A stretch of DNA of 64,000 nucleotides from Paramyrothecium sp. XJ0827. Lineage: Eukaryota > Ascomycota > Sordariomycetes > Hypocreales > Stachybotryaceae. Location: positions 930,001 through 994,000 of the forward strand of contig JAJFPB010000001.1 in NCBI GenBank assembly GCA_020881915.1, given 5' to 3'. Numbering within the stretch: position 1 is the first letter of the stretch; the number at the start of each line of letters is the position of its first letter. Below, in pieces: positions 1 to 64,000 of this stretch. A program made the position numbers and the translations under genes. Under the pieces are notes generated by a model, which saw nothing but the letters and a program-made list of their open reading frames with translations, ran no database searches and was not told the origin of the DNA.

Positions 1-432
1 TGTGCCTAGGCTGACCACCATGATGTCGTTGGCTGGATGAATTGATGACCTGAAATTTAACGAGTCAATCAGGGCCGACTCGCTCCCACTGAGTGGCAGA
101 GTGGTGAACAGGTTGATGGCCTTGCCAATGGTTGACTTGACGTGTAGCTTGTCGACGTCGCCCTGGAACATCTCCACCGCTGGGTGAATTGACCGGTAAT
201 TCATGGTCAAATGGCTGACAAGAACCGACACAGCCACTGTGACGGCCCCGACTTGCATCATGTGCGGCCATCGGTATTGCTTCGATGCAGGTTGCGCGTA
301 CAGCTTAGCAGCGCTGGCGGACGCACGCGGGTTCCAGAGAATGGCGAGCACGGCAAGGGGGTCGAGAGAAATCGAGTCAGATCCTTTCACTTGAGGATTT
401 GGAACCTCAGACGCCCAGTGTTGGGACGCCAT
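1..432 (-). CDS. Hypothetical membrane protein, 5' part only (runs off the window start)
   Basis: An open frame on the minus strand begins at the ATG at 432-430 and continues without a stop to base 1, so only the first 144 residues are visible. It starts MASQHWASEVPNPQ and has a polar N-terminus. A hydrophobic stretch of about 20 residues follows near residues 57-76 (MMQVGAVTVAVSVLVSHL), consistent with a membrane segment or signal anchor. An in-frame TAG lies just upstream of the ATG, which supports this start. I do not recognise the family. The composition looks like real coding sequence and the opposite-strand frames here look like shadows. Function unknown; the 3' end and any introns lie outside the window. 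Confidence 0.6.
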   Translation of the reverse strand, partial: MASQHWASEVPNPQVKGSDSISLDPLAVLAILWNPRASASAAKLYAQPASKQYRWPHMMQVGAVTVAVSVLVSHLTMNYRSIHPAVEMFQGDVDKLHVKSTIGKAINLFTTLPLSGSESALIDSLNFRSSIHPANDIMVVSLGT

Positions 433-2486
433 GGCCAGCGGTGGCAGTCGAAGCGAAAGATTGCAGCCGATGTGACAGCAATGCCACTACTCCTGCATTT
501 CTGGTTTCAGGGGAAATGCTCAGATGCTTCCACGCGACCAGAGTTGACTGGTCCAAAAAGGACTTTTGTCTGCCGCAGATCTTCAGGCCAAAACGCTCAA
601 TGAAAGTGGCTGAGATCCTTGCAGGAGCTGAATACCCCTGTCGGTGGGCTGCCACAAGCATTGTCGCCAGCCTGTGGGCCCTAAGTGGTCAATTTTAGAG
701 CATGATACGACTCTCAAAAAGCAATTATAGTGACTGCCTTGGCCATTGGATACAGACATTATGCTGTTGGCTACGCTCTTAGGCCCTGAGGTTCAAAGTT
801 CAGACACTCGATACCATGCATTTATCTTTCATGCTGACTCATAAGCCAGGGAAAGATGTTCTCGTGCAGGGAATTTTCCAGAAAGGCTATTGAGATGGCG
901 GATGTCGGTATCGGCAAGAGGAGGAGCCTACATGCGAACCATGCGGTCCCTGAGCATGGTCACATTCATTTCCATGGCAAGGAAGGATACCGAATTTTGG
1001 AGTAAACAAATTGACAATGGATTCTGAGCGAATATAGATGTATGTGCCGCAAGTATCACATGTATATGGAGGAAATTCTGAAAAAGCACACAGCGTATTA
1101 AACGGAAGCCAATACATGTTGGATTTGGTGATTGTGGGTGTCGCGGGAGGCGCCCAGATACATGTCGGCATTTTCGAGCGAGCACTGTATTTGAGTCCGG
1201 TTATGAGACCAGCGACAGGGCTTGAAGTCAATCAGCCGTGGTTAAACTTGGTACAACTCCATTGAAGGAGGAGGGGGATGATAAGCCTCGCCGAGATATC
1301 GTGTTCTGGTTCCTCATGTTCCTTTACTTGACATCTTCAGGATAACATAGGTCATTTGCAACTATGACTGAACCAGCGTATGCCTACGTCAGATTTATCA
1401 CTGGATTGGCAAGATTGGAGATGGGTGACGAGGAGGGACTCTCAACTGGCCCATGGTTTGCGTTCAATTAAACAAGATCACCACCTCGGTATGAAGGTTC
1501 TCCTGCCTGAACTTGCGTCTTATTCTCCCGAATGTCAAACAAGCGATACCCAACGACTTTTGAGCCCTTAGAACCAGATTCAATTCCATTAGAAGCCAAA
1601 GTAGCTCGTGTTCCAGCTAATGTCGAAACAAAAGCTTTGTCCACGCCATCAAAGCTTGAATCAGAGATCGATGAAGACTTGATAGCAGCTATACCAAATC
1701 TGCTGGTTAAGCTTCTATTCCCTTCCATAGGGAAAATGCAACCAAAGCTAGCCTTTTGCTTCGCACAGAATATTCTCCCGCCAGGGCGATGCGCCTGGTC
1801 ACAAGCTGAGTATGTCTCAGAAGTCTCCCGGTTTGTCCGGTCTCCAGAACAACGAGTATCCGATCCTGTCCAGCATGCCCGGCGAGCCGAAAGTACAATA
1901 AAATCTGCACCACTAAACTATTTCAGCCTGAAGTTCAATGCCTTGGAAATTTGTGCATTGGAGGACTTTTGCACAGTGTATCGTGGCTGTCTCGGACGTA
2001 TAGACTATCCGTCAAAGAGTGACCGTCTAGGTCCTTGATAAGAACAAATTTGGCATTTAAGGTGGATATAAATGATTGCAAGTGTATGCCTAATCATCAC
2101 ACCTATGGTTGCAGCGATATTCTTATTCATCCGGGAGGGGGGGCGGGTCGGACGGATTAAGGCATTATTGTGAAACTGCTTATCCGAGGAGGGCTGGGTG
2201 CTGTCCGTTGCAAATCGCAGAAAAAGAGGTAGGCTTGTCTGTGGCGCAAGACATACGGCATGCTGTTGCAACCATGTTGTTGGCGGCAGGGATCCAAATC
2301 CCTTTCTGCATTGGCATGCCATTCAATTTCCCAAAACAGCCTGCATGTGCCGCCAGCAGGCGTCACTTCGTCCGTTATTGGAACAATTCTGATACCATTG
2401 CAACCTGTCGTTACACACATGCGCTTCACATATGATTCGTTTGATTGAGTCGAAGCCCCTGAGCTAGCTTCCTTTCATATAGCCAG
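433..2486. other. Long intergenic region, no supported gene
   Basis: About 2 kb with only short unrelated open frames on both strands. The longest is a 168-codon frame at 1532-2038 (+) with no recognisable motif. No tRNA, repeat array or transposon end was seen. It should contain the promoter of the minus-strand gene that starts at 432 and of the plus-strand gene at 2487. Confidence 0.5.
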
Positions 2487-4100
2487 ATGCCCGCTCCCAA
2501 TGCCCTCGATGCAACAAGATGTCGCTGCATTCGTCAAACCCGCGCCACCAACATGCCGTTGCGGGCAGAAAACTCGAGCTTCTCCATGAAGCCTGGATCT
2601 ACCTTAGTCGACGGCCTGTATCCAGTTCCAGAGACAACCCTACATGCAGTACCGGAGCCTACATTGGAAGTTGCGCACAGTCACTATGACGCCCCCGAGG
2701 TTTTCTACATGGCGGAGAAGCACGGAGCCCCGACACAGAAGGATGTGATGAGGCGCAGACTACTCATACTAATTGCAGCGCTTTTGGTCATACTCATCAT
2801 AACAGCAGCAATCGTCGGAGGTGTTGTGGGGTCTAGAGCTGCGAAGGACTCTGAAGCGCCAGAGACATCTCCCCAAGTGCCAGAAAGATCCCAGGACGCC
2901 ATGAGCTCAACTGCACCCTTCATGACCGCATCATCATCAGCAGCCGGACCAACTCCTACATCCATAGCGCCGAACTCGCCATTGGCAGTTGCTCCTGTGT
3001 ACGACCCAAGAACAGCGCAATATTACTTTTACCTAACTTTCAAATCGCCAAACGGCGACTTTCATTATTCAGTGTACGACACAACCTTGAATCCTCCGGG
3101 CAGCCACATTCCAGCCTATTGGGGATTTCCTCGACCCCTAAACCCGGAATACTCACCAAGCGGGTCGACAATGCTATCCATGACAAGCCAAGAGAGCATT
3201 TTGACAATGTTCTTTGTCGATTCAAGCTCAAATATCAATGACCTGGTGTATGACACAACTCGTGATGCGCCTAGCGACATATTACTGCGGACGGACGTGG
3301 TCAACAGGCCTAAATTGGCAGTTATCGAGAATAGTTCGATCGGCGCTTATGGGCCATGGAGGCTGGCACAAGATGTCGACTGCACATTGCTGCTCTATGT
3401 AGGCATTCGGAATTGCGAAGGGAACGCAACCCAGGGTGCCCAGAAGAGGCTGCAGCAAACAACCCTGCGCGGGACACAACTTGCAATAGTCCCCTTGACA
3501 TCATCCGGTATCGATGTATCTTTGGGAGCCATAGCTATACTGTACCAAGACGAAGGCGGCAAACTTGTGGCGACACCTTTACACAAAGATTTGTGGAACA
3601 AACCAGATGGATATCGAGATCTGCAGATACCCAAGGAGTCATGGACACTGAACGGTATGTTGAGATCCTATTACGCATGTGTTCATCCAGGGGCTAATAT
3701 ATCAACAGGCTTTCCAGACGTTCAGATACCCGAGAAGCATGCCCTTGCTGCTTTCGCCAGAAAACGTGACGAGGGCGACGAGTCTCAAGTCGTTAGCATA
3801 TTCATACTTTACCAAGACAAAACTGGCGACATACAGCAGATCTACCTCGATGATGGCAAGAAATGGAAGACATCTTCGCCAGAGGCTCTGAAGGGTGCTG
3901 ACAAAGGCACAAGCATTACCTGCATTTCTCAATCGTCCCGCACTTGCCGTACCAGCGACTGGGAGCAAATAGGACCGTCATCATCTGAGCCACTTGCTTC
4001 AGATCTTTATAGGTGCTACTTCTGGAGGAAGGGATTTGTCGTGGAGGTCAAGCTCAAGGGAGCAGATTGGGTTGAGTTGGGCCGTGCGAATCTTCCATGA
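2487..4100 (+). CDS. Single-pass membrane protein with fucose-lectin-like ectodomain
   Basis: Residues 1-90 form a cytosolic tail rich in Pro, Thr and acidic residues. Residues about 91-114 are one strong transmembrane segment preceded by MRRR, then a Ser/Thr/Pro linker (about 115-165). The rest resembles the six-bladed fucose-specific lectin-like propeller found at the C-terminus of many fungal type II membrane proteins: repeated aromatic beta-strand units and the family phrase ALAAFARKR near the fifth blade. A role in surface sugar binding is inferred. The frame is open throughout (537 codons), but 3655-3708 has GTATGT, a GCTAAT branch site and ACAG. It is 54 bp and in frame, so the mature protein is probably 519 residues. 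The start could also be the Met at 2553. Single gene, no operon-like neighbour. Confidence 0.75.
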   Translation: MPAPNALDATRCRCIRQTRATNMPLRAENSSFSMKPGSTLVDGLYPVPETTLHAVPEPTLEVAHSHYDAPEVFYMAEKHGAPTQKDVMRRRLLILIAALLVILIITAAIVGGVVGSRAAKDSEAPETSPQVPERSQDAMSSTAPFMTASSSAAGPTPTSIAPNSPLAVAPVYDPRTAQYYFYLTFKSPNGDFHYSVYDTTLNPPGSHIPAYWGFPRPLNPEYSPSGSTMLSMTSQESILTMFFVDSSSNINDLVYDTTRDAPSDILLRTDVVNRPKLAVIENSSIGAYGPWRLAQDVDCTLLLYVGIRNCEGNATQGAQKRLQQTTLRGTQLAIVPLTSSGIDVSLGAIAILYQDEGGKLVATPLHKDLWNKPDGYRDLQIPKESWTLNGMLRSYYACVHPGANISTGFPDVQIPEKHALAAFARKRDEGDESQVVSIFILYQDKTGDIQQIYLDDGKKWKTSSPEALKGADKGTSITCISQSSRTCRTSDWEQIGPSSSEPLASDLYRCYFWRKGFVVEVKLKGADWVELGRANLP

Positions 4101-4658
4101 TGAATGTCCTGAAAATGGCAGTAGGAATTTTGATTGAGTTTCTTGTCTGTAAGAATTCGTTTCGTGTATATATTGTTTGCTCAGCTAAAAACACAAATGA
4201 CGTTTGATCAAGAATGACGGCAATGTGACTGAATTGTGATCAAGCTAAAGATGTGACTCTACAACCAAACACCAAGCTTTTCCTTGTCTTTCATCGAAGC
4301 CAAGCATGCAGTAGTTGAACTTGAGCCAGGCTAAGCAGCCAATATTCAAAAATGGCATCAATTGCGAGCGAGGTTTGTAGGGGATGGCAATGGCAACTCC
4401 GGACAGCACCCCGCACAGTGCTGCCGTTGACTTGCCAGCCTACATGAGCCGTGCCAATCGTCGCAGCTCTTCTAAAGTCACACATGGTTTCACAAGGCTC
4501 CCGCCCAGGTGGCGTAGTCACGTGAATCTTGTGAGATCTTGATGCCACAATCAGGCAAACGTAGCTCTGCTTGCGAGCCCTTGCAACACGATCTCAAGCT
4601 TAGTACTGCGCAACTTCTCAGGAAGCCGAGCACCTATCTGCACCCCGCTTCTTGCAGA
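4101..4658. other. Intergenic region between tandem plus-strand genes
   Basis: Holds the 3' region of the lectin-like gene and the promoter of the F-box-like gene. The coding frame of the latter is open back to an ATG at 4542, so part of this stretch may be coding or 5' UTR. No other element seen. Confidence 0.5.
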
Positions 4659-5837
4659 ATGGGCCACCATCCGTTTAGGTTCTCGGATCTCCCTGCAGAG
4701 ATACGCAACAAGATCTACCGGGAGCTTCTCTGCAATTTCGAGGACCCGCACGACTTCTCAAACGACTTCCTGGTAAAGCTTCCCTCTCGACTTACCAAGG
4801 CTGAACACAACATCGACACCGCTATCCTCAGTGTTAGTCGCCAAATCCATGACGAGGCGAAAGACATCCTCTTGAAAGGGAATCAATTTGTTAGAGTTGA
4901 AGCGCATTTCCCGCTTGTACCTCCTGCCATTCGTGCCACTTTCATAACGAAACGCATCCCAGTCATTACTTCAAAAGAAACCGTCATCAACAAATTCAAA
5001 GGTCAGGTCATGACGTATAGGTTCGAAGAGGAAGCAGGCATTCCTAGAGAATCCTTTCATTGCTTGATTCTACACCGCGACTTCGATCTGCTTTGTCGTG
5101 CCGTTGCCAACGCAGATATTTGGATACCACTATTCGTGTCAAAGACTAGGCACACGTTGACTCTACATGACCCCTACCAGCGTTCTTCAACAAAACACCA
5201 AAAGCACCTTCTTGCGCCTTTCAGTCGCCACCTTCGTGGGCTTGAACATGTGGTTATTCAGGGAAATGTTGAGACGTCACTTGCCAATGCGGTCATTTCA
5301 GAAGTCAAGCAGAATCCGTCAGAAGACCCGGACATGATTCTTCGAGAGGTGCGAGAGATGAAAGAACTTGGTTCAGATTACTTCAAGAAGGGTGACAACA
5401 AGATGAGCAGCGATACCTGGGCAAAAGCATGCATTCAGGTTCAACGTCTTCGTGGCGGATCAAGCTGGGGCCGTCTTGCATCCAATAAATCTTTCACGGA
5501 TGATCTGAATGACTTATTCTTCGCCTTGAACCTGAATCTGGCTCAAAATAGTCTCAAGATTATGGAGCAGAATCCGGATGATGCGAAACATGTTGAGGAC
5601 TTTGCCCACTCGGCGCTACTTGCTTTACAAATTGCAATTGGGCACGTATCTGGAAATGAAGGATGGGATCCTGGTCCTTTGCAAACGGCGAAGCTTTGTT
5701 TCAGGAAAGCGAAGGTGCACCGGCTTTGCAAGGACTACCGTGATGCCTGGCAGGCAATTGGTTATGCAAGCACTATTTTACCTGACGACCCCATGATTCT
5801 CGAAGAAAAGAGAAAGATTTTTAGCTTGATGAATTAG
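4659..5837 (+). CDS. F-box-like protein with C-terminal TPR-like helices
   Basis: The protein opens MGHHPFRFSDLPAEIRNKIY, the usual start of fungal F-box/F-box-like proteins, where the LPxEIRxxIY helix binds Skp1 or acts in a related way. A central part follows, without catalytic motifs. The C-terminal 140 residues are helical with paired hydrophobic helices (FKKGDNKMSSDTWAKAC, LALQIAIGHVS, AKLCFRKAKVHRLCKDY) that look like tetratricopeptide units. The frame runs upstream to an ATG at 4542 (431 residues in all), but the extra 39 residues look like leader. I prefer the Met just before the F-box. Single exon. Role as a substrate adaptor in ubiquitin ligation is inferred only from the F-box-like motif; no target can be named. 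Confidence 0.75.
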   Translation: MGHHPFRFSDLPAEIRNKIYRELLCNFEDPHDFSNDFLVKLPSRLTKAEHNIDTAILSVSRQIHDEAKDILLKGNQFVRVEAHFPLVPPAIRATFITKRIPVITSKETVINKFKGQVMTYRFEEEAGIPRESFHCLILHRDFDLLCRAVANADIWIPLFVSKTRHTLTLHDPYQRSSTKHQKHLLAPFSRHLRGLEHVVIQGNVETSLANAVISEVKQNPSEDPDMILREVREMKELGSDYFKKGDNKMSSDTWAKACIQVQRLRGGSSWGRLASNKSFTDDLNDLFFALNLNLAQNSLKIMEQNPDDAKHVEDFAHSALLALQIAIGHVSGNEGWDPGPLQTAKLCFRKAKVHRLCKDYRDAWQAIGYASTILPDDPMILEEKRKIFSLMN

Positions 5838-6830
5838 CGAATTGCACCAGGAGGGCAAAGGTAAGTAGGTCATGTAAAGAGGGCATTGTCAGACAGAAAT
5901 AATGTGTTATCATTGTCTCTTGCGTCAACATCACTTCCGCTGCAGAGCGTAACTCTTGGCTGTACTGAAGTAGATGGATCAACTTTCGACTCGATGCCTT
6001 CCTCGTTTGAGACACCTCCTGATACGTCTCCTTCTTTGTAAATCGGCAGCATACAGTATTAAACAGACTCGGTAAATACCGAGCCAATGTCCACTAGTAA
6101 ACCGCCCTTGGAATTATTGGCAGGAACATCTCCATGAAAATTTTGAGCGTATTCATGTATGCTTCTATTCCACAGTCTTTGCTCAAGGGTGGGAGATCAA
6201 AAAGTCTGACAGCATCTCGGCTGCCATAATGCCAAGTCTGTGATGAAGAGCATAACTCAGGCTTGGGTTGACGGTTTTGGACAACATAATGGTCAGCAGC
6301 TGGAGGAGTAATCCGAAACCTAACAACGGGACTACAAAGGACATATGCAAATCTACAGCTGATGTGGTTGCCACTTACATGTAATTTTTCGTCGTTGAAG
6401 CTTGTCCGCTCTCGCTACTTTTGCTCTTCTTTTCATTTCATTTTACCTTTTCCGTCCTCTCCTGTTTTTCGTCTTCCAGTTATGAGGTGCTTAGAATTCA
6501 TTCCTGCTTTCTTTGGGCTAGTGTTCGATTCAAGCAAAGCTACGGATTGAAGGGGTTCCCTTCCCAACTACAAACCAACGAGTGGCACAGGGTTCGAGAC
6601 CTTGCCTACTAAGCACCTGCATATTATTGAGTGCTACCAAAACTAATCAGGTGACTAAAATTTCACAATGCATAAGTGGAAGCCTGCACCAACCCCTCAC
6701 GCTCATATTTTCTTTCTGGATTATCGTTACCACAGTTCATGTTTCAATGTTTGCTTCTTCCTAGCAGAAGGTCCGTTGTTGATCGAAACCAGATTTGCCG
6801 GGATGGGAACAGAACAGCACGAGCTTAAGA
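5838..6830. other. Intergenic region, no supported gene
   Basis: Roughly 1 kb with only short frames. A pyrimidine-rich stretch near 6400-6480 precedes the kinase gene and may be part of its promoter or 5' leader. Confidence 0.45.
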
Positions 6831-9119
6831 ATGGAATCTCAGTGGGGGAACAATGGCAATGTGTCTGACTTTGTCCTTGATGCCAAGCTGGTCACGGACT
6901 TTTATAGCGGTTGTGTCCGGCACACACATTTCAAGCAGGGTTATTCAGCTCACCATCGCCAGGTACATGTGTATGAAGTTTGGGAAATAGGACCAAGCCT
7001 TGGAAGCGGCTCAAGCGGCTCAGTACGCCTCGAGCACCTTCAATTATCAGCCAAATCGCAAGAGTCACTACCACAACTTCGTGCTGTGAAGCTGATTAGC
7101 AAGTCAAAATGTGAAAGAGATAAAAGAGACTACAGACCTGAGCTGGAGGCAGTAGTCAAGTTCTCGCACCCCCGCGTGAGGACCCCGGAATAATTTCGTT
7201 CATTCCCCACCTTCTGACACACGAGAGCAGTACACTCCATACTTTGTACGAAGCTTTGGATGGTTCGAAGACACTGAGTACATATATGTGACACTCGAGT
7301 ACATGCCTCTTGGAGATCTCCATAGAGCCATGCAGGCGTCACCGGCATTCAGTGAGGACGATACGAGAAAAATTCTGAAGCAGCTGTTGGAGGGTCTTAG
7401 CTTCATGCACGAATGTGATTTTATTCACAACGACTTGAAGCCAGGCGTGAGGGAAAATCCATGTGTCTGCCCCTTTTCATTCGCTGATATTTCTGGCAGA
7501 ACATACTCGTTGAGGAAGCGTCTCCGGATTGGTTAATTAAAATAGCTGACTTTGGTACCAGCAAACGCGTTCAGAAAGGCGAAGCTGAGAATCCTACTGT
7601 GCCGATCGGCACATTTGGATATATGTCCCCAGAAACCTTGGGCTTCTACTCAATTGAGAACATAGCAAACCTTTGTCCAACAAGTGTTGACGTTTGGGCG
7701 AGTGGCATCATAGCCATGGAACTGCTATTCAAACAACTGCCCTTCACCAGCATTGAAGAGATTGGGAGATATCTTGATGGGAGCAAGCAATTGATGTTTG
7801 CTCCAAACAATGCTAATGAAGGATGTACTGATACATGTCAGGACTTTATCAAGAGTTTGCTCCACCCTCACCCCGCGATCAGAGCAACAGCCAGCTTTGC
7901 GAAGACCCATGAATGGCTGGCATTCGGCGCCACGCCAACACAGCATGAACTTGGATCGTAAGACTACCAAACTAACTTGATTTCGTTCACTGATAGCTAG
8001 TCATAGGCCTTTTCGAGCAAACTATCTAGTACAAGCGCTCCTAGCTCTACACCAGACAGCCGATGCACCGTCACCGTCGCCATCGTTAGCATGGTCAGAT
8101 ATCCTTAAAGAAATTTCCATCTGGGAGTTCCTTACAATCGAAAATCCGCCAATCACCGCCTTACCTAGGTCAAAATCCCATTCATCTCGACCCTGGACAT
8201 TGAGACCTATGAGTTTGAAGCCTTGGCGTGAATTCAATATGTCTACTTTCGAGCAAATATACGATAAGCAGTTAATGCAAGAGGCTCGTCGGAAACGCAA
8301 CATGCTTGAAACACCATCGGTGGAGAGCTACGAACTTCAAGTTGTCGACCAAAGTACATCAGATTCACTGATTCGAACCTGGAACATGTCAATGACAAGG
8401 CAGGCTCTTAACGCAGTTCGCGACACATTGCACCCGACCATATGGGTGGTCGGGTCGGACCCCCGTGCTCCGTCAAAGAATGATATGAGAGCAAGAATGC
8501 GGTTCAGTTCCGATTCGAGCGCTGTATCAGCGTGTGAAGCCTGCAAAAAACGAGATCAGCAATCACTCTGGGATACATATGAGCGTCTACCAAAGTTGCA
8601 CACCTTGTACCCCAAGTTCGACAGTGATAGAGTGCTTTCCTTACAGACTCGTGAGGGGCAATGGGACATGACAAAGATGAATAGGGGCGATGTAAATTTG
8701 ATCCAAGAAGCTTACACGCTTTGTGTAATGAATGGATGTCGTTATGGATGCATCTTGTCACCCCATGAGGCTTTTATCTTCAGGATCAAGCCCCTCATGG
8801 AGTCAAACGAATGTGGGTGTTGTTCAACTTAACCATCAACGTCTCACTGACCTTTCAACTACCAGATGGAACAGAAAATATTGACATCAGAGAAGCCCTA
8901 CGTGACCAAGGTCTCATGGAGTGGGTCGCGGTTCCCTGGGATGTTCACCAAAATGATAATACCGAGCGCTTTCAAGGTTTGACGGTGAACTTCTCTCTTT
9001 GGGTGCTCCACATATTGGCGGGAAACAGCCATGAAATTGATTGGAATTACTTACCGCTGGAGAAGGAAACACTCGTTCAACATTCTTGCTCTTTGATGGA
9101 CGTCGTCATGGAACAGTAG
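6831..9119 (+). CDS. Protein kinase with fungal-specific C-terminal region (five exons)
   Basis: Exons 6831-7175, 7228-7446, 7500-7957, 8007-8812 and 8866-9119 join in frame to 693 residues. The four introns of 49-53 bp have GT-AG ends and CTGAC/CTAAC branch sites. Kinase motifs in order: glycine loop GSGSSGSV, ATP lysine in LRAVKLI, catalytic loop HNDLKPGN (formed only after intron 2 is removed), DFG in IADFGTSK, SPE, and the DVWASG helix. The catalytic Asp, Lys and Asn are present but the usual HRD Arg is Asn, so this is a non-RD kinase. Before the domain is a 60-residue stretch (HFKQGYSAHHRQ) typical of a fungal kinase lineage. About 330 residues after the kinase have no motif I recognise. 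The ATG at 6831 is the first in frame. Likely active; substrate unknown. Confidence 0.85.
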
Positions 9120-10162
9120 TGAGATCCTCATATAAGGATGCCTAAAGGCAGTGGAGGTGTTCTCTGTCAGGAAGAAGGATGTTGATATAGTTGCGTAGTG
9201 CCTGCAAGCCACCAGAATGTCGAGGATCTCTGTAGGTTCCATAGTATCAGAGCTTTCGTCAAGGTACAATAATGATATTCATGATTTCAGCCCTTTCATA
9301 CCTAAGCCTCAAGGCAATAGCGAGAAGTTGCGCTGAAAGGATATAATTAATACTGTGAAATCTTGGTTAAATGAGCACATAATGACCTTGAAACTCCCAG
9401 GCCGTACAAATGTACCCCAAGCCATTTAATTCCCGTAGAAAATGATGTGAACCTGATTTGTCTTTTTCATGTTTCAGAATCTAGTCGCGATTCAAGCGCC
9501 ACCATTTTATTCTACGACGTCTTGCGTGCTGTAAAGTCCAGCATCCAAAGACTTGTAGACGCTATCGAAGGACCCTCCGATCTCAACGGTGCCGATAAAG
9601 GAACCTCATTGACTTCATTGTCCCCAGTGTTTCACTTGAACCGGGCTTGATGGATCAGCTTGCAAATTAAGACCTTCCTCATCCAGCAGCTAGGCCTTTC
9701 GGATCCTCAAATCCTCTCTGTGACGCCCATTTTTGGATGGATGACTACTTGCATCCATTGATAAAAAGCTCAATGATGTGGTCGCCATTTCGCAAAAATT
9801 GTGCCTCAACTCTACCCGTGATGTGTCAAGAATACATCGGTTGGAGATCATCATTTCTAGGCGCCAACGTATCCATATGTTCCTCTTCGCCTCTATCGTA
9901 CACGCTTCTTGGTAAATTCACTGATATCATCTCTTTCTTGTTCTTCTTCTTTACGTCTTTGTCATGGCGTTGGCCAATGGCTTATTACGCAACTTGACAA
10001 AAACCTTTTGTTCGATTTCTCATTTAGCAAAATCACATCCGTTCAAACATGTCGACATAATGGGGGGTTAAAGTAATTAAGATTCTATCCCGCTGAAATT
10101 CCTGTTGTTAATATACAGACTTTGAATGTTGCCTTTCTGACTTGATACTTCTCCAAACACAA
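9120..10162. other. Intergenic region, no supported gene
   Basis: About 1 kb between the ends of convergent genes. Short frames at 9447-9650 and 9737-9997 (+) are not supported by motifs or splice-consistent continuation; they could be remnants of a decayed gene. Confidence 0.4.
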
Positions 10163-10784
10163 TTAAGACGTGTAGAGGCAGTCTAGAGGCTCCTCAATCT
10201 CAACCGAGCGTGCCGAGAAGCCCAGGCAGCCCTCGTTGCCGCCAGGGTTGGTGACACCGCTCAGCCAAACACTCCAAGCACCCTCGGTTCCGTAAGGGCA
10301 GGCGACAAGGGAGGCACCATCAAAGTTGAGGTTGCCGGTCTCGTCTATTTCCCAACCCTCACGCTCAGCGTTGCGGGGGGTTGGCTGAGCGCCTGTGACG
10401 TAGCCAATTACACCCTGACCTGTCACAAAATTGTTAGCCAATGGCTCAATGAGTCAAAACATGCTAGAACTTACCCATGCCGCTCCTGTCCACAAAGACT
10501 TGCTGGCGAGGGTTGCTGGTAGAGTATAGCCACAGAGTCTTGTCGTCCTTGTTGTGCTGGAAGACGGCGGGCTCGTTGCCGTTCTCACCCAAGCAGGAGG
10601 CATTCTGCTCAGGCAGGTTGAGCGAGATGCCGCTCTGGGCAGCGTTGAAGCGGCCAAAGTGAATGGGGCTCGCGGATCGCAGGGCCATCAGCTGGAAGTT
10701 GGTAACAGTCTCGGAGGCAGCATCCTGGCTGGTGGGAAGGGCTGCAGCAGCAGCGAAGAGAGAGGCGAGAGTGAAGGTCTTCAT
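10163..10784 (-). CDS. phiA: PhiA-like secreted cell wall protein
   Basis: Exon 1 is 10475-10784 and exon 2 is 10163-10419, with a 55 bp intron between (GTAAGT...GACAG on the minus strand); joined length 188 residues. An N-terminal signal peptide (MKTFTLASLFAAAAALP) is followed by the PhiA family signature: FQLMALRSASPIHFG, NLPEQNASC, VDRSGMGQG across the splice, and GAWSVWLSG. The C-terminal Cys-containing repeat-like end is also typical. PhiA of Aspergillus is a small wall protein needed for normal phialide and conidium development. By homology this protein is expected to be exported and wall-bound; Cys pairs suggest disulphides. A TATA-like box lies about 150 bp upstream. Assignment by family recognition is strong, biological role in this species inferred. 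Confidence 0.92.
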
Positions 10785-11864
10785 GATTGTGATTAGGTGA
10801 AAGGATGAGGTAGAGTTGAAGGTAAGGTGGGTTAGAATGTGGAAAAGATGTGGAAGAGTTAGGATGAGTCGGTGTGAATGTTTGGATGATTATGAGAAAA
10901 CAATCCCCAACGGAGCAGATTTGCTTTCATTATATACATGATCTGTAAATTGCCATCGTTGCTTGGCCTCTGCCTTTTCTCCGTTGCCGACGTCGATCTT
11001 CTCGTGATAGTGGTCCTCCCAATGACATCACACCAGTAGCTTCCAGTCTATAGGCCCCCGAGAACACGAAGAGAGGGACAACGCATTACTGGGCAAGGGT
11101 CTTTGCCGCCAGTCGCCTAGACCCAGTGCTAGCCCCAAAGGGTGGAGATCAACTGCCGAGTCCCATCAAGTGGACGCCTCACCCGACGGCGGACTCGGGT
11201 GCGGACCCTCGGCCTCGGCAGCTCAGCCACTGCATAAACATGGAGTTTCCCACTAGTTAGAGAGCCGTCTACTGGAAACTTCGGTTGTGCCCCAGCTTTT
11301 TCCTTCAAGGTACGGACTGATGAGCGAAACCCTCGTATTCTACGGGGTCCACATACTCCGCTTAACGCTAAGGAATTTGTCCCTCCCCCTTTTCTTTCCG
11401 TCATTCCGTCCTTCTAGCTCATTCTTTACTAGGCGGAGCATTGGCGAATACTGTTCCAGCCTGTAGACAACACCAAGGCGTGTAAAATGATCAGTCGTGC
11501 CGGCAACGCCTGCGTAGTGTGGAGAGTCACCATGGTCATACTGAAGTCATCCAGGCCTTGTCGTTCCGGTTTGTTGAATATTATGCATCTCTTCGAGCTA
11601 ACATCCCAGAACTTGAAAGGAAGAGCTCATGACGTCCTCAGACCTAATCAAGTCTCCATGTCCCGTCAAACGGAATGTAAAAGAAGTGATACAAAAGAAA
11701 ATCAGAGAGTAAACAACGCGACCACTTTCGGTTTGAGGTACTAGCTTGCTTTCTTACTGAGGAAAGAAAATAAAATAAAATGGAGATCTTCAATGTTTTA
11801 AAGCTTTCTACATGCCACTTGAAAACCGTTCTGCTGAGATCATTTTTCGTGGTTGTTTCTCCGC
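10785..11864. other. Intergenic region upstream of the phiA-like gene
   Basis: Contains the phiA-like promoter and the 3' flank of the DUF7730 gene. Small open frames only; no RNA gene or repeat seen. Confidence 0.5.
10931..10936 (-). promoter_or_regulatory. TATA-like box of the phiA-like gene
   Basis: A TATATA sequence lies 147 bp upstream of the phiA-like ATG. The intervening minus-strand leader is rich in pyrimidines, as in strongly expressed fungal genes. Spacing and context fit a core promoter; not tested. Confidence 0.45.
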
Positions 11865-13048
11865 TCACCGCATGCCCGTGATGATCAGGTATCGCTCCTC
11901 AGCACCACATTCACCCTTCGAGTCGGCCATAAAGGGATACCACACTTCGGTGAGGCCTACGCTCCCAGGTCGTGGAGCAAGCACCGTGGGGTGCAAATAG
12001 CAAAACATGGTCTTAGGAACCGCCACTTGGAGCTCGTATAACTTCAGCCTTTTGCGAGTTTCCAAAAGGGGCTTTAGCAAGATCTGATCAACCTCGGCCA
12101 GACTCCTTTTCGAGCCATGTGTCTCATGGTAGAGATTCTTGCCAAACATGAGGTAAAGCCGTTTTGGATTGAGGAACACAATCGACAACCTCTCGAGGCG
12201 TTCAAGGAATAGAGTACGATGCTCGTCCTCATTAGTGCCATTATAGGCGCCGAAGAGTACAAAGTCCCACCGCATCTCGAGAGAAGTGACGAGCTTGATA
12301 CCAGGTCCAATTAAGACAGGGCTTCTCGGGGCCTGCCGAAGGAGACCGCGGATGAGCGGCTCGCTCTCAATGAAGAATGTGTTAGTGGCATAGAAGATAT
12401 CCATAACTTCTTCGTAACTGAACAGCAGTCAGGATCATCTCAATGTAGCAAGCGATCCATGATTACCCTTGCTTGCTCGACAGCAGGAGGCCTATTGCGC
12501 CTGGCCGGCATTTCTCTGGTGCTGTGCCTGGCCAGAACTGGCAGTTTGCAATTCCTTCCAAACAACTATCCAAATCTGCCTCGATGACCGAAGTCGTCCG
12601 TCCTGGCATCCCACGGTGGCAAATGCAACTGTGCCACCTCCATTCTTTGTTGAAGTTCGGTTGCTTGCTCAAGAGCCCCGCTCGCTCAGTCCACAACGCG
12701 AGAGGAGGGTCGCTCCCGTGGTACCCGGTGAAGTTCGAGCTTGTCTGCAGTTTATATGATGGCCACCGGTAGCGTGAGTCGATGTGAACGGTACGATGAC
12801 CAAAAGCTTCATGCAAGATGTGTCTGCGAACTTCCAGAGGTAGGGAGAAGAACCCTTGGGTCTGGCTCATGGGCTTCCATGATTCCGGGTCGGAGTCGCT
12901 CACTAATGGTAGACCTGGAATAGGCGGTTCTGCTAGAGTAGGATTCTTGCCCCCCCCTATTGCTGCCGAAGATATGATGGAGCCAGCGCATGCCGAGTAG
13001 GGAGTGCTTACGTTGAACCGGTGAAAATGAATATGGAAGTGGAGGCAT
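11865..13048 (-). CDS. DUF7730 domain protein (three exons)
   Basis: Exons 13012-13048, 12467-12962 and 11865-12417 join in phase to 361 residues. The introns are 49 bp each (GTAAGC...GGCAG; GTAATC...TTCAG). The short first exon gives MPPLPYSFSPVQ, then a Pro-rich linker (GGGKNPTLAEPPIPGLP) and the domain start FFSLPLEVRRHILHEAFGHR. After the second splice comes YEEVMDIFYATNTFFI. This order, a LPLEVRxxIL helix followed by the xxxEVMDIFYxTNTF segment, is the signature of the DUF7730 family of fungal proteins, which is F-box-related in look but of unknown function. No catalytic residues are apparent. Exon 2 is preceded by a run of eight G on the coding strand, which makes frame errors in sequencing possible, but the frame as given is intact. 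Confidence 0.82.
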
Positions 13049-13356
13049 GATAATTAACAGTAGGGTGGGGTACTCGGCCCCTTGTAATGCCCTTTCAATG
13101 CTCAAGACCAGCCGATCTTCTTCAGCTGTGGCCGGAACCACTTGTATAGAACCAACCGAGATACCCACCACAGATAAGAAAATGCAAATGCAAATCAATG
13201 GTTCCATATAGAGTGACGTCCTGCTAGAAGATCAAAAAGATTTAGCAGACGAAGGTCATACGCACACTCATAATGACTTGTTTCCTGCATAACGTACGTA
13301 TGTTCATTTCGCTTACATTCTGGTGTGTCTTGTCACGACGAGTCTTTCTCCGCCGT
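13049..13356. other. Short intergenic region between two minus-strand genes
   Basis: Holds the promoter of the DUF7730 gene and the 3' flank of the dioxygenase gene. A frame starting at 13207 is open on the minus strand but is not needed for either gene. Nothing else seen. Confidence 0.45.
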
Positions 13357-14440
13357 CTACAAATACTTTTGCGCGTCAATTGCATGCTGCTTTCTCAGAG
13401 CCTTCGCCTCGACATCTGAAGCGAGCACAAAATCGAACTTGAGGACCTTCTTCACATTTGACCGGTCGTACTTGACCGTCGTCTCCGTGTCCATGTCTTC
13501 AACATCCACAATCAACGAGCTCTTGACGCCGAAAACAGCGTCCGAGTCTTTGTAATTGGAGTTTCGAAGATAGAGAGCGCTGAAATCACAGGAGAGTTAG
13601 TCGCGGATGAGGCACGGCGTGTGAATGTGAACCTACGTAATGAGCGTATCGAAACCTGTCTTCTCAAACATGAAGTGCATGTGAGCGGGACGGTATTGAT
13701 GACGACCTGCTGCCTCGAGAAATTTTCCAACGGGACCATCGCAGAGAATCGGATATGGCACCGGGACGATGGCATCAAAGTAAAATTCACCCTGATCGTT
13801 GCTGTGAAGGATTCCACGCCCGTCTGGTCCCTCTTGGTTCGGCTTTTCAATGTCGTACTCGCCGTGGGAGTCAGCCTCCCATACGTGAACTCTCGCTCCT
13901 GGAACTGGGTTACCTTGGGTGTCTTTGACGGTACACGTAACAAAGAGCGACTCTCCATGTTCATCATGTGATATGCTGTCTCCATTTGACTTCTCCTCGG
14001 CTTCGCGACTGTGGAAAGGCCCAAGAATACTTCCTTGCGTCGCTCCTGGAGGCTTTGGATGGTCAATCTCATCAACGAGCGTGGAGAGCCCGAAGATGTC
14101 GCTGACTGTGATGAGCTCCTGAGACGTAACTTGTCAACTCAGTCCTACAGCAGTAAACTGTATGCAGGTCATACCGTACCTTGCGGTTCTCGTGACTTAT
14201 TTGACCACAAGCCTCTAGCCAATCAAGCCCTTGACGCCACTCATCAGTAGAAAGCCTCGTCTCTCTTGCAAAGTCATGAATATGCGTAATGAGTCGCGAA
14301 AATATAAACTTCATTCGCGGATCGCGTCCTTGAGTACAAAACGCAATCACATTGGCTGTGATGTTGTCAGTATCGAGGTCCATAGACTTGAACCACTTTG
14401 TCTCGTCTCCATTGGCGTCTCTGTCTTCAGCGGGAGGCAT
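13357..14440 (-). CDS. Intradiol ring-cleavage dioxygenase (hydroxyquinol/catechol 1,2-dioxygenase-like)
   Basis: Exons 14180-14440, 13637-14118 and 13357-13579 join in phase to 321 residues (introns 61 and 57 bp). The N-terminal 90 residues match the helical dioxygenase N domain (FSRLITHIHDFARETR, EWRQGLDWL). The catalytic domain shows GATQGSILGPFH, ARVHVWEADSHGEYD, DAIVPVPYPI and GRHQYRPAHMHFMF. The two Tyr and two His of the non-haem Fe(III) site are all present, and the GRHxxRPAHxHF string is characteristic of hydroxyquinol-type enzymes. It should open an ortho-dihydroxylated ring between the hydroxyls to give a muconate or maleylacetate precursor, in the cytosol. The Met at 14455 is an alternative start. 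It is divergent from the adenylate-forming reductase gene across 537 bp, which suggests shared control and a link to aromatic acid metabolism. Confidence 0.9.
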
Positions 14441-14977
14441 GATGAGTGAAATCAACTATTGGATTGTTTGCATAGTTTCTGAATGGATGGAGTGGGGCTT
14501 TGTTGCAATATGAACCCCTTGGCCGGCCGGACACGTCTTAGACCTTGGTAGTTTTGATCGGATAGTGCACTTCACAAACCGGTATTGCATATGCAGGCCA
14601 AGAGTTCGGTCTTCCCAAGGATTGGATACCACCTCTTCTAGACTCGGGTAGGCCACGAAGTCGGGCCACATATTGGACGTCGGTTGTGAGCGCGGAAGCG
14701 GCCCCACAAGCGAATGACACCCTACAAAACGGCGTGAAAGGAAGAAGGGGTGGCCCAACTTCCAGACGCCCCGGGTACCTCGCTCCCATTGTATTGCTGG
14801 CTCTCGTATAGTCACATCCTTTGTGTTCGCAGATTGACAGCCAAACCGACTGCAACACATCCGACAATGCTGGGCGCTGCAGTCGGCCTCTAAGAGCACT
14901 CTCTCGTTTCTCCTTATGATGAGTCCCCAACGCACCTGGTCTCATGTTATGCACCATAATCCACAACTGCTTGAATT
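14441..14977. promoter_or_regulatory. Divergent promoter of dioxygenase and NRPS-like reductase genes
   Basis: Intergenic 537 bp between head-to-head starts. It includes palindromic GGCCGGCC at 14521-14528 and CGG/CCG pairs, which could be sites for a zinc-cluster regulator; this is only pattern-based. Confidence 0.4.
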
Positions 14978-17900
14978 ATGGAGAATATATCCTTTGGAAG
15001 GCGGACTATTCCTTCCGCAATTGACGAGCTGGCTAAAGTGTACCCAAATAAAACCTGGGTAAGTTTTCCGACTGATGATCAAAAACTTCGCAGCGTCTCT
15101 TTTGCACGTGGCTCCCGAGCTATAAATGCTGCCTCTTGGTGGTTGAAAGACACTCTTGAGGAAAGTAAAGCATTTGACACCATCGCGTATCTTGGCCCAA
15201 ATGACATTCGATACATCACCCTGTTTTGCGCCGCTTCCAAGTGCGGCTACAAGGTGCGTCGTGACCAATACCTCGATCTATGATACCGACTTTTAAGACA
15301 GAGGCTAGATTCTGTTCACCTCTCCTAGAAATAGTCAAGATGGGCATGCCAAGCTGTTACAGGAGACGCACTGCAAGATCATGCTCTATGATCCCACATT
15401 CTGGCTCCAAGGGCTAGCTCAAATACCCGACTTGAAGCTTGTTCCTGTCACCAGCCTCGAAGAGTCCCTGGAGCCTCAAAATTCTCCGCCCTTTCCTTTT
15501 AGGAAATCATTCGACGAGGCTAGAAATGACCCATGTGTCGTTCTGCACACCTCGGGCACTACATCACTACCCAAGCCCGTAGTTCTCTCACACGGAAACC
15601 TGGCGGTGTTTGACGCGCATTGGCGGATTCCTCCACTCCATGGCCAATCTGGAAAACGTGAGGTCTTTCTTCGAACCATGGCTTCATCGTCGCCGTTTCT
15701 AATGACTCTCCCTTTCTTCCATATGGCAGGCTTCTCAATGGGCGTATGGCTACCTCTGAACCTACACATGAGCGTCATTTTCACCAATCCATCAAGGCCA
15801 CTTAGTCTGCTCTCGATTGAACAGACTTTGGACACTGTCCATGTCGCTGGCGTTATCATGCCTCCTGCTATACTTGATCAAGTGGCTGAATCCGAACCCA
15901 TGCTGAACAAAATGTCCCGCTTGAGACATGTCTTCTACGGCGGCGCGTCGTTGTCGCCTGCTGCCGGTCTTGCGATATCTTCAAAGACCCATCTTTGCAA
16001 CCAGATTGGGTCTACCGAATGTGTAGTGCTTACGACGTACCTGACAGACAAGTTGGATTGGGACTATTTGTGCTTTGGCTCGGATTGGTCTGGCTATGAG
16101 TTCCGAGGATGCGGCATACCGGGGATGTTCGAGATGGTCATTGTTCGAGACCAAAACAAACAGGACTTCCAATGTGTCTTTCAGGGAAACGGTCTGATGG
16201 AATATCCAACAAAGGATGTTTATTCCAAGCACCCCACCAAGCCTCATCACTGGAAGCATCAAGGCCGCTTGGACGATATCATAGTCTTTGCCAGTGGCGA
16301 AAAGTTGAATCCTGTCTCAAATGAACAGGCACTGGGGGCACATCCGCTTTTGAGCTCATGCATGTATATCGGCAACGGACGCGCCCACCCCGCTGTCATT
16401 TTGGAGTTGGCGGACACCAATGCTTCGAAGTTGGATGCGGACCAAGCCATTGTGGCAATTTGGCCGACTATTGAAAGAGTCAACTCACTGTCTCCCGGCC
16501 ATGGCCAACTGCTGAGGTCGCATATCCTTGTGGCTCATGTCTCGAAGCGCTTCCTTAGGACGACCAAGGGTGGCCTGAAGCGGATGGAGACGACGAAATT
16601 GTTTGAAGAGGAGATTAACAGACTTTATGACACAACCCCTGTGGCGGTAGGTCTAGTCAAAAGAGTGAACATTACCCATCATGATGAGCTCCGGGACGCT
16701 GTTCACTCTGTTTATCAGAAGGCGACAAGAACTGGCTCTCTGCAGCTGGAGGACGATATCTTCCGCACCGGCGCTGACTCTCTTAGCATTCAAGTCGCCA
16801 TCTCGACTTTGAGAGCTTCTCTCTTCTCACCTGGGGTCAGTATCGATACGAATTGGATCAATCAGAAAGCAGTATACGCGCATTCCACGGTGCGTTCCAT
16901 GACCGAGTTTCTGGAGCGCCTCGGGCGTCCTCGGAGCTCGCCTGGAGACGCATTCTTCGAGCAGCAAGAGGGGCTCCAGGAAATCTACGACGAGTATCAC
17001 AGACAGCTACCCTCTGCGGCGCCTGTGGCCCCTGTCCTCGTCTCGTCGCATACGACGGTCCTGTTGACGGGCAGCACCGGTTACCTCGGGACGTATCTAC
17101 TTGACACGCTTATGGCGCGAGAGGACGTCGACGAGATCATTTGCCTCAATCGTTGCCACGATGCCGCCGAGCGCCAGCTGAGAATAAACAACGAAAAAGG
17201 TTTACGGATCGAGTTCGGCAAGCACAATCTGAAGTTCCTCCACGCCGACCTCTCGCAGCGTACATTGGGCCTGAGCGCTTGCGAGTACGAATACATTTAC
17301 TCCAGGGCAACAATCATATTACACAGCCAGTGGCCCGTAAACTTCAACTTGTCCCTGTCCTCTTTTGGGCCTCAACTGCAAGGGGTGGTGAACTTGATCC
17401 GCTTCGCGACTGACGCACCCTACCGGCCCAAGGTCTTCTTCATGTCCTCAATCAGCGCGGTGAACAACTGGGCGCGTCAAGTCCACCTCGATGGCCCGGT
17501 CTATTACGAGGCTCCCGAGCAGCACCTCGCGGACCTGTCGCTGGCCAGCCGCGGCTACGGGCAGAGCAAAGCGATCGCATCCGACCTCCTGTTCTGCGCG
17601 AGCTCGCAGTGCGGGCTGCAGGGGGCGACAATCCGGCTGGGCCAGCTAGCTGGACCCGCGATGCATGATCAAGGTGCCTGGAACAGCAGCGAGTGGCTGC
17701 CCGCTCTTATCAAGACGTCGGTGACGCTGGGTGCGCTGCCGTGGAAGATTCCGCTTCTCAACGAGGTCGACTGGATACCCATCGACATCGCCGCGCAAAT
17801 AATCGTCGAGCTAGCTCTAGATGTTCCGGAAGGGCAGAAGGACATGGAACGTTGCCATCTGTCGCTGTACAACGTTGCGAACCCGCACACAGTGTCGTGG

Positions 17901-18203
17901 GAGACGCTGATCCCGGCGGTGCAGTCTTGTTGCAACAAGGATCTCGATGTCATCCCATACGGCGACTGGCTGCGTATACTGGAAAGCAAGGCAGTGGCAT
18001 GTCAGGACGCCGAGTTGGTGGCGGAACTACCTGCACTGAAGCTGCTGGATTTCTTCCAGGATTTGGAGGAAGGCCAGAAGAATGGAGCGCAGCAGACGCT
18101 CCTTAGGACGGACGGGACGAGGAAAGCAAGCCGTTGTTTCGGAAAGCTGACTGCAGTCGACGTGGCCTTGATGACAAAATGGCTGAAACAATGGGGGATC
18201 TAG
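14978..18203 (+). CDS. NRPS-like adenylation-thiolation-reductase enzyme (carboxylic acid reductase type)
   Basis: Exon 1 is 14978-15253 and exon 2 is 15309-18203, with a 55 bp intron (GTGCGT...GCTAG) that restores CGYKILFTSPRN; 1056 residues. The adenylation domain (about 15-530) has the P-loop-like motif HTSGTTSLPKPVVLSHG, the GSTE acid-binding motif and HQGRLDDIIVFASGEK. The carrier domain follows, with phosphopantetheine Ser in GADSLSIQ near residue 582. A Rossmann thioester-reductase domain begins VLLTGSTGYLGTYLLD and has the catalytic YGQSK. No condensation domain exists. Such A-T-R proteins activate a carboxylic acid as AMP ester, load it on the carrier and release it as aldehyde or alcohol using NADPH. 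Substrate could be an aromatic acid or an amino acid; not readable here. Neighbouring dioxygenase, dehydrogenase and transporter fit one pathway. Confidence 0.92.
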
Positions 18204-18398
18204 CCGGGAGTACTGGTCAGGAAGGCACACAATCATTCCCTACGTACACTTATTGGTCTACTATTGTTGTAAGAGACGTAATTCATGCGATGCAGTTGCT
18301 GTATCTTGTATGACGGGCGATGCAATCGTCACACAGTCTGCCCTCAGGGCTTGTCTGATAATTTAGCTGACTACCATAACTACATAATGCTTTTACCC

Positions 18399-19256
18399 CT
18401 ACATTGTTGCCTCATCCACATCCACTGGAAGCGCAATATTCTCAAATTGTCGATACGAGTCACTGTACTGCTTCAACTTGGCCTCCATGGCCGTGAACGC
18501 CTCCCGCCCAAGAAGACACCTCACCGGCGGGTTGGCCAGGTGCGCAAGCTGATGTATGGCGGCCGCGCCTTTGTGTGGATCGCCCGTCTGTTTCTCTCCC
18601 ATGGCGTTCATGATGGTCTCAGCGTGGACATGACGGTAAGCAGGTAAGCTCTGGCTCGTGTCACGGAATGCCATGCTGCCGTGTGCCCACTCGGTCCTGA
18701 ACCCGCCGGGCTCGATGCATGTAAGGCTTATACTCCACTCCGGGCGCATCTCCTTGGCGATGCACTCGGTCAGGCCCTCGACTGCCCACTTGGACGCGCA
18801 GTAGCCGGCAAGGGCCGGCATACCGAGCTGCCCGCCGATGGATGTGATCTGCTGGACCAGGCCGCCGGGTGGCCTGTTCACTTCACGCATGACCCGGATG
18901 GCGGCGCGTGTGACGCGGACGACACCCATAAAGTTTACGTCCATGACGGCCTGGACATCGGCGTCGGTTAGCTCCTCAAAAGCACCACAGAGGCCACGGC
19001 CGGCGTTGTTGACCACCACGTCAATACGGCCGAAGGTAGCCGTTGCTTCCGCAAACGCCGCCTCGACGCTCGCCGTCGACTTTATGTCGACCGTGAGGGC
19101 GAGGAAGTTACTCGTGTTGGCGTTGACGAAGCGCAGCAACCCAGCGTCGCGCGATGTCGCAACGACCCTGTCCCCAGCCGCCAGGCATCTCTCGACCAAG
19201 GCTCCGCCGAAGCCTGAGGAGCAACCGGTGACGAAAAAGACCTTGGATTGCGGCAT
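18399..19256 (-). CDS. Short-chain dehydrogenase/reductase
   Basis: A single exon of 285 residues begins MPQSKVFFVTGCSSGFG. It contains the cofactor-binding TGCSSGFG, the NNAGRG motif, a catalytic Ser in ITSIGGQLG and the YCASK active-site pair followed by AVEGLTECIAKEM. These place it in the classical SDR family with NAD(P). The frame is open 49 codons upstream, but the Met at 19256 sits right before the Rossmann strand and is preferred. The gene is convergent with the A-T-R enzyme (195 bp between stops) and divergent from the monocarboxylate transporter. An aldehyde or hydroxy intermediate made by the A-T-R enzyme is a plausible substrate; that is inference from position only. Confidence 0.9.
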   Translation of the reverse strand: MPQSKVFFVTGCSSGFGGALVERCLAAGDRVVATSRDAGLLRFVNANTSNFLALTVDIKSTASVEAAFAEATATFGRIDVVVNNAGRGLCGAFEELTDADVQAVMDVNFMGVVRVTRAAIRVMREVNRPPGGLVQQITSIGGQLGMPALAGYCASKWAVEGLTECIAKEMRPEWSISLTCIEPGGFRTEWAHGSMAFRDTSQSLPAYRHVHAETIMNAMGEKQTGDPHKGAAAIHQLAHLANPPVRCLLGREAFTAMEAKLKQYSDSYRQFENIALPVDVDEATM

Positions 19257-20255
19257 GGGCGGGTGATTGAAGCGGCTGAGGGCGCAACAAAGAAAGGTCT
19301 GCGCTCTCTCCGACAAAGGGCCGAGGCCGGCAAATGAGTTGGTCCGAGTGCTGATGCTGGATCCTGGGCTGCGGTACCTTTTTGTAAATACTTGGTTATA
19401 CACAATTAGTTTCTCGCACTGGACATATCCTTCCTACCCCGTCACAGGGCGGGCACGTGTGAGTCAGGACGAGAGACGACTTGACAAGTACTAGAGTTGG
19501 CGAGGACGAGAGTGTCAGCCTACGACGACTCCCTCGCCCCTCGGATGCTGAATCCCTGTACGCCAACACGGAACGGGACCGGAGTACCTATCGAATACAA
19601 CAAGAAACAGTACTGTGTGGCAAAAGTGTAGTGAAGGCCTCAAGGTGACCAAGGGTGAATGTGACGGTAGAAAGAGGGCAAGCTGAGCTAGGCGCACGCA
19701 GTGCAACCAACATGGCCGTGACATGAAAGGATGAAAGCCTGAAATAGAAACCTTCCTCCGGTGCCACCCGAGATCTGTCTCTCTGTCAAAGTTTGGATGA
19801 TAGGCTCTCAACAAATCGCGAGGGATGCAGGTCCGAGGTTAACCGTCACTCATTGTCTGCTCGTAGGATGATTGCCGTCTCGAATCCCTTCCGCTCCGTG
19901 ATGCTTACGCTACAGTGTGTGGTAAACTGGGTAAAATCTGCCTTCCGCATCTCTATTACTATTGATGCTACACCAGAATGCCACTGTGACATTCATCCCA
20001 CACACCCCCTCTCCCCCTTGATCCGATGCCTGGTTGGTTTAGAATTAAGCTCCTAATAAAGTTGGCCAACGGCCGGGAACAACTTCGGATCCTCAACAAG
20101 TCCGTTATGATTCTTACGCTACAAAACAAGCGGACACTTGCCAAGCATACGCCCTCCCCTGTGTTTAAAATGCGTTCGAGTGCCATGTGTTTTCTGAGCG
20201 ACCGGAAGTCATCGCACGCCACCAATCTCTAAGAAACAAGACTGATCCAACCAAG
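19257..20255. promoter_or_regulatory. Divergent intergenic region, SDR and MCT-type transporter
   Basis: About 1 kb between head-to-head genes; contains both promoters. Short frames only. No repeat or RNA gene recognised. Confidence 0.45.
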
Positions 20256-21809
20256 ATGCCACTGCAACCCAGAACACTGCGTACCACGACTGGCCAGGCT
20301 GTGACCGGCCTGACTGGTACCAATATTGTTCACGCTAGTGGTGCCGATGCTTCTGGTCGAGAACCAAAACCAGACTTCGATTCGTCGTTGACAGTCAATG
20401 CCGTCCCCGCTGCAACCCAAACATTATTGGCCTCGGCCACGTCAGATGCTCAGGCACCCGACGGCGGCTACGGATGGGTTGTTGTTGCAGGCTGCGCGAC
20501 GCTGTCATTCTGGTTCGGTGGAACCACATACTCGTGGGGTGTCATGCAGGCTGCGTTGGCCAACCAAGGGCTCGCGAGCCCTTCGACACTCGCCTTCGTC
20601 GGTAAGTAGAGTCTCGACAACTGGCTTGCGTGCCATCTAGTAGCTCAAACCACGTCGTAGGAAGCACATGCGTGGCCTGCATCGCGGCATTCGCCCTGGT
20701 GAACGCCCGCCTAATCCGCGTCCTGGGCGCTCGCGCGACTGGCCTGCTCGGAGTCCTCCTCATGGGGATCGGCGAGATCGCAGCCTCCTTCACAACCCGC
20801 TCCATCGGCGGCATGTTTGGCACTGAGAGCATTCTCATGGGCGTCGGGGTCAGCCTGTGCTTCATGGTCACCTCAGTGACGCCGGCGCAGTACTTCAAAC
20901 ACCGCCGTGGCCTCGCCAATGGAGTAGTCTATGCCGGCGGCGGACTTGGTGGTACCGGCATCGCCTTCGTAATGGATGTGATTAACCAGAAACTGGGAAT
21001 GGAATGGACCTTTCGCATCATCGGGCTCTGCATGCTCGGTACAGGGTTGCCGATGGCCTTTCTGATTAAGGATCGCGATGGGCCACCTCCTGTCCGGGCC
21101 TGGGTAGAATGGTAAGTGTTGACTGACCGCGGCTGCGTTCCCAATTATCAGGCCCAATCGTGTCTTTCGATGTCTCAAGTTCTCACAAGCTGATTATCTT
21201 CACAGGGCTCTATTCAAGGACTTCTGCTTCACCACTCTCTTTCTTTGTGGTCTTGTCGCTTGCTTTCCTCTTTTCGTCCCAGTTTTCTTCATTCCACTCT
21301 ACGCCGAATCCTTCGGGATCTCCTCGTTGGGGGCCGCCGGCCTTGTCGCTGGCTTCCAGTTTGCCTCCTTTTTTGGTCGTCTCGGCGGTGGCGCCCTTGC
21401 AGACGTCCTGGGAGCTCTCAACACCTTGATGTCGTCTCTCCTCCTAAATGTGATCACCATGCTGTGCATCTGGCCGTTCAGCAAGTCTATGGCGCCTCTG
21501 GTCGTATTCGTTGTTCTAAACGGAGCAGCGAATGGTACATTCTTCGCCACCATGCCCACGGTGGTTGCAAATATTTTTGGTAGCGCCCGTGTCAGCGTCG
21601 CCATGGGCATGGTGGTCACAGCATGGACAGGAGGCTACCTGCTCGGAAGCCCCATTGCCGGGTACATCCTTACCGCAACGGGGAGTGAGAGGAACGTGGA
21701 CAGTTACCTGCCAAGTATCCTCTATGCAGGAGGGCTCAGCGCGGTAGCACTCATTCTTAGTATGATGACACGACTTAAGATTTCACGTCGTGTTACGTAC
21801 AAGGTGTAG
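20256..21809 (+). CDS. MFS monocarboxylate-type transporter
   Basis: Exons 20256-20601, 20661-21111 and 21206-21809 join in phase to 466 residues (introns 59 and 94 bp). After a polar 70-residue N-terminus, the signature PDGGYGWVVVAGC marks the first helix of the monocarboxylate porter (MCT) branch of the major facilitator superfamily. Eleven or twelve hydrophobic segments follow, with the central cytosolic loop around IKDRDGPPPVRAW and the seventh helix (LCGLVACFPLFVPVFFI) restored by the second splice. Expected in the plasma membrane or vacuole, moving a carboxylate with protons. With the dioxygenase, A-T-R enzyme and SDR it completes a plausible uptake or export plus conversion cluster. 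Confidence 0.9.
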
Positions 21810-22666
21810 ATAAGTCATAGGAAGGGGGTCAATAAAACGGGGTTACATATCCGAAATATTGGCCCTTTAGGCCCCGAGTTGGGGAAGGGGGTGAGATCTT
21901 CTTGCGAAATCGATGAAAATGTCACTACATTCAACAGGCTCATTGCTTGATATGGTTGCTCCTGCCAGCCTGTTCAAGCCATGCCCAAAGGTTCTTGCAG
22001 GGGTTTATCCTACACTCTCGCTTCACTCGTACGTCCTGTAGACCAACACTGTACAAGTTTGGCCTGGACTTTTATTACAGCACAGTAAACTCGACTCACT
22101 TATAAAGGGGAGCTGGACCCGGAGCGGGGTACAATGTGGAGCTAGCTGCATCCTACGGCATGATAAGAGTCGGGAGGATCGCGGGCCGCGGCGTGGCTGC
22201 TAGGATTGTGCACCACCAACTCAAAACAGCCGCACCCTCAAAGGCTTCGACTGCTGTCACCCACTCAAATCTAACATGTACAAGGAATTAGCCTGCCGCT
22301 CTGACCCGGCTCGGTTCCCGTAGTGGTGTGAAGATAATCCCTATATGTCGCCGCCAAGCTGTGTACCCCGTCACTACTCGGAGAAACATGGGTGAGCCAA
22401 GCGGATCTGCCCACAAGTTAATGTGTGTTTCATTAACCGATGGTGGTGATGAGTTTTCTCAATATGAACCAAGCGCCTATAGGGTCTAAACAACCAAATA
22501 CGTCCTCCTGGCACGTCGTAGCAAGAGTCCCCTAAAATGACAACCCTTGCCCAGAATCCCACGGGGGTCGGAGAGTCTTGATCAAGCTGCCACGCAAACA
22601 GTATGATAACTTTTGGGATATTCCAATGAAACGTTGCACTTCTAAAACGTCTTCTGGTACATTCCT
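21810..22666. other. Intergenic region between convergent genes
   Basis: Contains 3' flanks of the MCT-type transporter and of the cupin-like gene. No gene supported; no repeat recognised. Confidence 0.5.
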
Positions 22667-23307
22667 CTATGCCACTCCCTGCGTAGCAACTGCCCGGATT
22701 CCCACCACTTCATCCGCGCCGCAAGGGCCCCCGTGAATTACCTCATGCGCTGGCACCCTGCCGTCTCGGACTGGTATTTGAAGAGCAATTGTTTCCGTGT
22801 TGCTGGGATACACAGATATGTGACCCTGTCTACTTACATTGGCAGTATCAGCGGCAAAGATAAGGCCAAAATCACCGCCCACAACGGTCGCAGTCGCCGG
22901 ATCATCGGGGAGGGAGAAGTGTGCTAAGCCCGACATAAAGGCAACCCATCTATCACGTCAGGGTCAGTATGAGCTCCAAACGGTAAACTTTGATGTCGAT
23001 ATGGTGCTCCCCAGCCAAGTAGGACTCACTGATTCTGGGGGGCCGTGTGCAGACCTCCGTCATAGTTGGAGGGGAGTACGAACAACGAGAGATTGCGCAC
23101 TTCGCTGAGGTCTGCACGCGCTACACCCTTCGTGCCTGGATTGGTAGAGATGGCGAATGGGATCTTCAACCGCCAGCATTGAAAGACGGAACGTCCGTTA
23201 ACACCGGCGATCGCGGTGACATTGAGGAAGGTAGCCTGAGCGGCAGCCTGAGCGGCAGCCACCGAAAGCTGTAGCAGCAATGAAAGGAGGACACTAAGAG
23301 GTTGCAT
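22667..23307 (-). CDS. Small secreted cupin-like protein (two exons)
   Basis: Exon 1 is 23030-23307 and exon 2 is 22667-22949, with an 80 bp intron (GTGAGT...GATAG) that restores APQNQWVAFMSGLAHF; 186 residues. The N-terminus is a clear signal peptide (MQPLSVLLSLLLQLSVAAAQA). The body resembles a family of small secreted fungal proteins: FLNVTAIAGVNGRSVFQCW, then GGLHTAP, GGDFGLIFAADTA, SRQGH and TETIALQIP. The alternating beta-strand pattern and a His in GGLH fit a cupin-type barrel, but metal ligands cannot be assigned with certainty. Exported function unknown. Confidence 0.82.
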
Positions 23308-25370
23308 CTTGTGTGATTCGATGATGCAGCAATACTACTCATGGCTTCTGCGAGTGAGGCAGTAAGGCTGACCCCGGTATTTCAGGCACGGAATGGAACA
23401 TACACGACGAGTTACTCAGCATTGGATAATGACGCTGTGTGACCAGCCAAGCCAGCCTCTCCAGACATCCCCTCACCCCTCCCGCCTTCAATGACCCAAT
23501 AATTCCAAGGAAGTGTTAGTTTGAGAAAATCATCTCCTAATGTATCGGATCAGGCCACCAATCATACTTCCACTTACACACTTCCTTCTGTACCAACATT
23601 CCAACGACATTGGTCCGGTTGAAAGTTCCGTTCCGCCGTCAACCGCGCCCAAACATAAAAAATGCCCACCTCCAGCCGAACTCAGGTTCTCATGCAAGTG
23701 GGGCTGCATGTATTTGATTGATCTGCAGAGGCATGCATTGAACGCTAGTATGCGGGCTGAAGTTGCAGCACACTTCGCATGTGATGAGGGATGGGAACGA
23801 GCCTGATCAACCGATCATGCAACTGCTCAACGCAGTATCATGGCAACTGGTATGGATGGAATGAATTGCAAAGATGAAGGTTCACTAGACTGATAGAAGT
23901 TACTGTTGTAAAAAGCAATGAGAACCTGGCTTTAGCCGAATGAGTCCAAGACCTGATCTACGTGGCTGCTTCTAAGTTGAAGAAAGATTGAAATACTGGG
24001 TATATAGCACGGCACTGTCCCTTTTGTCATCATTGCTGTGATGTTTTCAAACGGATTGGGTCGCATCGTGCTGAACGGCCTTGCTAACCTAGTCCTTTAT
24101 TACGAGTCAAAATTATATCAGTTCTTGGAATCGCAGGACATTCAGCCAGATTTTCTTCGAGTGGAACGCCTGTGAAGCACGACCTCGACTGCTCCTTCGA
24201 AAGGCTCCTCGCAGTCTCATTGAAGCCAGGGAAAGGTCTGCGCACTGGCCACTGAGGCGAAGAGAGCAGATGAGCTGGGGAAAAATGTTAAACGGTTATT
24301 CGATAACCTAATAGAAAACCCGATATCGCTTCTAGCTGAAATAGCTTTGTTTGGCAGACCGTCTGGACTACTCCGATGGGAATGCCCTTCAAAAGACTGG
24401 CACAATGGTCATGTACACACTATCCGAGTCCTGTATCTGACAACGCTCTGCCTGGCTTACCGAAGAGGAGCCTTGCACCTGGTTCACAGCTTATCGAGAA
24501 GAGGTATTTCATCTGTTTGTAGAGTTGTCCACCGCGATCTTTTATTGACCCTTCCGAGAACGGCGATTCTGTCGGTTCCTCAGAATACGTGAGCAGAGTT
24601 TCTAGCAGCTACTTCGGCGCTGAGACTTTGCCTAACGATGGTACGTTTGTCAAGCTGGATAGTCTGACAAGTGGTTACGAAGGCTATCTGGGATTCGTCC
24701 GTCCAAAGCTGGAGTTATATGCATTGTACTGATTGACGGACCATATGATTCTATATGAGGGCCATGTATCACCGTCGCTAACTTATTATTGAGGGAGCTA
24801 ACATCGCCGTGGAAAAGATCGCCAGGCAGTGCAAATTGCCTGGAATCTCAGCTATGGTAGTCAGCAATTTAAAGATGGCTCTTGAAGCCACAACTCTTAA
24901 TATTCTCTCAGTGATCCAGTAAGGTGGTGAGGAAAATCAAACCTTGAGGTGGCTACTGGTTCTCAATTCGATAATCTGATCATCCTGGTTTGGATAAGAA
25001 TGAGCCAGGTCGATACGACCGCTCTCGGGCGGAGTGCGTGCAGAATCCGTCACACGACTTAGCGTACATCGTTTAAAAGTCCATAGGTAATACCACAGAG
25101 GCTCGTATCGGGTAGAGGAAAGAATACGGGGAAATATACAGGGATATATAAATACAATTCATTTACCAACTTCCTATTGCGCTTTAGATAAGGGGCGCAG
25201 TCCGTACCAGTCAGCATGATCCTTGTCTTCAGCATTCTCAACCTCCATTCGACCACGTCTTACTTCGTAGTATAATTAAATACTCTTGACGGGGCCTATT
25301 TACTATTCTGTTGACGATCTGTATCGGCCTTAAACAAAAATCTACTCAAAACTTCTCCCACACCATCAGA
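23308..25370. other. Long intergenic region, no supported gene
   Basis: About 2 kb between head-to-head genes. Frames are short and interrupted. The last 300 bases are AT-rich and probably hold the promoter of the long gene at 25371. No transposon ends, tRNA or tandem array were seen. Confidence 0.5.
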
Positions 25371-28300
25371 ATGAGGGCTCCAGAGGCAGCAGAGTCAATC
25401 AGCACAGCAGAAAAATTGCGACAATCACAGAGCACGACGATTCGAAGTGATGCCATAAGCCCATTCTGCAGAGCACTGCGTCTGGAACCTCACTTCCAGC
25501 TATGTTGGGATGCAGTCGGGGGTGCTCCAGGACTGGCCAAGCTCATGTGTGAGTTCAGCCTGCGCGACGTCAAATCCATCTGTCGTCAGCTTGGCTGCAC
25601 TGCATCTGCGTCAAAAGCAATATCTGCCAGGCGCGCAGCCCTTGGAGAGCTAGTGCAAATCCTGTATGGAGCCCGCCCGATAGACGGAGTGCCGATCGAT
25701 GAAAGACCACTGAGGCAATATTACCAGGATATTGTGCCCGCATGTAGCCTTGATGTGGTTCAACAATGGGAAAGTGAGCATCAGATCCAGTGGACTGCAA
25801 GCCAGCGCACAAGATTATTCTTGGGCCATCGCGAGTGGTACCAGACAAAGATCATGCAACATTTCTTGACGACAACAGTCCCTAAGGATCTGGTCACTAA
25901 ACAGGATGCAAAGCGGATCCAAGGCAACATGCATTTCGCAAGAACTATGATGACTCGCCTCATTGAAGATGGCCAACATATCACAAAAGCTCGGAAGAAC
26001 CTTGTGTCTGAAATTATGACACCCACAATTAAGCATTTGTTTCGCTGGCGAAAATACTCCGCCGCAACCCGGGACGATTTTCTGAAGCTGGCAACCAAGT
26101 GTATCCAGACACACCCCCAGCTGTTGGTGAAAAAGGATCAAACGGGTCGGGGTACACTTCTTTCCTTTGCTATCCAGCGGTGGTCTGAAGCTCGAGGATC
26201 CGGCATTGATCCAGAGAGTGGTGCCCAAAAGAAGACCGAAGAAACATTGCAGCAGCTGGTGGCTCTGCTGCCGGTTCCCAAGGGTGGGAAGTCATACCAA
26301 TTAAGCACCATCGTAGAAGGAATACTCCTGGTTAAGAAACGTCAGATCCATGTCTATCAACTTCTGCGGCTAATACTGAAGCACGCAAATGGGTACAAGC
26401 TTGACCTAGACGACAACTCAACATCGGGGCTCGCTCGACTACGGGGCTTATCAACGCAGGATAATCTCTGGCCACCAAGTCTGTTTCTTAGACTCGAGAC
26501 CGAAGATGGTGTAGCTCTCTTTGAGAGATTGTCCTCAGCAGACCCCAGTGGCAGCTTTTTACTCCCAAAGTTCGGCAACCTCATGAATCAAAGTCAGGAT
26601 ATGGACGGCAAATGTGGAGACATAGATATCTTCCGCTGCCTGCTGATGGACAAGAGCAAAAAAGAACCAGATCGTTCTCAATGGAAATCTCGCGTTAGGG
26701 AAATCATCCAAGAACGGAAGAAAACATCTCAAGTCTCTCGCAATCCGCAAAGCCGTTCCTTTTGGGCCAAATCTGCTCTAAACCTGGCTATCGCCAACGG
26801 AGACTTGGAAATGTTGGATGAAGTACTACAGTGGGCACAGCGGTTTAATAACGACCCACCTGTCCTTCAAAGTTTCTATGGTCACCAGGTTTTCAAATCG
26901 GACGAGCTCACGCGCCTTCTAAGTGCTGTTCCAGAGAAAGGCTCAGACACAGAGCTGATGTATACAGATGAAGATGTTGCGGCGGTAAAAGCGAAAATAG
27001 ACCTTTCTCACCGAATCATCTTGGGTCTTATGGAGACTGTCAAAGCATCAGCTTCCAACCCGCAAGTTAACTCTTTCACATGGGACAATGTATTTACTCT
27101 TGTTCAGAATGTGAACAGAGACCGCGTCAATCATGTCAAGGCTTTCAATTCTTTGTTCGATCCTAAAGGCTTGGATTCAAGTAATGAGGGAAGCGTCACG
27201 GTCAAGGTGTTGTGGAAACCACACATTGAATGCCTCATTGAGGCCGCGAAACTTGTCGACGACGCTTCTCGCACGGAAATTTTCCCCGCAGGACCCTCGT
27301 TAGTCGTGTTGTATATGGAGATATCAGGTTACCTGAAAGAAGACTTGACGGACTTTCTCTTGCAGAAAATGAAGGAGCATTTCGGCCCAGAGGGTATGAG
27401 AAGCCGTATGCCTAGCATCGTCAGCTTTGTCAAAGATATTACACGCAGCAACCAGCCTTGGCTAGCCCTTCCTTTCATACAAGAGCTCATCTTGGAGGGT
27501 GACGGCGATTACAGTGTCTTTTTTCGAGATCTTCTGCAGATCAGGTTTCTTGTCTCGTTGCCGGGCCATGTTGTCAGCGACTTCTTGCATATGCTGGCAG
27601 ATGCGATGCAGAAGAAAATGCGGGAAAGCACCTTGAGGCCCTTTGGTGCAGTTGGCGACGATGGGAAAGTTGCTCCAACACCGGCTTTGATCAAAGTAAC
27701 GACCGTGAAGATGATGGCTCAAATTCTCCAAGGAACTCAGCTCATAAGCCCATCAGCGGCTTGTGCCATACTTCTCGGCCTCCTCGTGGAGGCAAGGCAT
27801 ATTGACGTTCGAGTGGCCATCGTCAGCAGTCTTCTTAGTATACTCAAAGAGCCTGCTACGCCGCCGGAAATCCAAGCTAGTATCATCGAGGCACTTGAAA
27901 AAGTTATTGGACCAGTTCTTACCCAGCTAAATGAACGTCGGCCAGTGACCTCAACGGAATGGATAGCCGCCGAGAGTGGCGACGCACCCATGCCAGACAT
28001 CGGTGATGAAACACCTATACTTTCGCTGCTGGTTGGTTTCTTGAGCAAAATTGACCAGAGAGACACGAGGTCGTTGCCAGAAGATACGCGGAGCAGACTG
28101 TTTGAATTAATCACTCGGGTGCCAGCCGAATGGGCTCACAATAATGCTCTGTGGAACAAGGCCTTCCTTGCCAGGCATAACTTTACCCTTGACGACGGCG
28201 AGATGTTACCCGCTCATCCTGTCTCGCCACGATTCTTGACCGAGCTCTTCTTTAGCTTTCCCACGCGCATGCATGTTGCGACAATCGCTATGCTCCGCGA

Positions 28301-29207
28301 GATGACCCTCGTCAATCTTGCTCCCACGCCGGGTATCGCCCGGATCACCGAAGCGGTGAAGGCGGACAGGGACTTGATTAGTTCCAATGCTGGGAAGCAC
28401 TGGCTTGCTCAATTTGATAATACTGGGGGGGAAGCACTTGAAAAATATGGTGTGATGAAGATCGCGAAATATCTTCAAAACCCTGCTGAAATGCTAGCTT
28501 CTAAGCGCAAAGATGCACATGGTATCAACGCGCTTGTGCTCCAAGATTTCATCGTAGCTGTCAAAGACCAGCTCATATCCTCCCAAAAGACAGAATTGTT
28601 TGATTCTCTTGTAGAGAGACTATGTCACGGACGTTTCGAGAGCCGCAAGACGTATCAAGGATGGCAACAACATGTGCTCCCACTTCTCAAAACCTTTGCT
28701 TCCGACATTGATGATCTACGCAAAATGGTTCAAAACAAAGATGCAAAGGTGCCAAGGAAGTTGCCAGGGACGTTTTTGATTCGATTCAATTTACTTCCAA
28801 TTCCCTTTTGGCCACATTCGATTGTCGCGGAGCGCGAATGGAAGACATTTGTGTCAGAACTGGTCAGGCTTCTAGAATGGCTTGTGGAACAAGGAAATGG
28901 GCCATATCATAGAAAATTTGCTCAACTCAAGACGGATCTACGAAGATGGGTCAAAGAAAAATATCGTGCAAATGTCGGAATTCTCCTGGGTAGTAGTCGT
29001 CCTTCGGCGTCGGCAGAAAGTGGAGAAGAACCAAGTCTTGTTGATTACCTGCGGCTCGAACTGGCGGGCGACTTACTGCTTTCTGCGACTGAAGAAGCCG
29101 GTTGGAGAGTTGACACGCGGTTGAAGGCACTGGTAGACGACTGGAGCCGCAGTCCGGATGAGTTTGTTCGTACGATAGGTCTTCAGGTGCAGGAGAAGTT
29201 GAAGTAG
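25371..29207 (+). CDS. Uncharacterised 1278-residue helical-repeat-like protein
   Basis: One uninterrupted exon. The frame can be extended 20 codons upstream only through a TTG, so the first ATG (MRAPEAAES) is taken as the start. No signal peptide or membrane segment is evident. The sequence is almost all amphipathic helix with regularly spaced leucine pairs, for example LLEARHIDVRVAIVSSLLSI in its second half, which looks like HEAT/ARM-type repeats. No catalytic motif stands out. I recall long conserved fungal proteins of this kind beginning with a SLRDVKxxCxxLG segment, as here near residue 63, but none with an assigned role. A scaffold function is only a guess from fold. Confidence 0.85.
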   Translation: MRAPEAAESISTAEKLRQSQSTTIRSDAISPFCRALRLEPHFQLCWDAVGGAPGLAKLMCEFSLRDVKSICRQLGCTASASKAISARRAALGELVQILYGARPIDGVPIDERPLRQYYQDIVPACSLDVVQQWESEHQIQWTASQRTRLFLGHREWYQTKIMQHFLTTTVPKDLVTKQDAKRIQGNMHFARTMMTRLIEDGQHITKARKNLVSEIMTPTIKHLFRWRKYSAATRDDFLKLATKCIQTHPQLLVKKDQTGRGTLLSFAIQRWSEARGSGIDPESGAQKKTEETLQQLVALLPVPKGGKSYQLSTIVEGILLVKKRQIHVYQLLRLILKHANGYKLDLDDNSTSGLARLRGLSTQDNLWPPSLFLRLETEDGVALFERLSSADPSGSFLLPKFGNLMNQSQDMDGKCGDIDIFRCLLMDKSKKEPDRSQWKSRVREIIQERKKTSQVSRNPQSRSFWAKSALNLAIANGDLEMLDEVLQWAQRFNNDPPVLQSFYGHQVFKSDELTRLLSAVPEKGSDTELMYTDEDVAAVKAKIDLSHRIILGLMETVKASASNPQVNSFTWDNVFTLVQNVNRDRVNHVKAFNSLFDPKGLDSSNEGSVTVKVLWKPHIECLIEAAKLVDDASRTEIFPAGPSLVVLYMEISGYLKEDLTDFLLQKMKEHFGPEGMRSRMPSIVSFVKDITRSNQPWLALPFIQELILEGDGDYSVFFRDLLQIRFLVSLPGHVVSDFLHMLADAMQKKMRESTLRPFGAVGDDGKVAPTPALIKVTTVKMMAQILQGTQLISPSAACAILLGLLVEARHIDVRVAIVSSLLSILKEPATPPEIQASIIEALEKVIGPVLTQLNERRPVTSTEWIAAESGDAPMPDIGDETPILSLLVGFLSKIDQRDTRSLPEDTRSRLFELITRVPAEWAHNNALWNKAFLARHNFTLDDGEMLPAHPVSPRFLTELFFSFPTRMHVATIAMLREMTLVNLAPTPGIARITEAVKADRDLISSNAGKHWLAQFDNTGGEALEKYGVMKIAKYLQNPAEMLASKRKDAHGINALVLQDFIVAVKDQLISSQKTELFDSLVERLCHGRFESRKTYQGWQQHVLPLLKTFASDIDDLRKMVQNKDAKVPRKLPGTFLIRFNLLPIPFWPHSIVAEREWKTFVSELVRLLEWLVEQGNGPYHRKFAQLKTDLRRWVKEKYRANVGILLGSSRPSASAESGEEPSLVDYLRLELAGDLLLSATEEAGWRVDTRLKALVDDWSRSPDEFVRTIGLQVQEKLK

Positions 29208-31888
29208 CTTCAAGTTTCATTTTTTGGGAAATAACATCATTGCCAAGTATTTGCCGATTACTAGTAGTCGTTGATGGCTACCGCATTCCTAATTATGATA
29301 GTAATGAACTGTATTGAGGCAAACGTACTACGTGCCTTATTATGTTCTTGGCTCCTCGCCCAAGGAACGCTTTCCCTAACCAAGAGGTTGGAGTGACGAC
29401 CTGCATATTTCATCCGCGAAAGCTAAATATATATATATATATCAAAATAAATAAAAAAAGACTACCTGGCTGAAGCAGCACCGCATCCTGCCTAATATCA
29501 GAGTAGCAACGTGGGAGCGCCATTACGCTTGCACAAGGTAGCCACTAGGAGTAAAGAAATCCTAGCTGACCTCATGCAGTGCAAGGTAATCGTTTTTCCG
29601 ACTTCCCTGTTCCATTTGTCTGCACGATTGAAGGTCGGTACGATGTCGTTTTATCATGTGATGATGGATGAGTTATTAATTGCTTGAAGTTTCTCGCAAG
29701 CATACGAGGAATCATCTACCTAAATGCATACCTAAATGCGTTTTGCAGCACATGCCGTGCGAGCAATCAATCCGTTGCGCCCCTTTACCCATAAACCTAC
29801 AGACCAAGCCTGGCACTTTACTTAGCTTACGAAGAGCTTAAGTTCCGAGTTCCCGGCCATTCGGGAACATTTTTGAAGATCGAGATATTTGTACAGAGAG
29901 CTGGTGGACAGCCCTTCAAAAAAGCTCCGTTCGTTGTCGCTTGGCCGAATTGGAAGCCATTGTTGCTTCCTCCATGGCGCAATTCATCGCGACCTGCTGA
30001 TGGTCCAGATCTCCATCCCAAAGCCCGCTCGATATTCTACTTCTCTTCAGCTTTGTCGCGGAAGAGAGGTTCCCGATGGAAAGTCGCCAGGCGCTTTCGA
30101 CCGCGCTGCGTTTTAGTAGGTGTCGTCCCCAGTGGCAGCCACGGTTGCTGCTAGTCAGGTTGCAGCAGGACCACCGGGGCCCTTGGTTGTTTGAGAATAC
30201 GGTGTTCGACAAGAGGCTTCCGTTCGATATCAAGAAACCTTCAATGGTTAACAGTCAGCGATTGTCCTAGCTCTTCAGAACGATCGAATGACGCTACTCA
30301 CCACTGTGATAGTGGCATCCGTCCCTGCCATGGTGCTCTTGGCCAAGCATTCGTTGGCAGTTATAGCATGCTGACTTGTGCGAGTGTTCCACCTCCATCA
30401 TCTCCATTTTGTAGCTTCGGCGAATTGAAGGGAGACGTCGGTCCAAGGTGAGCCAAAAAGTGAAGTCGTGAGGATTGGTCTGTTGTGCGATGCGCCGGCG
30501 CCGACCGTAAAGTTAGTTGCGTAACAGATGTAATTCTTTTCGACAAGAAGAGCGACAAGATCGATTGAACGCAATCAAGGTTGAAAGCATTTGGTGTTGC
30601 ACGAAGCAAACGGAGAAGAAGGACTTGAGCTCGGGTGCAGGGATTCGCGACACGGGCACAGAATGCCGAGGCGGAGCTAAAGGGTGATGGGGCAACGCGC
30701 GACGCCAAACCAATCGGATGCGTGAATTGGCAATGCCCATCACGCCAGGTCAGATGATTTCAATTATGAAGCCTGTCTTGGAAAACCGAGCGGGTACTGT
30801 CTCAATCCGTCTCACAAATCGGAGACGTCCCTCCAGGCTGTGTCTCTGTATTCAAGCTGGTACAATAAGAGACGCGCTAGGAAACAGGCGTGCTGCCACA
30901 ATCAAAGCTTGACCAGGAGAATCAAAACTGTAATGCATGGAAAGCGTAAGAAAATTTAGCGTAAACCAAGACCTCCGCAACCATAGCCGACATGAGTGAC
31001 GCCTACGCAAGGTCTCCCGTTGAGTTGCCCTTGGAATCCTACCCTAGGTCGTTCCAATCATCTACAAAGCTGGGAAAATCGGCCATCCATTGACCTCGGG
31101 CTCGTCAACAGACTAAATGCAGATAGAACATTCAGTCCATGGATGACGACGACTATGGTCATAAACTGGACCTTTGCGACGCGAATCAGGAATAATTGAG
31201 ACGGACGGTACAGGCGGCGGTGGAGCTACGGGCGCGGTATCCTCTCCTTCCTCGACAACCTCCAGAACTCGACCATTCTGGCCCTGGACCGCTTTGCCGC
31301 ATTACTATACTTGAAGAGTGGCTTGTAATTTGTGGAAAAGGACTAATGGCTAGAAGAGGATTGAAACTTCGAGACAGTAATAACACAACAGTGCTTCGTC
31401 TTCCTTTAAATTTTACCGTCATGAAGAACCGTGATGTCTTGCGCGTCTTCTGAGTCGCGACACCTGCTCGAGCCCGAAAGTCACTGCATGTAATAACCCG
31501 TCACGAACCGGGTTTATTGACGATCTCAATTGCACCTCGGGGCCCTCAAACTTAGCCCAGGGAACTAATTCTAGAGTTAGTCCGATGCCACTTTAGCGAG
31601 GAGTTGATTCCCAAACCCCTGAGTCCGAAGAAAATTAGGGACCTCTTTCCAGTATCAGTACTACTCACATTAACATACTCCGGTGATTTCGGTTCCACAA
31701 TCTCCTGCTCTCCTAAGCGCTATATATCATGGTGATATAAGAAGATTTGCCTGTATTTAATGCATGCTAGTACGTACTAATCTATGTATTTATTAAAAAT
31801 CTGAATAATTCTTATTCATGGGTTTCTATTACGAAGACAACCGGCTCTGTTAGCTTCATATAACAAAATACTTTATATAACCATCTAT
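29208..31888. other. Long intergenic region, no supported gene
   Basis: Nearly 2.7 kb. Contains an (AT) microsatellite, several unrelated short frames (for example 29916-30233 and 30361-30708 on the minus strand) and AT-rich sequence downstream of the C2H2 gene around 31700-31888, including CTAT repeats. None of the frames shows a motif or joins through plausible introns. Confidence 0.45.
29427..29442. repeat. (AT)8 microsatellite
   Basis: Eight perfect AT units about 220 bp downstream of the long helical-repeat gene. Confidence 0.9.
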
Positions 31889-33779
31889 CTATCTATGTGT
31901 AGCTTGGGTGGGAAGTGCGGATTTATCATTGATTACTTCGAAGCTATGGCAGCCTCGCTCATGACGTTTCATATTGCTTCGGACACTAAACGCCTTTCTG
32001 CAGCCTGCGTGAGGACATTTGAAGGGCTTCTCTCCAGTGTGGGAGTGGCTGTGGATCCGGAGGGTGCTGGGCCGGCTGAAAGCCTTGTTGCAAGTCTGGC
32101 AGATGTAGCGGTCTTGACTTGGGAGGAAAGGACCTCCTGAAGGTTCTGGTTGTGCTTCTGAAACTTCTGGTGTGTCTTGTGGAGACAGAATGGCTAACTG
32201 AGAATATGTCTGTGAGTTCAAATCAATGACACGTCTAGTAGACATAAGAGTGCAAACTCTAGGGACATACCGTGTCAAGTCCAGGTGCCTTTCCCTGTTC
32301 GTCTTCAGTTTCCATGTCCTGCCCCGAATCTTCATCTTTAAATTCTTGTTCTTCTTCCTCCTCTTCTTCCTTTTCGCTACCTTCCGTAAGGCGAGGCAAA
32401 GCGAACAGAGCCAGATCTTCCTGGTGTCGACCAACGTGCTGTTGATAGATCTTGAAGGTTCTCAAATTTTCTTCGCATAGCGGACATTGAGTATCGCAAT
32501 CGGAATGTTTTGGCCGCTCGCAAACACTCAATACACCACCTATTGGTCCTGATCGTAATCTTGGCTCATGCTGCTTGACCAGATGACGCTTCATATTGAG
32601 CCCAGACGTAAAAGTAACATCGCACCCGAAAGCACAAGTCCACGTTTTCCAATGGTACTTTCGAACATGGTCTGCCCATCGATGCCGCCGTTCAAAGTCT
32701 TGATCTGGTGCTGGACAGTCGAGTGATAGGCAGATATATGGACACAGGTCGGCAAATACATGTTTCCTGCAATATTAGATACAGCATCTGGCACATATTG
32801 ATGCAGGGAACTCACTTCCATGCTTTCCTTTTGGTGATAGCTACCATCATAAAGCATAGTGGACATTCGAAAGGTCCCTCTTGAGCGGCTTCTGGGAGAG
32901 CAGGAATTCTTGGTCGTGCACTATTTGCTATCGATGTCGCGAACGAGGTCTGCGTCTGCCCGGAGACTGATGCATCATCTTCCATAACACGGAGCCCCGC
33001 CTTCATTTCTTCGGGAATCGACGAGGCAACTGTACTTTGTAAGCCATCATCAGGATCCCAAGTATCCAAGCCGTTAGCCATCTTTTGGTGGCGAAGATCT
33101 CGATATCTAAAGTATTGCCTTCGTCGGGATATGGACACCCCTAGTCTTTCGACCAAAGTCTTATCCGCTGTTGGGAATTTTGTGCGTACATGCTGAATGT
33201 CGAATGGTTGGAAGTGAGACGTATCTGTCAAATATGACTGCTTAAAACGATCGTGAGGTGCCGGATTTCGAATGGAGACAGAGAGTCGAAACAAGCAGTT
33301 GACACTCTCGGTAATGCTTGTAAGAATTTGCGATAGTTCAGGTGGCATTTCCAGATATGTTTCTGAGTCTGAGTCCGAGTCCGCATCTGAAGTATCGACT
33401 ACAGCCTCGACTATTTGCGCTTCCCATGGCTTGGTAGTACCCAAAAAGATTTGGGTTGCTGATAGTGTCAGTCGTTTTCGAGTCCTCCAGGGGAGGATTG
33501 AAGCTCACCGTCCTCCAGCAATTCGCTTAAATCTTCTAGAAGATCAATGACTTGTTTCCGAAGATGTGATGCGTCCCGGAGCCTGAACTCAAGAGAGGCC
33601 CGGCCGGATTTGTGTGCTCCGATATTCGCGCTCCAAATCTTGAACCTGCTCAACTGATCCACTACTTCCGTCAGCGACATACCTTCACCAGGCGGAGTGG
33701 CCCGCTCAGCTTCCATCGCGCTGCACAATCCATCAAACCCCTTGAGACAGCTAAAAACATGCTGCGAAATGGAGTCCAT
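31889..33779 (-). CDS. C2H2 zinc-finger protein with helical N-terminal domain (four exons)
   Basis: Exons 33509-33779, 32816-33458, 32271-32766 and 31889-32209 join in phase to 576 residues (introns 50, 49 and 61 bp). Residues 1-90 are a helical domain (ISQHVFSCLKGFDGLC, FRLRDASHLRKQVIDLLEDL) shared by many fungal zinc-finger proteins. The middle has a first set of irregular Cys/His pairs (FECPLCF, CTFGCDV-like, CPLCEENLRTFKIYQQHVGRH), then an acidic run of Glu. Two standard fingers end the protein: YICQTCNKAFSRPSTLRIHSH and FKCPHAGCRKAF. DNA binding in the nucleus is likely from the TGEKPF-type linker. It shares a very short divergent promoter with the DUF7580 gene, suggesting co-expression. 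Confidence 0.85.
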
Positions 33780-33993
33780 TGCAAAATGTCCCTGGACACC
33801 CAGAAAAGCAATCTGAAGTTGAATTTCGGTATGCTCTGATGTCAGTTATGTGTCACGGGGACCCCCTCAAGGCTGGCCAATCATTGCTGCTGGTGACATG
33901 CAGCTCGTCGTGAATGTTGAGCAATTTATAGGTGCTGATATGACCCCGCACCCTGTCGACTCTTAGCTTCACTCTTTGTCGTGTATAACAGAA
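33780..33993. promoter_or_regulatory. 214 bp shared divergent promoter
   Basis: Only 214 bp separates the ATGs of the C2H2 gene (minus) and the DUF7580 gene (plus), so both promoters must overlap here. A TATAA-like sequence at 33928-33932 region and GTGTATAA near 33981 are candidates for core elements. Confidence 0.5.
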
Positions 33994-35699
33994 ATGTCTG
34001 GGTTCGAGGTCGCAGGAGTTGTCCTCGGCAGCATACCCCTAGTGGTGGTGGCGCTTGACTTTTACCTGAAGGGTGCGAGCACAATAGAGAGCTTTCGTTC
34101 TTACAAGCGTATTTTGACTAGCTTGATTCGAGTCCTGAAGGCAGAACATGCCATCCTCCAAGATGTCTGCGAGAAACTGCTCGTAGGGATCGCGCCTCAG
34201 GCACAAATCGAAAGGATGATTGAAGATCCGTTCGGGCCTCTCTGGAAGGAAAGGGATTATTCTATGAAGCTCCAAATGAGACTATGGCGTTCATTCAAAG
34301 TCTTTGAGAGCATCGTTTGCGATATGCGGGACGCAATCAAGGATATGATGACGAGGCTAAATATCGCCCCGGATGGCTCGGTATGCTAAGCTATAATCAT
34401 TAATCAACGTGGACTTACCAGATCTAGGTTCAAGGAGACGATCGCAAATCGTTCAGAAAACTTTTCAAGAGGGCTTCATTTGTTCTGCAAAAGTCGAATC
34501 ACGAGGAGTGTATTATGCGCATTCGTGATGGCGTCTCCGCGCTTCAGAGGCTTGCCTGTCTCAACGTCGAGATGGAGCCGGAGCGAAAGCTACGGTCTCA
34601 GGGCAGACTCAACCAGATGGTGCGTGACATTTCTGGCAGCATATACCAGGCGCTGAGGTCCGCGATGGCTTGCGGATGCCCAGGCGCACATGACGTGGGT
34701 CTGAGGCTGACACCACCACTACGCGCTATTGGGCCCGAGGATGAGGACGAAGATGTGGCCAAGAAGCTGGAGTTTGGAGTCGCAATCTCGCACCAGCCAT
34801 CAAGATCCCAGCGACAATGGAGGGAGATGATGATGCATGTGATGGAAGACTCTACAGCTGCGAAACAAGCGGAGAGGCCGAAAAGGAATGTCAGGTTTGC
34901 TATGAATGCAGACGCCAGCACCATTGAAGGAATACGCTCACTTGCCATGGAGTCGACCGTGGCCAGTTTTGCCTTAAGAGGGATGAGCCCACAGGACAGT
35001 CAGATTGAAAACCTCTGTGACACCATGCAACAACTGGAGGAAGACTGCAAAGACTGCGGGTGCCTCAAGGATAGCCAGTCCGCAAGGAAAAGGAAGTTCC
35101 GGATTCGCGCACTTGAGAAGCCTGGCAGTGACTGGGCACTAATAACAATCAAAGACATACTGCATAACCCAACAACATGCCGCCTCTCATACGCAGATAG
35201 GCTGCGTATAGCCCGAATCATCGCGTGTGGCGTCTTGCAGATCTCCGGGACACAATGGTTGTCATGTTCACCGACACACAGCAACATTTATCTGATGCGC
35301 AAGCAGGGCGTTCCAGATTATCAGCACGCTTTTGTTCTCACGTATCTCCCAGAACGAAGGGACGCCACTTCGCCAAATCACAATCCCGTATTTTTGTCTC
35401 TCGGAATTCTTCTCATGGAGCTCATCCTAGGCCAGACCATGGACAATTTGCAAGGCTCACAATCCAATGAAGGCGATGTAACCCAGCTGGTTTCCAGACA
35501 CGAGGCAGCCGCGCAGCTGCTAGGCAGAGTTAACATGATAGGTGGACCCGGTTACCATAGTGCTGTGCAACGCTGTATAAGCGATGTGGATGGGGCAGAA
35601 ATGACTGGTAACAGCGAGATGATGGCTGAAGCATTTGCAGGAATAGTTGGGCCTTTAGAGGAGGACTTGAACAACTTGTACAACACTAGTTTCATGTAG
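33994..35699 (+). CDS. HeLo-like N-terminal helix bundle plus DUF7580 protein
   Basis: Exon 1 is 33994-34380 and exon 2 is 34428-35699, with a 47 bp intron (GTATGC...TCTAG); 552 residues. The N-terminus MSGFEVAGVVLGSIPLVVVA is a glycine-containing hydrophobic helix like those opening fungal HeLo-like death domains, followed by a helical bundle to about residue 200. The C-terminal 230 residues match the DUF7580 pattern: LSYADRLRIARIIACGVLQI, the SxTQWL-like segment, LTYLPE, and FLSLGILLMELILGQ. That last part resembles the C-lobe of a kinase without its catalytic loop, so it may be a pseudokinase-like sensor; this is inference. It lies 475 bp before, and in the same direction as, the HeLo-ubiquitin-conjugating fusion gene. 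Enzymatic function not expected. Confidence 0.83.
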
Positions 35700-36174
35700 C
35701 TGAGATGCGAGGGCTTGTGTCCTTGGGCAAACTTAACAACTGGGCTATCTTACGATGAGGAATGAGAAGGTCAAGGCAAAGACTTTGGTTGGCCAATTCA
35801 GAGACAAATGATCCATCGGATAAGTTTTCTGCTCTACCTTATATCATTTCAAGCGAATTCTGGCACGGCTTGAAACTGCCTCATGAATTTGCGAATTTGC
35901 ACTTTTACCTGTCAGGTGCATACCTTGCCCCGAATATGTAGGAGAAACACGTGATGGTGTCCCAGGCATGCCTCCAATAAAATCGCGGGTTTAACCAGGC
36001 ATATTCAGTCTTACGCGGGGTTGTCACGCAGGACCGTGTGACCGTTGTGCATTCGAAAACCCACCCGAGCACCAGTCGCATTGGAATGATTCCAGTGAAC
36101 GTCGCAAATGACAAATCCTCGTCAAAGCCCTAGATGAAACGTACATGCATTTCTAGTGGTTGAGTTCGTCCGCG
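35700..36174. other. Intergenic region between two tandem HeLo-type genes
   Basis: 475 bp with no gene; presumably the terminator of the DUF7580 gene and the promoter of the HeLo-UBC gene. Confidence 0.5.
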
Positions 36175-39166
36175 ATGGAAGCAGCCGGGCTGGTGCTCGG
36201 AACGCTAGGCATAGCCGGGCTTTTCACGGCTTGCATGGAGAACTTTGACATTGTTGTACGCGCAAAGGAATTTAGCCAAGAGTTCGAGCTACTATGCACA
36301 CAGGTGAGCACTCTCGACACTTCGCAGCGGTCCTCTGACGTACCCTAGCTTGCTCTGCAACGACTCAGGCTGGTGATCTGGGGGGAGACGCTAGGTCTTG
36401 TGCCTGCTCCCAACGGAGAAACAGCGCCGTACAATCGTGCCTTGAACAGGCGAGATATCCGATTGGCAGTTGAAGCCAGCCTGAATCAACTAAAGTCCTT
36501 ACTCGCTAGGAGCGACGTGATTACTGGGCGGTATGCACTGGAAGAAGAGGTAACGCCCTCAGAAGACCGGTTGGGCACCGCCCATTCACAAGGCATGGTT
36601 ATATTCCGAGATTCCTTCGAGAGGATGAAGTCGCGTATCAGGAAGAACCAAAAGCAAAAATCAATATGGAAAATCACACGATGGTCGGTCCACGACTGCC
36701 AACAGTTTGAGAGACTCGTGGAGCATGTGACCAAGCTTCTTGATGCTCTAGAGAGCATTACAAGTGCTCTTCATCTTCTGGAACGGCAACATTCGCTGCT
36801 AGTGACGGAGATTGCTTCACTAAGCGACGAAGGCAGCTTGAGTCTCCTGCAGCAAGTGGGCTCATCCGAGAACGCCCCAGCAGCATTGAAGGAGATTTCT
36901 GATACAGCTAGCCTCAGACTGTCAACTGTGGCTTCAAGCTCGCGGTCCTTTATCACTGCTAGATCACATTTTACCGGGCAACAAGATGCAGGAAGAAGCA
37001 GCAATCTTGACCACCGCAGGGCAATGCTGTCAAAAGCCCATGCAGCAGAGACAAAAATGAAATCTAAAACAGTCACTGTCGAATACACTGACCAAGGCCC
37101 CGCCGATGTTGCGCCAGGCCGTGAAACAGAGTCAGACGTCGCTGGCATCGTAGACGTACCACAGCAGCAACGCTGGATGGCGGCCTTGCTGGAGCAAAAA
37201 GCACCAAACAGAAATACCTCTTCAATCTTCTCAGAAAAGGACCAGCAGTACGGCCAGATGCTCCTCGATGTAAGAAGTTCGGACGACGCCACTAATCGAG
37301 CTACTTCTGCGCAACTTGCTGCTCAGGCGAATGAGAATCTGCCCCTAGCGCGGAGAATATTCCTCGAGCTCCGCAACATCCGCCGGGCAAATGTTCCGTT
37401 CATCAGCGCGGTACCAGTTGAGGATAGGCTGGACAAAATCCTTGCTAGCATCGAAGGGCCCCCAGGCACCCCTTACGAAAAAGGCATATTTTGGATCACT
37501 ATTAAGATCATGGAGTCAAAACCGCCCTTGCTGCGATTCCACACAAGAATTTACCACCCAAACATTGATCCAACAGGCCACCTATGCGCAGACTATGCTG
37601 CTTGGTGGCGGGACACAAACGACTTGAACCGGTACATGGGCACTGCACACCAGAGAGATCTGCCATGGTTCTCGGAGCACATTACGAATCACTATTCTCT
37701 TGGGGCTCTGCTGGTAGCTGTGTGTGGCCTCCTTGCCAGTCCAAACATCACAGACCCCTTGGTGCCCGAGATTGCAGAAAAATACTGCACAGACTATGAG
37801 GGTTACTGCGAGGCTGCGCGGCTATACACGGAGCGCTTTGCAAATGGTCGCAGACCAGAGGTCAATGACCTGGTTTTCCCGGAGGAACCTGATGAGGATG
37901 AGTCAAAGTACATCGTAGCTGACTACAAGCCAAAGCTATTTTCAGAGAGTGTTATGGGCGGAGCGTCCATGGCTGAGCGGGGTGTTGTATGGGAGCATAT
38001 ATCTACTTACCGGCTAGATGTTGCCAAGTTGTGCGGTTTACTAACCACCTGGTTCCCTGAGACGTATTTTGACCAAGGCCGGATTCTCTCTAGAACGGAT
38101 TGGCAAGTTTACACCATTCCCCTTCCAAGGGCACTTACCGAGGTAAGCGCTCGAATACACTTTCTGTTGCTGAGCACACATAGTCTGACCCATCTAGGCC
38201 GAGCGTGAGGAGATACACTCCCTTCGGGGTATACTGCTCGACTCATCCAAGGAGCACAAATCGATACAGGGAAATGAAAGTAACCCTGTGAGCCCGAAAA
38301 GGGATCCAGAATTTGCCAGAGAAAGCGAGAAAGTAGATATAATAGATTTACTCTCCGCCAATACTTCCGGCAAGATCGAATATCTCGAACGTATCCTGGA
38401 TGGCGGTTCGGCAGAGCAACACTTGACCCCTCTTGGCGAAACACCATTCTTTGTGGCCTGCAAAGAAGGGTCTCTGGAGATATGCAAGCTTCTTTTCGCA
38501 CGAAATGCAGCCTCTATGAAACCCAGATATGACGGTTGCACGCCACTCCATGCAGCGGCCTTCAACGACAACAAGAATATTGCCAGGTTGCTACTTTGGT
38601 GGTACCCAGACGCCGCCGAAACCTTAGACAACCTCTTGCGCCCAGCGCTGTTTATGGCTGCCATGGGGGGCGAGGATTCGGCCATTGCAAGGTTCTTGGT
38701 CCAAAGCTTTCCCGGCGCCATCCACCTCAAGGACAGATACGGCTTGACGCCCTTGGCCGTCGCTGTTGGGAACGGGCGCACACAGACAGCTCGGTACATG
38801 CTCGACCACTCTCCCGCATCGGTCGAAACCAATGACATCTCAGGGCGTTCCCTTCTTTATTGGGCGCACCTCAGCAAGCTCCCAGTCATGGTCAAGCTTA
38901 TAAAGGAGCACACTCGCTTGCAGGGCACGCAGCTGCCTCTGGTGGCAGAGCGAGCGGAGGCACCCGGAACCATGAATCACGAAGCGGGTACGAAGCCGTA
39001 TTGCGAAGCCTGCGGGCGCACCATCTTACATACGTGGGCGTCGTTCCACTGCGATTCATGCGATGGATTTGTGATGTGCTCGGACTGTCAGAAACATGGT
39101 CTGAGATGTCTGCAACACCCGGATTCCGAGCTTAGGCGTGCAGATGAACGCCCTCTATCTGGATGA
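36175..39166 (+). CDS. HeLo - ubiquitin-conjugating (E2) fold - ankyrin - ZZ-like finger fusion protein
   Basis: Exons 36175-36303, 36349-38142 and 38198-39166 join in phase to 963 residues (introns 45 and 55 bp). Residues 1-230 are a HeLo (prion-inhibition and propagation) domain: EAAGLVLGTLGIAGLFTACM, then after the splice LALQRLRLVIWGETLGL. Residues about 371-548 are an E2 fold: HPN at 446-448, HLCADY with Cys456 at the active-site position, and LLASPNITDPLVPEIAEKY. About 25 extra residues lie between the Cys and the following helix. Residues about 720-870 hold ankyrin repeats (GCTPLHAAAF, YGLTPLAVAVGNG). Residues about 908-951 form a Cys-rich ZZ-like finger (CEACG, CDSCDGF, CSDC). HeLo domains are membrane-active death effectors in fungi; an E2 in the same chain suggests ubiquitin-regulated death signalling. 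That link is inference. Confidence 0.88.
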
Positions 39167-39646
39167 CCGGCATCATTGTGTAGCTATGAAGTTGATTGAA
39201 TCACTAGTTGCCCCTGTGTGATAAGTACAATGATGCACGCATGTTGCCAAAGGGTTGTGGCAACAGGTTCCATCCAAATCCACCACGTTTCAATGAGGCT
39301 GCCGCAAGCTTAGGGCCATGGCGACACACGCAATGAGGCTATGCGTAGATGGTCTGAATAATAGAGTGTTATGACTTGCCAAAGTGCCAATGAAATTTAG
39401 TCTACTTTGTCCACCAGGTCGAAACATGGTCCTACGCGGATTTCCTGTCTTTCCGAACGTGCAAGGAATGTGAATCATCTCACTAGCATATCCCATTTCT
39501 TACATGTGACTTTATTTCCATCAAAATGCTGTGACAAAAATGTCTTCATGCATGCAATGCGTAAATGTTCAACCGTCCCTCCCTGCTTCTATAAAACATG
39601 CTACTTCGGTACCGTGTGCCAATGGGCACATATGCAAGATGTCTTG
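39167..39646. other. Intergenic region between convergent genes
   Basis: 480 bp, 3' flanks of the HeLo-UBC gene and the siderophore transporter gene. Nothing else seen. Confidence 0.5.
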
Positions 39647-41362
39647 TTAGGTCTCGTTAGGTTCAGCCTCGGGCTGGATCTGCCTCTCTGACAGCTTGGG
39701 GTTTCTTAATGCAAATGCAAAAGCGATCATGGGTATACATAAACACAGTCCCGAAATGGAAAGGGACCTCTGAACGTCGTGGTAGCTCGCAATGATTGCG
39801 CCTCGGATTTCGGTGCCGACGGGATAGTCGTCGATGACGGCGAAGGGCGCATCGTAAATGGCGCGAGCGAGAGTCGCGTTGGGTTGAAACGCTAGATTAT
39901 GCTGAAGAGTAGGATAAAGTGTCTGGGTCCACAGGGCGCCGGAAAGACATGTACCAAGGGCGCTTCCAACATTGTAGAAAGAAAGGTAGAGTCCAGTAAG
40001 CGTGGCGACGTGTTCCTTGGTTGCGGATGCTTGGATGGATGCCTGGGTTGGGTATGCGAACAGCCCGCTCGCGAGACCTAGAAGGACCTGAGCACTCACA
40101 GCACCAGACCTGGCAGCCGGGGAAGCCCCGCCTGGGTATGCAATGAGAATTACAAACGCGAATGAGAAGAGAATGGTGCCTAGCACAATGACGTATTTCA
40201 GCCTCCGGATCTTGTAAATGACCAATCCGGCGGCAAGTCCCGAGAAGACACCGAAGAAAGAGAAGAACGTCATGATCCTTGAGGCGCTTGCGATGGGGAA
40301 GTCAAATGCAACGACGAGGACGGTGTAGAGATAAGTTCCTTGGACGGCGAATGCAAAGTTGAGGAACGCTCTGACCCCCAGCGCAGCCCATACACCACGG
40401 TCCACGAGAAGATGGAACGGTACAAAGGGGATCCTCGCTCCTTTTCTCTCCCAGACGATGAAGGCGGGGATGCAGCAAATGCCGATGACTAGCGTGATGA
40501 CGATGGTGGGATCGCGCCAGTGGGAGACGGTGCCGCCGGCACTGGTAAGAGGAGCCAGGACGAGGGAAAATGCCGCGACAAGGAAGACGAGACCAATCAG
40601 GTCGATTTGGTGGAACAACCGACGGCACGACCGGCTCCAACCGAGCTGTTGGAGCGATTTCTTGCCGTCGTTCTCGATGTCGTGGCCCAGGCCGTGACGC
40701 TCGACGCAGTACAGCGTGACCAGCAGCGGCAGCGAGGCGACGGGGAAGATGGCGGCCCACATGCCGAGGCCGAGGCGCCAGGTGCTCCGGCGCAGGACGG
40801 CCGAGGTGATGGTGCCGCTGACCCAGGTGCTCAGCAGGAAGGGCAGGGCGGGGATGTAGCTGAAGAAGACGCGGGCGCGCATGGACGAGTAGTCGGCGAT
40901 GAGCACCTCCATGAGCAGGATGATGGCGGTGTAGCCGGTCTGGTAGACGATGGAGCCGACGTAGTAGGCGGCGACGGTGCCGGCCGTCACCTCGATGAGG
41001 ATGCCGACCGTGTAGAGGGCGACGCACACGGCGATGACCTCGAGCCGGCTGAAGACGTCGGCGATTTTGGACACGGTCGGCTGCGCCACGACGGCGACGA
41101 CGCTGCGCAGCACGTTGATGGTCGACAGCGACGAGTGCAGGTTGAAGCTGGCCGTCGCGTAGGGCTGGTAGGTTAGGCGGACCTGGCTCTCGAGTCCGTA
41201 GGCGCATCCGACGAGGAATATGGAGAGGAACAGGAAGAAGCGCTCCCTGGGCGTGGTTTGTCTCTCATCGGCCGTGGTTCGCGAGCTTCTCGGCAGAGAA
41301 AAAGAGTCCTCCCGCCCGAGCAGGGGTCGCGCCTCAACGGGCGAGGCCGAGGGCGACGGCAT
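39647..41362 (-). CDS. Siderophore-iron transporter (SIT/ARN family MFS)
   Basis: One exon of 571 residues, with a polar N-terminus (MPSPSASPVEARPLLGRED) and about 14 hydrophobic segments, the usual number for the SIT branch. Family hallmarks: FLVGCAYGLESQVRLTYQPYA in the first helix, QPTVSKIADVFSR, YQTGYTAIILLMEVLIADY, and TGLYLSFYNVGSALGTCLSGALW near helix 11. It should take up a ferric siderophore by proton symport at the plasma membrane. Codons are GC-rich in the first third. A GATA-type site about 310 bp upstream may bind an iron-responsive GATA repressor. It sits inside the death-gene island without an obvious functional link to it. Confidence 0.92.
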   Translation of the reverse strand: MPSPSASPVEARPLLGREDSFSLPRSSRTTADERQTTPRERFFLFLSIFLVGCAYGLESQVRLTYQPYATASFNLHSSLSTINVLRSVVAVVAQPTVSKIADVFSRLEVIAVCVALYTVGILIEVTAGTVAAYYVGSIVYQTGYTAIILLMEVLIADYSSMRARVFFSYIPALPFLLSTWVSGTITSAVLRRSTWRLGLGMWAAIFPVASLPLLVTLYCVERHGLGHDIENDGKKSLQQLGWSRSCRRLFHQIDLIGLVFLVAAFSLVLAPLTSAGGTVSHWRDPTIVITLVIGICCIPAFIVWERKGARIPFVPFHLLVDRGVWAALGVRAFLNFAFAVQGTYLYTVLVVAFDFPIASASRIMTFFSFFGVFSGLAAGLVIYKIRRLKYVIVLGTILFSFAFVILIAYPGGASPAARSGAVSAQVLLGLASGLFAYPTQASIQASATKEHVATLTGLYLSFYNVGSALGTCLSGALWTQTLYPTLQHNLAFQPNATLARAIYDAPFAVIDDYPVGTEIRGAIIASYHDVQRSLSISGLCLCIPMIAFAFALRNPKLSERQIQPEAEPNET

Positions 41363-42839
41363 GGCGGTTAGACAGACTCAGGGACGTGGTGGTGCATGTG
41401 CTGGCCATTTCGTGGCAGTACAACTATGCGCCGGTCGCTGAATACAATTGTTAAGGACGAGGTAGAGGGGAGAAAGGGAAGAATGGAGCGAGAGACATTT
41501 TTTTGAGAAACCTGGCGATCGCGGGTGTTGTCGGGAATAGGAGCTGAGCTGAGCTGGATGGAGTCAGCTGATCCACAAAGTGCGCACGGGGGGCTGTGGT
41601 CATCAGGTCAGAGTTAGGCAACGCGAGGCGTGCAAGGGTGGGTGGTGATTACATGATGCGGTTCGCCTCGCCAGATCAGATTGATAAGATTTCAGAGGAC
41701 ATTCTGATGCTTTTTAGTGGACGCGCCGCTGCTGTTAGCGCCCGCTAACCCGCCTGTCCAGTCCGACCATCTTAGCCCCTTCCAGCATCAGCCGATGGCG
41801 GCCAAAAATCGTTACTAGCGCTTTAAACTAGCCCGGTGCGGAGAGGGGGTCTATAGCACCTTTTACTGATTCTTGTCCCGCATTGTCAGATTTTCTATTG
41901 TTGTTGAGATCTTTGCTTCTTTCTGGACGATCACAGCCAAGAGACAGCATGTAATTGTCTGCGAGCTCGGAAGCGTGTGATCATAACGATAAGAGTTCCT
42001 GTAGTTCACGTCCGAGTACGGCACACGATTGTGGAAGAGAAGACAGAGGCAAATAATAAGTCCACTGGTGCACTTAAGTAGTATGGCGAAAATCGATAAT
42101 GCTTTAGCCGACAATATGCTTTCCAGCAGTTTACCCTGTTCTATCCAATAGCCAAAAATTTCATGGATAATTCCGGTATGAGTTTCACAGCTGGATAGAT
42201 GCACCATTTGGCCTTGGCAGAACAGTCCTTGGTGGATTAAGCTTCATACTTGATCGGCATGGGTCGGTGTCGCTTTTCGCAGTATATTACTTGCCACAAT
42301 AGGTTCGTGCGGCCTCTCTGGAAGGGGCGCACATGCGTCATAAATGATAAGTCTTGATTTTTGGGTACCAACTACACAACAATACCATGCGGTGCAAATG
42401 GTCAATTGCGCAAAACAATCGGGGTCTTCCGCATAAGTGTTTTTGCAGCTCTGTCCGAGATTTCCGTGCCCCGCCAGGTTTCCCATATAGCTCGCCCTTT
42501 CAATATCGCTCCATAGGATTCTGGAGGGGCTATCGTACTGAAAGACGGGAAGAATCCAATCATAAAGACACATCCTTTCAGCCTTAGGATGAGAGCAAAC
42601 TAGCGAACATGCTAAGAAGGAGAATCTTGACGCATTTTGAGGCTGGCACTAACTGGCTCTAAATCCAAAGACTCAAAAGAACTCATGTGCTCTTGAACAA
42701 GTAATTGTAATTAAAAGTCTGGATATTTTGAAGGCTGAAATAGTGTAAAACTGCTTGGGAGTGATTCTGGAATATTCTGGCCTGTCGCGTTTCGAACATC
42801 GAAAAACGAATCCCCAACACCTCCAAACAGAAGTGATCC
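41363..42839. other. Intergenic region upstream of transporter and downstream of the NLR
   Basis: Includes the transporter promoter. Two minus-strand frames (42244-42573 and 41863-42207) follow the NLR end but have no recognisable motif and no splice that would join them to it. They may be debris of a lost NACHT half of the second hydrolase module. Confidence 0.4.
41674..41686 (+). promoter_or_regulatory. Possible GATA-factor site upstream of the siderophore transporter
   Basis: ATCAGATTGATAA contains a TGATAA core next to an ATCAGAT half, similar to but not identical with the ATCWGATAA site of SreA-type iron repressors. Weak evidence. Confidence 0.25.
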
Positions 42840-45800
42840 TTATTGTACTGGACCTTGGTTGCTTCCAAAAGCCCGCTTGTAAGAACCTGTTCCATCTGTA
42901 CCGGGAGGACGAGCTCGCTTACGACTGGTCATATCATGTGACAGTAAGCCAGCTTCGGCCCTAGGCATCCCTCCTAGCTCACTCCCTGCATTTTCCATCA
43001 CAAGGCCACATCTTTCGGAGTGAATAGCTCGTTCAACCATTTCTCGCAAAAGACGTCGAACTACATAGTAGTCCTTGTCGTGCGTGTAAAATTTGACGAG
43101 ATTAGAATGATCTCGAGCTAGGGGAATAACATATTTCCGACTGTCTTCCCATGAACGACAATGACCTGCAGATGTTGGAGATACGAGCACTTTACTTTCA
43201 CCCTTAGCTTCTAACTTGCCCCTGCTGTTCTATAACTGATAAGCTTATGACTGTCATGCATATGATGGTACTTACTTTCAACACAGTTTTCGATAAGCGG
43301 TTTTCGTAAAATGAATATATTTCAGAGGTCCCTTTGAAATTGAATGCTTTCTCAAACTTCCTTCGTTGTGTGCAGAGGATTTCTGGATTGTCCTGGCATA
43401 GAGAGGTGATAAAAGCTCGATTTGCGTTATTGCCAGCCGCTAGTGTAAAGTGACCGACGTCAAGTCCATTATGTGGAACACCGAAGAACATCGCGCCATA
43501 TATACGCTGCAGCAGTGCCCTGCTACATACATCGTCTTCTGATTCAAATAGCTGTATAATAGCCTAGAATGATTGTGAGCCCATGAATGACAGGAAGATA
43601 GGTGCACAGTTCGCTTGTACCTCTTTAACGAGTAACCCACCTACGCTATGGCCAATGAAGATAATCGGCCTTTTCGAAGTTTGTGAAGCACTCTAGAGAT
43701 TTACACTTGTAGTCAGCCAAGGGTAAAGGTCTGTAAATAAATTGTCTTTGCTTCACTTACACATCTGTGGTAGAGCCCAATAAGAGCCATTTGAAATTCA
43801 TGCCCATAATCGCCGAGAGAACTGAAGCTTGCGCTGTCCGCCAGATGAGACTCATAACCATATAGTATGACTCTAGCAGTACTGATGTCATCCGGCAAAG
43901 CGTCGAGGGCCCACATGTAGTCCTCTTTCCTCGCCTTAAATGACCCATACGCGTGACTGCCAATTCCGGAGATGAAAATAATGCTTGTAATGTTAGCGCA
44001 TGGTAGCTCCTCGTCTAAACAAATTCAAAATAAAGAGGTTACAGGGAGAAGGTTAGATTACTTACTCAGCTTCATAGATCTCCTCTGGTGAGTAAAATAC
44101 TGTTAAACCATGAAAATGGTTATCAATAGTGATACGTTGCTTTCTGTCAAGACCATCAGGACTGGGATTCTCCTTGTTGTGCATGACAAGATTCCATTGA
44201 TTTCCACTCAGCAATTTTAGAGGAATCTTTTCAAGGCTGATCACGGCAACTTGACTGGTTCCATCTGATTCCGTCGTCAATGATTTAATAAATACATTGA
44301 CTCCTGGCTCTATCTGGAGATCAGGATGAGTTCTAAGAACCATTCGCAGATCCGAAGCATTGAATGTCTTGGGAATGCCTTGGATTCGAAATGCGTGCTG
44401 TTCATCGTTACGGCTGGGATATTCTTCGGCCACAGTGGCGGGTAGCTGGTGTATGTGCCGAGGACTTGGAGGGTCTGCTACCATGGAGACCAAGTGATTT
44501 GGTAGACTGCCTTGGCACTCTTCATGAGTCGAAGAAGACAAGTTGGAGCCAATACCACTGTCTACAACCGAAATGAGATCAACAGACCCTTGATCAGAAG
44601 TCAAGCGTTTGGACTTTTTTGGGTCGCCGTAGTCTCCCCAATCTAATGGGAAAGTCTCACTGTAACCAAAAACAACAGCCCCCTCATCGCTCAATTGAGG
44701 TGAAGGTGTGAGGAGGTCAACCCAAAATAGGTCAGTGCTCTGAGGGATGAGAATTTGTACTCGGTCTGCATGGGCTCCTTGATAGCCCTCCTGACAATCA
44801 CATTGACATCTTTCAAAGACCTTGTCGGGGGTGCGCCATAGGATATCGTCGATGAGCCTAAACGGGCTGCGAAATCCAGATCCTTTGCGTCTAGAGATCT
44901 CTCTGAGGTCAGACACACAAATAGCAAGATAGTCCTTTTCTTTTGGCAATTCGTTCCAAAGTCGACAATGAGGACCGGAATCATCAACCGCTTTGATGAT
45001 ATCACCAAACCCCCAACCGAATAAAGTGGGTGCTTTTGTTGCTCTCAGAAAATCAACCCAGCATTTCCCACCTGGTCGCAGTGCCACTGCTCGGGATAAG
45101 GCGAAAGCTTCACCCGCAGCAATATCCATGAAATCAAAGCCCTCAAGCTGCCCCCGCGGTCCTGTATACCCTGATGCCTGTTCTTGATACATCAAAATTT
45201 GCTCTAGCATGTAGCAAATATCCTCTATCCTCCTCTTTAATAGGTTGGCCTCGTCCAGTGAAGTTTGCCAGGAGGCTGCATGGCTTCTAGGCCCCGTTTC
45301 ATCTTCCCATAATCTGAGACGCTTGTTTTTTTCATTTGTGAGAATACCAATAGCGCTGTCCTTTCTATTGGTTGCCTTTGGGCTTTCTATCAAGTCTTCT
45401 GGACCAAGACACATCAAATGGCCCAAATTGCCGCTCTGATCGTGCGCAAGGGATGTGCGAACAAGGTGCAAGACAGCACTGGCACCATCAATAAGCCAGG
45501 CTCGTCGGTCACGCGTATCGAAAAGCTGGACGTATTGAGTCCCAATCCACTTCAGGGTGCCCAAGTAGCTATTTGGTAATGCTCTGTGATGTTGAGGTCC
45601 TGCCCAATCCTCTGATGAAATTGGTGGTCCGCGGCTAACGCTGATCGTGCTCAGCGGGGAAGCTTCATGGGGTCTTCCTAGAGTGGACCAATCAATGTTA
45701 TATGTTGCGCTTGAAGCTCCTTAGTATTTGATGATTAGAAAATGGAATATGCGTTCACAGGTTCAAGTTTCATACCGGCATGACTCTCGACATTTGAAGA

Positions 45801-48800
45801 CCACCCAAGAATGTGCCGATTTAAGGGCAAATCCGACATTTTGACTGCTATGTGCTTCTGTTTAAGAATCTGGCCAATTCTTGGATCGTTGTAGGACATA
45901 TGGGCAGTATTGTCGACCAGTAGATGCCATATGATAGTGTCAGCTAGTCGTTTTGTAGGGAATAGTATAGCTGAGGAACTCTTTATGAAGATTTTTCCGT
46001 TGAAGCAAGTCACTCGGTGTACTTGAAGTAATTTCGCTACCAAGCCCAGATCAATCTCTAAGCCGGTCTCCTCATCGGAACGACGCAAAATCGGATATCC
46101 CGCAACTACTATTGGGTTACCAAATAGCCCGTGCCAACATCGACAACTTGATGAGTCCGAGATACTTTGAATCTCTTGGATATCGAAATTAATCTTGCAA
46201 GAAGCAGCCGAAGAAGAGAGATGTTGGTGTAATTGACGTGGTGCAATACTTTCATGGCTTTCTGAAATATATGGCGTGCAGCAAGCGATTCCTAAATTGC
46301 CTGGAGATAAGCGAAGGGCAGCTCCTAACCACGCAAGCTGTTCGCCAATCTCCGCCACAGAATCTGCGATCCCGTACGCTTCAACCCAAAATTTCGATGC
46401 ATGAACCCATGCTGTAGCGTGAGTGCTATCGGATAATTCACCTAGATATAACCAATGATTATGTGAAAGAAGATAAGCTAAAACTTTTGGTAGCTTACAT
46501 TCTGATCGGCAGCCAGGTTTCTTGCGTACCACATCCTCAACGAGGTGCATTAGTTGATTCCCAGTCAATGGCCAGGTTTGGCATAAATATTGCCTGCAAG
46601 TAAGTGCCTGTGCATCATTAGAACCTCCAGTCAGGGTAACCACCTTTTCTACAATCAGATGTGCTTCTTCTTGGCATTTCTGGGCATTCATAAAAGCCAT
46701 TATGTCCCAGTCAATCTCAAAAAGCATTGTATAAGCTTCTGAAGACTTCTTCCTGCTAATGTTGCGTGCTGAAGGGAGTGCTCTGGTGATATCTTGTCGA
46801 ATAGCCTCCATGGAATTTATCTTTGCAGGAGCCAACAAGGATTCTTGGCGCAAGTGTGTGAGGAGCCATTCGTAGGCCGGAGACTGTAGTATAAAGTCCC
46901 AATAAACAGTGAGCTCCGGTAAATCGTATTCTACCGTTGTGTCTTCGTCTCCTCCTTCTGGTCTGGCACTGTGATTAACAAACCCTTTCATGTCTTCGTT
47001 TCCCGCTTCTGTCGTGGAATTGTCGTCACTTAGCTCTCTAGAGTTCTCCCCACCGTGTGAGCCCGGAAGTTTCTCATCATCTTGGCTCACATTTCGTCGC
47101 CATTTGTCAATTTCGTCGCCCACGAAAATTTTGACATCAGTTCTGATATTGCCTTGTTCCTCTTCTTGATCAAAATGCTTCTCTTTGAAAGCCTTCGCTA
47201 TGTGACTGACGAACGAGCCAAATTAGCTATTGAAGACAGCACCTCTGAAAAGCATTTGTTGTATTTAAGGAAAACTCACTGGCGGTTTTTATGGACAAAG
47301 GCCATAACATTACGATGCATTTGAGTTCGTCCATGATAACCGACTCGAAGAGCGAATCTTTTGAGAAATTCTGGCAGCATAGTGAAAACCCTTTCTAGGA
47401 TCCGATCGTTGAGCTGTTCCGAGTGAACTTTCTTGCATAAGTTATCCACCAACTCCTTGACATAGCGTTCCTTCTTAGGAGGAGGAACAAATGATGTGTC
47501 TGAATAAATTGTGCTGACTTCACTGTGAGAAGATCTGTTATCCCAATCTCGTCCGTCTTCAGCCGAAAACGTCGCCACAGGCACATCGTTAGGAGCAATC
47601 AGAGAGTCATTGTAGCTTGCACTCGCAAATCCGGAATCTGTTGGTGGCCCAGCAGTATATGCGATTCGATCAAGACTTAATCGCACTACGTCATGATGCC
47701 CTTTGTCGGTAGCTAGCTTCAGTGGTGAAAGTCCTTTTGAATCAACAGCACTTGCCTCAGCACCCTTTTCGAGGAGCAACCGCACGACATTCTCATGCCC
47801 GTTGGCAACGGCATAAAACAGTGGCGTCCATCCCCTTCCATCGACAGAATGAACATTTCCAGCGTCTCCGTTGCAAGTAAGCATGAAAGCCAAAGCGTTT
47901 TTTTCACCGGCTTCTGCCAGACATGAGAGGAGATTTCGGTTTCGAGGAAATTTGAAATTGCGCCCAATGGCAGTTTGTGTCTTTTCGTCCGTGAGAAACT
48001 GTTTACAAATATCATGCAGCGAAGAAGCCGGTGGCTCATCCCCTGCCTCAGCTTTCAACAATGCGTAGGCTGCGGCACGACTATTCGTTGCCAGCGCGGC
48101 TAATATAGGCGCCCCGTACCGCTCGACACCAAGTTGAAAGCAGGACCCTTGTCTTGGCAATTTCTCAATGAGGTTCGCTCGACCCTGTTCCGCCAATATG
48201 TACAGGAGCCCTGCTTTCGGACTATGTCGGCGCACTGGATATTTTTCGAATAAGTTGTTGTACTTGGTCCACTGGACAAGATCAAAGTTCTCGAGGAATG
48301 CTTTTTGGTCAACTCCTCCATTTTGGGCTGCGTCTGCATGGTAGAGAATGTTTCGCACTGCGTAGGCCAGGAAAGGAAATCTTCTTTCCACACGTTCACG
48401 GGCTTCCATGACTGCTCCATGTTGTGAGTCTAGGAAGAACTCGTCCATACTCAGGTTAGCGATTCGCATATAGTTAGAACAACAAGCTTTGAGCCGTTCA
48501 TGGCTCCTAGATCCGAAGTTGTCTTTCAAGTCAGGCCACACAACGTCCAAACCATCCTCTTTAAGAAAGAAGTCCATTACGGACTCGTGAATGAAATGAA
48601 CCGTTGGAGATTTGGACTTCGTGGTTTCGGTGAGGCCTTTGGACGAACTAAGAATAAATTTGAGTATATCGTTTTCTTTAAAGTCGTTTAAATCCCAATC
48701 CGATATGGCTGCAGGGTCGAGATCTGAGAGGATGGCGAAGTATAACTCAATTGGTCTCAATGGGTTTTTTGCAAAGAGTACCCATTGGATACATAGTAAT

Positions 48801-51584
48801 AGTTCATCTTTGTGACGCTGATCGCGTGTTAAAGTGTCACGGAAAAGCTCGTGTAGATCCCAGGGAATATCTCGAAGTTTCTGTCGGAGTGTGTGCTTGC
48901 GGCCATCGTCGTACTCCTTTTGCAAAATTTTCACCACCAGAACAACCCACATAAAAACACCGGAAGCCTTTTCTTTGAGCTCATGCCGGATTTGATGAGC
49001 AAGCTTGCCGTGTCCAATTTTCAGCTCACTGTTTAGATAGTTGATTATGTCCTGATCATGACCTTTTTGCTCTTCGAGCACTATTCTCAGTGCCGTCGAA
49101 ATAGATGTGGTAGGGTAGTGCCTGCTCGAGAAACAAATTCTGCATGTGACACCGGCAGATATGGTCCGTTGGCCCAATTGTTCAAGAAACGAGATCATAT
49201 CCCGGATTTGGTCTTCATCACACTTGTCCAAAGCAACGATGAAGCACTCCAGTGCAATATCTCCGAGCTCCAGCACAATTTTCTCAAACATTCCCTTCAG
49301 TGACTCAACACTCCACTGGTGGTATACTCCACTCTGGGGTGAGTTGTGAGAGCCAATGAAATCAGGGACATTTGGGATTCGTTCGAGGAGCTGCAGCAAG
49401 AGTGATCGGTACATGCCAGTGGTTGACTTTTCCAAATTATCTCCTCTTGCGTTGAAGAAGAAAGAGATGACTATTTTATTGCTGTTCTTCTTCTTATTCT
49501 TCTGAGCGGCGTTGAGAATAAACTTCATCAGCGTCGCCTTCCCAGCACCAGGTTTACCTGTAATCCATAAGAAGCCGTGATGATCCTCGAACTTGTTACT
49601 GTCTAACCAGTTAAGATACTCGGCTTTTTGTAATAGCCAATTACATGTCTTAGCGTGCGCTGGCTTGATGATTTCGTGACGAGCACCGATTTGGTCGAAC
49701 CACAACGAGTCAAGAAGAATTCGCTTCTTCTGTTCATCCAGCATACGTGGTTCTTTAACTTCTTAAGTTAGTGTGAATTTATTGTTCAAGAACTTAATTG
49801 CAATCTCACTTTTTATCGACCCACTAGACAGAGATTCGACGCGGTCTTGACGATGAATGGCTCGATCAGTTATACCTCGCAGTATATGAAGAACGGTATC
49901 ATAATCCGGATCGTGTAAGCCGAATTTGACGAGATTGGAATGATCGCGATGTATGGGGTAAGTGTAATCATCCTTATCTTCCCAGGAGCGACAATGAGTT
50001 GCGGAAGTCTTAGTTACGGGGAACTGAATTTTGCCACTCATAGGCCATGTCTCTGAAGCTTCCTTGATACAAACTCAGCCCTCACTCATTTCATGCATGT
50101 AAGGATATACTTACACGTCGGGCTTTTCTGGAAACTTCCGTCTCATAGAAACAGTAGATCTCAGAGCTGCCCTTAAAATCAAAGGCATCCGAGAACCTCC
50201 CTTGTAGAAGTTTCAGGACTTCAGAATTATTGCGACCTAAAGATTCAACGAAAGATCGATTCGGACCGTTCTCGACTATTGGAATGAAGGATGCAATATC
50301 TAAGCCGTCATTTGGAACGCCGAATAACAAAGCACCGTAGATTGAATGGAGTGCTTCGGAGGCTTCGTTAGTTGTCCAGCTGCTGAGTTGGACAATAGCC
50401 TAGAACACTTGATTAGTGTCAGGATATGAGACTAAAACAATTTGGGTACAAACCTCTTTCAGTATTAAACCACCAAGGCTATGTGCAATGAAGATAGTCG
50501 GTTTTCTTGACCCTTGCCCCTCCTGTGACTTGTTAGAATTGCTGAATGGCCTTCTTCATTTGATATTAAGTCTACGACATGATCTCAGCCTTACCTTCGA
50601 GAGTTGAATCGCCACTGCAAAGTTCCTTCCAAGATCGCCAAGATTTTGAAAACTCTTGCTGTTTGCAAGACCTGATGCGTATCCGTATGTGATGACTCTC
50701 GCATGTTTGATATCCCTTGGCAGAGAGTCCGATAGCCACATGTGTTTTCCGCTTTTTTCCTTGAAGGATCCGTAGGCGTGGCCACCGAGCCCTGAGACGG
50801 CGACGATGCTGATATGTCATTAGCACAAGTCTCGAAGAGGATTTTTCATGATGCACTCAACTGTGTGCGTGTCTGCTGGAGGGCAATGCAAAACAGTTAG
50901 CCCGTGGAATTCTTTGTCCGCTTTCCAAGGTTGTCCGCTTCGCGAAACAGTCCTCTCTAGTAAGGAGAGAGGAGACGACGCTTTTAAAGCAGTTTTGAAC
51001 CCCACAGTAGCGACCTGTGATCGGCCATGAGCTTCAAGCGCCAATGTCTTGAGCTCTATCTCGGCCTCGCAATCAACAGAATGATCCTTCAAGATCGAAA
51101 TGACGTCCGAATGGTTTGAGTCTAGAGCTATGCCCCTTATGCGGAAGACCAACTCAGTGCCGGAATGTGGATCATTTGATGGGATCGTATCGTTCGGATT
51201 GCGGTTCGTCAGCGCCGTATCAAGTCCAGCACTTATAGATAGATTAGCTGTATTCTTTGGGGTAATTTAAATTTCCAGAAGATTGTACCTGGTTTCTGCC
51301 GCACCGCAGCCATCACTGGTACCAGACTGGCCATCGATGGAGCGAATGATGCCATTGTCCACTCCAGGTTGGCCTTGGAGTAGTTCTACCTCATGATTCG
51401 AGATAATAGAAGAGCTCCTAGAGGGCTCAGCATCATCAGTCCCAAGATCGGATTTTGAACCAGCTGGATGGTAGGCGAGGCTAGCCTCCCGTTGCTGGTT
51501 GCGTTCCAGCGGATGGCAGCTAGCCTGCTGTCGCTTCGGAGGCGGACTACTCCTTTCAGGAGTCTCTCGTGAGTATCTTTTCAT
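42840..51584 (-). CDS. Giant NLR: hydrolase - NACHT - ankyrin - large C-terminal module - second hydrolase
   Basis: Thirteen exons, all in phase, give 2669 residues: 51289-51584, 50857-51231, 50595-50808, 50454-50528, 50115-50399, 49810-50062, 47280-49761, 45776-47205, 44066-45719, 43761-43983, 43621-43692, 43276-43563, 42840-43202. A disordered N-terminus and an FRIRGIA segment precede alpha/beta-hydrolase module 1 (residues about 224-490: DIVAVSGLGGHAYGSF, nucleophile motif AHSLGG, GVPNDGLD, DHSNLVKF with the catalytic His). The NACHT follows, with P-loop GKPGAGKAT near residue 570 and IVALDKCDED. Ankyrin repeats lie near 1145-1200, then a 900-residue C-terminal module seen in other fungal NLRs (SDTSF, TYNIDW, LKWIGTQYV). 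Without a stop the frame runs on into a second FRIQGIP segment and hydrolase module 2 (GHSVGG, GVPHNGLD). Likely an intracellular sensor triggering a lipase-like response. Confidence 0.8.
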
Positions 51585-52280
51585 ATTTGTTCATATCGAA
51601 TTGGGGAACTTGACATGAGAGCAACGTCATTCTGGTCGAGAGATAGTCAATCACGAGGGCAAACTTCTCTCGTCTGACAGCATTCGACAAATATTCAAGA
51701 AGAGAAGCAGGGTCCTCGAAAGCGAGGCGGGGTGATGACTGGTGCCTAATGACTAAGGCCCTTCTCTGTCTGCCATTTTTCAGCCGGGAAAAGCTAACGT
51801 TGCAGTAGATGGTGGCACTGCCACAAGGGCACATGCAATGCAACAAGGCTGAGCACGTATCAAGACGAGATATGTTGAAGGTGCCTGATACTTGGCTGTG
51901 GAATGGGGGCATCGCGGAAATATTTCTAGAATTAGATAGCATTCGTCCTCCCCAGCAGTATGGTGCATATTCATTGATTATTATGGCCATTGGTTGCGAC
52001 AAGCCATTGTCTTGCTAGGTTAAAGTAGTCCATAATTCTGAACCCAATGCTCCCTCACTGATGCTAGCATTTCATGTCCGAGGATGCTGAGTGGGCAAGG
52101 CAACCAGGCGAACCGGTTGCCTGTCAGCTTCAGCCGCTCATTCACCATCGATAGATGCATTTGTCCCTCGCATTTTGCAAGTCGAGACCTACAAGCACAT
52201 TGCCAGAAAAAATATCTTGTTTTTTCACACTCCGTTCAGTTATCCTTTTTCATTGGAAGTGGTGACGAAATGATCCTGCG
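51585..52280. promoter_or_regulatory. Divergent intergenic region of the NLR and TPR-CHAT genes
   Basis: 696 bp between head-to-head starts; likely both promoters. The minus-strand frame upstream of the NLR Met (to 52002) has no family motif, so it was not added to the NLR. Confidence 0.45.
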
Positions 52281-55200
52281 ATGGCAACCCTTACCGAGAC
52301 GAATGGCCATGCGTCTGAGTTCGCACGTTTGGAAGAGTCGGCATCTAGGTCCTTTCGCGAAATTCTGAAAACCGGTTCGACTGATGAGTTGAATGCTGCT
52401 ATCGAGGCAACTCAGTCCGCGATCGACGCATTACTGAATGGCGGCTCAGCATGCGGAGACCTTGCCAACAACCTCGGCGCTCTGCTACATGCTCGGTTCA
52501 TGGCAACTCGATCGACAGCCACCTTGAGCGACATCATTCAGCTAGGCCAAGCAGCATGGGAAAAGCTGTCACAGACTTCGACCGCCCACTGCCCTTTGCT
52601 ATTGACTTACCTCTCGGCATGGCTTGGCGCACGCTTCGAAATGACAGGGTCTGCTGAAGATCTGGATCACTCAGTCAGTTACGCTGAGATGGTTGTGAAC
52701 TCCTCGGACCCATGCTCGCAGCAGGGTGCGACCCAACTGGCTGCTCTTGCACCTCGCTTCTTTCCATGGCTTCAACAAACTGGCCAGGTGAATGACCTGG
52801 AACAGGCTATTTGTACAGCGAGCATGGCCATCGCGAATTTATCCGAAGCGCCATGGCGTCGAGCCATCCTGTTGAGCAATCTTGGGGCTTTCCTCATCGG
52901 GTACTTCCGAAAGTCCAAGGTCCCAGAAAGCTTGGGCCAAGCAAAGAGGGTGCTGGAGAAAGCACTCGATGCTGTGCCAGATAATGCCGTGGCGCTGCGA
53001 AGCAATGTGCTGCAAAACCTCTACCAGCTCCAGTATGAGCAACACGCAGTCTCTAAGTCTTCAAAAACTCTGGATTGCCTCATCAACAGACTAAAAGCGT
53101 GGATCGAAATTCTGCCAGCTGATGACCCTATTCGGCCCAGTCGTCTCCATCTCCTATGTACCTGGCTTGAGGCACGTTATGAGCTCAACTGGTCAGTGGA
53201 AGACTTGGACGATGCTATCAAATTCGCAAAAGCTGCTGTCGAATCTGCCACTGAAGAACACGATGACTGGATTCCCTTCATGATTACCTTCGCAAAATGT
53301 ATGTCGCGCCGTTTTCGAAGGACCGGCTCGATGAACGATCTCAATCGTGCCATTGAGACTAACTCTATCGCCATCCGCGGCACACCAGAGGATGACCCCA
53401 GAATATTAGCGCTATGGCTTCAGAAGGCAAGATGCTGTCAGGAACGATTCGACCATACAAGAGACTTGAAAGACCTTGACCAAGCCACCGAGGCTGCTAC
53501 TCTCGCCGTCACCACAAAGTTTCCGGCAGGTTCAAGCAAGATAAGCCTTGCAGCTCGCTTATGGACTCTTGCGAACTGTTTGGGCAAGCAGTTTGAGATG
53601 AACGGGTCTCGTGACCAGCTCGATCAAGCCATGGAACTTTGCGATTTGGCAGTGAAGGTGGCAAGGGACAAAATCGAACGTGCCAAAGCCCTCAGTAACC
53701 ATGGCATGTGGCTTAGTGCTTCTTTTCGACACACACAAAATATGGATGACTTAGCAGGTGCTATTGAGGCTGCTACTGAGTCTTTGGCTATACTGCCGCT
53801 GGGGCATGAGCTGCGTGTCAGATCAGGGAATAATCTTACTAACTATCTGACTATGAGATTCAAACTGACCGGCTCGCTGGAAGACCTGGACAAAGCCATT
53901 GAAACCGCCACGATGGCTCTGGAAACTACACCGAGTGAGCATGTCGACCGCCCTGTCCTCCTAGGAACCCTGGCCACTAGCCTCTCGCAGCGGTATGAGT
54001 TGACAAATTTAGTCGATGATCTCAACCGCTGTATCAAGATATCTTCTCTTGCTGTTGAGGCCACACCATTGAAGCACCCCAGCCGTATAAAACATCTCAG
54101 CAATTATGGCAACAAGCTAAGGCTACTGTTTGAAATGAGCCAGAACATGGATGACATCAATGGAGCCATTGAGGCACTGGAAACGTCGTTGAGTTCCACA
54201 ATGGATGATTACACGGAGAAATCTAGCATCCTCGGGAACCTGGCCTTATGCCACGGGAGGCGTTTCACCCGTGCCGGATCACTTGACGACCTCAACCGTG
54301 CCATTGAGCTGTGCTCGCAAGCATTAAGTTCAAGACATGAGGAGCAAAGCGACCGTGCACAGCATCTTTGCAATCTCTCCCGCTGGTTGGAGGTGCGATC
54401 CAGATACACGGGGTCGAAGCAAGATTTAGATGTTGCAATTCGCAGTCTCACCGAAGCAATCGATCTCACCCCCCAAGACCATTCTCTCCGTGCTGCACGA
54501 CTGGCAGGTCTTGGCAGCTTAATTTCCCTTCGAAGCGGTAGCAGCCAAACCACAGACGCAAAGCACGACCTGGAGCTCGCAACGTCCAAGTTGCGGGAAG
54601 CCTGGAAATCAGCAAATGCCAGCCCTGTCACTCGGATTGACGTGGGCCAAATGCTGTCCGAAATTCTCATCATGCAATCAGATTGGGTTGAGGCACACCA
54701 GGTTCTACGAGAATCGATCCGCCTGCTACCAGTCATCATCCCACGGTCGTTTCGCCATTTCAATAAAGAACTGGTTCTTCAAGACTACAGTGATCTGGCG
54801 TCCACTGCTACCGCGGTGGCTCTTCTCGCTGGGGAAGAACCCTACCGAGCATTGCAGCTACTCGAGGCTGGTCGTGGAGTCATTTCCGGCTCTCTGATGG
54901 ACATAAGGCAAGACCTTTCCGAGTTGGAAGAGCAGCACGCGGACCTTGCCCAGGAGTTTCTACGCCTCCGAGACGAGATAGACAGCTCGGAGCTAAACAA
55001 TCCAACCATTGACGAGATAACTAACAACAGGGCTTGGGAGACACGTACAAAGAAATTTCGAGAGGCCGACCATCAGTTCATCAACCTCTTGGAGAGGATT
55101 CGGGCCCAGGCAGGGTTCGGTGACTTCCTGGCTCCTCCTACGAAACAGGATTTCTTGTCGGCAGCTAGTCAAGGCACCGTTATTGTGATCAACCCTAACT

Positions 55201-56282
55201 CATTGCGGTCTGATGCATTCCTTATCCGGCACGACAGGATTCGCGTCATACCACTTCCCTTGTTAACGCCCAAAATCATCGAAGAGCGCATGAAAAGTTT
55301 CCGGGAAATGACTTCAGCTAGTGCACAGATGTCGCTGCAGTTGGAGTGGCTTTGGGACTCGTGCTGCCGCCCAATTCTCGAGGAACTACAGTTCACGAAT
55401 ACGCCCCAAGATGACAACAGCTGGCCTCAAGTATGGTGGGTACCAACAGGGTCTCTCACGCAGCAACCCCTACATGCAGCCGGGTACCACCTACACGGCA
55501 AGGAAAATTCCGTGCTCGATAGGGTGGTATCATCTTATAGCACGTCGGTCAAGGCTCTGCTTCACGACAGGCGAAAAGACTCACGCATGGTACAAGATGG
55601 AAGCGCCCAGCAGGCAATGATGGTCGCCATGAGCATAACGCCCGATTTACCGCAGAACAGCGATCTTCGATTCGTCGAACAAGAGGTCCGCGTTTTTCAA
55701 GACTTTTGTCGATCTGTTGGATTCCAACTTCTCCTCCCAAATCCGCTGAAGGACGAGGTCCTCAAGGGCATAGGATCATGCACGTTCTTCCACTTTGCGG
55801 GCCACGGGCAAGCCAACCAACAGGAACCGCTTGACAGCTGTCTCATGCTCGACGATTGGACGTCGAATCCGCTTACCGTTGGAGCACTTCTGGACCAACG
55901 AGCCGGTCACAGCATGCCGTTTCTCGCCTACCTTTCGGCATGCTCCAGCGGCGCCAACCAGCTCAGAGATCTTCAAGACGAAAGCGTTCATCTCGTCAAC
56001 TCATTCCGAATCGCGGGGTTTCGACACGTCATCGGTACTCTATGGGAAGTTTCTGACCAGCAATGCGTTGATGTTGCCTCTATTTTGTATGAGACGCTTC
56101 GAGATCAGGGTATCACGGACGATGCCGTTTGTCGTGGTCTACACCGGGCTGTCAGAGCGGTCCGTGGAGTGATATTGAAAGAGAAAGGAAAAGGGAGAGA
56201 TGCCAATTTGATCACAGATGATGCCGACTCTCTAACAGGGGAAGATTTCAACTGGGTGCCTTATGTACATTTCGGATGCTGA
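52281..56282 (+). CDS. TPR-CHAT protein (caspase-like peptidase fold)
   Basis: A single exon of 1333 residues. Residues about 1-840 are tetratricopeptide-like repeats with a period near 55. The recurring phrase is GSxEDLDKAIETAT after a RFxxTGS turn, for example FKLTGSLEDLDKAIETATMA and FTRAGSLDDLNRAIELCSQA. A helical linker follows (ALQLLEAGRGVISGSL). From about residue 990 comes a CHAT domain, with the His in FFHFAGHGQ (His1175) and the Cys in LAYLSACSSG (Cys1221), and a C-terminal VIGTLWEVSDQQ strand. The dyad is that of caspase/separase-fold peptidases. In bacteria TPR-CHAT proteases act in defence and can cleave gasdermins; in fungi they accompany NLR-type genes. Here it is head-to-head with the NLR, which suggests joint regulation. 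Substrate unknown. Confidence 0.9.
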   Translation: MATLTETNGHASEFARLEESASRSFREILKTGSTDELNAAIEATQSAIDALLNGGSACGDLANNLGALLHARFMATRSTATLSDIIQLGQAAWEKLSQTSTAHCPLLLTYLSAWLGARFEMTGSAEDLDHSVSYAEMVVNSSDPCSQQGATQLAALAPRFFPWLQQTGQVNDLEQAICTASMAIANLSEAPWRRAILLSNLGAFLIGYFRKSKVPESLGQAKRVLEKALDAVPDNAVALRSNVLQNLYQLQYEQHAVSKSSKTLDCLINRLKAWIEILPADDPIRPSRLHLLCTWLEARYELNWSVEDLDDAIKFAKAAVESATEEHDDWIPFMITFAKCMSRRFRRTGSMNDLNRAIETNSIAIRGTPEDDPRILALWLQKARCCQERFDHTRDLKDLDQATEAATLAVTTKFPAGSSKISLAARLWTLANCLGKQFEMNGSRDQLDQAMELCDLAVKVARDKIERAKALSNHGMWLSASFRHTQNMDDLAGAIEAATESLAILPLGHELRVRSGNNLTNYLTMRFKLTGSLEDLDKAIETATMALETTPSEHVDRPVLLGTLATSLSQRYELTNLVDDLNRCIKISSLAVEATPLKHPSRIKHLSNYGNKLRLLFEMSQNMDDINGAIEALETSLSSTMDDYTEKSSILGNLALCHGRRFTRAGSLDDLNRAIELCSQALSSRHEEQSDRAQHLCNLSRWLEVRSRYTGSKQDLDVAIRSLTEAIDLTPQDHSLRAARLAGLGSLISLRSGSSQTTDAKHDLELATSKLREAWKSANASPVTRIDVGQMLSEILIMQSDWVEAHQVLRESIRLLPVIIPRSFRHFNKELVLQDYSDLASTATAVALLAGEEPYRALQLLEAGRGVISGSLMDIRQDLSELEEQHADLAQEFLRLRDEIDSSELNNPTIDEITNNRAWETRTKKFREADHQFINLLERIRAQAGFGDFLAPPTKQDFLSAASQGTVIVINPNSLRSDAFLIRHDRIRVIPLPLLTPKIIEERMKSFREMTSASAQMSLQLEWLWDSCCRPILEELQFTNTPQDDNSWPQVWWVPTGSLTQQPLHAAGYHLHGKENSVLDRVVSSYSTSVKALLHDRRKDSRMVQDGSAQQAMMVAMSITPDLPQNSDLRFVEQEVRVFQDFCRSVGFQLLLPNPLKDEVLKGIGSCTFFHFAGHGQANQQEPLDSCLMLDDWTSNPLTVGALLDQRAGHSMPFLAYLSACSSGANQLRDLQDESVHLVNSFRIAGFRHVIGTLWEVSDQQCVDVASILYETLRDQGITDDAVCRGLHRAVRAVRGVILKEKGKGRDANLITDDADSLTGEDFNWVPYVHFGC

Positions 56283-56742
56283 GCAAGGGCTTGTGATGTT
56301 GCGCGCTTGCTGATCATCTCGCAATATGATCGGGGTCCACGAGACCCAGTGGGTGGTCTGGTATCATGATGTTGGATTACGTGCCTTTCTGGCGCAATTC
56401 TGTATAAACTTCATAAATGTTAGGCCCAAGGAAGTTGCTCATGAAAAAACCAGGTCGCAGAACTGTCCAACAATTTCAGCCATCATCCTCGACGGGACCA
56501 CGGCCTTGGCTTAAGACATTTATAAGATCGACAAGAGGATAAATTGTGTCTGACAGAGTAGATGCTGGAAACGGCTGGCTGGAGACGTTCAGTAACGGAT
56601 GCTCGATCCAAATGATAGTAAATGTGTCTCGTAATGGTACATGTTAATTTAGACTAGTTGCTTAAGAAATACATGCTCGTTGTTTCCCACGATAACAAGG
56701 CACTGAAGTATGACTCGAAAGCTGCTTGAATCGGGCAGACCC
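56283..56742. other. Intergenic region between convergent genes
   Basis: 460 bp, 3' flanks of the TPR-CHAT and cycloisomerase-like genes. No other feature seen. Confidence 0.5.
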
Positions 56743-58281
56743 TTAGAGATTGGGTCGTAAGCTCTCACTGACTTGCTCTATCCGTCTCGCGCTGTTCGCT
56801 TGAGTTTGATCTGTACCTTTCCCACCTTGAGCCAGCAGATCGTCAATCATTAATTGGCAACAACCGAGGTATTTTGTTGGATCACACAGGGCTGACAAGT
56901 CCTCGCTGCTCAACCGATCGGTCACTGTTGGCACCTTCTCCAATGCCTCTTGCAAAGAAATGTTTCCTTCGTGCGCGTCGACGCAAGCGCGATAAACAAC
57001 TTCGTGTGCTTCTTGCCGGCCAATGTAGATTGCCAAGCCCATCATCACAGCTTCTGCAACGATCAACCCCTTCGTGGAAGTCAGGTTGGTCATCATAGCA
57101 TCACTGTTAACCTGGAGTCCAGACAGGGCGAAATCGGCCTGGTGGAGAGATCCGACCGCAGAGATGAAGGCGGTAGGGAGTGCGGTCCACTCAAGATGCC
57201 AAGGGCCCGAGGCTCTCTCAAAGTCGGACACCATTCCATCCAAGACGAGACCGGCCTGGGCGCGAAGAATTTTGGATTGAGCCAGGATGACTTCGCTGGA
57301 AATGGGGTTTCGTTTTTGTGGCATTGTTGATGATGCACCTCGATGAGGGACGTACGGCTCAGCCACCTGAAAGAATCATCAGTTTTCATATTAACTTGGA
57401 GCTCCTCCTGCAATGGGACATACCTCGTTCAATTCGTTCGATGACATGATGATGAGGTCTAGTGCAATCTTGCCCAGGCTCCCACCCACGACAGCCAAAA
57501 AGTTCACGATCTCTGCAATGGTGTCTCGTGCAACATGCCATGTGATAACAGGATCGCGCAGGCCCAGAATCTCAGCCATACGCTGTCGGACGCGAATGCC
57601 AACATCAGTTGGTCCTAATGAGGCGAGGGTCCCGGCCGCACCGCCAAACTGCACCAGAAGACATCTCTCCTTCAGTTGGGCCAGGCGTTCAATATGGCGC
57701 CTCATTCCTGCCAGCCAAACAGCACATTTGTAGCCGAACGTGATTGGAAGTGCATGTTGGAGATGTGTTCGTCCGGCCATGGGGACGTCGCGGTATGTGG
57801 CTGACATCGACTCGAGGGTGTGGGCAACGCGGTGAAGGAGTCGCTCGACGATGGCAATTCCTTGCTTCGCTTGTAGGACGGAAGCAAGGTCCATAATATC
57901 TTGCGTCGTGGCGCCCCAATGGATGTAGCCAGCTAAGAACCAGTAAGCATCTCATTTCACAATCCGGTGATGATGCAACGTACAAGTCTCCTCTGGGACC
58001 CAACTCGACATTTGCTCGACGAGCCCGAGAATGGGATACCCAACAATCTCGGCCCGCATGGCTAGCGTAGGCCAGTCAATTTTTGACACATCAGAGTGCT
58101 GTCTGATGATGGAAGCTACGCCAGCGGGGATGAGACCGTTGTCTTCCTCTGCTTGCGCAAGGGCGCATTCGGCCTCAATCAGCCTCGCCACGTAGGAGCG
58201 CTCAGAGAAACATTCTCGAATCTCTTCGGTGCCAAAGATGTTTCCGAAGAGAACTGAGTCAAAGACTGTGGCGGCAGACAT
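56743..58281 (-). CDS. 3-carboxy-cis,cis-muconate cycloisomerase-like lyase (fumarase/aspartase superfamily)
   Basis: Exons 57984-58281, 57424-57932 and 56743-57366 join in phase to 476 residues (introns 51 and 57 bp). The N-terminus (VFDSVLFGNIFGTEEIRECF) and the segments IHWGATTQDIMD (completed by splice 1), GRTHLQHALPITFG and SSTMPQKRNPISSE match the adenylosuccinate lyase / PcaB branch. The last is the superfamily signature loop with its catalytic Ser. PcaB-type enzymes close 3-carboxymuconate to the lactone in the protocatechuate branch of the beta-ketoadipate route. Many fungi use an unrelated beta-propeller enzyme for that step, so this may serve a related substrate. Divergent from an organic-anion transporter, next to a zinc-cluster regulator. 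Confidence 0.88.
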
Positions 58282-58887
58282 GTTGTCAAAGGTAGAATGT
58301 AGTCCGTAAAACGTATCTTAGCGGAGCTTTACTTGGGGCTCAATTTGGCGAGTGGGAGAGACTTAAGAAGTTTTAAAAGCGGCTCCGGAAGAGAAGGATT
58401 CGGCACCACCCGGCCCAGGATTGTCGTCTCCGCTTCCTATTTCGCGTGGCGTATCCCGAAGGCCGGTATTTTCAATCGTGAGTCGCGGCGCGGAGGGTGC
58501 GGGATAGCGGGATAACGGGATAAGCCCCACAATGGCACGGCGAAGGGGCATTCGGGGTCGCCTGAGCAGACGGCGTAACGGCGAAGCGGGATACCAACGG
58601 CGCCATTTCCAGATTGAAGAAGAAAGTTTCTCCACAATGACCGTGCTGACCGTGCCTATCCCCCAGGATTCGGGCAACCCCACGGGGCTACTCTGGGGTC
58701 GAGAAGTCCTGTGTTGCATCAAAAAACTCAAGGTCTGGAACTGGAAACGCCTCGCGACGACAGAGGTATAAAGTCTGCATGCTGCCTTTCCTTTCGTTGT
58801 GATATCCCAGTCACTGTGTCGCTCTGGGCAGTTGTGTCTCCTACAAGGAATTTGAACTCAAAGAATATTTCACCCAAGATCTGCACA
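58282..58887. promoter_or_regulatory. Divergent promoter of cycloisomerase-like and MFS genes
   Basis: 606 bp between head-to-head starts. GC-rich, with several CGG/CCG triplets (around 58376-58620) that are potential zinc-cluster binding sites for the nearby regulator; this is pattern only. Confidence 0.45.
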
Positions 58888-60593
58888 ATGCAAACACACT
58901 CTTCAGACCTCAAACAGGCCGAGAACACCGCTCCAAGCGATGTTTTCCATGATGAAGTCAGCGATAAGGAGAAGGGCCAGGCTGTCGCTGCCGGTGACTA
59001 CTCCGGTGCCGCCAAGAAGACTGATCCGGCTGAGATCAAACTTGTACGCAAACTGGATCGAATGATCATGGTAAGCGGGCATCCAGCTCAGCCACCAGCC
59101 TATCATTCCCTAACTTTGCGCAGCCGATTCTCTGGGCGATGTACTTCCTCAATTACCTCGATCGCAATGCACTTCCGCAGGCTCGCCTCAATACCCTTGA
59201 GGAGGACCTAAACCTCAAAGGCGTCGAATACAATACGGCCATTTCTATCTTGTTCGTCGGTTATATCCTCATGCAGAGTATGTTCGCAACCAATGAAGTA
59301 GCCATTTGTCGCACTGATTGACAATCCCACTCTCGCAGTTCCTTCCAACATGTTCATGACGCGTACTCGACCGTCTATTTACTTGTCCTGCTGCATGATT
59401 GCCTGGGCTGGAGTCTCTGGAGCTACAGCTGCTGTCAAGAATTACGGAGGCCTCGTCGCGTGTCGATTCTTGCTCGGTTTCGCGGAAGCAGTAAGTCTTA
59501 AGCATGCACCACAATTTTTCTCATCAGCGCAAAACTAATTGTGTTCCAATAACAGCCCTTTTACCCCGGTGCGCTTTACCTGCTCTCCATTTACTACACG
59601 CGAAAAGAGCTCGCCACTCGAATCTCCCTTCTATACACTGGACAGGTCGTGAGCACTGGCTGTTCCGGTCTCATCGCAGCGGCTACCTTCTCCACGCTTG
59701 ATGGTGTACGGGGCATTGCTGGCTGGCGCTGGCTGTTCATCATCGAGGGTAGCGTGACGGCCTTCATTGCTCTGTTTGGCTTCTTCCTGCTCCCTGACGA
59801 CCCTAGCCAAACACGCTGGTTGACTCCTGAGGAGCGCGAGTTGTGCATTGCTCGCATCAAGCGTGATACTGTTGGCCAACAGGAGCGCGGCTCGACCTGG
59901 GAAGGATTCAAGCAGGCTGTTCGAGACCCGCGAACTTGGCTCTTCTGTCTTATGCAGAACACCCACATCAGGTTCGTACATTTATGTACTTTCTAACGGT
60001 TTCTTGTGGCATATGCTGATCATTTTGTCGCTAGTGCCTGCTCTTTCAACAACTTTTTCCCGACCATTGTTCGCGAGATGGGCTTCAAGTCCACGACTGC
60101 CCTGCTGCTGACAGCACCTCCATACTTCGTTTCCGGCTTCCTGGGTATCCCCTTTGCCTGGTCATCGGGCCGTCTCAACGAACGAACATGGCACATCACT
60201 GCCGGTCTTGCACTTGCCATTGTCGGGTTTGCCATCTCGTGTGGCACCACTCAGCAGACTGCTCGATATATGGCCACATTTCTCTACGCAACTGGTGCGT
60301 ACTCTGTGGGATCCGTCATCCTCGGATGGGTATCAAACACCCTATCGCAGACACCGGAGAAAAAGTCGGTCGCCTATGCTCTCGTGAATGTGACAGCCAA
60401 TGTAGCCTATATTTACTGCGCCTATCTGTGGCCCAAGAGCGATGGGCCAGAATACATGATGGGCTTTGGAGCGATGATCGGATTTGCAGCGGTGAGCATT
60501 GCTTGTGCGTGGGCTATGAGAGTTTGGCTGGTCCGGGAAAATAAGAAGATCAGGGAGAGTGATAACGAAGTCGCGGCTCTGTACGCCTATTAA
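58888..60593 (+). CDS. MFS transporter, Dal5/anion:cation symporter type
   Basis: Exons 58888-59070, 59124-59277, 59339-59490, 59556-59971 and 60035-60593 join in phase to 487 residues (introns 53-65 bp). A polar N-terminus ends in KLVRKLDRMIM, followed by PILWAMYFLNYLDRNALPQA, the first-helix hallmark of the Dal5/allantoate and vitamin transporter group. Further marks are LMQIPSNMFMTR (restored by splice 2), RFLLGFAEAPFYPGALYLLS (splice 3) and GWRWLFIIEG. Twelve hydrophobic segments. Expected in the plasma membrane, importing an organic anion. Head-to-head with the cycloisomerase-like gene and just before the regulator, so a catabolic uptake role is likely. Confidence 0.9.
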
Positions 60594-61040
60594 GGCATTT
60601 ACTAGCTAGATGGTGTAGTGGCTAGCAGACTGGAACAATTTGAAGACAAGATCGCTTGACGATATGATACCCGCATTTCCCATTGAACCTGCGATGCGGA
60701 AAGAGCTCAGTAACAGTTACAGGCATTGTGGCCGACACAGCAAACTCCGCGCTGATGCAATGCTACGTAGTGAGTTAAGTTATTGTCTTACAAAAACCCC
60801 AGCGGATAGAAAAACCTCGGGCCAATAAATAGTCACATTCTTCCATTCCAGTCAAGCTCCGCGGCACCAGTCGGCCGCTATTCCCATTTCGCTTTAGTTG
60901 GTGCACTACCACTACTGGGTACTTTAGCGCCTCTGAATCTCGCATCTCCCCGCCATCTCTGGGCAACGGTTCCAGTCATTCGTTGTGCTTGACGCAACAC
61001 ACCTGTGACTGCAGCTGCTCCATGGATCAATCGATGCAAA
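60594..61040. other. Intergenic region with a tRNA-Glu-like fragment
   Basis: 447 bp upstream of the zinc-cluster regulator. At 60610-60624 there are 15 bases identical to the D-arm and A-box of the tRNA-Glu at the window end. No T-arm follows. Confidence 0.45.
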
Positions 61041-63485
61041 ATGTCGCAAGATCTACCAGGTGGCTCCTCGCGGATCCTCGGCCAAGTTTGGTAACGCATT
61101 TCCTGAGATCTAGGGGTTCCTGACCTGAACCCGCCAGCTAACCAGTTGACAGTGACCGATGCCGGCGGTAAGCACCTTGCAACGGAAATTGGATGGCGCA
61201 GAGTGCCACTCCGTTTTCACATCCAGATCGAAACCTCGAGAATGGACTTATCTTCTCGTTTAGGCGCAAGATCCGCTGTCATGGCGATGGAGATCAGGTC
61301 AGATCTCGTCCATCTGCTTGACAATCCTCGTGGTCATTGCTGACTTCCCATCAGTGCACCTCTTGCATTTCGGCCAGGGCAGCCTGCCGTACAACGACAA
61401 AACTACAAAGAAACCGGAAAAGAAAGAGGTGACTTTTTGCAGTCGCATATCCAATTCCGCTCCTAACGGCATAGTAGTTTTTACGAGGCTGAAGAAAATG
61501 AGCCACAACTGCAAGTTGGGCAATCTCCCGCAGCCCCTACTACATCTTTGGAACCTGTTATCATGTCCCAGATTACTCCTATAGCATTGTCCGGCCCTTC
61601 AAGCAATACGGCGATAGCTGTAAATGACCTCAGGTCCTCTAAGACTCGCGAGGTCGGAAGCCAGGTCGTTGCTCCTACTCTACAGACTCATTCGGAGAAA
61701 AGCCAAGAGCCTGTCATTGGCCACATGGGCCGACTGGTCTCGGATGGTCAACAAGGACACAAGTTTTGTGGTTCATCCACAGGTGTCCATTTCATCAGTC
61801 AAGCGGAACAGCAAATCCAGATGTTGCAAACAAACACTGAAACGTTTCCGAGTTGCGTTTACAGCCTACACCTCCTTGATCTTTGGGGCACTTCCTCGGC
61901 CGCCTTACCTTCAACCCTAATGCAAGCATTCATTGCTCGCCTGCCTGGCAACTCAGAGGCAGTAATGGCAACAGCGATAGATCTTTGGGCCCCGATATAC
62001 CCAATACTTCATAAGCCATCGATATTGGAGCATTTTAGACAGTTGCTTACAAAAACCACATACACCAGCTCCGACCTCCTTACTCTATACCAGACACTAG
62101 GGCTACTTGCTCTTGGCACTTTAGGCTGGCCAGGCAACTGCACGAAGCTGCACCGCCATTTCATATGTGTCTCGGAGACGTACTATGCAATGTCTGTCGC
62201 CCTCTTTGACAAAGTGCTGGACCAGTCGTGCCTCCAAGCACTGCAGGGCCTCCAGATACTACAGATATACTTGCAGCTCTCGTCGCGGTATTCTGTTGCA
62301 GCGCATGTTGGTGGAGTTGCAACGCGGCTGGCGCAAAACTTAGGATTGCATCGCCACTCTCAGCGCTTCAAGTTCGATCCATTGGAGACCGAGCTTCGTC
62401 GACGCGTGTGGTGGTGTCAGTACACATTCGATGTGTTCGTAGCACCCATTTTCTGAGTTGGTCAACCGAAGATCCTTTGCTGACACTTCTGCAGCTTCGG
62501 CAGTTGCTATCACGGACTGCCCCGGCTGATTCGTGACCAAGACGTCGATACCGACCCACCAACGAGTGTGGATCATGATCTTCTATCAAGATCACAGATG
62601 GCCTTTCCTTTACCAGGAGAGCGTTCACAAGTCGACACGGCATTATCTCTCTTCAAATTAGCACGAATTATGGGAGATACGCTCGAGAAGCTATACACAA
62701 CAACACGCCGGCGCGGCGGCGTGAGCAAGGTCACACGTCTTCAGGCTGAGTTGGATATGTGGGAGCGCTCCTTACCTCCCCATTTCAAAAATATTGCAGA
62801 CCAGGAGACCGATCCAACAATACTCGACCCTGATGCCGATGTTGACAGTGAGAGAGCTGTTGCAGGGAGTTCATTTCAACTCGTTTTTCTCCGCACCGCG
62901 CTGTGCATAGCCACCATTCACGCTCATCGCCCGGCGCTGGCATTCACCTCTGCGCATGCTCAATTTGCTAAATCCCTTCAAGTATGCGCAAGATCATCGG
63001 CCAATCTCATTGAAATCATGTCGGCGGGCCTTCTCTCGCCCGCGGAGGGCAGAGGACCCTTGAGCAACCCCACCGACGGCTCACAGTTGCCATCATTGAT
63101 GGCCTGCTTGCTTTACCCGAATGGCGCGCACATGCTTTGGCAAGCCGGGCTCACAATTCTGTTCGCTCACTGGAAGGGGCACTACAATGTGGATGAGGAG
63201 GTCCCGCAGAGCCAACAGGATGAAGCTCTCGTGAGACGCTGTGCAGCTGCCCTCAGGCAGCTCCCGTGTACTTCAGACGAGGCAACGGACCGCATCGCAC
63301 AGAGTGCGGATGTGCTGGACACGTTGTGTGGCAAGACCTTCTCCACTGTTGAGACAACTGCTATGGCAATCGACCAGCTGCAATACAATGTTTGGGATTG
63401 GCCGATGGCGTCTGCTCTTGAGCTCGTGAACAGCTTGGATGCGGCACCCGTTTATTTCTCCCTCGAACCGGATGCCTGGTTGTAA
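61041..63485 (+). CDS. Zn2Cys6 transcription factor with fungal-specific regulatory domain (six exons)
   Basis: Exons 61041-61090, 61153-61167, 61264-61297, 61355-61428, 61475-62434 and 62495-63485 join in phase to 707 residues. The zinc cluster appears only after splicing: CDRCRRRKIRC from exons 1-3, then CTSC and ARAAC in exon 4, giving all six Cys. A basic tail (RNRKRKR) follows. The large middle part holds the Fungal_trans domain (LWAPIYPILHKPSILEHF, VGGVATRLAQNLGLHR, LRRRVWWCQYTFDVF completed by splice 5). Exon 2 is only 15 bases. The N-terminal exons rest on splice logic rather than a long frame, so their ends are less sure than the rest. Likely a nuclear activator of the neighbouring cycloisomerase-like and transporter genes. 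Confidence 0.78.
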
Positions 63486-63921
63486 CCCCAGGTTATTCAT
63501 CTAAGTTTGAAGGACGAGCAATGAACATTTTCCGAGGCGATGATCCGAATCAGCTCCGAGAGTACACCGCGATATGTGCCTCAACCTCCAGAATGATTGC
63601 GACCAGATTGAACCAAACAAGTGGCTCTACAGAAAGTTCCTTGCCATCGGCATCCATTTGACGTCTTCGAAACAAGGAATTTCTCCAAGTGGCGCATAGG
63701 GTAGGCTCTTTTACCAGAGCCCGCATCCACGACAGATTTATTCGAAGCTGTAGCTACCTCACAGGATATTCGAGCTTGACCATTCTCAATAAAGGATTCT
63801 TCGGAACATTGGTTTAACATGGTGACCTGGTGTGAAATGAGGACTCCAGATGATAGCGTACTGGTAGAATTGTTGTGTTCTCTGTATAGGGTTCAATTTT
63901 GCCTTCACTTGTATCAATCAA
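63486..63921. other. Intergenic region before the tRNA
   Basis: 436 bp with short frames only; no gene supported. Confidence 0.5.
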
Positions 63922-63993
63922 TCCGGTATGGTGTAGTGGCTAACATCGCTCGCTCTCACCGAGCAGCCCTGGGTTCGATTCCCAGTACCGGAG
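63922..63993 (+). tRNA. tRNA-Glu (anticodon CTC)
   Basis: The 7 bp acceptor stem is TCCGGTA paired with TACCGGA. The D-arm contains the A-box TGGTGTAGTGG. The anticodon stem GCTCG/CGAGC encloses loop CTCTCAC, giving anticodon CTC. The T-arm is CTGGGTTCGATTCCCAG with a B-box. No intron. Discriminator base G at 63993. Confidence 0.97.
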
Positions 63994-64000
63994 TATGTTT

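Follow-up and report, generated by a model that had tools for sequence, protein, structure and literature searches.

Can a fungal cell-death domain carry its own apparatus for the transfer of ubiquitin? This question is raised by a gene of Paramyrothecium sp. XJ0827, in which a HeLo domain is followed by an E2 (UBC) domain, a set of ankyrin repeats, and a terminal cysteine-rich finger. The gene is found in the window analyzed here, a stretch of 64,000 nucleotides (C7:930001-994000) of the 51.8 Mb, 15-contig genome. The fungal HeLo effectors are described as being activated through amyloid templating, with either NLRs or prion partners as its source. The presence of an E2 in the same chain would represent a different arrangement, and its reality, distribution, and possible function are considered below.

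Gene model and genomic surroundings

The coding region forms a single three-exon frame of 963 residues, as proposed by the first-pass annotation of this DNA, and is interrupted by two introns of the GT-AG type, the first 45 and the second 55 bases long (Table 1). The model is supported by a paralogue on C10 (L009), which has the full architecture and both introns at the same places, and by the HeLo-E2 proteins predicted as single chains in other assemblies. The HeLo, E2, and ankyrin domains named in the annotation were all recovered by Pfam (PF14479, E 6.4e-43; UQ_con, E 2e-22; Ank_2, E 1.3e-22), and the positions given for the HPN motif (446-448) and for Cys456, within HLCADY, proved to be correct. 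The terminal finger was described as ZZ-like, and the arrangement CxxC...CxxC...CxxC is indeed present at residues 910-948, with a ZZ-like spacing by eye, but the ZZ label itself was not confirmed, with no Pfam ZZ match at E values of up to 1. The best Pfam matches of the finger are both sub-threshold (C1_2, E 0.028; FYVE, E 0.15). In the predicted model, the second half of the post-E2 tail forms a small alpha/beta unit.

Table 1. Coordinates in the window of the HeLo-E2 gene, its parts, and its neighbors.
Feature	Positions	Strand	Basis
HeLo-E2-ankyrin-finger gene, entire coding region, 963 aa, stop included	36175..39166	+	Predicted gene model and Pfam
Exons 1, 2, and 3	36175-36303, 36349-38142, 38198-39166	+	
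Intron 1, 45 bases, GTGAGC...TAG	36304..36348	+	Intron of C10 paralogue at same site
Intron 2, 55 bases, GTAAGC...TAG	38143..38197	+	Intron 2 of paralogue at same site
HeLo domain, residues 5-210, split by intron 1	36187..36849	+	Pfam PF14479, E 6.4e-43; HET-s HeLo structures
Conserved pre-E2 element, residues 311-375	37150..37344	+	Conservation; model
E2 (UBC) domain, residues 376-541	37345..37842	+	
HPN motif, residues 446-448	37555..37563	+	120/120 listed relatives
Predicted catalytic cysteine, residue 456	37585..37587	+	Cys in 120/120 listed relatives
Long post-Cys loop replacing W[ST]P loop, residues about 459-489	37594..37686	+	Alignments; model confidence low
Post-E2 tail, residues 542-641	37843..38142	+	Model
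Ankyrin repeats, residues about 698-870	38366..38884	+	Pfam Ank_2, E 1.3e-22, and others
Terminal Cys finger, residues 910-948	39002..39118	+	Similar finger in P0125, L030, and P0004
DUF7580 gene, upstream	34431-35696	+	Pfam
NACHT (NPHP3_N)-ankyrin gene, downstream	47276-49762	-	Pfam
TPR-CHAT gene, downstream, one 1334-residue frame	52278-56279	+	CHAT, E 1.7e-28

The genes found downstream include an MFS transporter, a NACHT-ankyrin gene, and a TPR-CHAT gene, the last of which is perhaps another immune or death protein. The region of the NACHT-ankyrin gene (44062-49762, minus strand) continues into two long open frames with no Pfam matches. Directly upstream, the first open frame of the DUF7580 gene (33994-35699, plus strand) has a HeLo-like start by eye, with no Pfam match. 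Elsewhere in the window, an enzyme with AMP-binding and NAD_binding_4 domains (15309-18203, plus strand), an adjoining short-chain dehydrogenase (minus strand), and an MFS gene (plus strand) are found at 15309-21809, and may possibly constitute a small secondary-metabolite cluster.

The HeLo and E2 domains and their relatives

The HeLo match has a score of 147.4 bits, against a curated cut-off of 23.2, and covers positions 1-205 of the 205 in the profile. The share of the domain encoded by exon 2 is enough, by itself, to match the crystal structures of the HET-s HeLo domain, the best of which was 2wvo (E 4.8e-9), together with 2wvn and 2wvq. As in HET-S of Podospora anserina, the domain is located at the extreme N-terminus and has a hydrophobic start, whereas the HeLo domain of HET-S is accompanied by a C-terminal amyloid region, and here it is an E2 and repeats that follow.

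A protein search with residues 330-640 recovered 173 proteins, the best 120 of which were examined. A HeLo match at E 0.001 or better was found in 107 of these 120 listed relatives (56/60 and 50/59, plus P0082), so the expectation of the first-pass annotation that relatives would share the fusion of HeLo and UBC was confirmed, while the profile search returned no HeLo match in the other 13. The N-terminal 20 residues could be aligned in only 66 of the 120, with Cys20 in all 66 rows that have a residue at this position, and the hydrophobic N-terminus is retained. Both the unaligned N-termini and the relatives with no HeLo match may perhaps be explained by first exons too short to have been picked up when the genes were predicted. 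The sources of the listed matches include Stachybotrys, Hypoxylon, Apiospora, Podospora, Fusarium, Cadophora, Mollisia, Glarea, Oidiodendron, and Cladophialophora, with Stachybotrys elegans belonging to the Sordariomycetes, Glarea lozoyensis to the Leotiomycetes, and Cladophialophora psammophila to the Eurotiomycetes. The HeLo-E2 architecture is thus real and widespread in the filamentous fungi. In the consensus of the lower-scoring half of the list (P0061-P0120), a cysteine-rich stretch lies between HeLo and E2, and one of these proteins, P0071, has a weak Zn_clus match (E 0.0046).

The E2 domain was recognized by Pfam at residues 381-536 (UQ_con, PF00179; 80 bits, E 2e-22), and the predicted model of exon 2 folds as an E2, which also dominates the matches of the structure search, in agreement with the fold that had been proposed. 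A second model, of the relative P0004 (869 residues), has a mean pLDDT of 70 and a pTM of 0.42. All 120 listed relatives match UQ_con, although this is by construction, given that the query contained the E2, and conservation is thus measured among closer relatives. Within this set of the best 120 of 173 matches, the HPN motif and the active-site cysteine are invariant (120/120), and Asp458 (109/120), Asp525 (104/120), and the helix-1 residues R379 (115/120) and R385 (118/120) are strongly conserved. The invariance of the catalytic residues argues for an active E2, which is the probable state of the domain, and makes a pseudo-E2 or decoy unlikely. Its cargo may be ubiquitin, rather than a related modifier.

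The E2 of the window differs from UBE2D and Ubc4 in being fused, in having an extra conserved element before the core, and in lacking the W[ST]P motif. In the best 120 of the 173 relatives, the pre-E2 element, predicted to be partly helical, is conserved at P314 (117/120), Q315 (118/120), R318 (119/120), F337 (114/120), Y344 (116/120), and G345 (119/120). The W[ST]P loop serves the RING and HECT ligases, and its motif is absent from all of these 120 proteins. In the window protein, its place is taken by a long loop that was modeled with low confidence (block means 48-74). The spacing between the active-site cysteine and the serine of SLGALL is 36 residues in the window gene and 33-39 in 117 of the 120 listed relatives, in comparison with 12 in the Ubc4-type E2 of the same genome, 14 in the HeLo-linked E2 of C12, and 25 in the ordinary E2 C14_4271, which means that a long loop is not unique to this family.

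The canonical RING-docking loops of the UBE2D-type E2s (F62 and S-P-A, in UbcH5 numbering) were not found in the window E2. The residue equivalent to F62 is, by eye, a serine, and is a phenylalanine in 24 of 106 scored rows, with the pattern leaving 14 of the 120 rows unscored. True E2s vary at these docking residues too, so they bear on the use of an E3 and not on the identity of the E2, and some use of an E3 is still conceivable, given that phenylalanine occupies the position in at least 24 of the 120 listed relatives. A tree was built from the 31 E2 rows that remained after the removal of five, which were divergent or poorly filled, and 17 of the 31 come from the 120 listed relatives. In this tree, the 19 E2s of the window type cluster together (99/99), but the support for deeper forks is weak, and the placement of the C12 E2 is uncertain.

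In the genome as a whole, 14 HeLo pieces were found, counted as 10 loci, and an E2 is close by at three of these, that is, the window, C10, and C12. The third pair, L024 (G000:C12:3655500-3661000; about 2548-4142, minus strand), is located at C12:3658143-3659551. Its E2 retains the cysteine and has a canonical RWSPA loop, 14 residues after the cysteine, and its HeLo stretch is broken by an in-frame TAG, which may reflect either an intron or damage. The two parts may form one gene, and the locus could represent a fusion that arose independently, or else a gene that has been damaged. At a separate locus, L013 (G000:C8:2845000-2849500; 2117-4231, minus strand), one open frame has a PARP catalytic match and the frame beside it a UBC match, so that PARP and E2 are perhaps fused there.

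The repeat tail and the layout of fungal NLRs

The tail encoded by exon 3 relates the window protein to a different group of fungal proteins. Magnaporthiopsis poae has a HeLo-NACHT-ankyrin protein, P0125, with which the tail aligns across both the ankyrin repeats and the finger (73/261 identical, pairwise E 2e-16). It also aligns with L030 of the window genome (pairwise E 9e-16), a NACHT-ankyrin frame with a similar finger at its end. A HeLo frame that covers only positions 1-96 of the profile lies just before the L030 NACHT frame, from which it is separated by a stop codon, and a single gene is assumed there. Since part of any match between ankyrin repeats is generic, most of the weight is carried by the finger and by the order of the domains. 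A search with residues 690-963 passed 30 proteins, most of which are ankyrin proteins with no HeLo in the precomputed list.

Like these fungal HeLo-NACHT-ankyrin NLRs, the window protein has a HeLo start, an ankyrin array, and a similar final cysteine finger, and thus the layout of N-terminal effector and C-terminal repeats found in the fungal NLRs. It differs in having an E2 where the NLRs have the NACHT switch; the order shared with P0125 and L030, HeLo first and ankyrin-finger last, implies that the E2 occupies the position of their NACHT. No Pfam match to NACHT or NB-ARC was found in the window protein at E values of up to 1, so it is not an NLR, although it may work like one.

This tail is not universal in the family, as just six of the 120 listed relatives have repeats recognized by Pfam (four ankyrin and two TPR). 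Single listed relatives bear kinase, WW, or other domains, and many are short after the E2, with anything from five residues upwards. Between the window gene and the C10 paralogue, identity is 62% in the HeLo (130/210) and 76% in the E2 (126/166), in contrast with 38% in the ankyrin region (73/193) and 35% in the finger (15/43). The E2 is thus the best-kept part of the two proteins, while the tail is the most divergent.

Possible roles of the built-in E2

The reading preferred here is that of a fungal receptor for cell death that resembles the NLRs, but has an E2, probably an active one, where these have the NACHT nucleotide switch. It is favored by the order of the domains, the E2 fold and its conserved catalytic residues, the recurrence of the fusion, the retained hydrophobic N-terminus, the similarity of the tail to those of P0125 and L030, and the fact that the tail diverges more between the paralogues than either the HeLo or the E2, and we assign it a probability of approximately 0.45. 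In this mechanism, the repeat tail would recognize a non-self or altered self protein, an E1 would load ubiquitin onto Cys456 and, with the RING-docking loop replaced, the protein would act largely as its own E3. The ubiquitin would then pass to whichever protein the tail has recognized, to lysines within the HeLo domain of the same chain, or to both, and this transfer would decide whether the HeLo forms assemblies at the plasma membrane, with the death of the cell compartment as the outcome. The HeLo part may thus be a killer, and the protein as a whole may have a role in incompatibility or immunity.

The closest mechanistic precedent is MLKL, which contains a pseudokinase and is modified by separate enzymes. 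HeLo has been termed a fungal homologue of MLKL (PMC9815663), and the ubiquitylation of MLKL at K219 is described as being required for its higher-order assembly at membranes, and as licensing its activity (PMC8184782). The more general proposal of a class of immune receptors in which the loading and discharge of ubiquitin on a built-in E2, and not the binding of ATP by NACHT or NB-ARC, arms a pore-forming HeLo death domain appears doubtful at present. An E2 that forms part of a large protein, and may choose its own substrate, is also seen in UBE2O, an E2-E3 hybrid, and in BIRC6, which joins an E2 with death control, although neither is known to have a HeLo domain.

The first of the rival explanations is that the HeLo serves mainly as a membrane address, and that the protein is an E2/E3-like enzyme of the plasma membrane, whose targets, either membrane proteins or foreign ones, would be tagged so that they are removed, with no killing. 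Such an enzyme would be consistent with the E2 being the best-conserved part between the paralogues, with its catalytic residues invariant in all 120 listed relatives, and with the many relatives that have little after the E2 (114 of the 120 lack Pfam repeats), but it sits poorly with the retention of the hydrophobic HeLo start wherever this region is present, and with the NLR-like tail of the window gene and its paralogue. We consider it unlikely.

Ranked after this, and also unlikely, is the possibility that the E2 is a safety catch, which ubiquitylates its own HeLo for turnover, with the killing being released by the loss of E2 function, for example, when an attacker blocks ubiquitin. This would be comparable to BIRC6, an anti-apoptotic E2/E3 hybrid. 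The invariant active site and the fusion in cis are compatible with a catch of this type, as is the conservation of K137 and K145, the best-kept lysines of the HeLo, each of which is present in 88 of 106 rows. No HeLo lysine is universally kept in these rows, however, and the conservation observed may be structural. The two residues are considered here as candidate sites of self-modification, and only as candidates.

A non-catalytic E2, acting as an integrated decoy that baits attackers of E2 enzymes, is quite improbable. Fused decoys do occur in plant NLRs, and a locus of the same genome, L010 (G000:C11:3188000-3194500; 2769-5759, minus strand), has two adjoining frames, the first of which shows, by eye, a P-loop region of the NACHT type, while the second has ankyrin-like repeats and runs into an E2 match in which the HPN is kept and the position of the catalytic cysteine is occupied by arginine. 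A bait would need neither the cysteine nor the HPN motif, however, and both are present in 120 of the 120 listed relatives of the window protein. When the E2-like end of L010 (residues 440-605 of the open frame) was used as a query, none of the 349 candidates reached E 0.001, and a wider NLR-E2 family is not, therefore, established. An artefact, in which a wrong gene model joins two adjoining genes, can be practically dismissed, given that the paralogue shares both the introns and the fusion, that 107 of the 120 listed relatives are fused, and that most of the HeLo, the E2, and the post-E2 tail lie within one open exon of 598 codons.

The preferred reading, that of an NLR-like receptor with a built-in E2, concerns an architecture that is visible in the databases, where both domain names are already attached to many of these proteins, and yet is apparently undescribed in the literature searched (mostly outside the subscription journals), in which no description of a HeLo-E2 fusion was found. 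In the consulted papers on fungal NLRs and cell death, ubiquitin is mentioned in connection with a Crinkler domain (PMC9815663) and within a reference (PMC12258605).

The fusion of a HeLo domain with a catalytically invariant E2 would place the transfer of ubiquitin inside the death effector itself and, if this is true, fungal incompatibility would be linked to the control of MLKL by ubiquitin in animals. Cys456 offers a single-residue handle for testing this function. Given the recurrence of the fusion in many filamentous fungi, the HeLo-E2 proteins may represent a kind of immune receptor that has not been studied in fungi so far.
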